A stretch of 64,000 nucleotides of DNA from Stigmatella ashevillena (GTDB lineage: Bacteria > Myxococcota > Myxococcia > Myxococcales > Myxococcaceae): the NCBI RefSeq assembly GCF_028368975.1, contig NZ_JAQNDM010000002.1:9790425-9854424 (forward strand), read 5' to 3'. Positions 1 to 64,000 of the stretch are shown one piece after another (within the stretch, counting starts at the first letter, position 1; the number at the start of each line of letters is the position of its first letter). The notes beneath the pieces are model-generated. The model saw nothing but the letters and a program-made list of their open reading frames with translations. It ran no database searches and was not told the origin of the DNA. A program made the position numbers and the translations under genes.

Positions 1-1
1 G

Positions 2-595
2 GTGAAGGACCGCATCAAGGAGGGCCTGCGCCGCATCTTCAGCCAGGTCGCCGCCATGCACCTGTACGACCGCACGGCGGAGATCGTCGATCCGGTGACG
101 AAGAAGCGCCTGGGCGTCTGCGAGGAGAAGGTGGACTACGGCCGGGCGGTGAAGGTGCCCGAGGCCATCGCCGAGCTGCGCCGCCAGGATGACTTCATCG
201 TCGCGGCACAGGGAGAACTGGCCGAGACGGTCATCCGCTACCAGAAGGAAATTCTTCTCGACGCGGATCTGCTGCCCCGCACCCAGCGGGGGCTCACGGG
301 GGTCACCGACATCATCCGCTTCAATGTCGAGCGCTTCCTGCGCGACATGGATGATCCAGAGCTGGCGCTGGAGTACGTGGACCTGGACAACTTCTCGGTG
401 GGACGCGTCCGAGGGGCCAAAAGCTACCAGGTGGACATGGCCTTCCGCTTCACCACGGACGAGGCGGACCAGGAGAAGGTGTCCGTGCAGCTCGTCCGGC
501 TCGTGCTGGACCGCAATGGCATCAAACGCATGCTCCGTTTGAGCCCCAAGACAGACGTGCCTCCGCGCCCTGAACCCTACCGGACCGCGGCCTGA
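2..595 (+). CDS. conserved hypothetical protein, probably 5'-truncated by the window edge
   Basis: The frame is open from the first bases of the window and ends in TGA at 593-595. A GTG sits at position 2, but nothing upstream is visible, so the true start is probably outside. The 197 visible residues are soluble and charged, with no signal peptide or membrane segment, and the C-terminal third alternates Asp/Glu and Arg as in a globular cytoplasmic protein. I do not recognise the family. It is co-directional with the pyruvate dehydrogenase genes but separated by about 135 bp, so a shared operon is possible but not shown. Confidence 0.6.
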   Translation: MKDRIKEGLRRIFSQVAAMHLYDRTAEIVDPVTKKRLGVCEEKVDYGRAVKVPEAIAELRRQDDFIVAAQGELAETVIRYQKEILLDADLLPRTQRGLTGVTDIIRFNVERFLRDMDDPELALEYVDLDNFSVGRVRGAKSYQVDMAFRFTTDEADQEKVSVQLVRLVLDRNGIKRMLRLSPKTDVPPRPEPYRTAA

Positions 596-730
596 AGCCC
601 CCGCACGCGGGTTGACGCAGTGCGCCGAAACCACCTTTGGCTTTGAACTCCCAGCGCCGCGCGCTATGAGGCCCACGGCGTTTGATGCTCCGTGGGGATC
701 CTCGGGGCGCCTGCACGGAGGCAAGTCGCG

Positions 731-1852
731 GTGGCAAGCCCGTACTCGAAGGAATTGCTGTTGACGATGTACCGGAAGATGTACCTCATCCGTCGCTTCG
801 AGGAGCGTGCGGGGCAGCAGTATGGCCTGGGGAAGATCGCCGGTTTCTGCCACCTCTATATCGGCCAGGAAGCCACGGCCGTGGGTGCCATCGAAGCCAT
901 CCGGCCGGATGACTACATGCTCTCGGCATACCGGGACCACGGCCAGCCGTTGGCCCGTGGCGCCGATGCGGGCATGGTGATGGCGGAGCTGTTCGGCCGC
1001 GGCACCGGCTACAGCAAGGGCAAGGGCGGCTCGATGCATATCTTTGACATCGAGCACCACTTCTATGGTGGGTACGGCATCGTCGGTGGCCAGATTCCCC
1101 TGGCCGCGGGCATGGCGTTCGCCAGCCGCTACCGCAACGAAGATCGCGTCACGGTGTGCTACTTCGGCGACGCCGCGGCCAACCAGGGCGCCTTCCACGA
1201 GACGCTGAACATGGCGTCCAAGTGGAAGCTGCCGGTCATCTACATCTGCGAGAACAACCGCTACGGCATGGGCACGGCCGTGGGCCGCACCTCCGCGGTG
1301 CCGGAGATGTACAAGCGCGCGGTGGCCTACGACATGCGCGGCGAGCCGGTGGACGGCATGGACTGCCTGAAGATGTACGAGACGGTGAAGGATGCCGCCG
1401 AGTACTGCCGCGCGGGCAAGGGCCCGGTGCTGCTGGAGGCCAACACCTACCGCTTCCGCGGCCACTCCATGGCGGACCCCGCCACCTACCGCAGCAAGCA
1501 GGAGGTGGAGGAGGAGCGCAAGAACGACCCCATCCCCAAGATCAAGGACTTCGCGCTCAAGAAGAAGCTGGCGAAGGAGGAGGAGTTCGACGTCATCGAC
1601 GAAGAGGTGAAGGCGCAGGTGGATGCGGCGGTGAAGTTCGCCGACGAGTCGCCCGAGCCCAGCGTCGAAGAGCTGTGGCGGGACACCATCGTGGAGCCGG
1701 GCGAGGAGGATGTTCGCCCCCGCGAGCGCGTGCTGGGCACGAAGGTCAAGTGGCCCTCGTACCCGTCCGGCAAGGAGCTGAAGGTGACGTGGGATCTCGA
1801 GCCGCGTGCGCAGGCCGAGAAGGAAGACAAGAAGGCCGGCCTGGCGCGCTGA
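731..1852 (+). CDS. pdhA: pyruvate dehydrogenase E1 component, alpha subunit
   Basis: This is the thiamine-diphosphate-binding alpha chain of the E1 heterotetramer, which decarboxylates pyruvate and passes the acetyl group to E2 lipoyl groups in the cytoplasm. The TPP/Mg motif runs from GD to NN at residues about 146-176, and the conserved phosphorylation-loop sequence RFRGHSMADP is at about 241-250. The 373 residues are normal for the family. I chose GTG 731 because ACGGAGG at 715-721 is a well-spaced ribosome site; an in-frame GTG at 692 would add 13 residues without similar support. The E1beta and E2 genes follow directly, giving the order alpha-beta-E2. No dihydrolipoamide dehydrogenase gene is in the window. 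Confidence 0.95.
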   Translation: MASPYSKELLLTMYRKMYLIRRFEERAGQQYGLGKIAGFCHLYIGQEATAVGAIEAIRPDDYMLSAYRDHGQPLARGADAGMVMAELFGRGTGYSKGKGGSMHIFDIEHHFYGGYGIVGGQIPLAAGMAFASRYRNEDRVTVCYFGDAAANQGAFHETLNMASKWKLPVIYICENNRYGMGTAVGRTSAVPEMYKRAVAYDMRGEPVDGMDCLKMYETVKDAAEYCRAGKGPVLLEANTYRFRGHSMADPATYRSKQEVEEERKNDPIPKIKDFALKKKLAKEEEFDVIDEEVKAQVDAAVKFADESPEPSVEELWRDTIVEPGEEDVRPRERVLGTKVKWPSYPSGKELKVTWDLEPRAQAEKEDKKAGLAR

Positions 1853-1898
1853 CGCGCCTCGCACCAACCCCCCCAGACATTAGAGCCGGAGCTGAAAG

Positions 1899-2885
1899 AT
1901 GGCCGAGTTGATGTATCGCGAGGCGCTGAACCAGGCGCTCGCCGAGGAGATGGAGCGCGACGCCAACGTCTTCCTGATTGGTGAGGAAGTGGGTCGCTAT
2001 AACGGGGCCTTCAAGGTGTCCCAGGGGCTGCTGGACAAGTTCGGGAGCGCGCGCATCATCGACGCGCCCATCTCCGAGCTGGGCTTCACCGGCATGGCCG
2101 CGGGCGCCGCGATGGTGGGCCTCCGGCCGGTGGTGGAGATGATGACGTGGAACTTCGCCATCCTGGCGATGGACCAGATCGTCAACAACGCGGCGAAGCT
2201 GCGGCACATGTCCGGTGGCCAGCTGCGCTGCCCCATCGTGTTCCGTGGACCGGGCGGCGCGGGTGGCCGTCTGTCCAGCCAGCACAGCCAGGCGCTGGAG
2301 GCCAACTACGCCCACTTCCCGGGCTTGAAGGTGATTGCGCCGGCCACGCCGGCGGATGCCAAGGGCTTGCTCAAGGCGGCCATCCGGGACGAGAACCCGG
2401 TGGTGATGATTGAGGGCGAGCGCCTGTACGCCGTCAAGGGCGAGGTGCCCGAAGGTGAGCACGTCGTCCCCATCGGCAAGGCCGATGTGAAGCGCGAGGG
2501 CAAGGACGTCTCCATCATCACCTGGAGCCGCATGTACTATTTCTGCGAGGAGGCCGCGCAGCAGCTCGAGAAGGAGGGCATCTCCGTGGAGATCCTCGAC
2601 CTGCGCACGCTGCGTCCGCTGGACGAGGAGGCCATTCTGGCCACCGTCCGCAAGACGAACCGCGCGGTCGTCGTGGAAGAGGGCTGGGCGCTGGCCGGTG
2701 TGGGCGCGTCGGTGGTGGACATCATTCAGTCCAAGGCCTTCGATGAGCTGGATGCGCCCGTCCTGCGGGTCACCGGTCTGGACGTGAACATGTCCTACGC
2801 GGCGAACCTGGAGAACGCGACCCAGCCGGATGCCGCGAAGATCGCCGCCGCCGTGAAGAAGGTCCTCTACCGAGAGGGAGCCTGA
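1899..2885 (+). CDS. pdhB: pyruvate dehydrogenase E1 component, beta subunit
   Basis: This is the beta chain of E1, which supplies the glutamate that activates thiamine diphosphate; the family motif GEEVGRYNGAFKVSQGL starts near residue 28. A conserved SQHSQALEA segment and the C-terminal transketolase-like domain (TWSRMYYFCEEAA, then VVVEEGW) are present. The 328-residue length is standard. The ATG at 1899 is preceded by GGAG at a suitable distance. It lies 46 bp after pdhA and 5 bp before the E2 gene, so the three form one transcription unit and one complex. Confidence 0.96.
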   Translation: MAELMYREALNQALAEEMERDANVFLIGEEVGRYNGAFKVSQGLLDKFGSARIIDAPISELGFTGMAAGAAMVGLRPVVEMMTWNFAILAMDQIVNNAAKLRHMSGGQLRCPIVFRGPGGAGGRLSSQHSQALEANYAHFPGLKVIAPATPADAKGLLKAAIRDENPVVMIEGERLYAVKGEVPEGEHVVPIGKADVKREGKDVSIITWSRMYYFCEEAAQQLEKEGISVEILDLRTLRPLDEEAILATVRKTNRAVVVEEGWALAGVGASVVDIIQSKAFDELDAPVLRVTGLDVNMSYAANLENATQPDAAKIAAAVKKVLYREGA

Positions 2886-2890
2886 GACGT

Positions 2891-4489
2891 ATGGCCAAGC
2901 CCATCCAGATGCCGGCGCTTTCCCCCACCATGAAGGAGGGGAAGCTCGTCAAGTGGCTGAAGAAGGTGGGAGACAAGGTCTCCTCCGGGGATGCCATCGC
3001 CGAGGTCGAGACCGACAAGTCCAACCTTGAGGTCGAGGCGTACGACGACGGCGTGCTGCTACAGATCATCGTTGCCGAGGGAGACCTGGCCGTGGTGGGG
3101 GCCCCCATCGCGTACGTGGGGGCGAAGGGCGAGAAGGTCGAGGCAGGCAACACGCCTGCCGCGCCTGCCGCCGCGCCTGCCAAGACCGAGGCCCCCGCGC
3201 AGCCTGTGGCGGTCCCGGCGGCTCCTGCTCCCGCGGCGGCCCCTGCCTCCGGCGGAGACGGTATCCCCGTGCTCATGCCCGCGCTCTCCCCGACGATGAA
3301 GGAGGGCAAGGTCGTCAAGTGGCTGAAGAAGGTGGGGGATAAGATCTCCTCCGGAGAGGCCATCGCCGAGATCGAGACCGACAAGTCCAACCTCGAGGTC
3401 GAGGCGTACGACGACGGGACGCTCGCGAAGATCCTCGTGGATGCGGACCAGTTGGCGCAGGTGGGAGCTCCCATCGCGTACATCACGGGCAAGGGCGGTA
3501 AGGCAGCCGCCTCGGCGCCGGCCCCTGCGGCCGCTCCAGCCCCCGCGGCCCCCGCCGCGGCGCCCCAGAAGTCCGAGGCCCCGGCGGCTCCTCGCCCGGC
3601 GTCGGCCGAGGGCCGAGTTCGTGCCAGTCCGCTCGCCCGGAAGATGGCGAGCTCCCAGGGGCTGGATCTGTCCGCGGTTCACGGCTCGGGCCCCCTCGGA
3701 CGGGTGGTGAAGCGCGACATCGAGGCCGCGCTGGCTCAGGGTCCTTCGGCTGCGAAGAAGGCTCCGGAGGCCTCCGCGGCATCGGCACGCCCTGCGGCGC
3801 CGGGCAGCCGTCCGGCTCCGAAGACGCTCCCCATCTCGACGATGCGCAAGGTGATTGCCCAGCGCATGAGCGAGGTGAAGCCGGGGGTGCCCCACTTCTA
3901 CCTGACGGTGGATGTGGAGATGGACGCGGCGATGAAGATCCGCGAGGAGGCCAAGTCGCTGGAGTCCAAGGTCTCCGTCAACGACATCATCGTGAAGGCG
4001 GTGGCCGTCGCGCTGCGCCGCTCTCCGAAGATGAACGTGTCGCTGCAGGGCAACAACATCCTGCAGTTTGCCACGGCGGATGTCGGCATCGCGGTGGCCA
4101 TCGAGGACGGCCTCATCACCCCCATCATCAAGGATGCGGACCAGAAGGGGCTGCAAGCCATCTCCACCGAGGCCCGGGAGCTGGCCGAGCGTGCCCGGAA
4201 GAAGGCGCTCAAGCCGGAGGAGTACACGGGCGGGTCGATCACCGTCTCCAACCTGGGCATGTACGGCATTGATCAGTTCGTTGCCGTCATCAACCCGCCG
4301 CAGGCGGCCATCATCGCGGTAGGGGCCGTGGCGGACAAAGCGGTGGTGCGCGACGGGCAGCTCGCGGTGCGGAAGATCCTCACGGTGACGCTCTCGGGAG
4401 ACCACCGGGTCATCGACGGGGCCACGGGGGCGGAGTACCTGCGCGAGCTCAAGAACCTGCTCGAGCACCCAATGCGGTTGCTGTTCTAG
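2891..4489 (+). CDS. pdhC: pyruvate dehydrogenase E2, dihydrolipoamide acetyltransferase with two lipoyl domains
   Basis: E2 is the core acetyltransferase of the complex. The 532-residue protein has two lipoyl domains (about 1-78 and 127-205), each with the lipoylated lysine in ETDKSNLEVEAYDDG; Ala/Pro-rich linkers; a peripheral-subunit-binding domain near 240-275 (ASPLARKMA, then GPLGRVVKRDI); and a C-terminal catalytic domain with the active-site sequence DHRVIDG near the end. Two near-identical lipoyl domains are less common than one in bacterial alpha2beta2-type complexes. The ATG is 5 bp from the pdhB stop. A strong hairpin 26 bp after its stop probably ends the operon. Confidence 0.96.
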   Translation: MAKPIQMPALSPTMKEGKLVKWLKKVGDKVSSGDAIAEVETDKSNLEVEAYDDGVLLQIIVAEGDLAVVGAPIAYVGAKGEKVEAGNTPAAPAAAPAKTEAPAQPVAVPAAPAPAAAPASGGDGIPVLMPALSPTMKEGKVVKWLKKVGDKISSGEAIAEIETDKSNLEVEAYDDGTLAKILVDADQLAQVGAPIAYITGKGGKAAASAPAPAAAPAPAAPAAAPQKSEAPAAPRPASAEGRVRASPLARKMASSQGLDLSAVHGSGPLGRVVKRDIEAALAQGPSAAKKAPEASAASARPAAPGSRPAPKTLPISTMRKVIAQRMSEVKPGVPHFYLTVDVEMDAAMKIREEAKSLESKVSVNDIIVKAVAVALRRSPKMNVSLQGNNILQFATADVGIAVAIEDGLITPIIKDADQKGLQAISTEARELAERARKKALKPEEYTGGSITVSNLGMYGIDQFVAVINPPQAAIIAVGAVADKAVVRDGQLAVRKILTVTLSGDHRVIDGATGAEYLRELKNLLEHPMRLLF

Positions 4490-4514
4490 TTCAAGGAAGC
4501 CAGCGCCCTTCCGG

Positions 4515-4546
4515 CTGGCCGCCATGTCTTCACGCATGGCGGCCAG
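4515..4546. terminator. bidirectional hairpin between convergent genes
   Basis: A perfect 12-bp stem (CTGGCCGCCATG with CATGGCGGCCAG) has an 8-nt loop. It lies between the pdhC stop and the 3' end of the small gene on the opposite strand. There is no T-tract, so termination is inferred from stem strength and position. Confidence 0.6.
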
Positions 4547-4564
4547 GGGGAGCGGCGAGCGGAA

Positions 4565-4771
4565 TCAGCTCCGTGTCTTCGGCACATCTTCCATGTCGTG
4601 CTCGAGCTTCCGCTGTGCCTCGGTGACATCGGCCTGCGCCTCGCGCGGCGTCTTCGTGGTCAGCTCCTCCTCATGCTCCTTCGAGCGGCCTTGAATTCCA
4701 GGCCAGGGCTCGGGCCGGGTCGATTGAGGGTGCTTGATGTGCTCCGCGTAGCCCTTGTCCTTTTTCGCCAT
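4565..4771 (-). CDS. small hydrophilic hypothetical protein (68 aa)
   Basis: The start ATG at 4771 is preceded by a perfect AGGAGG six bases upstream, which decides it over a longer reading to 4894. The product is highly charged and polar, rich in Lys, Glu, Pro and Gln, with no hydrophobic segment, so it is probably a soluble and largely disordered protein. It begins MAKKDKGYAEHIKHPQ. I do not recognise a named family. It converges on pdhC and is divergent from the DUF2795 gene 153 bp away. Confidence 0.6.
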   Translation of the reverse strand: MAKKDKGYAEHIKHPQSTRPEPWPGIQGRSKEHEEELTTKTPREAQADVTEAQRKLEHDMEDVPKTRS

Positions 4772-4924
4772 CCCATGCCTCCTGTTGGGGGTCCGCACCG
4801 ATAGGGTGGGGTGGGGGAATGAAGGCGACCAGGGGATTGCAGCGCCTTGGCTGGGTCGCTTGGCAGGTCTCCTGCCGACAAAAAGCTCCCGCACTTCCCC
4901 CGTTCGCTGTTTAACTTCAGCCCA

Positions 4925-5224
4925 ATGAACGACGACATGACACGAGCCCGTTCAACCGCGGGTGCCCGCGGTGCTGACGCGGGTGCTGCGCCGGAAGCCG
5001 CCCCTTCCCCTTCGATTCGCAAGGCCCTTGAAGGCGCGGTATTCCCCCTCTCGGTGGAGCAACTGGTTCATGTCGCCCGGGAGAATGGTGCCCCAGCCCC
5101 CCTCCTCACCCTGCTCAGCGCCCTGCCCCGGAAGCCGTTCGCTTCAATGGAGGGGGTGGAGTGCTCCCTCGTGAACCACATGCCGCGGTCCGCCGACGAG
5201 GGGGACCCCTCGTCGTCCAGCTAA
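4925..5224 (+). CDS. DUF2795-like small protein
   Basis: The 99-residue protein has a disordered Ala/Arg-rich first third and a C-terminal domain of about 60 residues, with FPLSVEQLVHVARENGA at its start followed by a Leu-rich helix and LPRKPFASMEGVE. That layout (helix, Pro, helix, LP, aromatic/small, V) is what I associate with DUF2795. This is a pattern match from memory, not a search. The function of that family is unknown. The ATG at 4925 was preferred to the longer frame from 4847 because the extension is not protein-like. Confidence 0.6.
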   Translation: MNDDMTRARSTAGARGADAGAAPEAAPSPSIRKALEGAVFPLSVEQLVHVARENGAPAPLLTLLSALPRKPFASMEGVECSLVNHMPRSADEGDPSSSS

Positions 5225-5342
5225 GACGCGATGCGTCAGGAGTCGCCCAGGCCTCCCTTCCAGTGCTGCACACTGGAAGGTATGGAGAGGCGATGCGCGC
5301 GGGGGCAGTGGCGTTATTCTGTGGGGACCCGGTCTGGCTTCC

Positions 5343-6527
5343 ATGGATGGCCTGGCCGGGCTGCACGCCATGACCCCCTCTGATCTTCCCGCGGTGCTCT
5401 ACTGTGATGACGACGCCCTGAACCTGCGGGTGTTCGACGCCAACTTCGGGCAGCGCTTTCGCATCCTGCGCTGCTCTTCGCCCAATGAAGCGCTGACCGT
5501 GCTGGAGCAACGGCGCGGAGACATCGGAGTGGTGATCTCCGATCAGCGCATGCCTGGAATGAGCGGTGTGGAGTTGCTGGAGCGGGCACGCACGCTGGCT
5601 CCGGATGCCAAGCGCATGCTCGTCACGGCCTACGCGGATCTCCAGGCCGTGGTGGACGCGGTCAACCGCGGGCAGGTGACGCGCTACTTCGTCAAACCGT
5701 GGGATCGCGCGGAGATGCTCGCCGCGCTCGATGATGCGCTGAAGATTGCGCGGTTGGAGCTGAAGATCCGCCAGGTCGAGGGCCGGATGATGAAGGCCGA
5801 GCGTCTGGCCACGCTGGGGCAGGTGACGGCCGGCATTGCCCACGAGCTGATGGGGCCGGTGGGCTATCTCTCGCAGAACGTCGTCTCCCTGCGCCGGGAC
5901 ATCGAGCACATCATCTCCTACGTGAACAAGCACCTGGAGGAGGATCCGCATCCGGCCGTGTCCGAGACGGTGAAGGATCTGCCCGCGCTCATCGGGGATC
6001 TCGCCACGGGCACCGAGCACCTGCGGCAGGTGGCCAATGGCCTGAAGGCCCAGGCGCGCGGCGACGAGACGGAGCAGGCGGCGGAGGTGTCCGAGGTGGT
6101 GTCCTTCGCGGTGAAGCTGGCGCGCGCGGAGGTGCGGGATCGCGCCCGGCTCACCAGCAGCGGGGAGCCGGTCCGCGTGCTGTTCGGCCCGGTGAAGCTC
6201 TGCCAGGTGCTGCTGAACCTCATCGTGAATGCCGCTCAGGCCATGGAGGGCGTCCAGCGGACGGGCCGCATCGACGTGCGGTGGGCGCAGCAGGACCGCT
6301 GGGTCACCATCACCGTGGCGGACAATGGCTGCGGCATTCCCGTGGAACTCCAGGAGAAGGTGTTCCAGCCCCTCTTCACCACCAAGCCCGTGGGGATTGG
6401 CACCGGGCTGGGGCTCTCCATCTGCAAGGAACTGGTGACGCAGTATGGGGGCAAGCTTCAGCTCACCTCCGTGCCGGGAGAGGGGACGGAGATCAACATC
6501 ACGGTCCTCCGGGCACCGATGCCTTGA
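5343..6527 (+). CDS. receiver-histidine kinase (REC-HisKA-HATPase)
   Basis: This is a soluble sensor kinase of 394 residues whose input is an N-terminal receiver domain. The receiver (about 18-135) has the acidic pocket CDDD, the phosphoacceptor Asp in [11 protein letters not shown] and the conserved Lys in FVKPWD. A linker leads to the dimerisation/phosphoacceptor helix with His in [11 protein letters not shown], then a complete ATPase domain with the N box [18 protein letters not shown] and GTGLGLSI. No membrane segment is seen. The arrangement suggests that phosphorylation of the receiver controls the kinase. Start 5343 or 5370 are both possible; neither has a strong ribosome site. Its partner is unknown. 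Confidence 0.85.
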
Positions 6528-7083
6528 GGCCGAACGCATTGCGGAGCATCCGGGAGACGCGGTGGAGCGTCTCCTCCTCGGAGGGGAGGATGTGCTCCAC
6601 CAGTGCGGCCTGTCGCGGGGGCTGCTCCGGAGCACTGCTCCACGCCACGAGCAGGGCCCGGCGGCCGGAGGAAGGGCGGTGCACCACTTCCACCGACGTG
6701 ACATCGTCGAAGGGGATGACCTGGGTGCGTGTGGTTCCGGGTGCCCAGGTCAGGTGCTCCAGCCGGAGCGTCTCCGAGCGGAAATGAAGGACGAAGCGCC
6801 GCCGGGCCAGCCGCCCTTCGAGCCGCAGCCCGAGCCCCACGCAGGCAGCGGCCAGCAGCCCCCAGGCAATGGGGGCCCCCAGGTGGGAGGGGGTGCTGAG
6901 CAGGGAGCTCACGCTGGCCAGCCCACACAGGGCTCCCAGCAGCAGACACAGCTCAGGTAGCAGGCGCCGCGGCCAGGTGGGGGGTCGGGATTCTCCCACC
7001 ATCCGCCCCTCATCGTAGCGCAGGGAGACGTCCCCCAGTCGGGGGGGGATGCGGTTTTCCTCCAGGGCGTCGGCGAAACTCAC
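6499..7083 (-). CDS. hypothetical membrane protein with two TM segments
   Basis: The 194-residue protein has a soluble N-terminal 40 residues, two closely spaced hydrophobic segments (about 42-62 and 68-86) and a C-terminal soluble domain of about 100 residues with alternating beta-like pattern (RRFVLHFRSETLRLEHL, VIPFDDVTSVEVV). The order of a TM pair then a beta-rich tail resembles PH-like membrane proteins, but I cannot assign a family. It ends 28 bp inside the 3' end of the convergent receiver-kinase gene. Confidence 0.65.
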   Translation of the reverse strand: MSFADALEENRIPPRLGDVSLRYDEGRMVGESRPPTWPRRLLPELCLLLGALCGLASVSSLLSTPSHLGAPIAWGLLAAACVGLGLRLEGRLARRRFVLHFRSETLRLEHLTWAPGTTRTQVIPFDDVTSVEVVHRPSSGRRALLVAWSSAPEQPPRQAALVEHILPSEEETLHRVSRMLRNAFGLKASVPGGP

Positions 7084-7133
7084 CCCCTCAGAATAAGACG
7101 TGTCGCCTCACCGCTCGAAGTTACTCGCGAGCT

Positions 7134-8123
7134 GTGAGATCCTGGATCGGCATGGATTTGCCGTTCGAGATCGAGGAGGAGGATGAGCAAGGTGGCGGCG
7201 GGACGCTCGCCTCGACTGTTTTGCTGGTAGACGATGAGCTTGTGGTGCTGGACATCTGCACCCGGCTGTTGTCCCGCGAGCCGGACCTGCTGATCACCCA
7301 GGCCACCAGCGCCGAGGAGGCGCTGCCTCTGTTGCGTGCCCAGCGCTTCGACGTGCTGGTGACGGACAAGAACCTGCCCCAGATGAGCGGCATCGAGCTC
7401 ATCGCCGAGGCCCGGCGGCTCCAGCCGTCCCTCGAGGCGATGATGATCACCGGCTATGCCAGCTCGGAGTCCGTCATCGCCGCCTTCGCTGCCGGCGCGA
7501 GCGACTACATCCTCAAGCCTTTCGATGATCTCCGGGTGCTGCGCGCCAAGGTGCGCGCCGCGCTCGAGCGGCGCACCGAGCGCATCCGGGGGCGAGAGCA
7601 GGCCCGCCACGTGGCCCGGCAGGCGTCGGCGCTCATCCAGGCAGGGAAGGATGCGCCAGAGCCCGCGCACCAGGCGCTGGAGGACGAGCTGCGCAACTAC
7701 GAGCAGGCGGTGCAGAACGGCGCGATGAGCGGGCACGTGGCCGTGGTGGGCAGCGACGAGGCCGTGGAACTGCTGCGCGCGGAGGGGTTCGAGGTGGCGG
7801 GTTTCCCTCCGGCCGCCGCCGCCCTGGAGAGCGCCGACGTCGTCATTCTGGAGACGGGCGAACCCCAGTGGAGGGTGCTGGCGGATCACCTCCAGTCCCG
7901 CTCACCGGACTTGCTGCTGCTGTCCAGTCCTCAGGCGGATCTCGCCGACCTGCTGGAGGCCATCAGCTTGCGGTTGGATCTGGTGGGCTTCGGCGCGTCC
8001 TCCACCACGCAGGGGCTGCCGGATCGGCTGCGGATGGTGCTGCTGCGCCGCTGCATCCAGCGCGCCCAAGACCGGCTGGCCACGGCACTGGCCGCCTTTC
8101 ACCAGAGCATTCCCGGCCGCTGA
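7134..8123 (+). CDS. response regulator with C-terminal pseudo-receiver-like domain
   Basis: The receiver domain (about residues 27-145) is intact: VDDE pocket, phosphoacceptor in VTDKNLPQMSG and Lys in ILKPFDD. After a charged helical linker, a second domain starts at about 200 with VAVVGSDEAVELLRAEGFEVAGF and continues DVVILETGEP. This has the beta-alpha rhythm of a receiver without the acidic pocket. There is no DNA-binding helix-turn-helix or enzymatic output. The first codon in this frame is a GTG at 7134; ATG 7152 is equally plausible. It probably acts by protein contact. The neighbouring receiver-kinase (5343-6527) is a reasonable but unproven partner. Confidence 0.8.
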   Translation: MRSWIGMDLPFEIEEEDEQGGGGTLASTVLLVDDELVVLDICTRLLSREPDLLITQATSAEEALPLLRAQRFDVLVTDKNLPQMSGIELIAEARRLQPSLEAMMITGYASSESVIAAFAAGASDYILKPFDDLRVLRAKVRAALERRTERIRGREQARHVARQASALIQAGKDAPEPAHQALEDELRNYEQAVQNGAMSGHVAVVGSDEAVELLRAEGFEVAGFPPAAAALESADVVILETGEPQWRVLADHLQSRSPDLLLLSSPQADLADLLEAISLRLDLVGFGASSTTQGLPDRLRMVLLRRCIQRAQDRLATALAAFHQSIPGR

Positions 8124-8165
8124 ACCCCGGGCGGCAGCCCTCCCGCCGCCGCCCGCAAAAGCGAA

Positions 8166-8195
8166 ACGCCCGCCCTCCGAGAGGAGAGCGGGCGT
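8166..8195 (-). terminator. intrinsic terminator of the tRNA operon
   Basis: An 8-bp outer stem (ACGCCCGC/GCGGGCGT) is capped by an inner CTCC-GAGA-GGAG hairpin with a stable tetraloop. On the minus strand it is followed by TTTCGCTTTTGC, giving the T-rich tail expected downstream of tRNA-Glu. It also lies after the stop of the plus-strand receiver gene. Confidence 0.7.
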
Positions 8196-8200
8196 CTCAG

Positions 8201-8272
8201 TGACCCTGCCGGGATTCGAACCCGAGTTTGTGCCGTGAGAGGGCACCGTCCTAACCACTAGACGACAGGGCC
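8201..8272 (-). tRNA. tRNA-Glu, anticodon CTC
   Basis: The minus strand reads GGCCCTG at the 5' acceptor, pairing with CAGGGTC at the 3' end with discriminator A. The anticodon stem GTGCC/GGCAC encloses the loop CTCTCAC, so the anticodon is CTC, reading GAG. The T arm GGGTTCGAATCCC is canonical. CCA is not encoded. It is 59 bp after tRNA-Gln on the same strand and precedes a strong terminator. Confidence 0.95.
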
Positions 8273-8331
8273 GTCTTTGCTGCGACCTCAACTACCGCTT
8301 CGGCCTTCTCACGTCAACCGAAGTTTTCAAG

Positions 8332-8402
8332 CTGGGGAACTAGGATTCGAACCTAGATAAGCAGAGTCAGAGTCTGCTGTCCTGCCGTTAGACGATTCCC
8401 CA
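8332..8402 (-). tRNA. tRNA-Gln, anticodon CTG
   Basis: The acceptor stem TGGGGAA/TTCCCCA has discriminator G. The anticodon stem GCAGA/TCTGC encloses the loop CTCTGAC, giving anticodon CTG, which reads CAG. The T arm AGGTTCGAATCCT is canonical and CCA is not encoded. It lies 66 bp downstream of the small exported-protein gene and of gltX, all on the minus strand. Confidence 0.95.
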
Positions 8403-8468
8403 AAAACCACCGTGCTGCTTGCTGCCGTCTGCGAGCCCTCACTACCACAACTGCCGGGGGCTCGTGAA

Positions 8469-8861
8469 CTACCGAGTTTTCTTTCCCGGCTTCACTTCCG
8501 GCGCCTTCTTGGCGGGCTTCGCCGCAGCCAGCGCCGGCACGATATAGATGCGAACTTCCTCGTTCGCCTCATAAATGTTCAGACCCTCGAAATTCTTCCC
8601 CGAGGGGTTGACGATGTGAACCGCCTTCACGCCCGGCTGGTTGACGATGGCCTTCCGCGAGAACGTCCCCGCGGGATAGACCGTCCGGTAGTACTTCAGG
8701 GTCTCCTCGTAATCCCCAGGAGCCCGGTACCGGTTTTCGCCCACCTTCCGAGCGCCATCAGGGAGCTGAGCTCCATTGATGACCTCCGCCTCCGCCACCG
8801 TCACGCTGAGGGCCACGACAGCCACCCAAAGCGGGCGCGCCTTATAAAAATACCGGGTCAT
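8469..8861 (-). CDS. small exported hypothetical protein
   Basis: The protein has a clear signal peptide: Lys/Arg near the start, a hydrophobic core and cleavage after AEA at about residue 25. A mature domain of about 85 residues (YRAPGDYEETLKYYRTVYP, then VNQPGVKAVHIVNP) and a Lys/Pro/Ala-rich tail follow. I do not recognise the family. ATG 8861 was chosen so that the signal peptide starts normally; ATG 8882 would add seven residues. It starts 85 bp after the gltX stop and precedes the two tRNAs, so all four genes may share a transcript. Confidence 0.65.
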   Translation of the reverse strand: MTRYFYKARPLWVAVVALSVTVAEAEVINGAQLPDGARKVGENRYRAPGDYEETLKYYRTVYPAGTFSRKAIVNQPGVKAVHIVNPSGKNFEGLNIYEANEEVRIYIVPALAAAKPAKKAPEVKPGKKTR

Positions 8862-8946
8862 CCTGTCAAGCGCTCGAGCCATCGGCGGACACCATAGGGC
8901 CCCTGTTCCGCGGCGTCCACCGCCTTTGCAAGGGCCCCAGTACACG

Positions 8947-10377
8947 TCAGCCCCGGGCCAGTGCGGCATCCAGGCGCCGCAGCGCTTCCTCCTTGCCCAG
9001 AAGCTGGAGGGTCTCGCCGATCCCCGGACTCGTGGTGTTGCCGGTCACCGCCACGCGGACAGGCTGGGCCACCTTGCCCATGCCCACGCTGGCCCGCTCG
9101 CTCACGGTCTTGATGATCGCGTCCAGCGCGGGCACCGACCAGTCGGTCAGGGCCGCGGTCTCCTCCCGGACCTGACGCAACAGCGCCAGGGAGTCGGCCG
9201 TGAGGTGCTTGACGGCGGCCTTCTCGTCGATCGTCACCCCCTGCTTCAGATAGGGCAGGGCCATGGTGGCCATCTCCACCAGCGTCTTGGCGCGCTCGCG
9301 GAAGGCGAGCACGAACCGCTCCAGGCGCACGTCCTCGGGGGGCAGCGTCTGCCCCTGCTGCGCGAGGAACGGCGCCAGCCGGCCGGCGACGTCCCTGGGG
9401 GGCAGCGTCTTCAGGTAGTGCTGGTTGAGCCACAGCAGCTTGTCCGGGTTCCACACGCCAGAGGTGGCGCCCACGTCCTTGAAGTCGAACCACTCGGTCA
9501 TCTGCTGGCGCGAGATGACCTCCTCGTTGCCGTGGCTCCAGCCGAGGCGGATGACGAAGTTGAGCAGGGCCTCGGGCAGGATGCCGTTGGCCTTGTGCAG
9601 CATCACGTCCGCTTCCTTGTGCTTGCGCTTGGAGAGCTTCTCGCGGTCCGGCCCGAGGATGAGCGGCAGGTGGGCGAACCGGGGCGGCTCCCAGCCCATC
9701 GCCTGGTAGAGCATCAGCTGCGGGAAGGTGGAGTTGACGTGCTCCTGTCCGCGCGACACCACGGTGATGTCCATCAGGTGGTCATCGATGACGCAGCCGT
9801 AGTTGTAGAGGGGGATGCCGTCCCCGCGCAGCATGACCCAGTCGTCCAGGTCCGAGTACTCCTTGGTGATCTTCCCGAGCACCAGGTCGTCGAAGGACAC
9901 GGACCCTTCCGCCGAGGGCATTTTGAAGCGCACGACGGAGGGGCGGCCCTCGGGGACGTCTTTGCGCTCGCGGCAGGTGCCCTCATATTTGTAGGCGCGG
10001 CCTTCCTTCTCGGCCTGTGCGCGCCGCTCGCGGATCTCTTCCTGGGTGCAGTAGCAGCGGTACGCCTTGCCCGCGGCGATGAGCTGGTCGCAGTGATCGC
10101 GGTAGGTGTCCAGGCGCTGGGTTTGGAAGTAGGGCGCGTGGGGCCCTTCCTTCTCGGGGCCCTCGTCCCAGCCGATGTCGAGCCACTTGAGGCCGTCCAG
10201 GATGGCCTTCAGCGACTCCGGGGTGGAGCGCTCCAGGTCCGTGTCCTCGATGCGCAGGATGAAATCGCCGCCGAAGCGGCGCGCGTAGAGGTAGTTGAAG
10301 AGCGCGGTCCGGGCACCACCGATGTGGAGGTACCCGGTCGGAGAAGGGGCGAAACGGACGCGAAGGGCGGAGGCCAT
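8947..10377 (-). CDS. gltX: glutamyl-tRNA synthetase
   Basis: This cytoplasmic class I synthetase charges tRNA-Glu. The start is canonical: RVRFAPSPTGYLHIGGARTA, containing the HIGH-type motif HIGG. RIEDTD follows, a zinc-knuckle-like CYC...C segment lies near 110-135, and the KMSKS-type motif KLSKRK is near 250. The 476-residue length fits bacterial GluRS. The open frame continues upstream to 10713 but that part is not protein-like; ATG 10377 fits the family start although no ribosome site precedes it. tRNA-Gln and tRNA-Glu lie downstream on the same strand. Whether the enzyme discriminates against tRNA-Gln cannot be read here. Confidence 0.96.
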   Translation of the reverse strand: MASALRVRFAPSPTGYLHIGGARTALFNYLYARRFGGDFILRIEDTDLERSTPESLKAILDGLKWLDIGWDEGPEKEGPHAPYFQTQRLDTYRDHCDQLIAAGKAYRCYCTQEEIRERRAQAEKEGRAYKYEGTCRERKDVPEGRPSVVRFKMPSAEGSVSFDDLVLGKITKEYSDLDDWVMLRGDGIPLYNYGCVIDDHLMDITVVSRGQEHVNSTFPQLMLYQAMGWEPPRFAHLPLILGPDREKLSKRKHKEADVMLHKANGILPEALLNFVIRLGWSHGNEEVISRQQMTEWFDFKDVGATSGVWNPDKLLWLNQHYLKTLPPRDVAGRLAPFLAQQGQTLPPEDVRLERFVLAFRERAKTLVEMATMALPYLKQGVTIDEKAAVKHLTADSLALLRQVREETAALTDWSVPALDAIIKTVSERASVGMGKVAQPVRVAVTGNTTSPGIGETLQLLGKEEALRRLDAALARG

Positions 10378-10488
10378 AGGGAGGAGGCGCGGGATAGCAA
10401 GGTGGCGCAGGGTGGTCAACGCGGCTCCTTTAAGGGCCGCGCACAACCGGAATTCATGAGTTAGACTGAAGATGACCGAGGTGCATCC

Positions 10489-11076
10489 ATGAAACTGACT
10501 TTCGCGCTCCGCGCGCTCCTGACCGCTGCCTGTTTGCTCGGGGTGCCTGCGTCCGCATCCACGATGCTCAAGCTGGATCTCACAGCCCTCTCCCACACTT
10601 CCGACGCCGTTGTTCACGGGACGGTGCGCCGGGTCGAGAGCCGGTGGAGCCGGGACCACCGCCGCATTCTCACCGACGTGGAAATCGAGGTGTCCGAGGC
10701 CCTCAAGGGGCAACTGGGCAACACCGTGCTCCTCATCCAGCCGGGCGGCCGGGTCGGGGATATCGGACAGGTGGTGAGCGGCATGGCTTCGTTCACCCAG
10801 GGCGAGGAAGTCGTCGTCTTCTTGGAGCGCCGGGGCTCTCAGGCCTTTGGTCTGGTGGGGATGTCTCAGGGCAAGTACGAGGTGCTCCGGGCCGAGGACA
10901 CCCGGTCCGTTCTCGCGGTGCCTGCGGTCAAGGACATGCGCCTGTTGGATCCGGAGACGCGCCAGCCCACCGCCCTCGAGCCGAAGACGACGACGCTCGA
11001 GGAGCTGAAGGCCGCCATTCGCGCCGCCCTTCGGCAGCCCAAGCCCACTGGGGCTGCGCAGGAGTCCCGCCCGTGA
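10489..11076 (+). CDS. exported hypothetical protein, first gene of protease operon
   Basis: The 195-residue protein has a signal peptide (MKLTFALRALLTAACLLGV, cleavage after ASA) and a mature beta-rich domain: SDAVVHGTVRRVESRW, EIEVSEALKG, then VVVFLERRG. That order resembles small secreted proteins that accompany matrixin-like proteases in myxobacteria, but I cannot name a family. Ribosome site GAGGTG precedes ATG 10489. Its TGA overlaps the GTG of the first metalloprotease, so translation of the two is probably coupled. Confidence 0.75.
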   Translation: MKLTFALRALLTAACLLGVPASASTMLKLDLTALSHTSDAVVHGTVRRVESRWSRDHRRILTDVEIEVSEALKGQLGNTVLLIQPGGRVGDIGQVVSGMASFTQGEEVVVFLERRGSQAFGLVGMSQGKYEVLRAEDTRSVLAVPAVKDMRLLDPETRQPTALEPKTTTLEELKAAIRAALRQPKPTGAAQESRP

Positions 11077-11978
11077 AGATCGCCGCGCTGTTGCTGACCT
11101 TGTCGCTGGGGCAGACCCTGGACCCCTATGTGCGCAGCCGGGTCGAGGCGGGAGACCCGTCCACCCAGTGCCTGTTCTGGACGGTGCCGCGCATCACCTG
11201 GAACCAGAGCACCCGGGGCAACCCGGGGACGCTGCCCGCGGGCTCCGAGTTCGCGGCGGTCCGCCGCGCGTTCCAGAGCTGGCAGGAGGTCTTCTCCTCG
11301 TGCGGAAACATCGCCTTCGAGGAAGGCCCCCGGGTGGATGATCGCGACGTCGGCTACGTGTCCAAGGGAGAGAACCGCAACCTGGTGCTCTTCCGCACGC
11401 GGCAGTGCACGGTGGGAAGCCTCGTCCCCGCGGAGGATCCGTGCTGGAAGGATGACGTCTGCGGCAACGTCTATGACTGCTGGAGCAACGGCAACGAGAC
11501 CATCGCCGTCACCCTGACGACGTACGACGAAAACACCGGCATCATCTATGACTCGGACATCGAGCTGAACGCAGGGGTCTTCTCTTTCACCACGGCCGAT
11601 GGCCCCCGGTGCACTCCGCCCATCATCCAGGGGTGTGTGGCCACCGATATCCAGAACACCATGACGCATGAGATTGGCCACCTCGTGGGGCTGGACCACA
11701 CGGATGCGCCGAACTCGACCATGAACCCACGGGCTCCCCCCGGGGAGACGTCCAAGCGCACCATCGACGCGGGCTCCCGCTCCTTCGTCTGCGAGGCGTA
11801 CCCGAAGGCAGGGGTCAGCCAGAACTGCCTTCACCTCACCACGGACCCCACGCTGGGGCGCAAGGCGCCCGGGGCCGGCTCGGGAGGTTGTGCCAGCGCG
11901 GGCGCCGAGGCGTGGCTTCCCGCCCTGGCGGGGTGGGCCTTGCTCTGGGCCCGCCGCCGGAAGGAACCCCGCGCGTGA
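11073..11978 (+). CDS. secreted matrixin-like metalloprotease with MYXO-CTERM-like tail
   Basis: The zinc-binding site HEIGHLVGLDH fits the HExxHxxGxxH metzincin pattern of family M10-like enzymes. A signal-like N-terminus (IAALLLTLSLGQ) and several Cys pairs (DDVCGNVYDCW) indicate an exported protein. The end, GGCASAG followed by a short hydrophobic stretch and RRRK, matches the MYXO-CTERM sorting tail: Cys near a Gly pair, membrane span, Arg cluster. GTG 11073 overlaps the previous stop and is preceded by GGAG. The 301-residue protein is a paralogue of the next gene, which starts on its stop codon. Substrate unknown. Confidence 0.85.
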   Translation: MKIAALLLTLSLGQTLDPYVRSRVEAGDPSTQCLFWTVPRITWNQSTRGNPGTLPAGSEFAAVRRAFQSWQEVFSSCGNIAFEEGPRVDDRDVGYVSKGENRNLVLFRTRQCTVGSLVPAEDPCWKDDVCGNVYDCWSNGNETIAVTLTTYDENTGIIYDSDIELNAGVFSFTTADGPRCTPPIIQGCVATDIQNTMTHEIGHLVGLDHTDAPNSTMNPRAPPGETSKRTIDAGSRSFVCEAYPKAGVSQNCLHLTTDPTLGRKAPGAGSGGCASAGAEAWLPALAGWALLWARRRKEPRA

Positions 11979-12916
11979 GCCGGAGCCTGTGGCTCTTGCT
12001 GGGAGTGCTGCTGGCCGCGCCCGCTGCGCGCGCCCAGTTCGACTACAAGCGCACCGTGGTCCCCGGCAAGCCGCTGTGCCTCGCGTGGCCCATCCGGGAG
12101 TATGTGTACCATCTGGACGCCGCGGGCAGCCTCTGGACGCCCGGGGACACCGAGCTCACTGCGGTCGAAGCCGCCTTTGATTCCTGGCGGGCCCTGGCCG
12201 CCGGGTGCACGGACTATGTGTTCACGCGAGGGCCCGACGTCACGAGCCCCGCCGTGGGCTACGACCAGGCTCATCCGGACCAGAACCAGAACGTCGTCAC
12301 CTTCCGGGAGCGGCCCTGCTTCGAGGTGGTTCCCGAGACGGACGACTGCCAGGCGGACGACAGCTGTGGCAACGCCTATGGGTGCTGGGAGCACGGCTTC
12401 GCCACCATCGCGCTGACCACCACGACCTTCAGCTTCAAGACGGGCTACGCCCTGGACGCGGACATCGAGCTCAACTCGGCCCAGGCGGCAGGGGGGCCGG
12501 GTTTTCTCTTCACCACCGTAAGCAGTCCCCCCTGCCTGGGAGAAGCCCTCCCCGGGTGTGTCTCCACGGACGTCCAGAACACGATGACCCATGAGATCGG
12601 CCACGTCGTGGGGCTGGATCACGTGTACTCGATGTTTTCCACCATGGAGGCGACCGCTCCCTCGGGAGAGACGCACAAGCGCGTCATCGACTCAGGTTCC
12701 GGAACGGGCTTCTGCCGCACGTACCCGCGAGGCCTGCCTCCGGCCCAGTGTGGAGAGCCCGCCGTGACAAACAAGCAGCTGTCCGCCCAGAGCACGGGCA
12801 CGGGCTGCGCGGCGGCACCAGGCCCCTGGCTGGGGGGGATCGGGCTGGGCGCGTGGGTGGCGTGTTTCCGCCGCCGTCGGGCCCGGCAGCGACGCCCTGG
12901 ACAGGGGAGCCTATGA
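11975..12916 (+). CDS. second secreted matrixin-like metalloprotease with MYXO-CTERM-like tail
   Basis: This 313-residue paralogue of the upstream gene shares its order: signal peptide (WLLLGVLLAAPAARA), WPIREYVYHLD, DDSCGNAYGCWEHG, zinc site HEIGHVVGLDH, and SGETHKRVIDSG after it. The tail has GCAAAPGPW, a hydrophobic stretch and RRRRARQRR, a weaker MYXO-CTERM form. GTG 11975 overlaps the previous TGA; its own TGA overlaps the ATG of the HAD gene. The pair looks like a tandem duplication kept under coupled translation. The sorted product would end up at the cell surface or be released. Confidence 0.85.
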   Translation: MSRSLWLLLGVLLAAPAARAQFDYKRTVVPGKPLCLAWPIREYVYHLDAAGSLWTPGDTELTAVEAAFDSWRALAAGCTDYVFTRGPDVTSPAVGYDQAHPDQNQNVVTFRERPCFEVVPETDDCQADDSCGNAYGCWEHGFATIALTTTTFSFKTGYALDADIELNSAQAAGGPGFLFTTVSSPPCLGEALPGCVSTDVQNTMTHEIGHVVGLDHVYSMFSTMEATAPSGETHKRVIDSGSGTGFCRTYPRGLPPAQCGEPAVTNKQLSAQSTGTGCAAAPGPWLGGIGLGAWVACFRRRRARQRRPGQGSL

Positions 12917-13623
12917 GTGTCGCGTTCTTCGATCTCGACAAGACGCTGCTCGCGGCGAACTCCGCCTCGCTGTGGATCCGCCGCGAACTCGCCCTGGGCC
13001 ACATCACCCGATGGCAAGCCTTTCGGGCCAGCCTGTGGATGGCCCGCTATCACCTGGGCTTCGTGTCCATGCAGGATGCGCTGCGAGCGGCGATCGGCCA
13101 GTTGGCGGGCACCGAGGTCCGTCCCATCCAGGAGCGCACCACCGCCTTCTATGAAGAGCAGGTCCGCCCGCTCTACCGGCCGGGAGCGCTGCGCGCGCTG
13201 GAGGAGCACCGGAGCGCCGGGGACCGGCTGGTGTTGTTGACCTCCTCGACGGGGTATCTCTCCGAACTGGTCGCGCGGGATCTTCGCCTGGATGCGATCC
13301 TCTGCAACCGCTTCGAGGTGAACGCCGATGGCCTGCACACAGGCAAGCCCCTGGGCGTTGTCTGTTTCGGAGAGGGCAAGCGCACCTGCGCGGAGGACTA
13401 CGCGCGAGAGGTGGGGGCGCGCCTGTCCTCGTGCTCCTTCTACACGGACTCCTACTCCGACCTGCCCGTGATGGAGGTGGTGGGAAAGCCCGTGGCCGTC
13501 CATCCCGACCAACGGTTGCGCAGAGAGGCGCTCCGGAGGGGGTGGCCGGTGGTGGACTGGGGGGTGCCTCGTGCAGGCGCCTCCCTGGAGGGCACTTCCG
13601 GAGCGGACGCCAGCCCGAGGTGA
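12913..13623 (+). CDS. HAD-superfamily IB phosphatase
   Basis: The 236-residue cytoplasmic protein starts with the HAD catalytic motif FFDLDKTLL, has the Ser/Thr motif VLLTSSTGYLSE near residue 112, a conserved Lys in TGKPLG, and the acidic motif TDSYSDLPVM near 180. This matches subfamily IB enzymes of the phosphoserine-phosphatase/CicA group. Substrate cannot be inferred. It is the last gene of four with overlapping start and stop codons behind two secreted proteases, an odd partner for them. The stop lies six bases from the convergent kinase gene. Confidence 0.85.
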   Translation: MSVAFFDLDKTLLAANSASLWIRRELALGHITRWQAFRASLWMARYHLGFVSMQDALRAAIGQLAGTEVRPIQERTTAFYEEQVRPLYRPGALRALEEHRSAGDRLVLLTSSTGYLSELVARDLRLDAILCNRFEVNADGLHTGKPLGVVCFGEGKRTCAEDYAREVGARLSSCSFYTDSYSDLPVMEVVGKPVAVHPDQRLRREALRRGWPVVDWGVPRAGASLEGTSGADASPR

Positions 13624-13629
13624 GGCGGC

Positions 13630-15624
13630 TCAGCGCCGGGGCAATGCCAGCCGGACGTTGAAGACGTAGTCCACGGCCACGGGCTGGCCCTGGTAGAGGA
13701 TGGGCTTGTAGACGCGCGACTTCAGCGCCTCCAGGACCGCCGCCTCCATGTGGGGCAGCGTCTTGAGGACGCGGCAGTTCTCCACGCGGCCTTGGCGGTT
13801 GATGGTGCACTTCACCAGCATCACGCCCTGCACCCTGGCCTCGAGCGCCTCACGGGTATAGGCGAGATCCTTGCCCTGGAGTTGCTCGGGGCGGCTCATG
13901 CTCTCGCTGTCATAGGGAATGACCGTGTGGGTGTTCTTCATCGCGCCGAGCACGTTCGCGGGCAGCGTCTGTGCCACCCCCCCGCCCATCTCGGACGGCG
14001 TCTTCGCGGACGTGTCCCCCGAGGGAACGGGCGCCAAGGGCTCCGCGGGGGCGAGCGAGGTGGGCAACGCGTTGGCCGGCTGTAGGCTGCTGCCCGTGGC
14101 GAACTCCACGCGCGAGCCCCCTGAAGCGCCGCCCCGGCGCCGCTGGAGCTTTTGGGAGAGCACCACGTCTCCCGAGCCGCCGGTGATGACCGTCTCGCTC
14201 TGGTAGCCCTCGAGCGCGAAGGTGAGCTCGGCCGTGACGGTGCCATCTTCTCCCGGGGGCACTTCCAACACGAAGGGCGTCGTCCCCCGCTCCTTGCCCT
14301 TGTAGTAGACGCGCGCGCCCGAAGGCTCGCTCATCAGCCGCAGGCGGACCATGTGCGGGGCTGCGGGCGCGGCCTCGGCGACGGGCGGCGAGGGGGCCAC
14401 CGGCGCTTCGGCCTTCACCTGAACCGTCTCGGGGGTCGGCGGCTTCACCTCGGTATGGGGCGAGGGGCGGAGGAAGAAGAAGGCCGCGGCGAGCACGGCG
14501 ACGATGACGGTGCCGATGCCCAGGCCCAGCAGCAGCATCCGGCGTTGCCGCCCCCGGCTCATCGGCTCGGGAACCTCCACGCTGATGTCCAGTGCGAGGG
14601 TGGAGGAGCCGGAGTCCGGTGGGGGAGGGTTCGCGAAGTTCGGAGAGGGGTACGGGCCCGTGGTCGCCGAGCCGCCCGGACGCTTGAAGATGCCACTGTG
14701 GCCACCCGCGGCCATGTTGGCCGTGCGCATCGCTTCCAGCAACTCGTCCATCGTCTGATAGCGGCGCGCGGGATCCTTCTCCAGGCTGCGCATGACCACC
14801 GCTTCGATCTCCGCGGGAACCGGGATGTAGGGCCGCAGCGAGTTGAAGGGAGGGGGCGCTTCCTTGCAGTGGGAGAAGATGAGCTCCAGGTGGTCGCGCG
14901 CGATGAACGGCGGGCGCCCCATCAGCATCTGGTAGAGCATGACGCCCAGCGAGTAGACGTCACTGCGTGCATCCGTCACGTTGCGTGCCTGCTCGGGCGC
15001 CATGTACTGCGGGGAGCCGAGAAACGTTCCACTCTGGGTGATTTCCGGGCTGAGCACACCCTCGGTCACAGGCGCGATGGACTTGACGAGGCCGAAGTCC
15101 AGGACCTTCACCAGATCCTGATCCGACTCGTTGAGCAGCATGATGTTGGCGGGCTTGAGGTCCCGGTGGACGATGCCCATGCCGTGCGCCTCGCGCAGCG
15201 AGCGGCACACCTGCTGGCCGATGGAAATCACCCGGCTCCAAGGCAGGGGCCCCGTTTGGGAGAGCACCTGCGCCAGGGTGCGCCCCTCCATGTACTCCAT
15301 GGCGATGAAGTAGATGTTGTCTTCGGTCTGCCCGTAGTCGATGACCGTGACGGTGTTGGGATGGCGCAGCTTCGAGGTGAGGGAGGCCTCGCGCAGAAAG
15401 CGCTGCTGGAAGCCAGGATCCTTGCTGCTGGGGAAGTTGGGGTTGAGGACCTTGAGCGCCACCACCCGGTCCAGGGGCGTCTGGATGGCCCGGTAGACCT
15501 TGCCCATGCCTCCCATGCCGAGCGGCTCGGTGATGCGGAAGCGACCGTTGAGCGTCCGGCCAATGAGCGGGTCTACTTCCGGTGCTGCCGGAGTCCCGAC
15601 GGCCGGCGAATCACTCTTGATCAT
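13630..15624 (-). CDS. membrane Ser/Thr protein kinase with PEGA-like and TonB-like C-terminal domains
   Basis: The cytoplasmic kinase domain (about 28-295) is complete: glycine loop GMGGMGKV, Lys58, HRDLKPAN at 153 and DFG at 176. A Pro/Ser-rich linker leads to one TM segment at about 363-385. Outside it are a Pro/Ala-rich stretch, a PEGA-like beta domain (about 427-495, with VRLRLMSEPSGARVYYKGKERG) and a C-terminal domain (about 575-662) with TREALEARVQGVMLVKCTI and ALKSRVYKPILYQGQPV, which is the TonB/AgmX C-terminal pattern. So the kinase may sense or contact a periplasmic partner. It is divergent from the chemosensory operon with 259 bp between. Confidence 0.85.
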   Translation of the reverse strand: MIKSDSPAVGTPAAPEVDPLIGRTLNGRFRITEPLGMGGMGKVYRAIQTPLDRVVALKVLNPNFPSSKDPGFQQRFLREASLTSKLRHPNTVTVIDYGQTEDNIYFIAMEYMEGRTLAQVLSQTGPLPWSRVISIGQQVCRSLREAHGMGIVHRDLKPANIMLLNESDQDLVKVLDFGLVKSIAPVTEGVLSPEITQSGTFLGSPQYMAPEQARNVTDARSDVYSLGVMLYQMLMGRPPFIARDHLELIFSHCKEAPPPFNSLRPYIPVPAEIEAVVMRSLEKDPARRYQTMDELLEAMRTANMAAGGHSGIFKRPGGSATTGPYPSPNFANPPPPDSGSSTLALDISVEVPEPMSRGRQRRMLLLGLGIGTVIVAVLAAAFFFLRPSPHTEVKPPTPETVQVKAEAPVAPSPPVAEAAPAAPHMVRLRLMSEPSGARVYYKGKERGTTPFVLEVPPGEDGTVTAELTFALEGYQSETVITGGSGDVVLSQKLQRRRGGASGGSRVEFATGSSLQPANALPTSLAPAEPLAPVPSGDTSAKTPSEMGGGVAQTLPANVLGAMKNTHTVIPYDSESMSRPEQLQGKDLAYTREALEARVQGVMLVKCTINRQGRVENCRVLKTLPHMEAAVLEALKSRVYKPILYQGQPVAVDYVFNVRLALPRR

Positions 15625-15883
15625 TCACACTCCCCACCTGCATACGGCATTGCTTCTCCCCAAGCCACGTCCGTCCCCACGCACATCCTGGGTCCATCAA
15701 ACCACAACCCTGCGTTCACTGCGATTCAGCCTGGCCGCCTCCTTCAGGACGTTTGGGCCTCGTGGGAGCAGCCAGGGAAGCAGGGGGGCGAAGGAAGACT
15801 ACACCGCCCGCATTGACGGTCCTCCTGGGACCGGATTACGTTCCAGGGCTCCCGGAGCATCTCCACCGGGTCAGGGCTACTCG
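15625..15883. other. divergent intergenic region between the kinase and the che operon
   Basis: This 259-bp stretch separates the start of the Ser/Thr kinase from the first cheW. It should hold promoters for both, but I see no convincing sigma-70 or sigma-54 boxes by eye and no strong repeat. An open plus-strand frame runs through it in phase with cheW but is not protein-like. Confidence 0.4.
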
Positions 15884-16450
15884 ATGGCCGAAACCCCCAC
15901 AACTCCAGCGGAAGCCCACGCACGCCGTCACTCCGTCCAGCAACGGCTGTCGCTGCTGGAAGGGGAGTTGCAGCAACTGCGGCAGGAATTGACCCACCTC
16001 GAGGGGGAGCTGCGGCTGCCAGGGCTCTTCCTCACGCTGGAGGTCGCCGGCGCTCAGGCGCTGCTGCCGACCGAGGTGGTCCAGGAAGTGGTCCGGTTGG
16101 TGGAAATCCAGCCGCTGCCGGGGGCCCCTGCCCACGTGGCGGGGGCGTTCGTCTACCGGGGCACCTCCGCCATCGTGGTGGATCTGGCCGTGCTGCTGGG
16201 CATCCGCCGGGAGCCGGAGATGGATGCGCACCTGGTGGTCTGCACGGGGGAGCGCACGGTGGCGCTGCTGGTGGACCGCGTTCGCGACATCGTCGAGACG
16301 CCCGCCCTGGTGGAAGGGGATGCCGCCGGAGCACACCGCTCGCCGTGGGATACGACCGGACTGATGGGCGGCTTGTGCCGGCTGCCCGAAGGCGGGCTGC
16401 TTCCGTTGCTGCGGACCTCGCTCCTGCTGGTGACTCCGGAGGAGACGTGA
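15884..16450 (+). CDS. cheW: CheW-like coupling protein
   Basis: CheW-type proteins link chemoreceptors to the CheA kinase. The 188-residue protein has an N-terminal helical extension (about 1-45, Gln/Leu/Glu-rich coiled coil) and then a CheW domain: FLTLEVAGAQALLPTEVVQEVVR, PGAPAHVAGAFVYRG, IVVDLAVLLG, and VALLVDRVRDIVE. ATG 15884 follows a weak AGGG. Its TGA overlaps the GTG of cheR. It is the first gene of a six-gene chemosensory operon, which holds a second cheW further down. Confidence 0.88.
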   Translation: MAETPTTPAEAHARRHSVQQRLSLLEGELQQLRQELTHLEGELRLPGLFLTLEVAGAQALLPTEVVQEVVRLVEIQPLPGAPAHVAGAFVYRGTSAIVVDLAVLLGIRREPEMDAHLVVCTGERTVALLVDRVRDIVETPALVEGDAAGAHRSPWDTTGLMGGLCRLPEGGLLPLLRTSLLLVTPEET

Positions 16451-17835
16451 ACGAAGTCGTCCGGGCCGATGCGCTCGATGAAGCCACGCTCAGCCGGGTC
16501 GAGGACGTCCTGAGGGAGGCCAGCGGCCTGGCCCTCACCTCCAGTGTTCGTCGCTCGCTGAGCACCGCGCTCGTCCGGGCCGCCGAGGCGCGCAAGCTCA
16601 CGCCCGCGGCGTTTCTCAAGGCGCTGCTGGCGCGCGAGCCCGGGGTGGTGGAGACCTTCATCGAATACGCGGTGATCGGAGAGACGTACTTCTTCCGCCA
16701 CCCCGAGCACCTGCACGAGCTGACCCGGGTGGTCGCCGCGCACGGCGGCCCCGTGAACATCTGGAGCGCGGGCTGCGCCACGGGCGAGGAGCCCTACAGC
16801 ATCACCATGGCGCTGCTGGCGGCGGGGGTCCCCGTGGAGAACATCCACGTGCTGGCCACCGACATCTCGGCCCGCTCCCTCGGCCGGGCGCGCGTGGGCA
16901 CCTACAGCCCCTGGTCCGTCCGCCGGGTCGAACCGGCCATGGAGAAGCGCTTCCTGACGGCCCATCCCGGGGGGATGTCGGTTTGCACCCAGGCGCGGGA
17001 GCCCGTGGAGTTCCGCCGACACAACCTCGTTTCGGATCTGGCGCCCGTGTCCAACCAGGACGCGGTTTTTTGCCGCAATGTGTTGATCTACTTCCCGCCG
17101 GAGCTGGTGCGCCAGGTGCTCACCAAGCTCATCGGGGCGCTGGCTCCGGGAGGGTTGCTCTTCCTGTCGCCCGCGGAGGTGCCGCTGGCCAACGGGCTGG
17201 GCCTGGAAATGCTCGATGTGGAGGGCACCCCGGTGTTGCGCCGCCCCGTCACGCCCCTGGGGCCCCCGAAGGAGACCCCCTCCGCCGCCAATACCCTGGC
17301 CCGCTGGAAGCTGGAGCCCTTCGGGACCCGGAGCGCCTCCTCCGCCTCCGCGCGGACGCTCCAGGCTCGCACCCCCCTCCCGGCGGCGCCCCCCGCGGCC
17401 CCGGCGCCGCCTGCCCGGGAGACGTTCTCTCCGGAGGATGATGCGATGCGTCAGGCGGTCGCGGCAGCCCGGGAGGGGCAGTACGATCGGGTGGAACTGC
17501 TGGCGCGGGAGGCGGCGCGCAAGCTGGTCCCGGAGGCCTACCTGTTGCTGGCCATGGTGGCCGAGACGCGGGGAGATCTGAACGGGGCAGTGGACTGCGT
17601 GCGAAAGGCGCTATACCTGGAGCCCCAACTGGCGCTCGGTCACGCTACGCTCGTCACGCTCTACACGAGGCTGGAGCGCCGGGAGGACGCGGAGCGGGCG
17701 CGGCAGAATGCGCTGAGGGCGTTGGACGGGTTGGACGATGAGCACCCCTTGCGAGGGGTGGAGACAATGACCGCGGGTGGCCTGCGGCAGGCGCTTTCGG
17801 CGAGGGGCCGGGTGGGTTGGCAGGGGGCGCCGTGA
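16447..17835 (+). CDS. cheR: CheR-type receptor methyltransferase with C-terminal TPR region
   Basis: The methyltransferase would methylate glutamates on the neighbouring receptor using S-adenosylmethionine. The N-terminal helical domain contains GETYFFRHPEHL; the SAM pocket is NIWSAGCATGEEPYSI near residue 99; FCRNVLIYF is a family hallmark near 205. After a Pro/Ala-rich linker (about 270-325) come TPR-like helices (EAYLLLAMVAETRGDLNGAV, then YLEPQLALGHATLVTLY). At 462 residues it is longer than simple CheR, like FrzF-type enzymes. GTG 16447 overlaps the cheW stop. No cheB methylesterase is present in the operon. Confidence 0.92.
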   Translation: MNEVVRADALDEATLSRVEDVLREASGLALTSSVRRSLSTALVRAAEARKLTPAAFLKALLAREPGVVETFIEYAVIGETYFFRHPEHLHELTRVVAAHGGPVNIWSAGCATGEEPYSITMALLAAGVPVENIHVLATDISARSLGRARVGTYSPWSVRRVEPAMEKRFLTAHPGGMSVCTQAREPVEFRRHNLVSDLAPVSNQDAVFCRNVLIYFPPELVRQVLTKLIGALAPGGLLFLSPAEVPLANGLGLEMLDVEGTPVLRRPVTPLGPPKETPSAANTLARWKLEPFGTRSASSASARTLQARTPLPAAPPAAPAPPARETFSPEDDAMRQAVAAAREGQYDRVELLAREAARKLVPEAYLLLAMVAETRGDLNGAVDCVRKALYLEPQLALGHATLVTLYTRLERREDAERARQNALRALDGLDDEHPLRGVETMTAGGLRQALSARGRVGWQGAP

Positions 17836-17868
17836 GACGCAGCAGGCCTCGAGTAGCAAGGAGGTAAC

Positions 17869-19479
17869 GTGGAAGTCCAAGGCATCAAGTTGTCCATGCC
17901 CGGCAGTCAGACGGTGGGACGGCTCAGCCTGCGTACCAAGATCCTTTGGATCACGGGCCTGTCTGGTGGCCTGGTGGCTGGCATTCTGAGTGCCGTGTTC
18001 TTGATGCAGATGCGCGACGCCTTGCGCGCCGAGTTGGCCACCCGCGCGCGGGTGATCAGCATCCAGATGGCCAACCACCTGGCGCCAGACGTGGCCTCCG
18101 TGGATCAGGCGACGCTTCAGAAAGAGGTGGACGCCACGCTGCGCGATGTGCCGGACGTGGCGTACCTGCTGGTGCGCAACCAGGTGGGCACCGTGATGGC
18201 CATCGCCAACAAGAAGGAATTCACCGGCGCGGAGATGGTGAAGGCCACCCAGGGCGAGGAGGCCGTGGACCGGTGGGTGACGGTGGCGGAGAAGCCGGCC
18301 CTGGAGACCTCCACGCCCATTGTCTTCGCCATGCGCGGAGACACGGTGCCCTCGAAGGTCGGCACGGTGCAGGTGGGCATCCAGCTCGACTCGCTCTCGG
18401 CGTCGATCTCCTCGGTGGTGTGGCAGGCGTTGGGGCTGGGGCTGCTGGTGCTGATGCTCTGCCTGGTGGCAGCGGCCCTGTTGTCCCAATTGGTGACGGT
18501 GCCGCTGGAGCGGCTGGGACGGGCGGCGGCGGGCATCGCGTCGGGGGACCTGCGCCAGCAGATCGACGCGCGGGGCAATGACGAGATTGGCGAGCTGGCC
18601 CGGAGCTTCGCGAAGATGGCGGAGACGGTGACCCACATGCTGGCGGACCTGCGCAACGCCGCGGCGGACATCGAGCGCGAGGCGACCAGCGTGCTCACCA
18701 CCTCCACGCAGCAGTCCGCCATGGCCCACGAGCAGGCCTCCGCCATCAACGAGACGAGCACCACGGTGGCGGAGATCGCCCAGACGTCCAAACAGGCGAC
18801 GACCTACGCCGACTCGGTGATCAGCGGCACGCAGCGCTCCGAGGCGCTGTCCAGCGAGGGCCAGAAAGTGGTGGCCGAGAGCGTCTCCGGCATGGAGAAG
18901 CTGGGGCAGCAGGTGCGCGCCATCGCCGTGGCCATCACCGAGCTGCACGAGCGCACGCTGCAGATCAGCGACATCATCACCACCGTGCGCGATGTGGCCG
19001 AGCAGTCGAACCTGCTGGCGCTCAACGCCTCCATCGAGGCGGCCAAGGCCGGCGAGCACGGCCGGGGCTTCGCGGTGGTGGCCATGGAGATGCGCACCCT
19101 GGCCGAGCAGTCCAAGGTGGCCGCCAACCAGGTGCGGGGCCTGCTCAGCGAGGTGCAGAAGGGCACCAAGGCGGCGGTGGCGGTCACCGAAGAGGGCAGC
19201 CGCCGTGCCCAGGCCGCCATGGCGCTGGCGCAGAGCGCGGGCTCGGCCATTCTTGGCCTGGCCGAGGTCATCCGGGAGTCCTCGTCGGCGGCGCGGCAGA
19301 TCGCCGGCAATACCCGTCAGCAGACCATTGGCGTGGAGCAGATCGCCACCGCCATGAGCGAGCTGTCCTCGGCGACGGCGGACAGTGTCCTGGGTACCCG
19401 GCAAATCGAGCAGGTGGCGGGCAATCTTTCCAATCTCTCCAAGCGCTTCTCGGAGCTTGTAGGTAGATATCAGCTATGA
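17869..19479 (+). CDS. mcp: methyl-accepting chemotaxis protein, transmembrane
   Basis: The receptor has 536 residues. TM1 is at about 25-46 and TM2 at about 184-208, bounding a short periplasmic sensor domain of about 135 residues that I cannot assign to a ligand family. A HAMP domain follows ([28 protein letters not shown]), then the long helical signalling domain with the conserved hairpin tip [19 protein letters not shown]. The start is decided by a perfect AAGGAGG five bases before GTG 17869. Its stop overlaps the following cheY start. It is the only receptor in the cluster. Confidence 0.93.
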
Positions 19480-19889
19480 ACACGGTCGGAACACGCGGTC
19501 CCATGAAAGTCTTGATCGTCGAAGACACGAAGACGATCACGAACCTGTTGCAGGTGTACCTGATGGGCTGGGGGCTCCAGTTCTTCGATGCCGGCAACGG
19601 CACCCAGGGCTTGGCGAAAGCGCGGGAGATGAAGCCGGACCTCATCATCTCCGATGTGCAGATGCCGGAGATGGATGGCTTCGCGCTGTGCGCGGCGATC
19701 CGGGCGGACTCGGGGCTGCATGCCACCCCCTTTCTGCTCCTCACCTCGCTCAAGGATGACGCCAGCCGGCAGCGCGGACGGTTGGTGGGGGCGAGTGCCT
19801 TTCTCAACAAGCCCGTCTCGGTGGATGAGCTGCGCGAGCGCGTGCGCGAGCTGTTGAAGCTGCCCATGAAGACCCCGGCGGGTCGCTGA
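19476..19889 (+). CDS. cheY: CheY-type single-domain response regulator
   Basis: This is a stand-alone receiver of about 128 residues with the pocket VEDTK, phosphoacceptor in [11 protein letters not shown] and conserved Lys in [10 protein letters not shown]. It carries no output domain, so it should act by binding a target after phosphorylation by the adjacent CheA. ATG 19476 overlaps the mcp TGA; ATG 19503, giving a start nearer the family norm, is the alternative. The next gene, a second cheW, starts seven bases after its stop. Confidence 0.92.
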
Positions 19890-19896
19890 GCCCGGA

Positions 19897-20472
19897 ATGC
19901 CCAACGAAGACGCCAGGCAAGAGATCGACTACGCCGGGTTGAAGAGGCGGCTCGACGACGCGCGTTCGTTGGGGCTCGACGAGGCTCTCAGCTCGGAGAA
20001 GCGCCGGGAGGTGCTGTCGGCCCGGGCGAAGATGCTGGCGAAGTCCCGCGACGAGATCCGCCCCTCGGTGCTCACGGTGCTCACCTTCCAGGTGGGGGGC
20101 GAGCGATACTCCGTGCCCATCGAGCAGGTGGACCACGTGATGGAGTCGCGGGGCCTGTGCTCGCTGCCAGGCGCGCCCCGGCACGTGCTGGGGGCGATCT
20201 TCTCGCGCTCGCGCGTGGTGCCGGTGCTGGACCTGCGGCAGATGTTGGGGCTGGAAGGGGGCGGCATGTCCGATCTGGGCAAGGTGGTGGTGGTGGACGT
20301 AGGCGGAGAGGCTTTTGGCGTCGCCGCGGAGCAGGTCGATGGGCGTCAGGAGCTGCTGCGCACCACGTTGTCCCAGCCTCCGCCTGGACCCTTTTTGTTC
20401 CTCACGCCGGATCGGCTGACGGTGCTCGACGTGGAGAAGCTCGGCAGCCCTGCCACGGCGAGACGAGGGTAG
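19897..20472 (+). CDS. cheW: CheW-like coupling protein, second copy
   Basis: The 191-residue protein has a charged helical N-terminal extension of about 55 residues and a CheW domain: VLTFQVGGERYSVPIEQVDHVME, PGAPRHVLGAIFSRSRVVPVLDLR, GKVVVVDVGGEAFGVAAEQVDG. It differs clearly from the first cheW of the operon, so the two are not a recent duplication. It lies between cheY and cheA with gaps of 7 and 9 bases. Confidence 0.92.
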   Translation: MPNEDARQEIDYAGLKRRLDDARSLGLDEALSSEKRREVLSARAKMLAKSRDEIRPSVLTVLTFQVGGERYSVPIEQVDHVMESRGLCSLPGAPRHVLGAIFSRSRVVPVLDLRQMLGLEGGGMSDLGKVVVVDVGGEAFGVAAEQVDGRQELLRTTLSQPPPGPFLFLTPDRLTVLDVEKLGSPATARRG

Positions 20473-20481
20473 GCACGGCCC

Positions 20482-23010
20482 ATGGATCCGCAGGTGCTTC
20501 GCAGCATCTGGCCCATCTTCTCCGCGGAGACGCGCGAGCAGATCCAGGCCATTGGTACGAAAGTCCTCGGGCTGGAGCAGGAGCCGACCGAGCGTGAGCC
20601 GGATCTGCTCCCGTCGCTGAAGCGGCTGGTGCACAGCTTGAAGGGCTCCGCCGCCAGCCTGGGCCTCATGGACATCGAGCAGGTGGTCCATGCCATCGAG
20701 GATGGTCTGGCGCGCCTGAGTCCAGGAGACCGGTTGGCCAGGGACTTGGTGGAGGCGACCCTGCGGGGGCTCTCCTCCATCGAGGTGGCGCTCGGGCGGG
20801 GCGACGTCGGCGAAGTGCCCTCCATCGATGGGCTGCCGTCCCTGTTGACCGCGCTGGGACACGAGGCCGAGCCTCCCAGCCCGGCGGAAGGTTTTCAGCA
20901 GGACGCGCTCGAATCGTTGGACAAGCTGGAGTCGGCGTTGATCGCCCTGTGCTCACCGAACGTGCCGGACCGCGGCGCGCGGGTGCAGTCGGCGGTGGCG
21001 ACGGCGCAAGCGCTTCAGGACGGCGCGGAAGCGGCGCAGGATGGGCGCGTGGCTCCGATCGTGGAGCGGGTGGTCGCGAGCTTCGCGAAGATGGAGCAGG
21101 GCGGGGACGCTGCGAGCATCGCCGCGTCGGAGCTTGCGGGACTCCTCGTCGAACTGCGCACGGCGATGACGCCCGCCACGCCCGAGCCGACCGCCCTCTC
21201 GTCCAAGCCCGCGGCCCCCGAGGCCGTGGCCTCCCGTCCCGTGGCCGAGGCTCCCGCCAGCGAGTCTGCGGCGGGAGGTGCGCCGAGAGGGCAGGTGGAT
21301 CAGGCGATTCGCGTCTCGGTGAAGACGCTAGACTCGCTGGCGCTCCAGGTGGAGCACCTCATCGCGGGCCGCTTCCAGCAGGCGCGGCGGACCGAATCCC
21401 AGCGGGAGCTGTTGGACCGGACCCATGACGTGGTAGTGGGCCTGGAGCGGGCCGCCTCGCAGCTGTCCTTGTCCGGAGGCGGGGCCGTGCTGGACTCGCT
21501 GCGGTCCAGCGCCAACCACCTGCGGGATGTGCAGAAGAAGCTGGCGGATCTGCTGAAGGAGGCCACCCGGGACGGTGAGCAGCTCAACCTCGTGGCCCAG
21601 GTGGTGCGCGATGACCTCCGAGATCTGCGCATGGTGCCCTCCGCGCAGATGCTCGAGCCGCTGCGCCGCACGGTGCGGGAACTGGGCGCCCGTCTGGGCA
21701 AGAAGGTGGATCTGGTCCTCGCGGGGACGGAGGTGCGCCTGGATCGGCGCATCCTGGATGCCCTGAAGGATCCGTTGCTGCACCTGGTGCGCAACGCCAT
21801 CGACCATGGCCTGGAGACGGTGGAAGTCCGGCGCGCCACCGGCAAGTCCGAGGCGGGCACCCTCTGGGTCCGCGTGGAGTCCCGGGGTACGCGCATCGCA
21901 GTGGTGGTGGAGGACAACGGGGCGGGTTTGTCTCCGGAGCGCGTGCGGGCCACGGCGGTGAAGCGTGGGTTGCTGTCCGCCGAGGCGGCGGCCCGGCTTC
22001 CGGATGATCAGGCCGCGCGGCTCATTTTTCAGCCGGGCTTCTCCACCCGGGATGAAGTGACGGCGACTTCCGGCCGAGGGGTGGGGTTGGACGTGGTGCA
22101 TGCCACGGCCCAGCGCCTTCAAGGCGCGGTCGAGGTGGCGTACACGGAAGGGCAGGGGACGCGCTTCACCATCGATCTGCCCCTGACGCTGGCCGCCGCG
22201 CTGGGGCTGCTGGTGCGGGTGGGGACCAACGTCGTGGTCGTTCCCTCCGATGTCGTCAAGCGCGTGGTGCGGTTGGCGCCGGACGATGTGGGCACGGTGG
22301 CGGGCCGGGTCGTGGCCCGGCTGGATGGAGAGCAGCTCAGCTTCCGCTCGCTCGCAGAGTCCATCGGACTGCCCCGGCTCCCGATGGCGCTCGATTCGGG
22401 AAAGGTGCAGACCGCGATGCTCCTCACGCTGGGCCAGGAGCGCGCCGTGTTCGCCATCGACGAGGTGGTGGGACAGCAGGACATCGTCGTCCGGTCTCTC
22501 GGACGGCACCTGAAGGAAGTGACGCACCTGGCGGGGGCCGCTGTGCTGGATGATGGCCGCCTGGTGCCGGTGATCAACGCTCCGGAGTTGCTGCGTGCCG
22601 CGTCGCCGACAGCCCGCGTCACCGCGGAGGTTCGCCGCCCGCGCATCCTGGTTTGTGACGACGCGCTCACCACCCGCTTCGCCATGAAGGCACTGCTGGA
22701 GATTGCCGGCTATCCGGTGGTCACCGCCGCGGATGGCCAGGAAGCCTGGGAGGTGCTGGAGCGGACCCAGTGCCAACTCGTGGTCAGCGACTGGCAGATG
22801 CCGCGGCTGGATGGCGTGGGGCTCGCGCGGCGCATCCGGGCCCACCCCACGCTCAACCGCACGCCCATCATCCTCGTCACCTCGCTCGACAGCCCCGAGG
22901 AGCGGGCCGCGGGACTCGAGGCTGGCGCGGATGGCTACATCGTCAAGCGCGAGGTCGAGCGCGGCAAGTTGCTGGAGCTTGTCCGCCAGCTCATGCCCGC
23001 GTCCGGCTGA
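20482..23010 (+). CDS. cheA: CheA histidine kinase fused to a receiver domain
   Basis: This is the central kinase of the chemosensory system, 842 residues. The Hpt domain (1-105) carries the phosphorylated His51 in RLVHSLKGSAASLGL. A variable Ala-rich linker follows with no obvious P2 domain; dimerisation and ATPase domains (about 275-555) contain LVRNAIDHGLE, VEDNGAGLSP and GRGVGLDVV; a CheW-like P5 domain is at about 560-700; and a C-terminal receiver (about 712-838) has CDDA and SDWQMPRLDG. The CheA-REC fusion is as in FrzE and in the M. xanthus Che4 kinase. It is the last gene of the operon. Confidence 0.93.
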   Translation: MDPQVLRSIWPIFSAETREQIQAIGTKVLGLEQEPTEREPDLLPSLKRLVHSLKGSAASLGLMDIEQVVHAIEDGLARLSPGDRLARDLVEATLRGLSSIEVALGRGDVGEVPSIDGLPSLLTALGHEAEPPSPAEGFQQDALESLDKLESALIALCSPNVPDRGARVQSAVATAQALQDGAEAAQDGRVAPIVERVVASFAKMEQGGDAASIAASELAGLLVELRTAMTPATPEPTALSSKPAAPEAVASRPVAEAPASESAAGGAPRGQVDQAIRVSVKTLDSLALQVEHLIAGRFQQARRTESQRELLDRTHDVVVGLERAASQLSLSGGGAVLDSLRSSANHLRDVQKKLADLLKEATRDGEQLNLVAQVVRDDLRDLRMVPSAQMLEPLRRTVRELGARLGKKVDLVLAGTEVRLDRRILDALKDPLLHLVRNAIDHGLETVEVRRATGKSEAGTLWVRVESRGTRIAVVVEDNGAGLSPERVRATAVKRGLLSAEAAARLPDDQAARLIFQPGFSTRDEVTATSGRGVGLDVVHATAQRLQGAVEVAYTEGQGTRFTIDLPLTLAAALGLLVRVGTNVVVVPSDVVKRVVRLAPDDVGTVAGRVVARLDGEQLSFRSLAESIGLPRLPMALDSGKVQTAMLLTLGQERAVFAIDEVVGQQDIVVRSLGRHLKEVTHLAGAAVLDDGRLVPVINAPELLRAASPTARVTAEVRRPRILVCDDALTTRFAMKALLEIAGYPVVTAADGQEAWEVLERTQCQLVVSDWQMPRLDGVGLARRIRAHPTLNRTPIILVTSLDSPEERAAGLEAGADGYIVKREVERGKLLELVRQLMPASG

Positions 23011-23017
23011 GCCGGAC
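23001..23017 (+). terminator. hairpin with the cheA stop codon in its loop
   Basis: GTCCGGC-TGA-GCCGGAC forms a 7-bp perfect stem whose three-base loop is the cheA TGA. It is immediately followed by a second hairpin at 23032-23057. The role (termination or mRNA stability) is inferred. Confidence 0.4.
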
Positions 23018-23031
23018 TGGGACGGTGTGGG

Positions 23032-23057
23032 GCCCGCGGAGCGCTCAGGCCGCGGGC
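23032..23057. terminator. bidirectional hairpin between cheA and the convergent kinase gene
   Basis: An 8-bp perfect GC stem (GCCCGCGG/CCGCGGGC) with a 10-nt loop overlaps the last codons of the minus-strand gene. No T-tract is present on either side. Confidence 0.5.
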
Positions 23058-24070
23058 AGGTTCAGGGTCAGCTCCAGCGGGTGCCCCTCGGTGATCGACA
23101 GGGTGCCCCCCAGCAGTTGGACGAGCGGCTCCAGCCGCTTCACCACCGGCTTCGCGAGGGGGCGTTCCGCCGGAGCGCTCAGGTGCAGCCGCCACATCTT
23201 CATGGGCTCGCGCGCTTCGATGGTGCCCGTCGCCTCCACGGCCCCCGTGCCCTCCAGGCCCCGTGCCAGCGTCCGCATCAACAACGCGAGCGTGGAAGCG
23301 GGGCCCTTCAGCGGAACCGTCGCCGGGCCCTGGAGGCTCAGGCTCAGCTTTCGGGGAGCTTGGGAGGACGGGGTGAACGCGGTGCTGAGCAACGCCCGCA
23401 GATCCTCCGGAGCACTGCCCGGAGCAAGCCGCTGGGAGATGAGCGTGTTCATGTCCTGGGTCGCGCTCATCATGCGTTGCAGGTAGCGCTCCACGGGGGG
23501 CGTCAGCTCGCCGATCATCCCCTTGCGCATCATGTCGAGGTAGCCGCGGATGACGAGCAAAGGCGTCCGCAGATCATGTGAGGCCCGGGAGCGGTTGCGT
23601 TCCCGGAAGCTCAAGGCCTTGGCCTGCTCGCGCAACTCCCGGCCCAGACGGGCCTGCCGGGCCTGGGCGTCGATCTCCCGCTTTCGCGCCGCCAGCAGGC
23701 TGCTACCGAGCCGTGCGAACCGCTCCAGCACCGGGCGCTCCGCGCTCCCGAGCCGCTCCGGGCTCACGGCCAGGGTGATGCGCCCGTGCTTCACCAGGAA
23801 GCCCTGTGGGGCCCGCGTGGCTCCCGAGACCGACACCCGTCGGCCCGCCTCGGAGATCCGGTTCCTTCCTTCATAGAGGACGATGCTCGTGGCGCCCGTG
23901 AGCCTCATCACCTCTCGGGGGAGCACCTCCAATCCGGCTTGCGCTCCTTTCTGAAGCGCCCGCTCGGAGATGGTCGCAAGCGCTCGTTCAACGCCCACCG
24001 GGTCCAGTCCTTCACCAATGCTACGCCGCCCACCCAAAGCTCCCGATTGCACGTTCACAGGAATGCGCAT
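23045..24070 (-). CDS. degenerate sensor histidine kinase-like protein
   Basis: The N-terminal 150 residues look like a GAF-type sensor region (GATSIVLYEGRNRISEAG). A coiled-coil linker leads to a clear dimerisation helix with the H box ASHDLRTPLLVIRGYLDMM. The expected ATPase domain is weak: the N-box position reads LALLMRTLARGLEG, and I find no DxGxG or GxGLGL motif. It may therefore be a phosphotransfer or regulatory pseudokinase. ATG 24070 was chosen; a GTG at 24139 would add 23 residues. It converges on cheA, so a link to the che system is only positional. Confidence 0.75.
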   Translation of the reverse strand: MRIPVNVQSGALGGRRSIGEGLDPVGVERALATISERALQKGAQAGLEVLPREVMRLTGATSIVLYEGRNRISEAGRRVSVSGATRAPQGFLVKHGRITLAVSPERLGSAERPVLERFARLGSSLLAARKREIDAQARQARLGRELREQAKALSFRERNRSRASHDLRTPLLVIRGYLDMMRKGMIGELTPPVERYLQRMMSATQDMNTLISQRLAPGSAPEDLRALLSTAFTPSSQAPRKLSLSLQGPATVPLKGPASTLALLMRTLARGLEGTGAVEATGTIEAREPMKMWRLHLSAPAERPLAKPVVKRLEPLVQLLGGTLSITEGHPLELTLNLPAA

Positions 24071-24268
24071 GGAACGCTCAGGGCGCAACGTTGCCCACCC
24101 TGGGAGTCGAGTCCCACAGTCGTAGGAAGTTATTTTCACATTCTGCCCTGGGGGGCACCTGAAGTTTTACCGGCCTGCCTGGATGGCCTGATCCAAAACC
24201 CCTGCAACATCAAGAGCTTCGCGCTGGCCGACGGATTGCTACGAGGCTTGGGACGGCGGAAGGGATTG

Positions 24269-26344
24269 ATGAGTACTCTCGACTATTACACGACTCTCGT
24301 ACGGCTCGCGCCCACTGCCGTGGCGAAAAGCGCGGTGCGCCGCGTTCAGGGCGCCGCCAGGCAGGCGCTCTACCGGCACCGTGAGCGCGTGGACGAGCAG
24401 CGCCTCCTTCAGGCCTACGCAGCCGTGTCCGCCGATGAGCTGGTGGGCAACCTGCTCGCGACGCGCAACACCCTCATCTGGTGTGAGACGCGGCAGCGGG
24501 CCTCTGTCCTGGAGGCGCTCGCGGCGGTGCCAGGGGCCGCGGAGCGCGCCCTCGAGCGTGCCCATACGGCGCTTCGCCAGGAGTTCGACGTCTTCGGAAC
24601 GCGGGTGGTTTTCGGCGAGGGCCGTCCCGTGGACTGGTCCCGGGATCCGGTGAGCGGTCACGCGTATCCCTTGGAAGATGTGGCGCAGTTGAAGCTGCTG
24701 CGGCCGGGTTCGGATCCGAAATACCCCTGGGTGCTCGGGCGGCTCGACAGCCTCGTGGCGCTGGGGCAGGGCTACTGGGTGGAGCAGGCGGAGCCGGAGC
24801 GTGCCCGTTTCGCGCGAGCCTTCGTTCTTCAGACGCTGGACTTCCTCCAGGCCAACCCGCTGGGCATGGGCGTGCACTGGTCCTGCCCCATGGAGATCTC
24901 CCTGCGCGCGGCGAATCTCGCGCAGGCGCTCGCCCTGTTCGCGGAGGCCCCGGAAGTTCAACGCCCTGAGTTCCTCGTGCCCGTGCTGGGGGCGCTGGCC
25001 GAGCACACCGCTTGGGTGGAGGCCCACCTCGAAGACCAAGGGGCGGTTCCCAACAACCACCTCGTTTCCAATTACGTGGGCCTGCTGGTGACGGGCCTGC
25101 TGTTCCCCGAGCTTCCGGGAGCCCTTCGCCAGGTGTCCCTGGCGGTGAAGGGGCTGCGCGCGCAGATGGAGGCGCAGGTGCACCCAGAGGGCACGTCCTT
25201 CGAAGGCTCGATTCCCTACCACCGGCTCGCGGTGGAGCTGTTCACCCTGGCACATGTGGTGGGACAGGCCGCGGGGGTCTCGCTCGGCGAGATGTACCTG
25301 GAGCGCCTGAGGGGGATGTTCCGGGCCGTGCGCGCGTGGTGCTCGGAGCAGGGGTTGGCGCCGCAGGTGGGCGACAACGACTCGGGCCGGATTTTTCCCC
25401 TCCGGGATCGCGCGGATCTGGACCATGGCTACCTCGTCCCCCTGGGCGCGGCGCTCCTGGGTGACGAGACGCTGGCGGGCGGTGACTTTCCGGACGAAGC
25501 GGCGTGGCTGCTGGGGCGGCCGGGCCTGGAGCGGTTTCAGGCCCTTCGCCCGGCGGGGCCTCCTGCCTCGGTGAGCTTCCCCGCGAGCGGATTCCACGTG
25601 TTGCGTGGGGCGGGAGCGGTCATCACCGTGAGCGCGGGGCCCCAGGGACAAGGTGGGGTGGGAGGCCACAGCCACAACGACAAGCTCTCCTTCGAACTGC
25701 ACCTGAAGGGTGTGTCCGTCATCGTGGATCCGGGCACTGGCACGTACACGCGCGAGCCCGCGCAGCGCAATGCCTTCCGGAGCACAGCCGCCCACAACAC
25801 GCTGATGGTGGATGGCGTGGAGCAGGTGGCGATTGTTCCCGAGCGGCTCTTCGCGCTTCCCGAGGCGGCGCGAGCACGGGTGGAGATATTCCAGTCCGGC
25901 GTGGAGCTGGACCGGCTCTGTGCGCGGCATGACGGTTACCGGACGCTGCCCTCACCCGTGGGCGTCGAGCGGACCTTCCTGCTCGACAAGCGTGAGCGGG
26001 CGCTGGCGGTGACGGATCGGCTCACGGGCACGGGCCAGCACAGCGTGGTGGGGCGGCTGCATGTGCCGGATGTACACGCGCGGCTGCGGGCGCCTCTTGC
26101 AGAAGAGCTCGCGAGGGCCTTGCGCGTACCGGATGCACCGCGCACCTTCGAGCCGCTCGGTGTGGAGCTGGGACCCGAGGGCGCCGCGCGGGCATTGATT
26201 CTTTTCGGACTGGGGCTGGAGCCCCGATTGGATCCGTCCTGGTACTCGCCTGCGTATGGACGGGTCGAACCGGCACGGGTGGTGACTTACGGGGCGCAGT
26301 TGATGCCCCCGTCGTGGCTGCGGTGGGTGGTCGTCTTTTTGTGA
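24269..26344 (+). CDS. heparinase II/III-like protein (uronic-acid polysaccharide lyase family)
   Basis: The 691-residue protein has the two-part layout of the family: an alpha-helical toroid (about 30-370, with MGVHWSCPMEISLRAANL and EDQGAVPNNHLVSNYVG) and a beta-sandwich domain with GGHSHNDKLSFELHLKG and VDPGTGTYT. Family members cleave or remodel uronate-containing polysaccharides. No signal peptide is evident, so it may act inside or need another export route. GGAAGGG precedes ATG 24269. The next gene makes a nucleotide-sugar acid, which suggests a joint role in exopolysaccharide production. Confidence 0.88.
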   Translation: MSTLDYYTTLVRLAPTAVAKSAVRRVQGAARQALYRHRERVDEQRLLQAYAAVSADELVGNLLATRNTLIWCETRQRASVLEALAAVPGAAERALERAHTALRQEFDVFGTRVVFGEGRPVDWSRDPVSGHAYPLEDVAQLKLLRPGSDPKYPWVLGRLDSLVALGQGYWVEQAEPERARFARAFVLQTLDFLQANPLGMGVHWSCPMEISLRAANLAQALALFAEAPEVQRPEFLVPVLGALAEHTAWVEAHLEDQGAVPNNHLVSNYVGLLVTGLLFPELPGALRQVSLAVKGLRAQMEAQVHPEGTSFEGSIPYHRLAVELFTLAHVVGQAAGVSLGEMYLERLRGMFRAVRAWCSEQGLAPQVGDNDSGRIFPLRDRADLDHGYLVPLGAALLGDETLAGGDFPDEAAWLLGRPGLERFQALRPAGPPASVSFPASGFHVLRGAGAVITVSAGPQGQGGVGGHSHNDKLSFELHLKGVSVIVDPGTGTYTREPAQRNAFRSTAAHNTLMVDGVEQVAIVPERLFALPEAARARVEIFQSGVELDRLCARHDGYRTLPSPVGVERTFLLDKRERALAVTDRLTGTGQHSVVGRLHVPDVHARLRAPLAEELARALRVPDAPRTFEPLGVELGPEGAARALILFGLGLEPRLDPSWYSPAYGRVEPARVVTYGAQLMPPSWLRWVVVFL

Positions 26345-26400
26345 GGCTGTTGGGATGGGGCAACGCACTCCGTGCGGTGCTCCGACTGGGGAGATCGACG

Positions 26401-27726
26401 ATGCGACTGATGAAGAGCCCGTTGGTGGACATGATTCACAAGCGGGAGGCGAAGGTGGGCGTGGTGGGGCTGGGCTACGTGGGGCTGCCGTTGGGCATGG
26501 CGTTCGCGGAGGCCGGTTTTCCGGTGACGGGTCTCGACATCGACAAGCGCAAGATCGACAAGATCGGCAAGGGCGAGAGCTACATCAAGCACATCTCCAG
26601 CGAGCCGCTCAAGAAGCTCACGGGAGAAGGCAAGCTCCAGGCGACGTCGGACTTCGCCAAGGCGAAGGACATGGACTGCATCGTCATCTGCGTGCCCACG
26701 CCGCTGACGGCCTCGCGTGAGCCGGACATGAGCTTCATCATCCAGACGGGTGAGGCGCTGGCCCCCTACGTGCGGCCCAACCAGCTGTTCGTGTTGGAGT
26801 CCACCACGTACCCGGGCACCACGGAGGAAGTGCTCAAGCCGCTGCTGGAGAAGGGCGGCCTGAAGGCGGGCGTGGACTTCCACCTGGCCTTCAGCCCCGA
26901 GCGTGAGGATCCGGGCAACAAGAGCTTCAACACGAAGACCATTCCGAAGATCGTCGGCGGCTTCACGCCCTCGTGCCTCGAGGTGGCCCAGGCCCTCTAC
27001 GCCAGCGCGCTCAAGGAAATCGTTCCGGTGTCCTCCACGCGCGTGGCGGAGCTCTCCAAGCTGCTGGAGAACATCTTCCGGTGCGTGAACATCGCCATGG
27101 TCAACGAGATGAAGATGCTCTGCGACCGGATGAACATCGATGTGTGGGAGGTCATCCAGGCGGCCAGCACCAAGCCGTTCGGCTTCATGCCCTTCTTCCC
27201 GGGTCCGGGCCTCGGCGGCCACTGCATCCCGATCGATCCGTTCTACCTGACGTGGAAGGCGCGTGAGTACGAGTTCCACACCAAGTTCATCGAGCTGGCG
27301 GGCGAGGTGAACACGCAGATGCCCTACTACGTGGTGCAGCGCACCATGGAGGCGCTCAACAAGCACAAGAAGACGCTCAACGGCGCCAAGGTGCTCTGCC
27401 TGGGCGCGGCCTACAAGAAGGACATCGACGACATGCGCGAGAGCCCGAGCTTGCGCGTCATCTCGCTGCTCATCGAGAAGGGCGCCGAGGTCAGCTACCA
27501 CGATCCGTATGTGCCGAAGCTGGAGAAGGGCCACGGCTTCCACCACGAGATGAAGTCCGTGCCGCTGACGTCCGAGACGTACGCGGAGTACGATGCGGTG
27601 GTCATCCTCACCGACCACTCCAACATCGACTACGCCACGGTGGTGCAGAAGTCCCAGTGCGTCGTCGACACGCGCAACGCCACGAAGCTGGTGGGCCCGG
27701 GGCGTGAGAAGGTCATGAAGGCTTAG
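26401..27726 (+). CDS. UDP-sugar 6-dehydrogenase (WecC/WbpA-type)
   Basis: The NAD-dependent enzyme would oxidise a UDP-hexose(N-acetyl) to the uronic acid. The Rossmann motif VGVVGLGYVGLPLG lies at the N-terminus, FSPERED near 165, the catalytic cysteine segment GGHCIPIDPFYL near 280, and the C-terminal UDP-binding domain contains LGAAYKKDIDDMRESPSL. The HCIPIDP form points to UDP-GlcNAc/ManNAc dehydrogenases rather than UDP-glucose. GGGGAG precedes ATG 26401; a GTG at 26341 overlapping the previous stop is the alternative. It directly follows the heparinase-like gene in the same direction. Confidence 0.92.
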   Translation: MRLMKSPLVDMIHKREAKVGVVGLGYVGLPLGMAFAEAGFPVTGLDIDKRKIDKIGKGESYIKHISSEPLKKLTGEGKLQATSDFAKAKDMDCIVICVPTPLTASREPDMSFIIQTGEALAPYVRPNQLFVLESTTYPGTTEEVLKPLLEKGGLKAGVDFHLAFSPEREDPGNKSFNTKTIPKIVGGFTPSCLEVAQALYASALKEIVPVSSTRVAELSKLLENIFRCVNIAMVNEMKMLCDRMNIDVWEVIQAASTKPFGFMPFFPGPGLGGHCIPIDPFYLTWKAREYEFHTKFIELAGEVNTQMPYYVVQRTMEALNKHKKTLNGAKVLCLGAAYKKDIDDMRESPSLRVISLLIEKGAEVSYHDPYVPKLEKGHGFHHEMKSVPLTSETYAEYDAVVILTDHSNIDYATVVQKSQCVVDTRNATKLVGPGREKVMKA

Positions 27727-27751
27727 TCCAGCCACAAGCTGGGCTTGCAGC

Positions 27752-27797
27752 CGAGGGTCCTCGCCACTGCCTCTGCGGCAGGGGATGAGGACCCTCG
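27752..27797 (+). terminator. nested inverted repeat after the dehydrogenase gene
   Basis: An outer perfect 11-bp stem (CGAGGGTCCTC/GAGGACCCTCG) encloses a second hairpin around CTGCC-TCTGC-GGCAG. It starts 25 bp after the dehydrogenase stop and ends 35 bp before the next gene. No T-tract follows, so it could be a terminator or a leader structure for the downstream gene. Confidence 0.5.
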
Positions 27798-27831
27798 ATG
27801 CATTGCGGGGTGGCTCGGGTACAGTGGCCGC

Positions 27832-29559
27832 GTGAGAATTTCCCGCTTGCGTGTCCTCCCCCTGCTGGTCTCCTCCGCCGTCTTTCTGCTGGCCGCCGCG
27901 CCACCGGCCGATCCGCGCCTGACGTTGCTCGACGCGATGGTGGCGGAGATGAACCGCAACCAGCAACAGCTCAAGCTCCAGGGGCATGAGCCCCCGTACT
28001 TCATGAGCTATCAACTCAAGGACTATGACCAGCAGGTCATCACCGCGCGCTATGGCGCCCTGTTCGTCAATGACGGGTACCGGGACCGCAGGCTGTCGGT
28101 GGACGTGCGGGTCGGCACGTACGAGTTCGACAGCTCGGTGCCCGAGGAGCTGGACTTCGCCTTCACCACCAAGGGCACCAGCTACTTCGCCCGCCCCGAA
28201 GGCCCCATCGACGACTCACCGGTAGCGTTGCGCACCTCGCTGTGGCTGTTGACGGACGAGCGCTACAAGTCGGCGCTCTTCCAGTTCCTCAAGAAGAAGG
28301 GCGAGGACGTCTACACGGTGGAGGACCCCAAGCGCCCGCCGTCTCTGTCCCGCGAGAAGCCGAACACCTACGTGCAGGCCCCGGTGTCCTTCCCGTTTGA
28401 CCGAGAGCGCTGGACGCGCGTGGCGCGCGAGCTGTCCGGCCGGTTCAACGGCCGCCCGGAGATCTTCGACTCGGATGTGCGCATTACCGCCGACAAGGTG
28501 GTGCGCCTCTTCGTGTCCACGGAGGGCAGCCGCATCGTGACCGAGGAGACGCTGTATGGGCTGCACGTCTCGGCCATGGCGCGGGCCGAGGACGGACAAC
28601 TGCTGGACAATGCACGCACCTTCTACGCGCCCACCGAGGCGGGTCTGCCCAGCGAGGCGGACCTGGCCAAGGCCGCGGACGTGGTCATCTCGGAGCTGCT
28701 GGCCCTGCGCCAGGCGCCCGCGATCGATCCCTACACGGGACCGGCCATCCTCGCGCCCGAAGCCTCGGGCGTCCTCTTCCATGAGACGGTGGGCCACCGG
28801 CTCGAGGGGAACCGGCAGGGGGATGACCGAGAGGGGAAGACCTTCCGGGGGCAGGAGGGCAAGCCGGTGCTGCCGACCTTCCTTTCCATTCATGACGATC
28901 CCACCCTGCGCGCGCTGGGAGGGGATCCGCTCAACGGCTACTACCTCTTCGATGAGGAGGGGGTGAAGGGGCAGCGGGTGACGCTCGTGGAGAAGGGCGT
29001 GCTGAAGAACTACCTGCTGTCACGCCAGCCGGTGGAGGGGTTCCTCCAGTCCAACGGCCATGGGCGCAGCCAGGGCACGCGTCGGCCGGTGGCGCGCATG
29101 GCCAACCTGCTCGTCGAGTCCTCGAAGCAAGTGAGTGATGAGGAGCTGAAGCGGATGCTCATCGCGGAGGCGAAGCGGCAGGGCAAGCCCTATGGGCTCA
29201 TCATCCGCGACATCACCGGCGGGAACACCAACACCTCCAGCTATGGCTATCAGGCCTTCAAGGGCGTGCCGCGCATGGTGTACCGGGTGGATGTCCGGGA
29301 TGGGAAGGAGTCGCTGGTGCGCGGGGTGGAGATCGTCGGAACCCCGCTCTCGTCGGTGAACCGCATTCTCGCCTCGGGCAAGAAGGCAGGGCTCTTCAAC
29401 GGCTTCTGTGGGGCGGAGAGCGGCATGGTGCCCGTGTCCACCGTGGCGCCTGCGGTGTTGCTCCAGGAACTCGAACTGCAGCGCTCGGTGGAGGGCAAGG
29501 ATCGCTCGCCCATCCTCCCCAGCCCCACGTCCCCGGCCTCTCAAGAGGCGAAGCAGTAA
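27832..29559 (+). CDS. exported TldD/PmbA-family putative metalloprotease
   Basis: The 575-residue protein has the TldD-type zinc motif HETVGHRLEG near residue 317, followed by the family segments DEEGVKGQRVTLVEKGVLKNYL and GGNTNTSSYGYQAFKG. TldD proteins in E. coli work as a TldD-TldE pair on peptides such as microcin B17 in the cytoplasm. Here the N-terminus (SRLRVLPLLVSSAVFLLAAAP) is a signal peptide, so this member is probably periplasmic. GTG 27832 starts the signal peptide. No second TldD/E-type gene is adjacent. Confidence 0.88.
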   Translation: MRISRLRVLPLLVSSAVFLLAAAPPADPRLTLLDAMVAEMNRNQQQLKLQGHEPPYFMSYQLKDYDQQVITARYGALFVNDGYRDRRLSVDVRVGTYEFDSSVPEELDFAFTTKGTSYFARPEGPIDDSPVALRTSLWLLTDERYKSALFQFLKKKGEDVYTVEDPKRPPSLSREKPNTYVQAPVSFPFDRERWTRVARELSGRFNGRPEIFDSDVRITADKVVRLFVSTEGSRIVTEETLYGLHVSAMARAEDGQLLDNARTFYAPTEAGLPSEADLAKAADVVISELLALRQAPAIDPYTGPAILAPEASGVLFHETVGHRLEGNRQGDDREGKTFRGQEGKPVLPTFLSIHDDPTLRALGGDPLNGYYLFDEEGVKGQRVTLVEKGVLKNYLLSRQPVEGFLQSNGHGRSQGTRRPVARMANLLVESSKQVSDEELKRMLIAEAKRQGKPYGLIIRDITGGNTNTSSYGYQAFKGVPRMVYRVDVRDGKESLVRGVEIVGTPLSSVNRILASGKKAGLFNGFCGAESGMVPVSTVAPAVLLQELELQRSVEGKDRSPILPSPTSPASQEAKQ

Positions 29560-29592
29560 GTCAGCCGCCTCCTGAGCCGGGATCTCTGAGCC

Positions 29593-29766
29593 TTATCCCT
29601 GAGGATTGGCGAATGCGTTGAGCCAGACCTCCTCCTCCGCCTGCTCCTGTGCCGCCTGCTGCGCGGCGACCTGCTCAGGCGTGGGAGCCTGCGGGGGAGT
29701 GAAGCCCTCGTCATGGTCTTGATGACGAAGCCTCCGACGCCGATGGCCGCGCCTTGGTGCAGCCAC
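29593..29766 (-). pseudogene. possible frameshifted or remnant small protein
   Basis: The minus-strand frame ends in TAA at 29593-29595 and its last 40 codons are protein-like and Gln/Ala/Glu-rich (HDEGFTPPQAPTPEQVAAQQ, ending VWLNAFANPQG). Upstream in this frame the sequence turns Arg-rich, while a different frame reads a hydrophobic AAIGVGGFVIKT. A single frameshift near 29712-29720 would join the hydrophobic stretch to the acidic tail. It could also be a natural small gene from GTG 29766. Confidence 0.35.
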
Positions 29767-29778
29767 GCGGCAGGAGGC

Positions 29779-30171
29779 TCAGGGAGTTGCCGGAGTGATG
29801 GAGACCTTGAGGCTCTTGACCTCCTGGTCGGTCGGGGCTCGCGGGGGCCCACCGGTCCCGGTGAGCCTCAACCGCAGCGAGAGCTTGCCGTCCTTCACGG
29901 CCTCCACCGGAACTGGCAGCGCATAGGAGCCTGCCGCTTGCCCCGAGCGGATGCCGAAGGGCGAGATGGTCCCGATCTGCTGGCCGGACGGGGTGGTGAC
30001 GACGATCTCGTGTCCGCGCTGGAGGACGCCGACCTCCACGACCACTGTGACTGCCTCCCCGGCCTTCAGGGGACGTGGCAGGGCGAGCATCACCTCGCCG
30101 CTCGCGGCCGAGGCGCACGCGGGCAGCACCAGGAGCGCCAGCAACGCGAAAGCGGCAAGGGAGGAGCCCAT
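29779..30171 (-). CDS. small lipoprotein downstream of tyrosinase
   Basis: The 130-residue protein has a signal peptide with a lipobox-like LVLPAC, then a compact beta-rich domain (EVMLALPRPLKAGEAVTVVVEVGVL, SLRLRLTGTGG). It contains few His and no conserved Cys beyond the lipobox, so it is not an obvious copper carrier. It starts four bases after the tyrosinase stop, so the two are almost certainly translated from one mRNA. A helper or surface-anchoring role for the tyrosinase is inferred from position only. Confidence 0.7.
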   Translation of the reverse strand: MGSSLAAFALLALLVLPACASAASGEVMLALPRPLKAGEAVTVVVEVGVLQRGHEIVVTTPSGQQIGTISPFGIRSGQAAGSYALPVPVEAVKDGKLSLRLRLTGTGGPPRAPTDQEVKSLKVSITPATP

Positions 30172-30175
30172 GCCG

Positions 30176-31792
30176 TTAGAGCCTCCGGACGGTGGCGGCC
30201 TTGAGGAGCGGCGGGGCCTTGTCCTTGGCGGTGCTGGGCGCCAGGCGGATCTCCAGCTTCACCGCGCCCTTGGCTCCCTTCAACGAGGCGGGGGCCATGA
30301 GGGCCTGGAGCTTGGGGGACAGCGGCACGGCGAAGGTGGAGTCGTGCTTCATGCCGTGCATCGGTGGGCCGAAGAAGGCCACCGTGCCGCCATAGTACGG
30401 GCTGTCGGCCTCCACCGAGGTGACGTCGGCGGGCGCGTTGACCAGCACGTCGAACTCCCGTGGGCTCGATGGATCGGTGGGGCGAGCCACAGTGATGGTG
30501 GCCACCACCGGTCGCGCGGGTGCGTTGGCGTCCGCCGCCTTCGTCACCGGTGCCGGGAGGGTGAGGGCGGCGACGCCCTTCTTGAGCGTGGCCTTGGCGG
30601 AAGGCTCGGCCTTCGTCGCCGCCAACTGTGCCACTCTCGGATTCGTGACGGGCTCCTCGTAGGTGTATCCGAACCGCTCGGTGCTGAGGTAGTCGCCGGC
30701 CTTGCCGTCGAGCACGAAGGTGCCGTCCGAGCGGACGAAGAACAGGAACGGATCGTTGGACAACTGCTCCAGTTCCTTGCCCTTCGGGAGGATATTCAAG
30801 CCCAGCCGCTGCTGCTTGCGCGTCCAGACGTCCCAGAGCCGGTCCATGTTCGAGTGGTGCAGGAAGAAGATCGGGTCCACGGGCGACAGGAAGTTGGTCA
30901 TGTTGCCGAAGGGGCCCGGGTTCCAGGGGCCCACGCCGCCGATGTAATTGTGGACCTTGTTGTGCGGATGGCCCTCGAGCACGGAGAACTGGGTGGTCGA
31001 GCCCGGCATGGTGACGTGCGACGGTGTCTTGGAGCTGGTGAAGCTCAGCGTCACGTCATCGTTGTAGAACTGGGTCGGCAGCAGCCCCGGGCCGACTACC
31101 TCCCATGAAACTTCGTGCGCCGTCTTGAGATCGAGCTTCGAGTTGTCACGGGTAAGGTAGCGCGCCTTGGCATTCGTGGCGAAGCCCGCGTCGCCTGGGT
31201 TGACGGAGCCCGTGCTAGGGTCTTTGCCGATGACGCCATCCCAGAGCAGCTCGAAGCGGGTGTAGCCGCGGTCGGCCATCTGCTTGAGCTGCGTGGGGTT
31301 GAGCTGCTTCCAGTAGGCCTCCAGCGACGGTTGGATGAAGGAGGTGAAGGTGTCGATGTCTTTGGTGTAGGGCGCGTACGCCGCGTCGGTCGGTGTCAGC
31401 ACGCTGTCGAACAGCTCGTCGGGGATCTGCGGCAACTCCGTCCAGTCCCAGTACGGGAAGGTGAAGGTGGGATCGCCACTGAGCGAGCGGATCGTCTCCT
31501 CGACGTAGCCTACGTAGCCTCGGTGCCAGACATAGAACCACCAGTTGCCGTGGGGGCAGTCCATGAAGTGGACGAAGGCGTTGCGAAACCAGTTGCGCGG
31601 ATCGCTCGCTGGCAGCTTGAGCATCGCCTGGATGCCCTTGGCGTAGCTCTTGAGCATCTCCTTGCCCTTGGCGCTCGTCACGTTGTAGCGGATGTACTTC
31701 GCCGTTTGCGCTCGAGCGCTCTGGAAGGGCAGCATCGAAGCGCCAGCGAGGGTAGCTGTTGTGACAAGGAAATCGCGCCGAGTGAAGTTCAT
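30176..31792 (-). CDS. Tat-exported tyrosinase-family copper oxidase
   Basis: Tyrosinases use a coupled binuclear copper centre to oxidise phenols. The 538-residue protein starts with a Tat signal (NFTRRDFLVTTATLAGAS). Candidate CuA ligands are His75, His81 and His90 in HFMDCPHGNWWFYVWHR; candidate CuB ligands are His277, His281 and His312/313 in GHPHNKVHNYIGG and DPIFFLHHSNMDRLW. The C-terminal 200 residues form a beta-rich extension that may cover the active site, as in pro-tyrosinases. ATG 31792 follows AGGAG. A small lipoprotein gene follows four bases downstream. Confidence 0.92.
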   Translation of the reverse strand: MNFTRRDFLVTTATLAGASMLPFQSARAQTAKYIRYNVTSAKGKEMLKSYAKGIQAMLKLPASDPRNWFRNAFVHFMDCPHGNWWFYVWHRGYVGYVEETIRSLSGDPTFTFPYWDWTELPQIPDELFDSVLTPTDAAYAPYTKDIDTFTSFIQPSLEAYWKQLNPTQLKQMADRGYTRFELLWDGVIGKDPSTGSVNPGDAGFATNAKARYLTRDNSKLDLKTAHEVSWEVVGPGLLPTQFYNDDVTLSFTSSKTPSHVTMPGSTTQFSVLEGHPHNKVHNYIGGVGPWNPGPFGNMTNFLSPVDPIFFLHHSNMDRLWDVWTRKQQRLGLNILPKGKELEQLSNDPFLFFVRSDGTFVLDGKAGDYLSTERFGYTYEEPVTNPRVAQLAATKAEPSAKATLKKGVAALTLPAPVTKAADANAPARPVVATITVARPTDPSSPREFDVLVNAPADVTSVEADSPYYGGTVAFFGPPMHGMKHDSTFAVPLSPKLQALMAPASLKGAKGAVKLEIRLAPSTAKDKAPPLLKAATVRRL

Positions 31793-32071
31793 GCCTAAGC
31801 ATCTCCTGCAGCGGGTTGGCCAGAGCATGACCATGTTTCCAATACCACATCAATCGTTTTGGCACTGCATTCGCCGAGACAGCGAGAACATGAAGGGATT
31901 CGTCCCTGTGCCGCACGAAGAGGTGGACGGGATGGCCCAGTTCCAGCAAGCGTGACAGGTGCGCCTGCGTGTGGGGAGAGGTCTGCTTGTGTTCGCCCGC
32001 TGATGCACGCCGAGCTACCCCACACCGCAGCGTTCCGGATATTCTGCGGGGAGCTCGCTCCCAAGGGAGTC
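31793..32071. other. intergenic region, no gene seen
   Basis: This stretch lies upstream of the tyrosinase and of the small plus-strand gene at 32072. Local base composition is lower in GC than the flanking genes, as expected for promoters. An in-frame ATG at 32003 could extend the downstream gene, but the extension has no ribosome site. I see no clear promoter boxes. Confidence 0.35.
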
Positions 32072-32347
32072 ATGGCTGTTTATCGACAGAAGATGATCAC
32101 CGGCTCGGTGATGGGCCTCACGGGGCCTGATCTGATTCGAGAAAACATGTATCTGCTGTCGCTGAACAAGCCGTGGGCCCAACTTCCGGCGGGAAATCTT
32201 TCCAGGCTGGTCCCTGAGGTGGAAGAGCTCAATGGCGTGATGACGTCGTGGAACACCAGCCCGATGGAGCACGTCAACTGGAAAACCATCGCTGCGAAGG
32301 CGAGCGATTGCCGGATCGCGGGAATGCAGGTACTCAAAGAAAAGTGA
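32072..32347 (+). CDS. small hypothetical protein (91 aa)
   Basis: The frame has balanced composition (MITGSVMGLTGPDLIRENMY, then NKPWAQLPAGNLSRLVPEVE) with no signal peptide or TM segment. AAGGGAG sits close before ATG 32072. Its third-position GC is lower than that of surrounding genes, which may mean recent acquisition or a chance open frame. I do not recognise it. Confidence 0.4.
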   Translation: MAVYRQKMITGSVMGLTGPDLIRENMYLLSLNKPWAQLPAGNLSRLVPEVEELNGVMTSWNTSPMEHVNWKTIAAKASDCRIAGMQVLKEK

Positions 32348-32433
32348 ATGCGTAGCAGTCGATGAGGCGTCGTGCCGTCGACGCGTGAGGACAGCTCGAA
32401 AGGTCGGCGGGTCCTCGGCGCTGGTTGCCCCCC

Positions 32434-33048
32434 TCACCCCGAGACGGCCTTCCGCACCGCTGGACGTTGAGTGTGGTGCTTGACGTACTCCACCAGATGC
32501 GGATGCCCATCGAGCAGCTTCAGCGTGTTGGCCAAGTGGAGGATGGAAGCCATCACCACATCGGCGGCGGTGAACGCTCCGCCGATGAGGAATTCACGGC
32601 TGCCGAGGCCCACGTCGATGACCTCGAGCAGGGCATCGAGGCGAGTCCTGTGCTTCGAGAGTTCTTCCTTCAAGTGCGCGCTGGCCGTCTTCTCCTCGGG
32701 CAATTGCGCGTGCCCGTAGAACGCCATTACTACGGGCTCGAGGCTCACCTCGGCGAAGGCCATCCATTGGTAATAAGGTCCGCGCTCCGGGGTCCCCACC
32801 CGTGGCGCCAGGAGCTTCTCCGGGAATCGGTCGGCCAGATAGAGGCAGATTGCCAGGGATTCGAGCAGCGTGACTTCCCCATCTACCAACGCGGGGACTT
32901 CGCCCAGCGGATGCACCGCCCGGTATGCGGGGGTGGTGTTCTCCTGTCGAGCGAGGTCGAGCTTGAGCAGCTCGTAGGGTACGCCGAGCTCCTCCAGCAG
33001 CCATCGGGCACGGGTCGAGCGGGTTCTGGGGGCAAAGTAGAGCTTCAT
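32434..33048 (-). CDS. glutathione S-transferase
   Basis: The 204-residue protein has the GST layout: thioredoxin-like N-terminal domain (MKLYFAPRTRSTRARWLLEELGVPYEL, cis-Pro in GEVPALVDG, and LLESLAICLYLADRF) and an all-helical C-terminal domain (FLIGGAFTAADVVMASIL). It would conjugate glutathione to electrophiles in the cytoplasm. ATG 33048 follows AGGAG. It is divergent from a LysR regulator across 104 bp, the usual arrangement of a LysR protein and its target gene. Confidence 0.9.
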   Translation of the reverse strand: MKLYFAPRTRSTRARWLLEELGVPYELLKLDLARQENTTPAYRAVHPLGEVPALVDGEVTLLESLAICLYLADRFPEKLLAPRVGTPERGPYYQWMAFAEVSLEPVVMAFYGHAQLPEEKTASAHLKEELSKHRTRLDALLEVIDVGLGSREFLIGGAFTAADVVMASILHLANTLKLLDGHPHLVEYVKHHTQRPAVRKAVSG

Positions 33049-33104
33049 GGGTGACGCTCCTGAAGGTAGCGGGAGGCGGCACCATGCGGCGGTCGGCATG
33101 CCCA

Positions 33105-33134
33105 GACAATGCGGCCACAGGCGAACTCATTGTC
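33105..33134. promoter_or_regulatory. candidate LysR-type operator
   Basis: GACAATG and CATTGTC form an inverted repeat with a 16-bp spacer in the 104-bp gap between divergent GST and LysR genes. LysR regulators bind interrupted dyads in such gaps. The assignment is by position and symmetry only. Confidence 0.35.
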
Positions 33135-33152
33135 AGGCTAGGCTTGACGGTC

Positions 33153-34052
33153 ATGATCTCACCAGCGGACATGGTGCTCTTCGCCGCGGTCGTTCGAGAA
33201 GAGAGCTTCACCCGGGCGGCGCGCCAGCTCGGCATCACCAAGCAGACCATCAGCGAGCGCATCAGCAAGCTGGAGGAGCGGCTCGGGGTGCGGCTTCTCG
33301 AACGAACCACGCGGCGTCTGCGGGTCACCGGGGCCGGAGCGACGTACTACGAGCGCTGCTCCGCCATCGCCGCACAGATCGACGAGGCGAACAGTGAGGT
33401 GCAACAGCGGCAGGTGGAGCCCGTCGGCCTGCTGCGGGTCTCCTCGCCGATGCTCTACGGCCGAAGATACCTGACACCCGTGGTTTCGAAGTACCTCGCC
33501 CGTTATCCCCAGGCGCGGGTGGAGTTGGTGCTGGCAGACCGGCGTGTCCACCTCATCGAAGAGGGGCTGGATGTCGCGATTCACATCGGCCCGCTCGACG
33601 ACTCGTCGCTCGTGGCGCGAAAGCTCGGCGAGGGGCCGGTCCATTTCGTGGCGAGCCCGCGCTTCCTGTCGAAGTACGGCACGCCGAGCGCCAGGGAGCT
33701 CCGCTCCGCGCGCTGCATTGGCTTCAGTGCGTTCGAGACGTGGGAGGCCGAGGGGGTGAAGTCTCGAATCGATCCGGTCCTGACCGTGAATGATCTCGAA
33801 CTCGCGTGCGAGGCAGCGATCGCCGGGGTTGGCATTGCGCGCGTCCCGGCCATGCTCTGCCGGGATGCGGTCCGTGACGGCCGGTTGAAGATCCTCTTTG
33901 GCCCCAAGCCCGCGATGCTGCGGGCCATCCACGTGGTCTACCCGAGTCGGCTGAATCTTCCGGCCAAGGTCCGGCTCTTCGTGGATGCCATGGCAACGCT
34001 GGCCGAGCCCATGCTTCCGCTGAATAGCGGCCCGCGGCGAAGGCGTTCGTGA
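33153..34052 (+). CDS. LysR-family transcriptional regulator
   Basis: The 299-residue protein has the N-terminal winged helix-turn-helix (FAAVVREESFTRAARQLGITKQTISERISKLEERLG) and a C-terminal periplasmic-binding-like effector domain starting at about 90 (GLLRVSSPMLYGRRYL). The effector domain resembles the CrgA/YhjC-type subgroup. ATG 33153 was preferred to the longer frame from 33051. Divergent to the GST gene, it probably controls that gene and itself through the shared gap. Confidence 0.9.
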   Translation: MISPADMVLFAAVVREESFTRAARQLGITKQTISERISKLEERLGVRLLERTTRRLRVTGAGATYYERCSAIAAQIDEANSEVQQRQVEPVGLLRVSSPMLYGRRYLTPVVSKYLARYPQARVELVLADRRVHLIEEGLDVAIHIGPLDDSSLVARKLGEGPVHFVASPRFLSKYGTPSARELRSARCIGFSAFETWEAEGVKSRIDPVLTVNDLELACEAAIAGVGIARVPAMLCRDAVRDGRLKILFGPKPAMLRAIHVVYPSRLNLPAKVRLFVDAMATLAEPMLPLNSGPRRRRS

Positions 34053-34107
34053 TGGGGCGACGCCCCTCGCCGGGGCAGCAGAGGTCAAGTCAGCATGCGC
34101 CGGAGTA

Positions 34108-35172
34108 TCAGGGACAGAGCCGCTCGACCGACTTGATCCGCACCGCTCCGTCGACGTTCGGATCGTTCGTCTGGTCTCCAATGGCGATGGTGCCGTTCGC
34201 CGCGAAGTTGTTCCGCGTGAGCTTCGCGACGCCGTCGATGCTCACCGTGGCCACCTTCGCTGCGTCCACCGCGAACTCGTAGACATGATACGCGCCGTCG
34301 GTCACCGAGAACGCCGCGGACTGCGTGTCGTCCGCCCAGCCGATCGCCGCGCTGTCGAGGTAGATCATCTGCGCACGATCGGTGCTGTTGCCAAATGGCA
34401 ACGTGAAGCTCCCCAGGATGGCCGCGCCGCTGTCGAGCGAGTTGTGGGGGTTCACCGACTCGACCTGCATCGTGACGTGGAGCTTGAACGGCATCGTTGC
34501 GTCGAGCGAGTTCGCCCGCGTGATGAGAAGCTGTCCGCTCGTCCGCCCGCCGCTGTTCGTCGACGTCGCGAGGCGAACGTAGTCCTCGCCGTACGTGAGC
34601 GTGTTCGGCGTCTGAGCGATCGTCGTCCAGCCTTGCGCCGTGATGTCTTCTCCGCCGACCAGCAGCGGAACGCTCGCGCGTGCCGTCCACGTTGTCGTCG
34701 ACGTCGTCGGCATGCACGCCTCGCAGACGTTCGCCGGATTCGGCGCCCCCACGGCGTAGAACACACCGTCGATGAAGCAATTCGGGATGCACATGCCGAC
34801 CGAGCAAACCTGGCCCGTGCTGCACAGCGTCCCGTCAGCACGTTGCGTCCACGCGGTCGCGGACGTCGCTGGCGAGCACTGTTCGCACGAATTCGCCGCG
34901 TTCACCGCTCCGGCGGCGACCCGTTGGCCGTCGATCTGACAGATCGCGACACAGGCTCCGCCCTCACATGCCTCGCCGGTCGTGCAGGCCTTGCCGCAAC
35001 CCCCGCAGTGCTTCGGATCGGTCTCGGTGCTCACGCAGGCGCCGTCGCACAGCGCGACATCGCCGCTGTCGGGGGTGGGGTCGGGGCAGGGGGTGGGATC
35101 ATCTTTGTCGCAAGCAGCCAAGAAGCCGAGCACGACGATGCAGGAGAGAGCGGTAGAGCGAATGGAGTGCAT
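34108..35172 (-). CDS. Cys-rich lipoprotein with C-terminal lectin-like domain
   Basis: A lipoprotein signal (VVLGFLAAC) is followed by a Cys-rich region (about 25-155) with repeated CxxC-type spacing (HCGGCGKACTTGEACEGGAC, CSPATSATAW, CEACMPTTSTTTW) typical of myxobacterial surface proteins. The last 200 residues look like a concanavalin/laminin-G sandwich (PFKLHVTMQVESVN, YHVYEFAVDAAKVATVSIDGV). The 354-residue protein is probably on the outer surface with a binding role. ATG 35172 gives the signal peptide a normal start. No operon partner is adjacent. Confidence 0.75.
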   Translation of the reverse strand: MHSIRSTALSCIVVLGFLAACDKDDPTPCPDPTPDSGDVALCDGACVSTETDPKHCGGCGKACTTGEACEGGACVAICQIDGQRVAAGAVNAANSCEQCSPATSATAWTQRADGTLCSTGQVCSVGMCIPNCFIDGVFYAVGAPNPANVCEACMPTTSTTTWTARASVPLLVGGEDITAQGWTTIAQTPNTLTYGEDYVRLATSTNSGGRTSGQLLITRANSLDATMPFKLHVTMQVESVNPHNSLDSGAAILGSFTLPFGNSTDRAQMIYLDSAAIGWADDTQSAAFSVTDGAYHVYEFAVDAAKVATVSIDGVAKLTRNNFAANGTIAIGDQTNDPNVDGAVRIKSVERLCP

Positions 35173-35348
35173 GGAACCCGCCACCTTACGCGACCACACG
35201 CCCGCGCGGCGTGTGATCAGTCGGGAGAGCGGAAGACGGTGACAGGCCTCCTCGCCCGGGTGGCTCCCCCTCGCCACCACAGGCGGCGAGGCCCCAGGTC
35301 ACGAGCACGAGCCCCCACCCTTGAAGGCGAATTTTCCGTTTTTTCTTT

Positions 35349-36524
35349 TTACGGGCGTTCAGCAGTCGCCGGTCCACCCCGGGCCAGGAAGAGGCCCCGC
35401 TGCCGCTTGAGAATCCTTGGGAATGAGGAGCGGGTGTCCTCGGAGGTCAGCGTCAGGATGCCGAAGAGGATCTCATAGGCAATCACGTGCTGGAACCCGA
35501 CCTGGGCGAAGAAGGAGTCGTAGTCATGAACGAAGATGAAGGGGTTGAAGATGCCCGGCACTTCGATGTTGGGGAGCTGCGTATAGGGCCCGGGAAGGGC
35601 GCCGCCGAGCTGCGAAAGAAGGACGGCGCCGTTGACTTGATTCGTGAGGTTCGAAGGGACCTGTCCACCATCCCAGATCGCGGGATAGAGGGTGGGAATC
35701 TGCTTGAGCATGTCGACGACCCAGGCATGCGGAATGGCGTCGAGGCTGTTCCAGATGTTCTGGTTCCAGGCATAGTAGGACTGGGGCAGGTTCAGGCTGA
35801 CCGGCGGAAACACCTGCTTGAAGAACTCGGAGAGGCCCTGGTTGCCAGGAGTGGGACCGGCCACCGGGAGCACGTAGACGTGGCCCCATTTCCCGGTGCT
35901 GAACGGCCCGCCCGACGGATTGAACAGGGCCAGGGCGAGCGTCGGCGCCAGCGCACCCCCCAGACTGTGACCGCCGAAGATGAGCGTCTTTGAATCCGTC
36001 GCGCTCAGCGAGCGCAAAAAATCCACCAGGCTCTTCTGGGTCGCCGGGTCCTTCATCCCCAGCAGGGCGTTGACGCCCAAAGCGGTCCCCGTCGAGACCA
36101 CGGGCCAGGGGTTGATGCCCGAGGGCACTCCGTAGGGCTTCAGCGACGGGAACGCATCCGTCCAGAGCTTCGTGGTGTTGACGCTGAGGTCCTCGGTTTT
36201 CTGATCATAATCCGAGGACATGTTGGTCCCCGCGATGGCGACGACGTAGACGGACTTGTCGGGGCTCGCCGCGACGTACATGACGTTGTCCGCGTAGCTC
36301 GTCTTGCTGGGCTGACTCTCGAAGACCGCCGGGCCCCAGGCGAGCGACCACTGCCCCTCCATGGCGGCATGGATGTCCGGCAGGGCCAGGAACTTGGTGA
36401 GCTTGGTTCCCAGCTTCTGGGCCAGCGTGCTCTCGTCGCCCTGCGAGTCGCCCAAGCCGTTGGATTCGTAGGTGAGGAGATAGGTCTTCTGACAGAGATT
36501 GAGGGGCTGAACGGTGGATGACAT
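35349..36524 (-). CDS. class 3 lipase-like hydrolase
   Basis: The nucleophile elbow GGHSLGGAL has Ser187 in the alpha/beta-hydrolase GxSxG form with the class 3 lipase context (SKTLIFGGHSLGGALAPTLAL). The upstream IAGTNMSSDYDQK fits the oxyanion/lid region of that family. It is 391 residues without a signal peptide, which is unusual for a lipase and suggests an intracellular role or another export route. ATG 36524 follows GAGGA. Neighbours on both sides are unrelated. Confidence 0.8.
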   Translation of the reverse strand: MSSTVQPLNLCQKTYLLTYESNGLGDSQGDESTLAQKLGTKLTKFLALPDIHAAMEGQWSLAWGPAVFESQPSKTSYADNVMYVAASPDKSVYVVAIAGTNMSSDYDQKTEDLSVNTTKLWTDAFPSLKPYGVPSGINPWPVVSTGTALGVNALLGMKDPATQKSLVDFLRSLSATDSKTLIFGGHSLGGALAPTLALALFNPSGGPFSTGKWGHVYVLPVAGPTPGNQGLSEFFKQVFPPVSLNLPQSYYAWNQNIWNSLDAIPHAWVVDMLKQIPTLYPAIWDGGQVPSNLTNQVNGAVLLSQLGGALPGPYTQLPNIEVPGIFNPFIFVHDYDSFFAQVGFQHVIAYEILFGILTLTSEDTRSSFPRILKRQRGLFLARGGPATAERP

Positions 36525-36660
36525 GAGAGTCCTCTGCAAGGGTGGGTGACCCACTCAAGGTCACGGATGGGGTGCAATGCAGAGGACGTACCAGCACCGT
36601 CCGCCGAGGGAGTGACGCTCCTCAACCCCAGCCATGAAGCAGGCTTCGCCTGGAAACGGG

Positions 36661-36708
36661 CGTGTCAGCCCTTCGCTTGGACGTGTCAGTCCCCCCGGCT
36701 GACACGTC
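36661..36708 (-). terminator. hairpin plus extra half-site after the benzoate-CoA ligase remnant
   Basis: GACGTGTCAG (36680-36689) and CTGACACGTC (36699-36708) make a perfect 10-bp stem with a 9-nt loop. A third copy of CGTGTCAG is at 36661-36668. It lies just past the stop of the minus-strand ligase remnant, so a terminator is the simplest reading; the extra half-site leaves a protein-binding site possible. Confidence 0.45.
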
Positions 36709-36720
36709 AGCCAGTCCCGC

Positions 36721-37080
36721 TACGCGACGAGGCGCAGCTTGAACCGCTGAATCTTCCCCGTGGCGGTCTTCGGCAGCTCGGTGACGAACTCGATCCAGCG
36801 CGGACGCTTGTAGGCCGCCATCTTCTCCGTGCAATGCTCGGTGAGCTGCTGGATCAGCGCCGGGGTGCTGGATGAGGGTGCTCTCGACTTCCACGGGGGA
36901 CACCCAGATGCCGCCCACCTTCAGGATGAAGATGTGGAAGCTCTCCGTGCACCCAATCCCGTCGATGGTGTCCAGCCCGGTGGCTTCCTTCCACGCGTAC
37001 CAGAGCGCCGCGGGTAGGGCCTCGCTGGCGGACACGCACAGCCGCAAGGACGACAGGTCGTACTGGGAGAAGTCCTTCAC
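36721..37080 (-). pseudogene. decayed benzoate-CoA ligase-type gene, C-terminal pieces
   Basis: Three pieces of an acyl-CoA synthetase are readable on the minus strand: KDFSQYDLSSLRLCVSASEA to GIGCTESFHIF; then LKVGGIWVSPVEVESTLIQH; and, in another frame ending at 36721, KMAAYKRPRWIEFV and ELPKTATGKIQRFKLR. The order matches benzoate-CoA ligases, but the blocks normally lying between these pieces, including the ATP-binding segment, are missing and a frameshift separates the last two. No start is present. It is a clear remnant. Confidence 0.75.
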
Positions 37081-37690
37081 CGCCAGTACCTACGCCGAGT
37101 TGGAGCGCCTCTCGGCCCGGGCTGCCGGGCTGCTGCATGACGCGGGGGCCGCCGGGGAGAGTGCGTGTTTTGCCTGGCCGGGGACAGCGTGGAGAGCATC
37201 GCCCTGGTGCTGGAGCCTTCCGGCTGTTCGCTGCGCAGCCTCTGGTTCCAGGGTGAGGGGAGGCGGGGGGCCTCCTCGGCTGGAGGAGGCGATTGCCGCC
37301 ATGGCTCCGCGCGAGCCCGTGGAGGCCGTCGAGGGCACCCATCCCGCGTGCTGGCAGTACACCCACGGGGCGGACGGCACGGAGCTGGCGGTGGTGCACT
37401 CCCACGGTGGGCTGGAGCTGGTGCGGCGCGAGCGCCCCACGCTCTTCTTCGGCGTGCCCACTTTCTACGCGGGCATGTTGAAGGTGCCCTCAGCCGCCGA
37501 GTGCTTCGATGTCACGAGCGTCCGGGCCTTCATCTCCGCTGGGGAGGCGCTGAGCGTCTCGCTGGCCCGCCGGTTCCAGGAGACCTTCGGCTCGGTGCCC
37601 GTCAACGGCCTGGGCTCGACGGAGATGTTCCACATCTGCATCGCCACGGAGCTGGTCTGCATCGCCTTCAGCTTGGAGCAGGCGACGTAG
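37066..37690 (+). pseudogene. second benzoate-CoA ligase-type remnant, opposite strand
   Basis: Plus-strand pieces read TYAELERLSARAAGLLHDAG, then in another frame FCLAGDSVESIALVL, and later PTLFFGVPTFYAGMLKVPSA continuing to FISAGEALSVSLARRFQETF and GLGSTEMFHIC. They follow family order but with frame changes and missing blocks. The ISAGEAL...GLGSTEMFHIC part is homologous to, but not identical with, the minus-strand remnant 400 bp away, so at least two related genes left fragments here. Around 37650-37740 the minus strand reads RLAASGYRALAVDYYRG, which looks like a piece of an alpha/beta hydrolase. Confidence 0.65.
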
Positions 37691-37746
37691 CCCCGGTAGT
37701 AGTCCACGGCGAGGGCGCGGTAGCCCGAGGCCGCCAGCCGGTCCGT

Positions 37747-38913
37747 CTAGAACTTCGAATCGACGATCGCAGGGTTGCTGCGCACGGCGTCGATGGCCTT
37801 CGCGCGATCCAGACCGCCGTTGTCCATGAGGAAGCGCACGGTGGGCTGTCCCAGCCACGAATAGGGCAGGAAGGCCTTTGCGAAGCTGCGCTTCGCCGGT
37901 GGCTGCTTCTCCATGTATTGGACCGACTCTTCGATCTCTCGCACCACCTCCGCCAGCGAGTCATCGAAGGCCTTGCGCAGCAGCGCATCCCCAGGAGAGG
38001 CGCAGTAGTGCTTGGCCTCGAACTTCTTGATGACGCGGGCATGGGTCAGCTGATCGTTGAAGAGGCGCGTCGGGTTGTCGTCGACGATGATTACTTTATC
38101 CGAGACCTTGTCGTCCTTGTCTGTATTGTCGGCATTGAAGATGCGCAGATCCTTGGATGGCTCTCGGACGGGGTTGCCCGTGTTCGGCCCCTCGGCCTTG
38201 TCCTGCAGGATGAGGTGGCTGTTGGTGAGGATGCCGGCAATCTCGGGAGACTGGGTGAGCGGGGTGCCGTGGAACTTCCACTGGGCCAGCCGCGCGAGGG
38301 TGGGATCGTCCAGGTTGGCGGAGAAGAGGACCACAGCGCCGCCCAGCGCCCGGATGCGCTCGAAAGCCTGCTGCCAGCCGGGGACGAGCTGCACGTTCGG
38401 CGTGCCGGCGGCCATAGGCTCCGGAATGGTGAAATCGAAGCAGGTGACGGTCACCGTTTTGGGGTTGTACTGGCTCCAGAGCGTCTCATCCAGGTCGAAC
38501 ACGACGATGAACTTCGCTTGGCGGAGCTGCTCCACATCCAGGGGGCGCTCGAACTGGTTGCTGCGCACCCGCTCCAGGGCCACGTCGAAGGCCTGCTTCG
38601 GCTCGGTGTTGGGCTTGGCGCGCAGTTGGTCCCGGTAGTGGTTCTGCAGTTCGACGGCCTGAGCTCGGGTGAGAGCGTAGCGCTCCATGAGCCGGCGGAT
38701 AGCGAAGGACGGCGGAGGAGGACTGTCGGAGTTGGAGTACTTGTCGGCCCACAGCGGCAGCGGCTGCAAGACGTGATCTCCGAGCGGATCGGAGGGACAG
38801 GACGCAGGGGACGCGGGCCGTTGGATTTCTGCCCCTGCCACGCAGCCAGCGAGCGGAGCGGCAGACAGGAGGGAAACGATCAGCGGCATCGACAGCGCGG
38901 GGATCCGGTTCAC
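37747..38913 (-). CDS. lipoprotein with FCP1-like HAD phosphatase domain
   Basis: The signal peptide ends in a lipobox LAGC (Cys24). A helical region (about 60-125, with RRLMERYALTRAQAVELQNHYRD) precedes a HAD domain that starts with FIVVFDLDETLW at 135, the DxDxT motif of FCP1/NIF-type phosphatases. ALGGAVVLFSANLDD follows as motif II-like and DKVIIVDDNPTRLFN as the acidic motif. A surface-anchored phosphatase of this type is unusual. GTG 38913 follows TGGGAG at five bases and was chosen over ATG 38889. Upstream sequence in the same frame is open to 39186 but lacks a start signal. Confidence 0.75.
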   Translation of the reverse strand: MNRIPALSMPLIVSLLSAAPLAGCVAGAEIQRPASPASCPSDPLGDHVLQPLPLWADKYSNSDSPPPPSFAIRRLMERYALTRAQAVELQNHYRDQLRAKPNTEPKQAFDVALERVRSNQFERPLDVEQLRQAKFIVVFDLDETLWSQYNPKTVTVTCFDFTIPEPMAAGTPNVQLVPGWQQAFERIRALGGAVVLFSANLDDPTLARLAQWKFHGTPLTQSPEIAGILTNSHLILQDKAEGPNTGNPVREPSKDLRIFNADNTDKDDKVSDKVIIVDDNPTRLFNDQLTHARVIKKFEAKHYCASPGDALLRKAFDDSLAEVVREIEESVQYMEKQPPAKRSFAKAFLPYSWLGQPTVRFLMDNGGLDRAKAIDAVRSNPAIVDSKF

Positions 38914-39101
38914 AGTGTCTCCCAGGGTAGAGGGAGCCGCCGTTTTATGTCTACCCGGTGTGTGTGTATAGGAAGATATGCAGGCGGATTTCCGTAGAAT
39001 CCCTGAGAGGGTAACGACGGATGCATCACCCTCCGGAACGTCCCTGAGCCCGAACGTCTCGCGGAGCAGATCCGTTCGAAGGGCGGCCGTGCAGGACCGG
39101 C

Positions 39102-39464
39102 TTACGGGTTGAAGAGCTTTGACGCGTCGACGTACGCGTTGTACTCGGCCAGCTTGCCGCCTTCGAAGCGGGAGATGGTCGCCCACGGCACTGTGAGCTT
39201 GCTCCCATCCTTGCGCACGTAGGTCACCAGCCCGTTGGCGAAGGCGCGGTCCTCCAGCGTCCAGCAGTTCTGGAACTGGTGACTGATGCCGCCGATGGCC
39301 GAGAAGAACCCGGCAATGAAGTCCTCGATGGGGCCGCGGCCGGTGACCGGCTCGTTGTTCCCGAAACGGAAGACGCCCCCCTCGGTGAAGAACGACGCGA
39401 AGCCGGGGGCGTCGAGCGCATCCACGCGCGTGAACATCTCGTCGAAGAATCGCTTGTGCTCCAT
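39102..39464 (-). CDS. SnoaL-like/NTF2-fold protein
   Basis: The 120-residue cytoplasmic protein has the NTF2 pattern of the SnoaL group: an N-terminal helix (RFFDEMFTRVDALDAPGFASFF), GGVFRFGNNEPVTGRGPIEDFI, then a curved sheet (VTYVRKDGSKLTVPWATISRFE, KLAEYNAYVD). Members act as polyketide cyclases, isomerases or ligand-binding proteins; no catalytic residue can be assigned. AGGAG lies nine bases before ATG 39464; ATG 39488 is an alternative. Confidence 0.8.
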   Translation of the reverse strand: MEHKRFFDEMFTRVDALDAPGFASFFTEGGVFRFGNNEPVTGRGPIEDFIAGFFSAIGGISHQFQNCWTLEDRAFANGLVTYVRKDGSKLTVPWATISRFEGGKLAEYNAYVDASKLFNP

Positions 39465-39539
39465 GAGTGCATTCTCCTGATGCTGCATCGTAGACAGTTG
39501 GGTGAGCGTCTCCTTCACCGTCGCCAGCGAGAGGGCGGC

Positions 39540-40030
39540 TCAGGGGACGGAGAACTGGAGGTTATGGACCTGATCTCCTTGTTCTGCGGATTGAGGATGA
39601 CGCCCCGGTTGATCTGCTGGCCGACCGCGGCCACCTGGGGGTCGATACCCAGGGTCCGGAAGGCCAGCATCCGAAGATCCTGAAAGCGATTTCCTGAATC
39701 CAGTCTTCATGTGGGCGGATATACCACCAGCCCGCGCGCGTCCCGATTCTTTCCCAGGCCTCCGTCCGGCCTCGTCGTCGCCTCCTGGGGGGGTTCCTGG
39801 AGCGCCCATCGCGGGGGGAGCAGAAAAAAAAGGGCTCGGCGGGAAGAACGAGAGTTCCCGGCGTAATGGCTGGTGAAGCACGGAAGAGACGCCTGACCGG
39901 AACGCACCGACACACGGTACCAGAGCGGATTCCACACACTTGCGGAGTTTTTGGTCCAAGCGGCCGGCTGCCGGAGCCGACTTGCGCGGCCGAGTCGTCA
40001 ACCCATCCGGCAACTGGAAATGGTTCATCA
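39540..40030. other. mostly non-coding stretch with a possible C-terminal gene remnant
   Basis: Between 39560 and 39700 the minus strand reads DLRMLAFRTLGIDPQVAAVG and GVILNPQNKEI, which looks like the end of a real protein without its beginning; the last codons may be frameshifted. From 39720 to 40030 I see no gene. The part before 40031 should hold the promoter of the repeat lipoprotein gene. Confidence 0.35.
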
Positions 40031-41056
40031 ATGAAAAGCATCAATCTTGTTGCGCTCGCTGTCTTCGGAACCACGGCGCTCACGGGGTGCGGAGTGGATC
40101 CAGGAGAGATGCAGGACGACGCAAGCAGCCTGGAGGCGCCCGCACAGGAGTTCACGAGTTCTTTCGAAGACGCGTCCAAGGACTCTGGGCCTTCCATTGC
40201 GCTCGACGGCAGGGCCGCTGCGGCTGAGGAGGGCGTCCGGGAAATGGCCCTGAGCCCAGGCCTCATGGGGCTCACGTCGTCGTGGTACTCGGGCTCTGTG
40301 GCGGCCGGTGCAACCCAGCACTGGTATTGGAACAACTCCAGCCTCACCAGCGCCTACAGCGTGGGCTTGTCGCCAACGGGAGCGAGCACCACGAGCGGGT
40401 GCCGGTTCGAAGTCACTCGGACCTGGGATACCCAGAACTACGGCGGTGAGCGCGAGTTCCACTTCAACATCAAGAACACGGGCACGATCGCCTGCGGGAC
40501 GAACATCCTGCTCGCGTCGCAGGCTCGGGCCAGTACGTGGGCGACGGGAGGGATCGATGTCGGCGCGTCGAAATCCTGGACCTGGAACAACGCCAACCCC
40601 CTCACCGCCACGCATGTCGTCGGCATCTCGCCCTCCGGTGCGACCAGTGCCAACCCTTGCGAGCTCGAAGTGACCCGCACGTGGTACGCCCAGCAGCCAG
40701 GAGGAGAGCGCGAGTTCAAGTTCACGGTGAAGAATGTCGGTGCGATCGCGTGCCAGGGTGACGTCCAGTTGGCGGTCGTCACCGGCTCGAGCTCGTCCTG
40801 GTCCACGGGCTCCCTCAGCCCGGGTGCGTCCGGCTCTTGGGTGTGGAACAACGCCAACCCGCTCGACCGCGTCTACGCTCCCGGCCTGTCTCCGGCTGGC
40901 GCACTCGGCAGCACCCCCTGCCAGCTCGAGGTGACGAAGTCCTCCTACCAGCAGGTGATCGATTCGGACGGAACCACCGAGCGGAAGTTTTACTTCACCG
41001 TCCAGAATGTCGGCTCCTTGACGTGCTCCGGAACGGTGCTGCTCAATTATCTCTAA
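40031..41056 (+). CDS. lipoprotein with three tandem beta-type repeats
   Basis: After a lipobox (TALTGC) and an acidic linker, residues about 80-341 consist of three repeats of about 85 residues. Each runs W-x-G or STG, GA-x-x-x-W-x-WNN, GLSP or GISP plus SGA, a Cys, EVT-R-T-W, ERxFxFxxxNxGxxxCxG, and ends in a Leu/Val strand. Two Cys per repeat probably form a disulfide. Repeats two and three are closest. I do not recognise the repeat. The protein is probably surface exposed. Confidence 0.75.
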   Translation: MKSINLVALAVFGTTALTGCGVDPGEMQDDASSLEAPAQEFTSSFEDASKDSGPSIALDGRAAAAEEGVREMALSPGLMGLTSSWYSGSVAAGATQHWYWNNSSLTSAYSVGLSPTGASTTSGCRFEVTRTWDTQNYGGEREFHFNIKNTGTIACGTNILLASQARASTWATGGIDVGASKSWTWNNANPLTATHVVGISPSGATSANPCELEVTRTWYAQQPGGEREFKFTVKNVGAIACQGDVQLAVVTGSSSSWSTGSLSPGASGSWVWNNANPLDRVYAPGLSPAGALGSTPCQLEVTKSSYQQVIDSDGTTERKFYFTVQNVGSLTCSGTVLLNYL

Positions 41057-41080
41057 CGGCTCTGTTTCGCCAAGCGCCAC

Positions 41081-41109
41081 GGGACGGTGCACCCCGGTGC
41101 ACCTGTCCC
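41081..41109. terminator. hairpin between convergent genes
   Basis: GGGAC-GTGCAC-CCCG-GTGCAC-GTCCC forms a long stem with small bulges and a 4-nt loop. It lies 24 bp after the repeat lipoprotein stop and 34 bp before the stop of the minus-strand membrane protein. Confidence 0.55.
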
Positions 41110-41142
41110 TTCTGGCGGGCGGCCGATCTTCGACCGACTCGG

Positions 41143-41934
41143 TTAACGGGGAAATAACCTGCTCAGAAAGCGCATGATTCTGCTCCACCCTGTCTGAGGC
41201 CTGGGCAGCTGTGGCGTGGCTTGCGTGAGGGGGGCGGTGTCGTCAGCCGAAGCCCTGGCCATTTGGCCTGTCTCGTTCCACCCCAGGTAGCCAGCGATGG
41301 TCTCCCGGCCCCCAAAGGGCACCATCAAGCCGTAGAGAACGAGGGACCCCAGAAGCAAGATGGAGACGAGGTACACGTCCCAGTCCCAGAGCTTGCCCTG
41401 GGATTGGACGTAGATGCACGACGTGAAGATGAGGAGTGCGGTGAGCAGTCCCACGGCCCACTGAGCCATGGAAGCCTTGAGCTGACGCCAGAATGTCCAA
41501 GGCCGGAGCTGCTCGAACTTGCGCGGGATGACCTTGGAGTTCTCGGAGACCTTCAACGTCAAGCCCACGACCGGGCTCTCGGTGGTGGCCTTGACCACCA
41601 CGACGCCTTCGGCGGGAAAAGCCAAGAGCGTGAAGCAGGCTGTCTTCCCCTGGATGCGTGGTGGCTCCTTGACCCAAGGGCCTGCGAACACTTCCACCTC
41701 CTGGATACGGCCGTAGGCATGCAACTCGAGCACCAAGGGGCCAGGGACGAGGGTGGACTCAAAGTTGCGGATGACGAAGCGCTGGTGACGGGAATCGCCG
41801 CCGAGCTGATGGCGCTGGAACATGATGTTGGGCTTGGCGTAGTGCTGGATGACGTAGAGCACCAGGGAGCCGACCGCCGCACAGAGGACGATGATGAAGT
41901 GCAACGAGATCTCATTGAGAACGTTCGAGAGCAT
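41143..41934 (-). CDS. hypothetical membrane protein, partner of the PAS sensor
   Basis: The 263-residue protein has one TM segment near the N-terminus (FIIVLCAAVGSLVLYVI), a beta-rich soluble domain of about 115 residues (VIRNFESTLVPGPLVLELHAYG, GVVVVKATTESPVVGLTLKV), two more TM segments (about 160-180 and 190-210) and a polar C-terminal tail. I do not recognise it. It starts 17 bp after the stop of the sensor gene on the same strand, so the two form an operon. GC content of this pair is lower than in the neighbourhood. Confidence 0.7.
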   Translation of the reverse strand: MLSNVLNEISLHFIIVLCAAVGSLVLYVIQHYAKPNIMFQRHQLGGDSRHQRFVIRNFESTLVPGPLVLELHAYGRIQEVEVFAGPWVKEPPRIQGKTACFTLLAFPAEGVVVVKATTESPVVGLTLKVSENSKVIPRKFEQLRPWTFWRQLKASMAQWAVGLLTALLIFTSCIYVQSQGKLWDWDVYLVSILLLGSLVLYGLMVPFGGRETIAGYLGWNETGQMARASADDTAPLTQATPQLPRPQTGWSRIMRFLSRLFPR

Positions 41935-41951
41935 GATGGCCCGTCTCCTCG

Positions 41952-43892
41952 TTAGGGGGGTCCTTCCGTTTTTCCCGCGCGCTCCTTCCTACGGGCTTTC
42001 TCCAACAGGATGCGCGTCTGCTCGTCTGCCCGCTCGAACATGCAGAAAACGTGACCCTTGCCTTTGGGGCGCAGGATGGGCGAACCGATGATACGGAACC
42101 AAGAAACCTTCGCGTAGCCATCTGTCACGTCGAGCCGCGCCCAGTATTCCCCCGTGGTGCCTTCCCGGCGTTGAGTTCGGAGTTTTTCGAGGGGGCCCGA
42201 CACGAAGGTGGAGCCGTGCCGGAAATAGACCTTGCCGTCGCAGACCAGGTCCGCGAGCTGAAGGTTCTCGGAGTGAGAGATGGGGAGCCAAGGCGACGTA
42301 TCGTGCACCCCGAACTTGGGAATCGGTCTGCGCAGGAGCTCTTCCGCCCGGTCATTGGCGGCGATGATGCGCCCGTCCTCGGTGAATCGCACCACGCCAA
42401 CGGGCAGCCCCCGAATGAGAGCGGAGTCCCTCCGTTGGTCCTTGAGGAAGAAGCAGCGGACGGTGAGCGCTGTGATGCCGAGCAGGCAGGCGACGGCGGA
42501 GACGAAGCTGACCCAATCCTTGATGCCGCGTGGGGCCGGTTTGAAAAATGCGATCTCATAACGGTCGGTATTTCCCAGCCCGCTGTGGTGGATGGCCGCG
42601 GCGAAGTGGCCTCCGGAGGTGACGGTCATGTCCGAAGCGCCCGAATTGGAGGGGTGCCCAGAGAATTCCCGCCACCATTGAAGGGCTGCTGCTCTGGCTT
42701 CGCGGCGCTCGGGATCACTGGAAACTTCAAAGGCGCGCTCTGGGCAGGTGAATCCTGGCTGCCCACAGACGGTTAATTCAGGAAGGTCCTCTTTCCTGGA
42801 GGGCTCCTTCACCTTGACCAGAGTTGTCTTGAAGAGGTGCTGCTCCCGAAGCGATTGATGGATGAGCCGAGGGGGGAGGCTGATGTCGGTGCAAAAGGCG
42901 CCCAGGCGGCCATGGCTGTCCGCGACGCGATAACAGAGGGTGGTGACGATGCCATTGCCGTTCATGTCGATGTGAGGGCGGGAGTGGTACCGCTCCTTCG
43001 AATAGTCGCGGCTCACGCACGGCTGCTCTGTGGTCGGTAGCAGTGTTTGCTGGAACGCGTTGCTTTCTGTGAAAGCATGATGGGCGACGAGCGGTGTCCT
43101 CAGCGGCACGAGGGAGCGCAGGAAGCCACTCATCGAGATGAAATAAAAATTCTTGAAAACGGGAACATCCTGGGAGAGGTCCACTTGAGGCAGGTGGGCT
43201 GAAGGCAGCTCAATGGCAGGCTTGTTCAGCATCGGGCGGAGTGCTTCGAGGCTCAGCGAGCGCCAGAAACTGGCACGAAAGGAGGGCTGCTGGCCGGATG
43301 AGTCGGAGAAGGGCACGAGTGGACTGGGAATTCGCAGGGTCGAGTGCTCACGGCCATCGTCCTCGAACAGCCTGGGAAAGGGGTCGGCTGGGCGCGACCA
43401 ACGACCCTGTTCTTCTGGGGTCGTGAGTGCCTGGAGGGCACTGAACCGTTCATCCCAGGGCTGGATGTCCGCCTCTTCATTGAGGTGAGCCATGAACAAG
43501 GCGTAGATCTGGTCGGGAACTTTGCCTCCCTCTCGGATACTTGATTGTTCGGGCGAGGAGTTGGGGTTTTCTTTCAGGGCCTTCGCTTCGTCCCAGGATT
43601 CCGCCTCGCACACCGTCCAGGTGAGATGTTTTCCAATGATGGCTGCCGACATGGCTGGACGCTTGATCGAGGAAGAGGGTTCCTGCTCCACCCGGAAGAG
43701 CCGATTCAGCTGCGTCATTCCCTGTTCCACTGGGAAAAGCACCTGACGGGCGAAGAAGCACGCAACTGCCATCAAGGCCATGGAGGTGGTGTAGCTGCCG
43801 AATCCATTTCGCAGCGCCGCGCGGATCTTGGCCAGGAACTTGAGGCCTAAACTCCAGAGAGAGCTGGCTTGGACCACGCTGTGCTCCGACAT
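41952..43892 (-). CDS. membrane sensor with large extracytoplasmic domain and cytoplasmic PAS domain, no output domain
   Basis: TM1 is at about 35-55. A long extracytoplasmic domain of about 420 residues follows, with double-Cache-like features (IDMNGNGIVTTLCYRVADSHGRLGAF). TM2 is near 480-500 (FVSAVACLLGITALTVRCFF). The cytoplasmic part has a PAS domain (IRGLPVGVVRFTEDGRIIAANDRAEELL) and a C-terminal helix. No kinase, cyclase, phosphodiesterase or methyl-accepting domain is present, so signals must pass by protein contact. GGGAGGAAGGG decides ATG 43892 over 43940. The downstream membrane protein is the obvious partner. Confidence 0.72.
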   Translation of the reverse strand: MSEHSVVQASSLWSLGLKFLAKIRAALRNGFGSYTTSMALMAVACFFARQVLFPVEQGMTQLNRLFRVEQEPSSSIKRPAMSAAIIGKHLTWTVCEAESWDEAKALKENPNSSPEQSSIREGGKVPDQIYALFMAHLNEEADIQPWDERFSALQALTTPEEQGRWSRPADPFPRLFEDDGREHSTLRIPSPLVPFSDSSGQQPSFRASFWRSLSLEALRPMLNKPAIELPSAHLPQVDLSQDVPVFKNFYFISMSGFLRSLVPLRTPLVAHHAFTESNAFQQTLLPTTEQPCVSRDYSKERYHSRPHIDMNGNGIVTTLCYRVADSHGRLGAFCTDISLPPRLIHQSLREQHLFKTTLVKVKEPSRKEDLPELTVCGQPGFTCPERAFEVSSDPERREARAAALQWWREFSGHPSNSGASDMTVTSGGHFAAAIHHSGLGNTDRYEIAFFKPAPRGIKDWVSFVSAVACLLGITALTVRCFFLKDQRRDSALIRGLPVGVVRFTEDGRIIAANDRAEELLRRPIPKFGVHDTSPWLPISHSENLQLADLVCDGKVYFRHGSTFVSGPLEKLRTQRREGTTGEYWARLDVTDGYAKVSWFRIIGSPILRPKGKGHVFCMFERADEQTRILLEKARRKERAGKTEGPP

Positions 43893-44124
43893 GCCCTTCC
43901 TCCCGCGTTCAGGGGCAGACGTGTGCAGTGCCTGGGTCATCCCCCATGCTCATCTGAGCCTGAAAGCAAGAGGCTCCTTTGTGACGGAGTTGAGAAAGAG
44001 GGAGGCTTCCTCGCATGAGGCAGGAATGACCGAGCACGGCAGTGCGCTCTGGATGAAGCAGGCGGGAGCCCAGAGTGGCGGTTAAGCAGAAATACTGGTA
44101 ATACCTGCTCCCTTCGCCTCCCCC

Positions 44125-44147
44125 GCGCCGGGTGTGCAGCCCGGCGC
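44125..44147 (+). promoter_or_regulatory. GC-rich hairpin in the leader of the DNase I-like gene
   Basis: GCGCCGGG and CCCGGCGC form a perfect 8-bp stem with a 7-nt loop ending 16 bases before ATG 44164. It could influence ribosome access or end upstream transcripts. No T-tract follows. Confidence 0.35.
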
Positions 44148-44163
44148 CCGCCCCTGAGAAACC

Positions 44164-44874
44164 ATGCTCAAGCTCTTGTCCTCGGCCGTCCTCAGCCTGC
44201 TCGTCTCCCTATGGACGGAGGCGCTCGCGGTCACGACGACCACCGTCGCGACCCACAACACCCTTCACGGGAGCGCGAACGTCCAGCCGCTCGCGGACAT
44301 CATCGGCTGGCAGGAGGTGGATACCGACGCGGGTCATTCCAAGCTCGGCGCGCTCGAGTTCTACGACCACCACCGTCCTGGCGAGGGTCGGCTCGATGCC
44401 CGCAACTCCATCGCCATCTCGTGGCGCAAGAACAAGTACGAGAAGACGGGAGACGGCTCCCGGCTCACGCATGGAGGGGAGGCTGGGGTGACGCCCGCGC
44501 GCTTCGTGAACTGGGTGGTGCTGAAGAACAAGGACACCGGCGCGAAGCTGGCGTTCATCAACACCCATTACATTTCCGGCGCTTGGAACGGTGAGCACCC
44601 CGAGCGCCAGGAGCGCTGGCAGACGCACAACGCCGTGGTGCGCGAGGTCGTCGCGGATCTGCTCTCGCGGGGGCTGCCCGTGGTCCTGGTGGGCGACTTC
44701 AACCGTCCGCTCTCGCAGGACATCCCGGGGATGAACCACCTGCGGACGGCGGGGGTCGACGGCGTGCCCATCGATCAGATCTACGTTAGCCGTGGCATCG
44801 GTACCGGTCCTGCCGAACGCCTGGAGAAGTACGGCTCCGACCACTTCGCCTACACCGCGACCGTCCAGTACTGA
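44164..44874 (+). CDS. secreted endonuclease/exonuclease/phosphatase-family protein
   Basis: The 236-residue protein has a signal peptide (LKLLSSAVLSLLVSLWTEALA) and the DNase I-like fold pattern: ATHNTLHG at the first strand, IIGWQEVD with the metal-binding Glu, INTHYISG, VVLVGDFNRPL with Asp-Asn, and YGSDHFAYTATV with the catalytic Asp-His at the end. Family members cleave phosphodiesters (nucleases, sphingomyelinases); the exact substrate is not readable. A GC hairpin precedes the start. It converges with the carboxypeptidase gene. Confidence 0.85.
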   Translation: MLKLLSSAVLSLLVSLWTEALAVTTTTVATHNTLHGSANVQPLADIIGWQEVDTDAGHSKLGALEFYDHHRPGEGRLDARNSIAISWRKNKYEKTGDGSRLTHGGEAGVTPARFVNWVVLKNKDTGAKLAFINTHYISGAWNGEHPERQERWQTHNAVVREVVADLLSRGLPVVLVGDFNRPLSQDIPGMNHLRTAGVDGVPIDQIYVSRGIGTGPAERLEKYGSDHFAYTATVQY

Positions 44875-44888
44875 CAGCCGGTTCTCGC

Positions 44889-44923
44889 GGGAGCCACACG
44901 GGGGCATTCACCGTGCGGCTCCC
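44889..44923. terminator. bidirectional hairpin between convergent genes
   Basis: GGGAGCC...GGCTCCC forms the outer stem and CACGG...CCGTG the inner one, with one mismatch and a 9-nt loop. It starts 15 bp after the DNase I-like gene and ends 37 bp before the carboxypeptidase stop. Confidence 0.6.
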
Positions 44924-44959
44924 TTGGCTTGAGCATGGGCGCAGGAGCCCGGCTGCGGC

Positions 44960-46645
44960 CTACTGGATGTTCAGGAAGATGGCGGTGGGTGCGCCCCAGT
45001 TGCCGTTGACGTCCTGGCTTTCGACGAAGAGGGTGTGCCGACCCGACGCCAGCCCGGAGGTGAAGACCGTGCCCCTGACGGACTCGATGGAGCTGCTGAA
45101 GCTGCCATCCACCGGGCTCATCGCGTACACCGGCGTCCCCGACACCCAAGACGGGTTGTCGATGGAGAAGCGCGCAGCGGCGATCGCCTGCGAGGCCTCG
45201 GTGCCCCCGTTGGTGCCGTAGCGGGTGTCATTGGCCTGGGCGGTGAGCGTCACCGAGCTGCCGGCCGTGACGGTGCTGGCCGACAGTGTCAGGCTGACGG
45301 AGTCCGGGCCTGCCGGAGTCTGGTACGGCCGCCGCGCCGCCTTGAAGGCGTAGTAGAGGGCCGACAGGTTCTTCGGGTAGACGGTGTTCTCGAACGTGGT
45401 GCAACTCTCGAAGAAGGCGCCGCCCATCTCGAAGGTGTACGACGCCACGCCGAGGGTGCCGTAGGTGAAGTCATCCGTGGCGCCGGCCGCGTCGTAGAGG
45501 CACAAGCTCGACTGGCAGGCCTCGTAGCCATTGAAGTAGTTGAACTTGCGCCCCAGCGTGCGCAACTGCGTGGCGTTCGGCGAGGACGCCGTGCCAATGC
45601 CCCACGGGTAGAGCACGTAGCCGCCGTAGCTGTGGAGGGAGACCATCACGCCCGTCGCATCTGCGGGGGCGGGGTCGGTGAGGGCGGGCCCGCGCTGGTC
45701 CGGGAAGATGGAGCGGATGTAGTTCTCCAGCGCCAGGGTCTCCGGCTCAGAGGCTGCGGCGCGCCCGCGGTAGGTCTCGCTGCACGCGCTGGTGCTCGCG
45801 CCCGGCCCGCCCCAGTCGAAGCTGCTGTTGCGGTTGAGGTCCACCCCGTACGTCGTCGTGGAGCAGGAGCCCAGGCTGGTGTTGGTGTTCTTGCGCTTGG
45901 ACAGCCCCGTCTCCGCGATGCGGCGGCCATCCGGGTTGGACTGCACCACCACGTGGAGCTCGTAATAGTCGAGCAGCCAGGTGGCGTCCGCGTCCGTGCC
46001 GTAGCGGCTCACCAGTTGCTCGGCGAAGCGCGTGGCCAGCTCCGCCGTTGTGTACTCGCGAGCGTGGATGCCGCCCATCAGGAAGAACCGCGGCTTGGTG
46101 CCCGTGCGTGACTTGTTCGTCAGCACCAGCACCCGCATGTCATCTCCGGGTTTGCCCCCGGCCGTCACCTTGTCCCAGCTGTCGCCGATATCGTTCCACG
46201 AGGCGAGGTTCGGGGAGGTGGCGGCCAACTGCGCCATGGCGGCGTAGGTCTCGTCCACCGTGCGGTAGCAGGAGTAGCCCGGCACGCCGGCCAGGACCCT
46301 CATTCCATCGCGCGGCTCGTTCATGAGCCGGGTCTGCTCCTCGAGGATCTCCACCCGTCGGCCCTCCTTCACCAGCGCGTCGTACTCCTCGGGCGAGAGC
46401 ACTGCCTCCACGCTTCTCTTGCCGTGATCCACTGCCGCGCTGAGGTCCAACGTCTCGGCAAGCCGATTGAGATCCGCCCGGTCCTTGAAGAACACCCGCG
46501 TCAGGAGCAGGGAAGGGCGGGAAGGTGCCTCGGCGCCAGGACGCGAGGCGCGGGGGGCGGCATCCTGGGGGGAACTCGTGTGGGAGGTGGAGGGTGACAG
46601 GGTGAGCGCTGCGGCAGCGAATAGACCTGCGGCGTGTAGCGGCAT
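44960..46645 (-). CDS. secreted zinc carboxypeptidase (M14)
   Basis: The 561-residue exported protein has a signal peptide and a propeptide-like region up to about 125. The M14 domain has zinc ligands His194 and Glu197 in GGIHAREY, third ligand His338 in SLHSYGGYVLYPW, substrate-binding LNRN near 270 and catalytic Glu406 in YTFEMGG. After about 435 a beta-rich C-terminal domain follows (SVSLTLSASTVTAGSSVTLTAQ), likely Ig-like. ATG 46645 follows GAGGAT. The frame is open further upstream but lacks a signal peptide there. Confidence 0.92.
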   Translation of the reverse strand: MPLHAAGLFAAAALTLSPSTSHTSSPQDAAPRASRPGAEAPSRPSLLLTRVFFKDRADLNRLAETLDLSAAVDHGKRSVEAVLSPEEYDALVKEGRRVEILEEQTRLMNEPRDGMRVLAGVPGYSCYRTVDETYAAMAQLAATSPNLASWNDIGDSWDKVTAGGKPGDDMRVLVLTNKSRTGTKPRFFLMGGIHAREYTTAELATRFAEQLVSRYGTDADATWLLDYYELHVVVQSNPDGRRIAETGLSKRKNTNTSLGSCSTTTYGVDLNRNSSFDWGGPGASTSACSETYRGRAAASEPETLALENYIRSIFPDQRGPALTDPAPADATGVMVSLHSYGGYVLYPWGIGTASSPNATQLRTLGRKFNYFNGYEACQSSLCLYDAAGATDDFTYGTLGVASYTFEMGGAFFESCTTFENTVYPKNLSALYYAFKAARRPYQTPAGPDSVSLTLSASTVTAGSSVTLTAQANDTRYGTNGGTEASQAIAAARFSIDNPSWVSGTPVYAMSPVDGSFSSSIESVRGTVFTSGLASGRHTLFVESQDVNGNWGAPTAIFLNIQ

Positions 46646-46874
46646 GGGGGATCCTCTGAGGCGACCGTTTTTTCTGTCCGTGAAGCGGTTGCACATTAGC
46701 CGGAAGAAACGGTTTATCGAGTAAGGAAGGCGTTCCAGCCCCGGACCGCCCCAGTCAGCCGAGCTGGACACTCAAATCGTTTGAAGTCGAAGGTTTCGAG
46801 TCGTCGAACACCGCGACTTGGTCACAAAACCGGGGCAGGCTCACCCAGCTCCTGATCTTTGCTGTGGAGGTTTC
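46646..46874. other. divergent intergenic region, carboxypeptidase/lipoprotein
   Basis: The 229-bp gap holds promoters for two exported proteins on opposite strands. It contains a 7-bp dyad ACCGTTT/AAACGGT (46661-46667 and 46708-46714) with a long spacer. I see no clear sigma-70 boxes. Confidence 0.3.
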
Positions 46875-48158
46875 ATGTCTCGCTGGTTGTCACCCCTGAC
46901 GTCGTTGCTCCTCGTTGGATGGATGGTTTCGGCTTGTGGTGAGGACAAGCCGGAGAACCGGCTTCCCACCCTCAATGGTCCGACCGTGATCTCGGCGGAA
47001 GTCGCCTCCGCCTCCCCCGTGACGCTGCAGCTCACAGCCTCGGATCCGGATGGAGACACACTCACGTATGCTTGGACGCAAGAGCCCGAGACTCCGGCGG
47101 GTACCTTCAGCAGTACTTCCACAGCCACCCCCACCTGGACCGCCCCTGCGGTGAGCAGCAACCAGCGCTTCACGCTGAAGGTGACGGTGGCCGACGGCAA
47201 AGCAGGGAGCGCGGAGGGAAAGGTGGAGGTGATGGTCACCCCGCCGGTCATCCAGAATCGCCCGCCCACGCTCACGGGCCCTGCCGCCAACCTCACCACC
47301 GTGGACGCGCTGCAGAGCATCAGCCTCTCGGTCGCCGCGACGGACCCGGACGGTGACGCGCTCACCTATGTCTGGACCCAGGTTTCGCCAGCCTCTCCTG
47401 TTGGCACCTTCAGCAGCGCCTCTGCCGCCACCACCGACTGGACCGCCCCAGAGGTGGGCGCGACGGGTCCCTTCACGCTGCGCGTTGCCGTCTCGGATGG
47501 CAGGGGCGGCAGCGTGCAGGGCTCCGTCGACATCACCGTCCAGAAGGTGAACCGGCCGCCCAGCGTGGTTGCCACCATCTCCGCTCCTACCTCGCTCATC
47601 GCCGGCACCACCGGCACCTTCTCCATCAACGCGACCGACCCGGATGGCGACCCTCTGACCTATTCCTGGAGTCAGACGAGCCCGGCGGTGCAGGGCACCT
47701 TTGTCGGCGGCCGTACCGGCACGAGCGCCCAGTGGTTCTCGCCTGCCGTGGGCGCGGAGACGTCCTTTACGATCTCCGTGACGGTTTCCGATGGTCAGGG
47801 CGCATCGGTGACTCGCGAAGCCACCGTCCCCGTGACTGTGCCGCTCTACGGCAACGACATCCAACCCGTGTGGAGCAACGCGTCCTGCCTGGGCTGCCAC
47901 GGCGCCTCGGGAAACCTCAGCCTCGCCTCCGGGAGCAGCTACAGCAATCTGGTCAATGTCAACGCCGGAAACGCTACGTGCAACACCCTTAAGCGAGTGA
48001 CTCCGAATGATCCGGACAACTCCGAGCTGATCCGCAAGATGGAAGGCACCGCCTGCGGTAACCGCATGCCCCGGAACAATCCAGCATACTTCGACAACAA
48101 CCCCGGCCAGTTGGTGCGCGTGCGCTCGTGGATCCTCGGGGGCGCTCTCAACAACTGA
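46875..48158 (+). CDS. lipoprotein with three PKD/cadherin-like domains and a C-terminal c-type heme site
   Basis: A lipobox (MVSACG) is followed by three repeats of about 100 residues, each with the signature ATDPDGD or SDPDGD-x-LTY-x-W-x-Q and VxVSDGxG, as in PKD/Ig-like REJ domains. The last 95 residues carry CLGCH at about 338-342, a heme c attachment motif, with NRMPRNN downstream that could supply the axial Met. So this is a surface or periplasmic cytochrome on a beta-domain stalk. Bases 48086-48110 near its end are repeated exactly at 52051-52075. Confidence 0.82.
   Translation: MSRWLSPLTSLLLVGWMVSACGEDKPENRLPTLNGPTVISAEVASASPVTLQLTASDPDGDTLTYAWTQEPETPAGTFSSTSTATPTWTAPAVSSNQRFTLKVTVADGKAGSAEGKVEVMVTPPVIQNRPPTLTGPAANLTTVDALQSISLSVAATDPDGDALTYVWTQVSPASPVGTFSSASAATTDWTAPEVGATGPFTLRVAVSDGRGGSVQGSVDITVQKVNRPPSVVATISAPTSLIAGTTGTFSINATDPDGDPLTYSWSQTSPAVQGTFVGGRTGTSAQWFSPAVGAETSFTISVTVSDGQGASVTREATVPVTVPLYGNDIQPVWSNASCLGCHGASGNLSLASGSSYSNLVNVNAGNATCNTLKRVTPNDPDNSELIRKMEGTACGNRMPRNNPAYFDNNPGQLVRVRSWILGGALNN
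48086..48110 (+). repeat. 25-bp direct repeat, left copy
   Basis: The 25 bases beginning ATACTTCGACAACAACC and ending GGCCAG are identical to 52051-52075. This copy encodes YFDNNPGQ within the cytochrome lipoprotein. Confidence 0.85.
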
Positions 48159-48230
48159 CCTCAGGGAGGGTTGAGGGCCACCTTTCGCGTTTCTCAAAAG
48201 CGCCCCCATTTCTCCTATGCTCCTGTGTCT

Positions 48231-49613
48231 ATGATGAAGGCATCCCCGGACCAGCTTCCCGGCACCTCCCAGAAGTCAGCGGCCTACCGCAATGACCGGA
48301 ACCACGTGTTCCACTCCTGGTCGGCCCAGGCCGCGCTGGATCCGGTCGTGGTGTCCGGCGCAAAGGGGGCGAGGTTCTGGGATGAGAACGGCAGGACGTG
48401 GCTGGACTTCTCCAGCCAGCTCGTCAACGTGAATGTCGGCCACCAGCACCCCAAGCTGATCGCCGCCATCAAGGCGCAGGCCGACACGCTCTGCACGGTG
48501 GCCCCCTACCATGCCAGCGAGGCGGCCAGCGAAGCGGCCCGGCTCATCGCTGAAGTGGCGCCAGGAGATCTCAACAAGGTGTTCTTCACCAACGGGGGGG
48601 CCGAGGCGATCGAGAATGCCCTCCGCATGGCGCGCCACCACACGGGGCGCCAGAAGGTGATGGCGGCCTACCGCAGCTACCACGGTGCCACCAGTGGCGC
48701 GAACACCCTGACCGGAGACCCCCGCCGCTGGGGCACCGAGCCCGGCATGCCCGGGGTCGTCCGGTTCTGGGGCCCCTACCTGTACCGTTCGGCGTTCCAT
48801 GCCACCACGCAGGCCGAGGAGTGCGAGCGCGCCCTGTCCCATCTGGCCGACGTGCTCATGATGGAAGGCCCGCACACCGTCGCCGCCATCGTGCTGGAGA
48901 GCGTGGTGGGCGGAAACGGCATCCTCGTTCCGCCGGACGGCTACCTCCAGGGGGTCCGCCGCTTGTGCGATCAGCACGGCATCGTGATGATCGCCGACGA
49001 GGTGATGACCGGTTTTGGCCGGTGCGGGGAATGGTTCGCGGTGAACCGCTGGAACGTGACGCCCGACCTCATCACCTTCGCCAAGGGCGTCAACTGCGGC
49101 TATGTCCCCCTGGGCGGCGTCATCATCAGCGATCGGATCGCCGAGACCTTCGCCCATCGCGTCTACCCCGGGGGCCTGACCTACTCCGGTCATCCGCTCG
49201 CCTGCGCGGCGGCCGTGGCCTGCATTCACATCTACAAGGAAGAGCGCATCCTCGAGCACGCCCGCCATCTCGGCGAGGACGTCATCGGTCCGGCGCTGGA
49301 GGCGATCCAGCACCGCCATCCTTCCGTGGGTGAGGTGCGCGGCGTCGGTGTGTTCTGGGCGATCGAACTGGTGCGCAACCGGAAAACGCGCGATCCGCTT
49401 GTGCCGTACAACGCCTCGGGCCCTGACAACGCGCCAATGGCGGAGCTGGCCAGCGCGTGCAAGGCGCGCGGGGTGTGGCCCTTCACGCACTTCAACCGCA
49501 TGCATGTCGTGCCCCCACTGACGATCAGCGATGACGAGGCGCGGGAAGGCCTCGCCATCATCGATGAGGTGCTGTCACTCGCCGACCGTCACGTCAGCGA
49601 TGGAGCGGCCTGA
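48231..49613 (+). CDS. class III pyridoxal-phosphate aminotransferase
   Basis: The 460-residue enzyme has the fold-type I class III layout: FTNGGAEAIENALRMAR (PLP phosphate contact), YRSYHGAT, the cofactor Asp in MIADEVMTGFGR (Asp256) and the Schiff-base Lys285 in ITFAKGVNCGYVPLGG. It resembles beta-alanine/taurine/omega-amino-acid:pyruvate aminotransferases; substrate is not fixed by sequence. ATG 48231 (or 48234) lacks a clear ribosome site. It converges with the VOC gene eight bases away, so the two are not one operon though they may share a pathway. Confidence 0.9.
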   Translation: MMKASPDQLPGTSQKSAAYRNDRNHVFHSWSAQAALDPVVVSGAKGARFWDENGRTWLDFSSQLVNVNVGHQHPKLIAAIKAQADTLCTVAPYHASEAASEAARLIAEVAPGDLNKVFFTNGGAEAIENALRMARHHTGRQKVMAAYRSYHGATSGANTLTGDPRRWGTEPGMPGVVRFWGPYLYRSAFHATTQAEECERALSHLADVLMMEGPHTVAAIVLESVVGGNGILVPPDGYLQGVRRLCDQHGIVMIADEVMTGFGRCGEWFAVNRWNVTPDLITFAKGVNCGYVPLGGVIISDRIAETFAHRVYPGGLTYSGHPLACAAAVACIHIYKEERILEHARHLGEDVIGPALEAIQHRHPSVGEVRGVGVFWAIELVRNRKTRDPLVPYNASGPDNAPMAELASACKARGVWPFTHFNRMHVVPPLTISDDEAREGLAIIDEVLSLADRHVSDGAA

Positions 49614-49621
49614 AGCCGGCG

Positions 49622-50074
49622 TCAGCGGCGGGACGCAGCGGGCGCTTCGCTCAGCTCCTTCGAGAAGACCTGATCCTGGTTCCGGAACGCCTTGAACTCC
49701 AGCGCGTTGCCCGAGAAGTCGTGGACGAACATAGAGATGTGCTCGCCCACCTTGCCCTCGAGCCGGACATGGGGCTCCTTGACGAAGCGCACGCCACCGG
49801 CCTTCAGCCGCTGAAGCAGCTCATGGAACGCGTCCCAGTCGAGATTCAGCCCGAAGTGGGGAATCGTGACATCGTTACCGTCGAAGTCGGACTCGCTGGT
49901 CTTCGGTCGCTCGGGCGCGATGTGCGCGACGATCTGGTGCCCGTAGAAGTCGAAGTCCACGTAGTGGTCCGTGCTGCGCCCCTCGGGACAGCCGATGATG
50001 CCCGTGTAGAAGGCCCGCGCCGAGGCGAGATCCGACACGGGGAAGGCGAGATGGAAGTTCTGGATGGCCGCCAT
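49622..50074 (-). CDS. VOC-superfamily (glyoxalase/dioxygenase-like) protein
   Basis: The 150-residue protein starts IQNFHLAFPVSDLASARAFYTGIIG, the classic first VOC module with a metal-ligand His, and has HFGLNLDWDAF and FVHDFSGNALEFKAF with the final Glu ligand. Metal ligands His-His-Glu are therefore present. VOC enzymes include lyases, isomerases, extradiol dioxygenases and resistance proteins; the reaction is unknown here. ATG 50074 follows AAAGGGA. It lies 14 bp downstream of the diiron protein gene, likely in one operon. Confidence 0.88.
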   Translation of the reverse strand: MAAIQNFHLAFPVSDLASARAFYTGIIGCPEGRSTDHYVDFDFYGHQIVAHIAPERPKTSESDFDGNDVTIPHFGLNLDWDAFHELLQRLKAGGVRFVKEPHVRLEGKVGEHISMFVHDFSGNALEFKAFRNQDQVFSKELSEAPAASRR

Positions 50075-50088
50075 GTGGAAGTCCCTTT

Positions 50089-50817
50089 TCAGGCCGCGCG
50101 GCGCGTCACGCCCGCGGTCTCGAAGATATTGTCCCAGAACTGGTCGAAGACGCCCTTGCTCTTGCGGTAGCCCCCGACCAGCCCCTCCAGCGCCGCAGGA
50201 TCCGCGTCCACCGCCTCCATGAGCGCCGCGCGCAGCAGCTCGCGGTGCGCGATGTCGATCTCCCCGGTGTGGATGTCCCAGAACCGCCAGTCCAGCCGGT
50301 CCTTCATGGCTTGGATGGCCGGATTCTGGATGAAGTGGGCGTGCATGGACGCCAGGTAGACCTGGCACAGGCACTCGCCCCCCATGCCGCGCAGCCCGAC
50401 GGCGTACCAGGGAGACTCCGTCATCACCAGGTCGCGAATCTCCCCCAGAATCTGGAGGTTGGCCGGGTTCGCATTCGCCTCCAACTCCTCCCGGGGAATG
50501 CCGAGGCTCACCAGGAAGTCGTCGTAGATCTGCTGGTGCGCCTGCGCGTGCTGGCCGTTGCCCAGCTCGTCGTTGAGGAAGTCGGCCAGCAGGCTCCGCA
50601 GCTTCCCGAACGGAAGGCGGTAAACCAGGAGCGCCAAGTCACTGATGTAGAAGATGGTGAAGTAGCGGTACTGCACGAAGACCTGCTTCAGGACCTCCAG
50701 CGAAGCGCGCTCCAGCGACTGGAGCTTCCGGTCGGCCAGATACTCGGCCTGAGTCCGTGCGTTGTCCGCCATCCGCCAGAACTCTTCCTTCAGCGCCTGG
50801 ATCGACTGTTGACTCAC
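50089..50817 (-). CDS. heme-oxygenase-like diiron protein (HDO superfamily, TenA-like fold)
   Basis: The 242-residue all-helical protein has two acidic-His clusters, DELGNGQHAQAH (Glu84, His90, His94) and DIHTGEIDIAH (His183, Glu186, Asp188, His191), with a further Glu in GGECLCQVY (Glu148). This spacing fits the iron-containing redox enzyme group related to heme-oxygenase folds, which includes N-oxygenases, fatty-acid decarboxylases and C-C cleaving oxidases. Which ligands bind iron is inferred. Its VOC partner follows by 14 bp. The function in this organism is unknown. Confidence 0.78.
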   Translation of the reverse strand: MSQQSIQALKEEFWRMADNARTQAEYLADRKLQSLERASLEVLKQVFVQYRYFTIFYISDLALLVYRLPFGKLRSLLADFLNDELGNGQHAQAHQQIYDDFLVSLGIPREELEANANPANLQILGEIRDLVMTESPWYAVGLRGMGGECLCQVYLASMHAHFIQNPAIQAMKDRLDWRFWDIHTGEIDIAHRELLRAALMEAVDADPAALEGLVGGYRKSKGVFDQFWDNIFETAGVTRRAA

Positions 50818-50960
50818 GGATTCCGCCTTTGCTCCAAGGGTCGAGTCTTGACCTGGGTCAGAGGGCGGAATCTATCAGCATTCCATTCAAAAGCCGAAAA
50901 ACACAGTTTCGGTTGCTCTTCCACAGGACGTGGAGGTGAGCCTCACGGCCCGGCTCTCGC

Positions 50961-52010
50961 TCAGGAGTAGTCGGCGAGGATCCTGTGCTCGCGCCCGTCG
51001 ACGGTGACTGGTCCGCCGTATGGCAGGACCCACTGTGGACGGGTGTGACCGAACGGCACGCCGACGCAGACGACGGCGTCCGGCTGGTAGTGGGCGACCG
51101 TTTTGACGACCACGTCGTACTGCTCTGCGCGCTCGGCCGCGCGCTGCTTGGCCGATGGGACGCGGCCGGGCCGTGAGCGCGGAGGGCGTGCGGCGACCAC
51201 CGCCTCGACCTGGGCGAGCAGACCACGCTCGCCCATCGACCGGAGCAGGTAACCGACCTCGACCGGTGGCGGCATGTCCTCGGAGGTCTCGACCAGCAGC
51301 ACGTGACCGGCCAGGGCAACGGGTGGGTGCGGGAACCGGTCGGCGGCCAGGATCCAGCCGAGCACCTCGAGGCACCCGCCCCAGGTCGGTCCGGTGACGG
51401 TCCGTGCCGGTCCATGCCAGGCCCAGGGCTCCGTTGGCTCGCGCTCGCCGTACGACGTGAGCGCGGCCGGGTCCTGCCAGCTCGCGCCGAAGTCCTCCGC
51501 CTCGCCGGGCTCGGTCACCTCCAGCGTCTCACCGGTAAGGAGCGCGGCGCGCAGCGAGGCGGCGTGCACAGGGTCGACACCCGGCCCGGGGCCGAGGTGG
51601 ATCTGGGTCGAGCCGCCGTGGAAGCCGGCGACGCCGTTGGACCACAGCCAGTTGAGCAGATTGGTGTTGTCGCTGTAGCCCAGGAACGGCTTCGGGTCGC
51701 GGCGGACGGCATCGGCGTCGAGGTGCGGAATCACGGTGATCTGATCGTCGCCGCCGATCGTCGAGATGACCGCACGGACTGACGGATCGGCGAAGGCCGC
51801 GTTCAAGTCCCGGGCGCGCTCCTGCGGTGAGGCCTCGAGTCGCCGGGTGGTGGGGTACTCCACCGGCACCAGGCCGGTCAGGTCGGCGAGTCGGCGTATC
51901 GCCTGCTCGTGGACGGTCGGGAAGAGGGCCGGTGCGGCGAACGACGGGGACACTACCGCGACCCGGTCCCCGGGTCGGGCCTTGGGCGGCCGGACGACGG
52001 TGTGGCGCAT
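50961..52010 (-). CDS. LD-carboxypeptidase/MccF-family serine peptidase (S66)
   Basis: The nucleophile lies in FLGYSDNTNLLNW (Ser113), with N-terminal PGDRVAVVSPSF as in S66 enzymes; the C-terminal domain with GHTRPQWVLPYGGP would supply the Glu-His partners. S66 proteins either trim peptidoglycan tetrapeptides or, in the MccF branch, detoxify microcin C-type peptide-nucleotides. The Asn-Thr-Asn-Leu context and substrate loop favour MccF-like. The Val/Arg/Asp-rich composition resembles actinobacterial proteins, a hint of transfer. ATG 52010 was chosen over 52046. Confidence 0.82.
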   Translation of the reverse strand: MRHTVVRPPKARPGDRVAVVSPSFAAPALFPTVHEQAIRRLADLTGLVPVEYPTTRRLEASPQERARDLNAAFADPSVRAVISTIGGDDQITVIPHLDADAVRRDPKPFLGYSDNTNLLNWLWSNGVAGFHGGSTQIHLGPGPGVDPVHAASLRAALLTGETLEVTEPGEAEDFGASWQDPAALTSYGEREPTEPWAWHGPARTVTGPTWGGCLEVLGWILAADRFPHPPVALAGHVLLVETSEDMPPPVEVGYLLRSMGERGLLAQVEAVVAARPPRSRPGRVPSAKQRAAERAEQYDVVVKTVAHYQPDAVVCVGVPFGHTRPQWVLPYGGPVTVDGREHRILADYS

Positions 52011-52050
52011 ACGCGGATCAAACCAATCCGTTGGTGGACCGGGCAACCGA

Positions 52051-52075
52051 ATACTTCGACAACAACCCCGGCCAG
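52051..52075 (+). repeat. 25-bp direct repeat, right copy
   Basis: Identical to 48086-48110. This copy is not in a recognisable gene: the same reading frame gives YFDNNPGQ followed by unrelated codons up to 52204. Confidence 0.85.
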
Positions 52076-52190
52076 GAGGGAAGGGGCATCTCCGTCAACT
52101 TCATGGGTGTGGGGTCCCCCAGCAACACTGACAGTGTGGGCCGCTCACGTTCTTCACGGCTCTTTGCGCCTTGTGCGACATACATGCAAC

Positions 52191-52219
52191 ACGGAGGGAG
52201 TTAGCGCCCAACCCTCCGT
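52191..52219. terminator. inverted repeat 3' of the tmRNA remnant
   Basis: ACGGAGGG and CCCTCCGT make a perfect 8-bp stem with a 13-nt loop. It lies 19 bp past the 3' end of the tmRNA remnant on the minus strand, where an ssrA terminator would be. It could also be part of a recombination site. Confidence 0.4.
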
Positions 52220-52237
52220 CATTACGGGATAAAAGAG

Positions 52238-52290
52238 TGGAGGCGGCGGGAATTAAACCCGCGTCGGGCGGTGCGAAGCCTCTGAATAAG
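52238..52290 (-). ncRNA. ssrA: tmRNA (ssrA) 3'-end fragment, candidate attachment site
   Basis: On the minus strand the sequence CCCGACGCGGG-TTTAATT-CCCGC-CGCCTCC-A is the T arm and 3' acceptor strand of a tmRNA: the T stem GCGGG/CCCGC encloses a 7-nt loop, and CGCCTCC would pair with the GGGGGCG that begins many tmRNAs. The loop has T where C56 is usual, and the encoded CCA is lost. No 5' half, tag frame or pseudoknots are found within several hundred bases. Such isolated 3' ends arise when an integrated element duplicates part of ssrA. Confidence 0.7.
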
Positions 52291-52457
52291 TCATCGGGAC
52301 CCAGCCCCAAATGTGTGGGGGGAAGGCAGGAGTTCCGGCCCTTTCTCAGCAGCCTGCCAGGCGGCCGCGGAATGCCCTTGAGCCTCCAGTATTTCTGGGT
52401 AGTGGCAGCCCGTCTCTGAGGCTAAATGGTGCTCCGTCCGTGTGGAGAGCGTAACCC
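52291..52457. other. intergenic region upstream of the hybrid kinase
   Basis: No gene or strong repeat is visible. It separates the tmRNA remnant from the TTG start of the hybrid kinase and does not contain the missing 5' half of ssrA. Confidence 0.4.
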
Positions 52458-55400
52458 TTGATATCGAAGGATGAGCAACAGGAACCCTACGGCGACATCT
52501 TTGTCGGCGACGGCGAGATGGCAAAGCTGATGCGGGCCCATGACTGGGCCTCCACTTCCTTGGGCGCGCCGGAGCGCTGGCCGAACGCGCTGAAGGTGGC
52601 CCTCCGGCTGCTGCTCACCTCGCGGTTCGAGATGTGGCTGGGCTGGGGCCCCGACATCCACTTCTTCTACAACGACGCCTACCGGCCGACGCTGGGAGTC
52701 AAGCACCCGAAGTCGCTCGGGATGCCGACCCGGCTCGTGTGGGCCGAGATCTGGGACGACGTCAAGGATCGCCTGCAGACCGTCTACGCGCGGGGAGAGT
52801 CGACCTGGGACCGGGCCCTGCTGCTCGTCCTGCACCGCAACGGCTATCCCGAGGAGACCTATCACACCTTCTCCTATAGCCCGCTGCTCGGCGACAGCGG
52901 CAAGGTAGAAGGGGTGTTCTGCGCCGTCTCGGAAGAGACGGATCGGGTGATCAGCGAGCGCCGTCTGGCGTCGCTCCGCAAGCTGGCCTCCCGGCTTGCT
53001 CTGGCCTCGAGCCGGGCTGAGGTGATCGACGCTGTCCGGGAGGGGCTCGGCGGCAATCTGCACGATCTCCCCTTCAGCCTGACCTATCTGTTCGACGAGG
53101 AGGGCCAGGGGCATCTGGCCTGCGCGACCGGGATTGAGCCCGGCCACGGCTGCGCGCCTGCGACCCTGGCCCCACGCGGTGGCATCTGGGACTTGAGCTC
53201 CATCTGGGCTGGCGAGGCTCACGTGACGGCGGACCTCTGCGGCCGCGATCCCCTGCCGACGGGCGCCTGGGACAGGCAGCCGACCACCGCCGCGGTGGTC
53301 CCACTGATCGGCCAGGGGGGCGAGCGCCCCCGGGGAGCGATGATCGTCGGGCTGAACCCATACCGCCCGGTGGACGAGAGCTATGTGCCGTTCCTGAAGC
53401 TCCTGGTGGGGCAGGTGGCGTCCAGTCTGGCCAGCGCTGAGGCGCATGAGGCGGCGCGCCAGCGGGCCGCAGCGCTGACAGAGGCCGTGGCGATGCGCCA
53501 GAAGGCGGCCGAGGTCCTGCGCCAAGCCAATGAGCGGCTGACCTCCGAGGTCGAGCTGCGCACCCAGGAGCGCGACCGCTTCCGCACGCTGTTCCAGCAG
53601 GCTCCCAGCTTCATGTGCATCCTGTCCGGCCCGGACCATGTGTTCGAGCTGGTCAACGACGCCTACCAGCAGCTGGTCGGCCACCGCGACCTGAGCGGCC
53701 TTCCGGTGCGCAAGGCCCTGCCGGAGATCGAGGGCCAGGGCTTCTTCGAACTGCTGGACGGGGTCTATACCCAGGGCAAGGCCTTCGTGGGCCGTAACAT
53801 GCCGGTGATGATCCAGCGAACACGCGGTGGTGCGCTGGAGGAGCGTTTCGTCCACCTCGTCTATCAGCCGATCATGGCGCAGGACGGCACAGTGTCCGGC
53901 ATCTTCGTCGACGGCTACGACGTCACGCACCAGAAGCGCGCCGAAGAGCAACTGCAGCACCTGAACGAGACGCTCGAGCAGCGGGTTGCGGCGCGCACGG
54001 ACGAGCTGGCGGACGCGCTTGCGCGCCTGCGGCGGGAGACGGCCGAACGGCGGGAAATGGAGGCGGCTCTCCGTCAGGCCCAGAAGATCGAGGCCCTCGG
54101 CAAGCTCACGGGGGGCGTCGCTCACGACTTCAACAACCTCCTGCAGGTTATCAGCGGAAACCTGCAACTGCTGGCGAAGGACATCACCGGCAACACCCGG
54201 GCCGAGACCCGCATGCAGAATGCCCTGGCCGGAGTGGCGCGAGGTTCGAAGCTGGCCTCACAGCTCTTGGCCTTCGGCCGCCGTCAGCCGCTGGAGCCCA
54301 AGGTGGTGCACCTGGGCCGCTTGCTGAAGAACATGGACGATCTGCTCCGGCGGGCGCTGGGCGAGGACATCGAGATCGAAACCGTGGTCTCGGGCGGGCT
54401 GTGGAACACCCTGGTCGACCCGAATCAAATCGAGAACGCCATCCTCAACCTGGCCATCAACGCCCGGGACGCCATGCGGGACGGCGGCCGGCTGACGATC
54501 GAAGCGGGCAACGCCCTGCTGGACGACGAGTACGCGCGCCAGCACGAGGAGGTGAAGCCCGGTCAATATGTGATGATCGCCGTCACCGACACCGGCGCCG
54601 GGATCCCTCCGGCCATCCTGGAGCGCGTGTTCGAGCCCTTCTTCAGCACCAAGCCGGAAGGGAAAGGGACCGGTCTGGGGCTCTCGATGGTGCACGGACT
54701 GGTCAAGCAGTCCGGCGGCCATATCAAGCTCTACAGCGAGGTCGGCGAGGGCACGACCATCAAGCTGTACCTGCCGCGTGTCGCCCAGAGCGAGGACATT
54801 CTCACCGATATCAGCACGGCGCCAGTGCGCGGCGGGACCGAGACCATCCTGGTGGCCGAGGACGACGACGACGTGCGAGAGACCGCGGTCGGCCTGCTCT
54901 CCGAACTCGGCTACCGGGTGCTCAAGGCCCGCGATGCGGCCAGCGCCCTGAGCGTCATCGAGAGCGGAATCCCCGTCGACCTCTTGTTCACGGACGTGGT
55001 GATGCCCGGCCCGCTGCGGAGCCCGGAACTTGCCCGCAAGGCCAAGGAGCGCCTCCCGCACATCGGGGTGCTGTTCACCTCGGGCTACACCGAGAACGCC
55101 ATCGTCCACCACGGGCGGCTGGACCCCGGGGTAGAGCTGCTCTCCAAGCCCTACACGCGCGAGGCCCTGGCCCGGAAGGTGCGGCACGTGCTGGGCAACG
55201 AGGCCCAGCATCGGCTGGTCAAGCAGCAGCGGACCGAAGCGCCCGCCCCAGTCCCGGCGGCGGAGGACGTGCCACGCCGCCTCACGATCGTGCTGGTCGA
55301 GGACGACGAATTCATCCGTTCAAGCACGGCCGAGCACTTGGTGGACCAGGGTCACGTGGTAGTCGAGGCCCAGGACGCCGAGAGCGCGCTCACCGCGCTT

Positions 55401-55652
55401 TCCGCCCACCCGGCGGATGTGCTCCTGACCGACGTGGGGCTGCCGGGGCGCTCGGGCGCGGAGATGGCACGCGAGGCGGTCGCCCGCTGGCCTCACTTGA
55501 GGGTGATTTTCGCCAGCGGCGACGACGCGGGATTGGTGGAATCGGGCCTGTTGGACGCCGTGGTATTGCTGAAGCCCTACACGCCCAAGGACCTGGCGGC
55601 AGCCCTGAACAAGGAGGCGGTCCAGCGGACGAGCCAGCGCAGGTCCTCCTGA
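52458..55652 (+). CDS. hybrid sensor kinase PAS-GAF-PAS-HisKA-HATPase-REC-REC
   Basis: This 1064-residue soluble kinase has, in order, a PAS-like domain (about 20-160), a GAF-like domain (170-335), a coiled coil, a PAS domain (370-510), a second coiled coil, HisKA with the phosphorylated His in GGVAHDFNNLLQ (about 555), an ATPase domain with INARDAM, DTGAGIPP and GTGLGLSM, and two receivers (about 795-915 with FTDVVMPG, 938-1050 with LTDVGLPG). The layout is common in alphaproteobacteria. The start is a TTG at 52458 preceded by GGAG; ATG 52518 is the alternative. It has no linked receptor or output gene. Confidence 0.88.
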   Translation: MISKDEQQEPYGDIFVGDGEMAKLMRAHDWASTSLGAPERWPNALKVALRLLLTSRFEMWLGWGPDIHFFYNDAYRPTLGVKHPKSLGMPTRLVWAEIWDDVKDRLQTVYARGESTWDRALLLVLHRNGYPEETYHTFSYSPLLGDSGKVEGVFCAVSEETDRVISERRLASLRKLASRLALASSRAEVIDAVREGLGGNLHDLPFSLTYLFDEEGQGHLACATGIEPGHGCAPATLAPRGGIWDLSSIWAGEAHVTADLCGRDPLPTGAWDRQPTTAAVVPLIGQGGERPRGAMIVGLNPYRPVDESYVPFLKLLVGQVASSLASAEAHEAARQRAAALTEAVAMRQKAAEVLRQANERLTSEVELRTQERDRFRTLFQQAPSFMCILSGPDHVFELVNDAYQQLVGHRDLSGLPVRKALPEIEGQGFFELLDGVYTQGKAFVGRNMPVMIQRTRGGALEERFVHLVYQPIMAQDGTVSGIFVDGYDVTHQKRAEEQLQHLNETLEQRVAARTDELADALARLRRETAERREMEAALRQAQKIEALGKLTGGVAHDFNNLLQVISGNLQLLAKDITGNTRAETRMQNALAGVARGSKLASQLLAFGRRQPLEPKVVHLGRLLKNMDDLLRRALGEDIEIETVVSGGLWNTLVDPNQIENAILNLAINARDAMRDGGRLTIEAGNALLDDEYARQHEEVKPGQYVMIAVTDTGAGIPPAILERVFEPFFSTKPEGKGTGLGLSMVHGLVKQSGGHIKLYSEVGEGTTIKLYLPRVAQSEDILTDISTAPVRGGTETILVAEDDDDVRETAVGLLSELGYRVLKARDAASALSVIESGIPVDLLFTDVVMPGPLRSPELARKAKERLPHIGVLFTSGYTENAIVHHGRLDPGVELLSKPYTREALARKVRHVLGNEAQHRLVKQQRTEAPAPVPAAEDVPRRLTIVLVEDDEFIRSSTAEHLVDQGHVVVEAQDAESALTALSAHPADVLLTDVGLPGRSGAEMAREAVARWPHLRVIFASGDDAGLVESGLLDAVVLLKPYTPKDLAAALNKEAVQRTSQRRSS

Positions 55653-55768
55653 GCTGGGACTCATTTGTGCTCGTTGACAGGGGGCCCTGGGGGTACGTTG
55701 TTTCTGGCCCTACGCCCTGTCGCAGAGCAGCGGAACACGCACGGATGAAACGACATACGGAGGAAACA

Positions 55769-57313
55769 GTGAAAGCGATCGTACGTTCGGCACGCGCCAG
55801 CTGGACTCTCGGGCTTGCATGCCTCCTGGCGGCATGCGGTGGAAACGACGACAACGGTTCCCCTGCACCCACGCCTTCCGCTGCGCAGTCATGCGCCGAC
55901 CTGGCTGGCAAGACGATCGGAGGCGCGATGATCAGCGCCACGAACCTCGTCGTCGCCACAGGCACCGTGCCCGAGTATTGCAATGTGATCGCGAAGATCC
56001 CGCCGCAGTTGAACTTCGAGGCGCGCTTGCCGTCCCAGTGGAATGGCAAGCTGCACTACAACGGGGGGGGCGGTTTCAGCGGCATGATGACCCCTCCCAG
56101 TGTGGAGGCGCTCTCCAAGGGGTTCGCGGACGTGGGGAGTGACGCCGGGCATTCCGCCGACCCCTTCACCGCCGGCTGGGCGATGAACGACCAGGTCGCA
56201 CTGGTGAACTTCGCGTTCGCCTCGGTCCCCACCGTCACGAATGCAACACGCGAGATTCTGAAGGTGCGCTACGGAAAGGACGCCGACCGGTCGTACTTCG
56301 AGGGATGCTCAAACGGTGGCCGTGAAGCGCTGATGATGGCGCAGCGATACCCCGCTCAGTTCGACGGCATCATCTCGCGGGCGCCCGCCTACAATTTCAC
56401 CGGCTTGCTGCTGGCGTTCAACCGCACCGCCAAAGCCCTTGCTGCACCCGGCGGGGCATTCACCTCGGGCAAGGTCGCCACGCTGGCCAGCGCCGTGCGT
56501 ACCGCCTGTGACGCGCAGGATGGCATCGTGGACGGCGTGGTCTCGAATCCGCAAGCCTGCACCTTCAATCCTGCGACGCTGCGTTGCGCGGGAGGCGCGG
56601 ATACCGGCGATGCCTGCCTGTCCGACGCACAGCTCGCAGTCGTCCAGTCCTGGACCACCGACTTCTCGCTCTCGACCGGCAATTTCCTCAATACGGGATG
56701 GGCCCTGAGCGGCAACGAGGACGGTCCGGTTGCCTGGTCCGCCTGGGTGACAGGCGCCAACAACGATCCCAGCACCGCAGTGCAGTTCAGCTTTCAGCTG
56801 GGCTTGGTGCGATTCATGCTCAACAAGGATCCAGCGCTCAACACGCTGACCTACGACCCGAATGCCAATCCCGGTGCCGTGCTGAGCTTGTCGGCGCTGT
56901 TGGATGCGGCCGATCCGGAGCTCACCCCGTTCCGCGCCCGCGCTGGCAAGCTGATCCTCTGGCATGGAGAGAACGACTCCGCGATCAGCTATCGCGGCAC
57001 GGTCCGGTACTACACGCAGGCGGTGAATGCCGCGGGAGGCCAGGCGAACGCCGACCCGTTCCTGAAGTTGTACCTTGCACCGGGCGTGGACCATTGCGCG
57101 GGAGGCCCAGGCGCGGACACCGTCGACCTGTTGTCGGCACTGGATGCGTGGGTGACGGTTGGCACAGCGCCTGGCGACCTGACGGCGATCAAGGCGGATG
57201 AAAGCGGAAAGACAGTCCTGAGCCGTCCGCTGTGCCGCTACCCGAACTACCCGCGGTACAAGGGCAGCGGCGATGTGAACGCGGCCTCGAGCTTCATGTG
57301 TACCGCGCCTTGA
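55769..57313 (+). CDS. tannase/feruloyl esterase-family lipoprotein
   Basis: The serine hydrolase has GCSNGGREA with Cys180-Ser181 and, near the C-terminus, DHCAGGPG; this is the CS-D-HC arrangement of tannases and feruloyl esterases, where a disulfide ties the nucleophile to the His. The Asp is probably in the WHGENDSAIS segment. A lipobox LLAAC (Cys23) anchors it in a membrane. GTG 55769 is chosen because ACGGAGG lies five bases upstream; ATG 55745 would lengthen the signal peptide. It probably releases phenolic acids from plant-type esters. A hairpin follows the gene. Confidence 0.88.
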   Translation: MKAIVRSARASWTLGLACLLAACGGNDDNGSPAPTPSAAQSCADLAGKTIGGAMISATNLVVATGTVPEYCNVIAKIPPQLNFEARLPSQWNGKLHYNGGGGFSGMMTPPSVEALSKGFADVGSDAGHSADPFTAGWAMNDQVALVNFAFASVPTVTNATREILKVRYGKDADRSYFEGCSNGGREALMMAQRYPAQFDGIISRAPAYNFTGLLLAFNRTAKALAAPGGAFTSGKVATLASAVRTACDAQDGIVDGVVSNPQACTFNPATLRCAGGADTGDACLSDAQLAVVQSWTTDFSLSTGNFLNTGWALSGNEDGPVAWSAWVTGANNDPSTAVQFSFQLGLVRFMLNKDPALNTLTYDPNANPGAVLSLSALLDAADPELTPFRARAGKLILWHGENDSAISYRGTVRYYTQAVNAAGGQANADPFLKLYLAPGVDHCAGGPGADTVDLLSALDAWVTVGTAPGDLTAIKADESGKTVLSRPLCRYPNYPRYKGSGDVNAASSFMCTAP

Positions 57314-57332
57314 CCTCGCGGATGGAGGCTTG

Positions 57333-57351
57333 AGCACCGCGCTGCGGTGCT
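57333..57351 (+). terminator. hairpin after the tannase gene
   Basis: AGCACCGC-GCT-GCGGTGCT is a perfect 8-bp stem with a 3-nt loop, 19 bp after the tannase stop. The rest of the 245-bp gap up to the sigma factor gene shows no supportable gene. Confidence 0.55.
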
Positions 57352-57558
57352 GCTCGAGCGTCGCCCCCTTCAGCATCACCCCTCGACCGGTGGAGGCGGC
57401 CAGCGCGACGTGGGTACCAACCTCTGGCGGTGAAAAGCCCTGACATTCCAGGAGGTTGGAAGGAACAGGAAAAATCAGCAGGGCCGCGAATCCATTCGCC
57501 CCGTGGCTGCCTCTTATCCTGCGAATGGGGATTCTCCCCATCGCACGAGGCAGGTCCC

Positions 57559-58077
57559 ATGGGTTCGACCACGACTCCCGACGCGTTGCTGCTCGCGGCC
57601 CACGCCGGTGACCGCGACGCGATGGTGCACCTGCTCCAGCTTCAGCAGCCGAACCTCCGGCGGTACGCGCAGAAGCGCTGCCTCATCAGCGACGTGGACG
57701 ACGCGGTCCAGGAAGCCCTGCTGGTGATGTCCCGCCACCTGACCGCCGTGCGCAAGCTGGCGTCGTTCTCCGGGTGGATGTTCAAGATCGTCCAGCGCGA
57801 GTGCCGCCGCCTGGCCCGCACGGTGCTGAAGCAGGACCCCTACGAGGAAGCGCTCGTGGACCAGTGGGTGTCCGCGCACACGCCGGACTCGCTGCGGCTG
57901 GACATGGTATCGGCGCTGGAGTCACTGCCGCCGCAGTACCTGGAGGTCGTCATGCTGCGCGACTTCGAAGCGCTCTCCATCCGCGAGATGGCCGAGCGCC
58001 TGTCGCTGGACCCGGCGGCGGTGAAGAGCCGCCTGCACCGCGCCCGCGTGATGATCCGCGAATACCTGCTGGCCTGA
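57559..58077 (+). CDS. ECF-type RNA polymerase sigma factor
   Basis: The 172-residue protein has sigma region 2 (RYAQKRCLISDVDDAVQEALLVMSRHL, then FSGWMFKIVQRECRRLAR) and region 4 with a helix-turn-helix (ALESLPPQYLEVVMLRDFEAL, MAERLSLDPAAVKSRLHRAR). No sigma region 3 or C-terminal extension is present. ATG 57559 was chosen over the longer frame from 57430. The next gene, a membrane protein 34 bp downstream, stands where an anti-sigma factor is often found but lacks a recognisable zinc or anti-sigma motif. Confidence 0.9.
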   Translation: MGSTTTPDALLLAAHAGDRDAMVHLLQLQQPNLRRYAQKRCLISDVDDAVQEALLVMSRHLTAVRKLASFSGWMFKIVQRECRRLARTVLKQDPYEEALVDQWVSAHTPDSLRLDMVSALESLPPQYLEVVMLRDFEALSIREMAERLSLDPAAVKSRLHRARVMIREYLLA

Positions 58078-58111
58078 TTCCTCAACCCCTTCTTCTGACC
58101 GGAGTCCTTCC

Positions 58112-58621
58112 ATGGCGAACCCCTTGTCCACCCTTGGCATCATCCACACGCTCGTGAGCGTGCCTCCCATCGTCTTCGGCGTCTGGGCCTTCGTGCGTGA
58201 CGGGCGCATCGACCCGGGGACGCGCGTCGGCAAGGCGTACGTCGCCAGCATGGTGACGTCGGTGGTGACGTCGTTCGGCCTGTCGAGCACGGGCGGCTTC
58301 AACCCGGGCCACGCGCTGGGGCTGCTGGCGCTGCTGCTCATGGCGGTGGGTGCGGCGGCTCCGAGCCTGGGCGTGTTCGGCCGCGCCACGGAGTACGTGC
58401 GGACCCTCACGTACTCCGCCAGCTTCATGGTGTTGCTGGTGCCGGGCATCAACGAGACGCTGACCCGACTGCCCGCGGGCAGGCCCCTGGCGGACAGCCC
58501 CCAGTCCCCGGTGGTGCAGGCGGCCCTGGCGACGTTGCTGGGCCTGTTCCTCTGCGGCGCCACGTACCAGGTGATGCGGCTCCGCGCGCGGACGCAGCCC
58601 CGGCCCCACCTTCAGGCGTGA
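58112..58621 (+). CDS. four-TM membrane protein downstream of the sigma factor
   Basis: The 169-residue protein has about four TM helices (residues 8-26, 44-60, 66-84, 138-156) joined by short loops and a short Arg-rich C-terminal tail. CCGGAG precedes ATG 58112. It resembles small DUF2306-like or cytochrome-b561-like membrane proteins in layout, but no His pair supports heme binding. Its place after an ECF sigma gene suggests co-expression, and possibly regulation of the sigma factor. Confidence 0.75.
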   Translation: MANPLSTLGIIHTLVSVPPIVFGVWAFVRDGRIDPGTRVGKAYVASMVTSVVTSFGLSSTGGFNPGHALGLLALLLMAVGAAAPSLGVFGRATEYVRTLTYSASFMVLLVPGINETLTRLPAGRPLADSPQSPVVQAALATLLGLFLCGATYQVMRLRARTQPRPHLQA

Positions 58622-58879
58622 AGCCCGGGGGGCCCAGGTCTGGTGGGGCCCGGCGGGAAGATGAAGGGGCGTGTCGATTCGTGAGCCCCTGATTCGACGT
58701 GGGGGAGAAGGCCCGCGTTTTCACCTGAACGGAGCACGCCATGGACACCACCCTTTCCTCATCTCCACGGGGCGAGCCTCCGCATGGGAGCGGGGAGGAT
58801 CCTCGAACACCTCGGTGTTCCTGGCGGCTGGCGCAAGGCAGACGAGGCCCGGCTCCGTCAAACCGGCCTCCCATTTTTC
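58622..58879. other. intergenic region, no supportable gene
   Basis: The 258-bp stretch separates the membrane-protein gene from the convergent monooxygenase. A short plus-strand frame starts at 58741 after GGAG, but its product is composed of Pro/Arg/Ser and I do not regard it as a gene. Confidence 0.35.
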
Positions 58880-60364
58880 TTATGCTCGGCACCACTGGGT
58901 GAGCGCGTCACGCAGCCCCGAATCCGTGCCGTCTCCCACCCACGCGACATGGCCATCGGGCCGAACCAGAACGGCCGAGGGCGCAGCGACCGCACCGAAC
59001 ACCGGGAGTTCCCACGCGCCCGTGTATCGGGCATCGATCCGCCGAACCTGCTCCACCCACGGAGTGATGTCGAAGGCGCCCGGCTCGCCGAGGTTGAGGA
59101 AGACCGGTCGGGCCTCGTGCAGCAGCGAGAACACGCGCTTCGGACCGCTCTCCGTGCTCAGCTCGAGGTCGGGCATGCGGCGCCCGAGCAGTGGGTGCCC
59201 CGCACCGAGATCGTAGTGGACGTCGAGGCCCGACATCATCGCGGCGTACTGCTTGCGAGGCTGCTCCATCTTCAGCAGCTCGACCATGTTCTCGCGCAGG
59301 GCCTCGGTGCGATCGTCGCCGCGGCCGAGCGCGATCTGGGCCATCGTCAGGCGGAGCACGCGGGCACCGATGGGGTACCGCTCGGCGTGGTAGGTGTCAA
59401 GGAGGGTCTCCGGCGAGATGCCCTTTACCACCTGCGCGAGCTTCCAGCCGAGATTCACTGCGTCCTGCACGCCGATGTTGAGTCCCTGTCCGCCCGTGGG
59501 GGCATGCACGTGCGCTGCGTCGCCGGCGAGGAGCACCCGTCGCTCCCGGTAGGACGCCGCCTGCCGAGCCAGGTCGGAGAATCGGGAGAGCCAGGTCGGA
59601 TTGCGAACACCGAAGTCGGTCCCGTAGACCGCAATCAGCGCCGCGCGCAGATCATCCAGGGTCGGCTCGATTCTGTTGCCGACCTGCGGCTCGACCAGCA
59701 CGACGCTGGCGCGCTTCCCGTCGTCGAGCTTGCCGATGGCGTTGACGCCCTTCTCTCCACGGCGGATGCCCCACGCGGGCTCCTCGGTCATCTCGACCTC
59801 GGCGATGAGGAAGCTGGTCGACGCGTCCCAGCCGGGGAACTCGATCCCGGCCATCTTGCGAATAAGGCTCCGACCTCCGTCGCACCCGACGAGGTACGTC
59901 GCCCGGAGCGAGGCGCCGTCCGACAGCTCGACGTCGACGCCAATGTCGTCCTGCGCGAACCCCGTCACCTCACGCCCTCGATAGAACGTCACCGGCAGCT
60001 CGGCGACCCACTCGGCCATGATGCGCTCGATGCGGGCCTGCCTGAGCGCGAGCCCGTAGTTGTGGCGTGTCGGGAAGTCGCTGATGTCGAGCGGGATGAA
60101 CGAGAAGCCCGCGACCTGCATGATCTGCCCCTGCGAGAGGAAGCGCTCGGCGACGCCTCGCTGATCGAACACCTCGATCGTGCGGGCGTGCAGGCCGCCA
60201 GCGCGTGACCCGGGGAGCTCCTGATTCACGCGACGCTCGACGACGGCGACGTCGATCCCCGCCAACGCCAACTCGGCTGCCAGCATCAGACCTGTCGGGC
60301 CGCCTCCGGCGATCAGCACTGCATGGTTGTTCATGGCCACACTGCGTCCGGATTCGTTGTGCAT
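58880..60364 (-). CDS. FAD-dependent monooxygenase (group A, rifampicin-monooxygenase-like)
   Basis: The 494-residue flavoprotein has the FAD Rossmann motif LIAGGGPTGLMLAAELALAG, GCDGGRSLIRK, and the second FAD motif LLAGDAAHVHAPTGGQGLN. The C-terminal thioredoxin-like domain (VFSLLHEARPVFLNLG, VLVRPDGHVAWVG) is typical of aromatic hydroxylases such as PgaE and Rox. It would hydroxylate an aromatic substrate with NAD(P)H and O2. GGAGGAA precedes ATG 60364. No redox partner is needed. It could serve polyketide tailoring or antibiotic inactivation. Confidence 0.9.
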   Translation of the reverse strand: MHNESGRSVAMNNHAVLIAGGGPTGLMLAAELALAGIDVAVVERRVNQELPGSRAGGLHARTIEVFDQRGVAERFLSQGQIMQVAGFSFIPLDISDFPTRHNYGLALRQARIERIMAEWVAELPVTFYRGREVTGFAQDDIGVDVELSDGASLRATYLVGCDGGRSLIRKMAGIEFPGWDASTSFLIAEVEMTEEPAWGIRRGEKGVNAIGKLDDGKRASVVLVEPQVGNRIEPTLDDLRAALIAVYGTDFGVRNPTWLSRFSDLARQAASYRERRVLLAGDAAHVHAPTGGQGLNIGVQDAVNLGWKLAQVVKGISPETLLDTYHAERYPIGARVLRLTMAQIALGRGDDRTEALRENMVELLKMEQPRKQYAAMMSGLDVHYDLGAGHPLLGRRMPDLELSTESGPKRVFSLLHEARPVFLNLGEPGAFDITPWVEQVRRIDARYTGAWELPVFGAVAAPSAVLVRPDGHVAWVGDGTDSGLRDALTQWCRA

Positions 60365-60810
60365 GGGTTCCTCCGCGCCCGCTGTTTTTCGCGTGCGGCC
60401 GACGTCTGTGCCTCACAGAGGGGGGCTTGTGGCAATCCCCCGGGCGTGGCATACAGCTGGATGTAGCAAGGGGGAGATGTCGCGTCCCGCATGCGCCTCC
60501 CCGAAGCGAAACGTCCCCTCCAAAGCTCAATGCCACTCAGCTGAGCAAGATCGGGTCACGGCCCGGGCCGCTTCTCCGGAACGCACAAGCCACATCCCGT
60601 CCTGCCTGAAGCACGAACGCGGGGAGTACGGATGCACGCAGTTCTTGCTCCTTCTGCTACGATAAAAGCAAGGCGACCAACCGTGGTCTAACAGCGTCAG
60701 GATTTGCTCCAAATCGTCATCGCCGTCTGGAATGCACTGGTCGTGGCGCAGAGGGCACAGCAGGACGTGCTGCCTGATATCTACCGGCGTTGGAGACGAT
60801 GCCTCCGTCG
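60365..60810. other. 446-bp stretch without a supportable gene
   Basis: Short open frames occur on both strands, such as 60527-60712 minus and 60704-60898 plus, but their composition is not protein-like and they lack ribosome sites. Part of the plus-strand text (VWNALVVAQRAQQDVLPDIY) could be a worn fragment. GC falls toward 60.7 kb, as at the edge of mobile DNA. Confidence 0.35.
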
Positions 60811-61200
60811 TTATTTCGCTGCAACGGGATGCTCCGCAAGCGAAATGTTGAGCGCATTAAGCAACTGGTCTGTAAAAGCCTCAAACGCCTGGAGGTGAAA
60901 CAAGTGCATGCTCAAGGGTTCACCCTCCTTGAAACCGAGCTTCATGCTGTGGGGCTTCGCACAAAAAGCTGCAAGCTCGGCAGTCACTTTGGATTCGCCA
61001 TGCACGAGTAGATGTCGAACCAGCCCCATGCCCTCGATGGTCTCGGCCCATGTTTCGACGGTGCAGAAGGCAAGAAACACTCGATGAAGGCCGTCATAGA
61101 GCCGCTTTCTCTGCCATGTATCCAGCCGGTTGCGCCACGCGTCCTCCCACGCAGCAGACATGGCGGGGTCAGTCTCGGCTTGGTGACGAAGCCGCCGCAA
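60811..61200 (-). CDS. hypothetical helical protein, start uncertain
   Basis: The frame has convincing protein composition: DPAMSAAWEDAWRNRLDTWQ, VFLAFCTVETWAETI, MGLVRHLLVHGESKVTAELA and EPLSMHLFHLQAFEAFTDQL, indicating a helical soluble protein of at least 129 residues. The open frame starts with TTG at 61200 and protein-like codons continue a little upstream, so the 5' end may be cut off by the rearranged DNA at 61.25 kb. ATG 61161 is a possible internal start. I do not recognise the family. Confidence 0.5.
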   Translation of the reverse strand: MRRLRHQAETDPAMSAAWEDAWRNRLDTWQRKRLYDGLHRVFLAFCTVETWAETIEGMGLVRHLLVHGESKVTAELAAFCAKPHSMKLGFKEGEPLSMHLFHLQAFEAFTDQLLNALNISLAEHPVAAK

Positions 61201-61271
61201 TTCCCGAAACCCGTTGCCTCGAAGAATCGCGTCTCTATTCCTCAGCCTGGTGCACCTTCCCGCGCCACCCT

Positions 61272-61391
61272 GTGGAGAGCGAGGATCCCTTCGGCACCGA
61301 CGAGAAGGATCTGCCGCTCGATCTCATCTGCGGCGTTATCCAGAACCACCTCCTGGCGCTGCTGCCTTCCGAGACCGCCAAGCCCGGTTGA
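61272..61391 (+). pseudogene. bestrophin-family channel, C-terminal fragment
   Basis: The frame reads VESEDPFGTDEKDLPLDLIC and ends IQNHLLALLPSETAKPG. The block E-x-PFG-x-D-x-x-DLPLD-x-x-C is the hallmark near the C-terminus of bacterial bestrophin-like chloride channels (YneE type). Nothing upstream in any frame looks like the four TM helices such a protein needs, and the DNA before it belongs to another gene on the opposite strand. It is therefore a remnant. Confidence 0.65.
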
Positions 61392-61527
61392 CAAATACAG
61401 ACGCATGTTTAGTGCGACTGGGTCGTGAGGACCCTGTCGCCAGTCCAGACGGAGAGGCAGATGGGGTGTGAATCCCCGCCGAGTCCGGCTCGTGCGCGGC
61501 GGTATCACCACCGCGCACAGCTGCCGC

Positions 61528-62223
61528 TTAGTTCTGCGGGCAGAAGACGATGTCGAAGTCCTCGGCGTTGCAGGCCGCCATGACCGCGTCGTCCCCGGAC
61601 CAGGAGTAGGCCTGGTTGCACGAGGCATCGAAGTACTTCGCCACTGTGCTGTTCGGGTTGTCCCGGTCCCGGCTGACGCAGGCGATGACCTTGCCCGCGG
61701 CGTTGCGGAGCTTGCCCGTCTCGGGACAGCCCGGCAGCAGATCCTTCACACAGCTCCGGGTCTGCCCGCTGCAGGTCGTCCCCGTCCCCAAGTCGTAGGG
61801 GATGATCTTCAGAGGCAGGTTGTGGGCATCCACATAGCTGAGGTTGAACCAATCCCAGCTGGCGTACCCAAATGCATTCTCGTTGAACCCAAACTCCGCC
61901 AGCGAGTGGTGCTCAAAGCCCGGGTCCTCGCCCTGGCGGAAGCCCCAGTACCGCTTGGAGATCATATGTTCGGTGTTTGAACCAATGGTTCGGCAGGCCT
62001 CGGCCCCCGACGCCAGGTTGCCCCCGGAGATGTTGTTGCCGGCGAAGGTGACGTTGAAGCCGCACCGGTTGATGAAGCGCAGCGTGGTCTTCCCATCGCC
62101 CTTGACCGCGCAGCCCAGCGCCTGGGTCTCGCTGCCCACCTCTTCGAACTCGCCCGTCTCCTCTATCCCCGCGCAGCCCAGACCGGACAACATCGTCATC
62201 AGTACAACACCGTATGCCTTCAT
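61528..62223 (-). CDS. thaumatin-family lipoprotein
   Basis: The 231-residue protein has a lipobox (LSGLGC) and a thaumatin-like domain: LRFINRCGFNVTFAGN, WDWFNLSYVDAHNLPLKIIP, CSGQTRSCVKDLLPGCPE, then SCNQAYSWSGDDAVMAACNA and DFDIVFCPQN as the closing Cys signature. Thaumatin-like proteins are common in plants and fungi, some binding or cleaving beta-1,3-glucans, and are sparse in bacteria. GGGAGGGG precedes ATG 62223. The upstream region is AT-rich. Confidence 0.85.
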   Translation of the reverse strand: MKAYGVVLMTMLSGLGCAGIEETGEFEEVGSETQALGCAVKGDGKTTLRFINRCGFNVTFAGNNISGGNLASGAEACRTIGSNTEHMISKRYWGFRQGEDPGFEHHSLAEFGFNENAFGYASWDWFNLSYVDAHNLPLKIIPYDLGTGTTCSGQTRSCVKDLLPGCPETGKLRNAAGKVIACVSRDRDNPNSTVAKYFDASCNQAYSWSGDDAVMAACNAEDFDIVFCPQN

Positions 62224-62289
62224 GGATGTCCCCTCCCTCGTTTGGAATGAATGGCGAAAGCCATTTCCGAGCCCGCTTAATTAGAATTA

Positions 62290-62324
62290 ACCGCTAAGCA
62301 AGTAAAGCTGAAATAGCGGTTTTT
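62290..62324 (+). terminator. hairpin with T-tract in the AT-rich gap upstream of the thaumatin gene
   Basis: ACCGCTA and TAGCGGT pair across a 17-nt loop and are followed by TTTT on the plus strand. It could end plus-strand transcription; the large loop makes this uncertain. The rest of 62325-62514 shows no gene. Confidence 0.4.
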
Positions 62325-62514
62325 CATCGAGTGCGGTAACCAAGGTGAAGGAGTGTGGATCAGAATTTGCTGGCAGACTCCCAAGGGGACCTGGCCCAGC
62401 CTTGACCCGCCCCCCCCCCGGACAGCCAGGGCGGGTTCGCCCCCAGTTCCTGCCAAGGAGCTCGCACAAGCGCGTGTTGCCACCCACCCGGGAGCCGGGC
62501 CTTTGGGCCGGAGA

Positions 62515-62539
62515 TGGGCTTGCCCCGATTTGGTGGACA
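62515..62539 (+). repeat. IS3-family element, left inverted repeat
   Basis: Starts TGGGCTTGCCCC and ends GGTGGACA; identical in inverse to 63752-63776. It lies seven bases past the orfB stop. Confidence 0.9.
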
Positions 62540-62545
62540 GTGGGT

Positions 62546-63421
62546 TTAAGCTGCCAACGTAACAGGTAGTGCGGTTCGTTCAAACTCCAATGGGGTCATG
62601 TAGCCCAGCGTCGAGTGCCGCCGGGTGCGGTTGTAGAAGACCTCGATGTACTCAAAGAGGGCCGAGCGGGCCTGGTGACGCGTATCGAACTGGGTCTGGT
62701 AGACCAGTTCCATCTTCAGGCTGCTGAAGAAGCTCTCCACGACGGCGTTGTCCCAACAGTTGCCCTTCCTGGACATGCTGCACTGGATGCCGCGGGAGGC
62801 GAGGGCGTGCTGGTACTCGGCGCTGGCGTACTGGCTGCCTCGATCCGAATGGTGGATGAGCCCCTTGGGAGGCTGTCGTCCCTCCAGCGCCATCTCCAGG
62901 GCCCCGAGCACCAGAGGGGTGTCGATGTGCTCACTCATAGACCAACCCACTACCATGCGTGAGAACAAGTCCAGCACCACCGCCAGGTACAGCCACCCCT
63001 CTCCCGTCCAGATATAGGTGATGTCCGTGGACCAGGTGCTGTTGGGCTTGTCGGGAGAGAAGTCTCGGTTCAAGACGTTGGGTGCCACGGGGTTGGGGTG
63101 TTTGGAGTCCGTGGTGCGCACCGCTCGGCGCTTCTTTCGTGCTTGGAGCTTCTGCTCTTCCATGAGGCGAGCCACTCTCTTGCGGCTCACCTTGCGCCCT
63201 CGGGCACGCATCTCCGCATGCACCCGGGGGCTGCCATAGGTGCCACGGCTCTCCTGGTGCACCTTGGCCACCTCCTCGGCCAGTTGTTTGTCCTGCTGCT
63301 GGCGCGCTGACTCCGGGCGCTCTCTCCAGGCGTAGTAGCCTGAGCGCGACACGCCCAACTGCTCACACAGGAACTCCACCGGGAAGTGGGCCTTCTGCGC
63401 GTCGATGAACTCGAACTTCAC
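62546..63421 (-). CDS. IS3-family transposase, OrfB (DDE integrase domain)
   Basis: The 291-residue protein has an HTH_21-like N-terminal segment (FLCEQLGVSRSGYYAWRERP) and an rve integrase core: first Asp in TWSTDITYIWTGEGWLYL, second in HHSDRGSQYAS, and Glu in NCWDNAVVESFFSSLKMEL. A GTG at 63421 overlaps the orfA stop, but the active product is expected to be an OrfAB fusion made by -1 frameshifting. The catalytic triad and ends are intact. Confidence 0.93.
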   Translation of the reverse strand: MKFEFIDAQKAHFPVEFLCEQLGVSRSGYYAWRERPESARQQQDKQLAEEVAKVHQESRGTYGSPRVHAEMRARGRKVSRKRVARLMEEQKLQARKKRRAVRTTDSKHPNPVAPNVLNRDFSPDKPNSTWSTDITYIWTGEGWLYLAVVLDLFSRMVVGWSMSEHIDTPLVLGALEMALEGRQPPKGLIHHSDRGSQYASAEYQHALASRGIQCSMSRKGNCWDNAVVESFFSSLKMELVYQTQFDTRHQARSALFEYIEVFYNRTRRHSTLGYMTPLEFERTALPVTLAA

Positions 63422-63723
63422 TTCGAGCCCTCCTTCGCGAAGAAGGCCGCTGCTTTTTTTAAGAAGTCCCGCTCCATGAGCAACTGCCGGTTCTCCTTCC
63501 TCAGCTGCAGCAGTTCCTCCCGCTCAGATGGACTCAACGGCTCGGGCCCGGAGGGGGCCTCGCTTCGCTCGGCGTGCTGCACCCACTGGCGCAACGCCGA
63601 CTCCGTCAAGTCCAGGTCCTTGGCCACCTGCGACAGCGACTTGCCTCCTTCTCTGGCAAGCCTCACTGCTTCGGCCTTGAACTCCTCGCTGAACTTCCGC
63701 CTCTTCCTTCGCTCCATCGACAC
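63418..63723 (-). CDS. IS3-family transposase, OrfA (helix-turn-helix)
   Basis: The 101-residue protein starts RRKRRKFSEEFKAEAVRLAR, has the HTH SLSQVAKDLDLTESALRQWV and a C-terminal leucine-zipper-like helix (LSPSEREELLQLRKENRQLL). Near its end the coding strand has TTA-AAA-AAA-GC at 63452-63462; slippage by -1 there enters the orfB frame without meeting a stop. OrfA alone usually regulates transposition. Confidence 0.93.
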   Translation of the reverse strand: MSMERRKRRKFSEEFKAEAVRLAREGGKSLSQVAKDLDLTESALRQWVQHAERSEAPSGPEPLSPSEREELLQLRKENRQLLMERDFLKKAAAFFAKEGSK

Positions 63724-63751
63724 TCCTCCTTGTGCTTCGACTTATCGGGGG

Positions 63752-63776
63752 TGTCCACCAAATCGGGGCAAGCCCA
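63752..63776 (-). repeat. IS3-family element, right inverted repeat
   Basis: Perfect inverse copy of the left end, 28 bp upstream of the orfA start on the minus strand. Confidence 0.9.
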
Positions 63777-63857
63777 TTTAGAGGTACTGGAGCAGGAGTT
63801 GAACCACACGGTGACTCGCGATAGCGCGGGCTCTGCGTTCGGTACGCGGAGTCACCC

Positions 63858-63931
63858 ATGAAGAATGAGACACGGCGGTGGGTAGAAGCAGGGATCGTCC
63901 TGGCCAAGGAACCCAAGGCGGTCGCGTGCCC
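63858..63931 (+). pseudogene. N-terminal fragment of a small protein, interrupted
   Basis: ATG 63858 follows CGGAG and reads MKNETRRWVEAGIVLAKEPK, continuing AVACP, which looks like a genuine start. From about 63926 the codons change character and a different frame reads like transposase. The gene appears cut by that insertion. Family not recognised. Confidence 0.4.
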
Positions 63932-64000
63932 TGCTTGGTGCCTCTACCTCGGACAAACTTCACGAGGTTCCACGGCGTCTTCGCTCCAGGCGCCAAACTG
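63926..64000 (+). pseudogene. IS91-type (Y2) transposase fragment, runs off the window
   Basis: The frame reads VPCLVPLPRTNFTRFHGVFA followed by PGAKL at the window edge. The block LVP-x-PR-x-x-x-x-RFHGVFAP-x-x-KLR is characteristic of the C-terminal half of IS91/IS801-like putative transposases. No start or N-terminal half precedes it, so it is truncated on the left. Confidence 0.6.

What the first reader, a model, noticed from the sequence alone, without database searches (positions are those of the whole stretch)
52238..64000. Isolated tmRNA 3' end suggests an element integrated at ssrA, extending right from 52.24 kb
The T arm and acceptor strand of a tmRNA occur on the minus strand at 52238-52290 without the 5' half. 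Integrases that use ssrA leave the intact gene on one side and a copied 3' end at the far side. Given the orientation, the element should lie at higher coordinates, where gene content becomes patchy: hybrid kinase, tannase, monooxygenase, remnants, IS elements. The lack of CCA and the T-loop change show this copy is not functional.
Basis: partly seen in the sequence, partly recalled or inferred. Interest (0 to 1): 0.75.

Follow-up and report, generated by a model that had tools for sequence, protein, structure and literature searches.

The report
Phage-satellite docking scar from tmRNA end
The lone tmRNA tail in this myxobacterial window is one of about thirty scattered copies of the DNA site where phage-satellite-like islands appear to splice themselves and small gene cassettes into the chromosome, so it is a worn scar of that traffic and not the edge of one island.

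Summary
The tmRNA-like end is real: 25 nt at 52238-52262(-), T arm plus acceptor strand. The genome's only intact ssrA lies 7.1 Mb away. The fragment is one of 29 cores (ssrA's own included) in this Hyalangium-group genome; reversed-pattern control 0. The window copy is a double scar: on its low side the last ~66 bp of a tyrosine-integrase gene, ending 16 bp from the core; on its high side 21 nt of another element's arm. Relatives of that integrase sit directly beside ssrA, tRNA genes or cores without a tRNA gene. A 17.2-kb member in ssrA carries integrase, excisionase, primase, protease and capsid genes, like a capsid-encoding phage satellite. Close pairs of cores share a strand (37 of 41). 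Core-to-core cassettes recur in different surroundings: a toxin-immunity cassette in two genera (85.7%), a deacetylase cassette twice in this genome (98%). I conclude that satellite integrases act on tmRNA-derived cores across these genomes and shuffle satellites and small cassettes in an integron-like way. The enzyme step is inferred, and how cores first left ssrA is unexplained.

The parts
52238..52262 (-). tmRNA-derived recombination core (T arm + acceptor strand), with 2 T-loop changes
52263..52283 (-). 21-nt remnant of left (distal) arm 'LA' of an element lying at higher coordinates
   Evidence: matches LA arms of several other copies right up to the core edge
52157..52221 (+). remnant of the 3' end of a tyrosine-integrase gene (about the last 22 codons, stop included; frame broken, stop lost)
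   Evidence: 76.8% over 82 bp to the integrase end plus spacer of L161 (Archangium lansinium), E 2.5e-11, 66 bp of it inside the integrase gene
52222..52237 (.). 16-bp spacer between former integrase stop and core (end of right arm 'RD')
   Evidence: the same 16-bp spacing in G005 (stop 7580045, core 7580062), in G000 (6903768, 6903785) and in L150 and L161
50961..52046 (-). LD-carboxypeptidase-like gene (Peptidase_S66), possible cargo
   Evidence: lies in 50934-52348, which is outside the blocks matched in G001 and G004
50934..52348 (.). segment between the two blocks that are conserved, but apart, in relatives
52458..55652 (+). hybrid histidine kinase (GAF, PAS, HisKA, HATPase_c, receiver), conserved in other surroundings in G001, G004 and G020
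52263..64000 (.). window part of the 13.7-kb stretch between this core and the next same-strand core (C2:9856404)

Best explanation
The fragment is a composite attachment-site scar. Phage-satellite-like islands of Myxococcaceae carry a tyrosine integrase whose gene ends 16 bp (one integrase subfamily) or about 90-98 bp (the other) from a 25-nt core copied from the 3' end of ssrA. Integration into ssrA leaves ssrA intact on the integrase side and a distal arm plus core on the other side (seen for a 17.2-kb element in G005). In Hyalangium- and Archangium-group genomes the cores have also become established at dozens of other places, where they serve as docking sites: elements and small integrase-less cassettes, bounded by cores, accumulate in same-strand arrays with interchangeable left and right arms, and the intervals are gained, lost and relocated by recombination at the core, presumably by satellite integrases acting in trans (inferred). 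At the window, the integrase end of one element and the distal end of another met at one core; both bodies then decayed or were deleted.
For: 29, 28 and 42 cores in three long-contig genomes, reversed control 0. At least four left-arm and four right-arm families in different combinations around one core. Integrase remnant beside the window core, E 2.5e-11. Core with at most 3 mismatches within 260 bp after the integrase match in 26 of 63 integrase loci examined; ARAGORN on 35 of these loci: an intact tmRNA beside the integrase in 5 (L147, L152, L159, L165, L166), a tRNA gene in 13, neither in 17. ssrA followed directly by an integrase-side arm in 6 of 16 genomes. G005 element 7562824-7580086 with integrase, excisionase-like, primase, terminase-small-like, protease, capsid and kinase genes, bounded by ssrA and by LA-core-native ssrA terminator. 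Same strand in 37 of 41 close pairs. Toxin-immunity cassette matching core edge to core edge in G000 and G020 with no match in 3-kb flanks; deacetylase cassette at two G000 sites, 98.25%, starting exactly at the core edge. Sister genomes G001 and G004 share left flank and core but switch arm directly after the core, with 13.6 against 4.7 kb before homology resumes.
Against: No excision, circular form or integrase activity was observed; all is comparative. No joined empty site was found for a non-ssrA core, and host similarity in several cases stops 4-11 bp outside the core. How the first cores left ssrA is unexplained: a strict ssrA integrase should not do this. Most copies have no integrase nearby: of 7 PF00589 matches in G000, 2 lie beside a core and 1 fragment 2.6 kb from one. 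A 25-bp core might also allow homology-driven exchange. The third toxin cassette (9103041-9105170) matches only in part. Some shuffled units, such as the desaturase gene, have no core beside them in relatives, so cores are not the only route of gene shuffling here.
Confidence: 0.78

Rival explanations
1. A single island integrated at ssrA, with the window fragment as its displaced far end and the island body at 52-64 kb.
For: An ssrA island of the canonical form exists in G005; the next core to the right brackets 13.7 kb.
Against: ssrA is 7.1 Mb away and has its own nearby copy at 2707418; 29 copies; integrase remnant on the other side.
Confidence: 0.06
2. A dispersed RNA-derived repeat (SINE- or REP-like) that spread tmRNA 3' ends through an RNA intermediate.
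For: Many copies; some arms look like hairpins (by eye, not folded); a group II intron reverse transcriptase lies between two cores.
Against: Arms switch precisely at the core; integrase genes sit at fixed spacing from it; 33 of 71 non-identical cores break a T-stem pair and only 1 shows a compensated change. Target-site duplications or poly-A tails were not searched for.
Confidence: 0.05
3. Cores were all placed by ordinary integration at ssrA or tRNA genes, then carried round the genome by chromosomal rearrangement and homologous recombination; integrases no longer act on them.
For: Synteny is broken between relatives at the loci compared; ssrA carries element arms in several genomes.
Against: The 98%-identical deacetylase cassette starts at the exact core edge in two unrelated contexts; the arm switch directly after the core in sister genomes; integrase-core pairs without a tRNA or tmRNA gene in Hyalangium and Archangium.
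Confidence: 0.2
4. A decayed second copy of a tmRNA gene (gene duplication).
For: 23 of 25 nt match ssrA.
Against: The sequence upstream of the T arm is not ssrA but an arm shared with other copies.
Confidence: 0.01

Closest known systems
Genomic islands in tRNA/tmRNA genes (Islander; PMC4383910, start of abstract seen in listings)
   Same: Tyrosine integrase beside the 3' end of ssrA; displaced 3' fragment as direct repeat at the far end
   Different: Here cores number 28-47 per genome in five Hyalangium- or Archangium-group genomes, and in G000 28 of 30 loci around matches hold no tRNA or tmRNA gene
Dehalococcoides ssrA-GIs (PMC3146451, passages read)
   Same: Tandem modules downstream of ssrA bounded by ssrA 3' direct repeats, some without an integration module
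   Different: Serine recombinase there; all repeats within 100 kb downstream of ssrA there, genome-wide here
Capsid-forming PICI (cfPICI) and other phage satellites (PMC11389934, passages read; gene content of cfPICI partly recalled)
   Same: Islands (15.6 and 17.2 kb measured here) with integrase, excisionase-like gene, primase, small-terminase-like and own capsid genes, plus an accessory kinase module
   Different: Myxobacterial; helper phage unknown; core copies spread as docking sites; no single intact packaging set seen
Integrons and CALINs (definitions in PMC11389934, passages read)
   Same: Same-strand arrays of short cassettes bounded by a recombination site, most without a recombinase gene nearby
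   Different: Core is a tmRNA T arm and acceptor strand; nearby integrases match phage integrase families; cassettes are scattered over many arrays
Mx alpha prophage units with sitBAI toxin/immunity genes (PMC6070905, PMC5562445, passages read)
   Same: Myxobacterial mobile units in tandem that carry lipoprotein toxins and immunity genes
   Different: About 80 kb per unit (100 kb in the second paper), confined to one region; no tmRNA is mentioned in either text (term searches)

Membership tests
ssrA/tRNA genomic island (tyrosine integrase) | integrase gene directly beside an intact ssrA or tRNA gene | tested here: met
   for relatives: G005 7578828-7580045; 5 loci with tmRNA and 13 with tRNA of 35 checked. 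Not met at the window itself (ssrA 7.1 Mb away)
ssrA/tRNA genomic island (tyrosine integrase) | displaced ssrA 3' end as direct repeat followed by native flank | tested here: met
   G005 7562824: LA-core then the ssrA terminator seen after ssrA in G050
ssrA/tRNA genomic island (tyrosine integrase) | sites confined to ssrA or tRNA genes | tested here: not met
   28 of 30 G000 loci around the matches (a few of these matches weak) hold no tRNA or tmRNA gene; 17 of 35 integrase loci hold neither
capsid-forming PICI / phage satellite | integrase and excisionase at one end | tested here: met
capsid-forming PICI / phage satellite | own capsid, prohead protease, portal, small terminase and primase genes | tested here: met
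   only when two members are taken together: G005 (PF05065, PF04586, terminase-small-like E 8e-7 in a frame that also holds a portal remnant, VapE-like) and G000 (capsid, PF04586, portal E 2e-58); no single intact set was seen
capsid-forming PICI / phage satellite | no tail or lysis genes | tested here: inconclusive
   none among the 25 of 75 PHROG families shown for 109 array genes; no full search for absence
capsid-forming PICI / phage satellite | mobilised by a helper phage | not testable with these tools
   needs induction experiments
integron / CALIN | IntI-type integrase | tested here: inconclusive
   nearby integrases match PF00589 plus Phage_int_SAM_3 and PHROG integrases; an IntI model was not run
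integron / CALIN | attC-type folded sites | not tested
   no attC model run
Dehalococcoides ssrA-GI | serine recombinase and repeats within 100 kb of ssrA | tested here: not met
   tyrosine integrases; genome-wide copies
tmRNA gene | full-length tmRNA over the Rfam cut-off | tested here: not met
   20.3 bits against 47

The most novel reading that the evidence does not exclude
Hyalangium and Archangium run an integron-like system built from phage satellites: tmRNA-derived cores at dozens of chromosomal places are live docking sites through which satellite integrases, in trans, move small integrase-less cassettes (toxin-immunity pairs, enzymes, kinase modules) between arrays and between species.
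Probability: 0.35. Interest if true: 0.8.

Novelty: new variant of a known kind. Interest (0 to 1): 0.55.

Why it matters
tRNA/tmRNA integrases are usually taken as strictly site-specific. Here the target fragment itself seems to have become a genome-wide docking site, giving core-bounded gene shuffling in large genomes of social bacteria, with toxin and immunity genes among the cargo. If the integrases do act at these cores, this is a directly testable route by which myxobacterial toxin-immunity repertoires and kinase modules are exchanged.

Tried and rejected
A single ssrA island at this locus: rejected, because ssrA is 7.1 Mb away and there are 29 copies. A tmRNA pseudogene: rejected, because the upstream sequence is an arm shared with other copies. 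An RNA-borne repeat: judged unlikely, because T-stem changes are not compensated and arms switch at the core. The terminator-like RB arm as a native tRNA terminator: judged unlikely, because it is the stretch between the integrase stop and the core and it follows ssrA in five genomes, although it also follows a tRNA-Glu on C1. Empty sites for non-ssrA cores: looked for with nine 200-base flanks in 58 family genomes, own included, at most five matches scored per genome; host similarity stopped 4-11 bp from the core, no relative held both flanks joined, and the desaturase flank turned out to be a gene that is itself shuffled. A 654-bp duplicated gene fragment beside one core was not explained.

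Rows dropped before counts: of 71 integrase loci (53 from genome contigs, 18 from viral contigs), one search examined 63; L179, L187, L213, L214, L215, L218, L219 and L220 were left out; in 7 of the 63 fewer than 260 bp were held after the integrase; L207 and L208 repeat the sequences of L155 and L154. ARAGORN was then run on 35 of the loci, chosen by me to cover the kinds seen. In one search, 39 of 40 matches were read out (2699983 was missed by the script's margin). The strand test uses the 99 matches, which include ssrA itself and miss copies with more than 3 mismatches (such as 6888239 and 9105115). In one search matches under 35% identity were dropped. The cargo scans used 109 genes from 16 stretches of two genomes, and only the top 25 families were shown; the 39-gene comparison set from the left part of this window has one protein kinase and no integrase or capsid family among the 25 shown. 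One search also gave one weak integrase-like match (32% over 97 residues) after ssrA in G013, which I did not follow.
Full report
What is there. On the minus strand of the window, 52238-52262 is a 25-nt copy of the T arm and acceptor strand of tmRNA, differing from the genome's own ssrA at two T-loop positions. ARAGORN calls no tmRNA in the window, and the Rfam model gives 20.3 bits, below its cut-off of 47. The remark about a missing CCA does not hold, because the intact ssrA of this genome also ends in ..CTCCACTC. That ssrA, the only tmRNA match over the cut-off, lies at C2:2710053-2710416, while the window is C2:9790425-9854424.

It is one of many. The core with up to 3 mismatches occurs 29 times in this genome, 28 times in G005 (same genus) and 42 times in G013 (same family), ssrA's own end included, with 0 matches to the reversed pattern in each. 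In the 12 named genomes reached through integrase loci the counts are 45 in Hyalangium versicolor, 47 in Archangium lansinium, 40 in A. violaceum, 15 and 12 in two Pyxidicoccus, 8 and 5 in two Corallococcus, 2 to 5 in four Myxococcus and 1 in Citreicoccus, again with control 0 in all 12. These 12 were picked because they carry the integrase. G006, which is of the window's genus, and the H. versicolor genome (G076) show the same size and corresponding contig coordinates for their matches, so I take the window's genome as belonging to the GTDB genus that holds H. versicolor (inference).

Anatomy of the copies. Around the core stand a few families of left arms (LA about 160 bp, LB about 134 bp, LC about 37 bp, LD short) and right arms (RA and RB about 100-160 bp, RC the native ssrA terminator, RD), in many combinations (the grouping is mine). 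Of 71 cores that are not identical to the consensus, 33 break a T-stem pair and 1 shows a two-sided compensated change, so the core behaves as a DNA site and not as an RNA. Neighbouring cores within 35 kb lie on the same strand in 37 of 41 cases (14 of 14 in G000, 10 of 11 in G005, 13 of 16 in G013; one-sided binomial 5e-8), and there are more close pairs than random placement gives (14 against a mean of 2.5 in G000).

The right arms RB and RD are integrase ends. Integrase genes of the PF00589 family end near a core in antiparallel orientation: G000 5534369-5535556 is 93 bp from a perfect core, and G000 6902551-6903768 and G005 7578828-7580045 are each 16 bp from one. Among 63 of 71 related integrase loci from named genomes and viral contigs, 26 have a core with at most 3 mismatches within 260 bp after the integrase match. 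ARAGORN on 35 of these loci finds an intact tmRNA gene right after the integrase in 5 (L147, L152, L159 in Myxococcus; L165, L166 in two distant MAGs), a tRNA gene there in 13 (such as Asp, Leu, Val, Arg), and neither in 17, among them Hyalangium and Archangium loci with perfect or near-perfect ssrA-type cores. In 9 of 18 viral contigs the contig stops 39-60 bp after the integrase match, as expected if a provirus was cut at its attachment site (my inference). ssrA is followed directly by an RB or RD arm in 6 of 16 genomes.

The window copy itself. The 81 bp next to the core on the low side, 52157-52237, align with the integrase end plus spacer of L161 (A. lansinium): 76.8% over 82 bp, E 2.5e-11, 66 bp of it inside the integrase gene; one frame reads ALCDIHATRRELAPNPP against PACDIRATRMEEAANHP in intact genes. 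The frame is broken and the stop is lost. On the high side 21 nt of arm LA remain. So the site is where the integrase end of one element and the distal end of another met. Beyond it, 50934-52348 (with a Peptidase_S66 gene) is outside the blocks matched in G001 and G004; the flanking blocks 48236-50933 and 52349-55658 are 91-93% identical there but 65-73 kb apart and in opposite relative orientation. The next cores in the other direction are at C2:9856404, 9858629 and 9862479, all on the same strand.

What the autonomous elements look like. In G005 a 17.2-kb element sits in ssrA: ssrA, core, integrase, excisionase-like helix-turn-helix protein, VapE-like primase, a terminase-small-like frame, a transposase-like gene (by eye), prohead protease (PF04586), capsid protein (PF05065), then a DUF2381-kinase-kinase module, arm LA, core, and the ssrA terminator as seen directly after ssrA in G050. 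G000 holds a 15.6-kb relative (cores at 6903785 and 6888239) with integrase, portal, protease and capsid genes and the same kinase module. The five STK kinase matches of 35% identity or more in the fetched stretches of G000 and G005 lie 1.5-5.7 kb to the left of an LA-type core on the same strand; more distant paralogues of the partner kinase (35-36%) lie 5-7 kb from other cores. This is the layout of a capsid-encoding phage satellite; neither member is intact, and no helper phage is known.

Core-bounded cassettes move. A 2.7-kb cassette with a toxin gene (Tox-REase-5) and its immunity gene (Imm52) at G000 6883743-6886478 matches G020 577161-580008 from core edge to core edge (85.7% over 2,585 bp plus the first 75 bp at 80%), with no match in 3 kb on either side. 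A polysaccharide-deacetylase cassette (PF01522) occurs at G000 6886504-6888238 and 5717246-5718774, 98.25% identical over 1,487 bp, starting exactly at the core edge behind different left arms and with unrelated left flanks; its gene is split in two frames at one of the sites. A third copy of the toxin cassette (9103041-9105170) matches only over part of its length. Sister genomes G001 and G004 share one hotspot: the same left gene and core, then a different right arm, with 13.6 kb against 4.7 kb before homology resumes; the same gene is not followed by a core in the 17 other loci compared, some of which may be paralogues at 70-75% identity.

How it most likely works. Shown by comparison: integrase-core adjacency, the ssrA target, arm mosaicism, same-strand arrays, core-bounded cassettes in different contexts. 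Inferred: that the integrases catalyse these exchanges, also in trans on cassettes without an integrase; that the window site was made by such events and then decayed. Not explained: how the first cores came to lie away from ssrA and tRNA genes. Host similarity ends 4-11 bp outside several cores, and I found no joined empty site.

Comparison with what is known. The parts are familiar: tRNA/tmRNA islands (PMC4383910, listing), the tandem ssrA islands of Dehalococcoides, which use a serine recombinase and keep all repeats within 100 kb of ssrA (PMC3146451, passages), and capsid-forming satellites (PMC11389934, passages). A secondary site for an island is known for SGI1 (PMC2297512, listing only). 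The Mx alpha units carry lipoprotein toxins in tandem copies in one region (PMC6070905, PMC5562445, passages). In the held library one paper holds both 'Myxococc' and 'phage satellite', and by its title and abstract start it concerns the social lives of viruses in general. Searches for Myxococcus with tmRNA and integrase, for myxobacteria with tmRNA and islands, for integron-like or cassette terms with tmRNA, and for Hyalangium or Archangium with prophage terms gave no listed title or abstract start on this system (10 to 15 rows shown of 16, 426, 19 and 606). I therefore rate it a new variant of a known kind: a satellite-driven, tmRNA-core recombination network.

Verdict. The local feature is a worn scar; the interest lies in the genome-wide system it belongs to.

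Noticed in passing
L031:5660-6856(-) and 4392-5468(-), G000 C2:5556659-5557855: A divergent tyrosine-recombinase-like gene (PF00589 E 6e-4, below cut-off) beside a ParA-like gene sits about 120 bp from an RA-arm core; the usual first catalytic arginine looks replaced (my reading by eye). It may be the recombinase of RA-type elements.
   Followed up: partly
L137, L139 and L140, 93-113 bp after the integrase match: In these Pyxidicoccus and Corallococcus loci the integrase is followed by a 3'-end fragment like that of tRNA-Asp (the complete gene is there in L138 and L186) but no tRNA gene is found, so displaced cores may not be limited to ssrA.
   Followed up: partly
L021, G000 C2:7576009-7576662: A 654-bp fragment copied from a stretch 10 kb away that includes a caspase-domain gene (99.2% identical) lies close beside a core; the gene pair behind it sits nearer the core at the related locus C2:8919366.
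   Followed up: partly
L040:6752-7751, G000 C1:358751-359750: A fatty-acid desaturase gene (PF00487) of about 1.0 kb occurs in nine genomes at 93-99% identity, mostly with unrelated flanks.
   Followed up: partly
L041, G000 C1 tRNA-Glu at 6276-6348: An RB-type arm follows directly after a tRNA-Glu gene, as if a relative of these elements had used that tRNA.
   Followed up: no
L037:6886-8217(+), G000 C2:9090885-9092216: A group II intron reverse transcriptase gene lies in a 2.2-kb core-to-core interval.
   Followed up: no
L034:10520-11692(-), G000 C2:6904420-6905592: A phosphoglycerate kinase gene (PF00162) lies between two cores; its start resembles gammaproteobacterial enzymes (recall).
   Followed up: no
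G000 C2:2330942-2330996: A left arm LA that ends without a core, about 640 bp from an arm-core copy.
   Followed up: no
L009:2232-3146(-), G000 C2:9856531-9857445: A TsiV-type immunity gene with a partner gene lies in the 2.2-kb core-to-core interval just past the window's right end.
   Followed up: partly
L223:3394-5139(-) and relatives: Kinases of the array genes match PADLOC anti-phage kinase models (PD-T4-6, mad6, Stk2) in 7-10 of 109 genes, which may only reflect the shared kinase fold.
   Followed up: no
window 62546-63717(-): A two-gene IS3-like transposase pair (rve and HTH_Tnp_1); a gene with the same first 40 residues as its small one lies near another core at C2:4678614.
   Followed up: no
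window 8200-8402(-): tRNA-Glu(CTC) and tRNA-Gln(CTG) genes, apparently ordinary.
   Followed up: no
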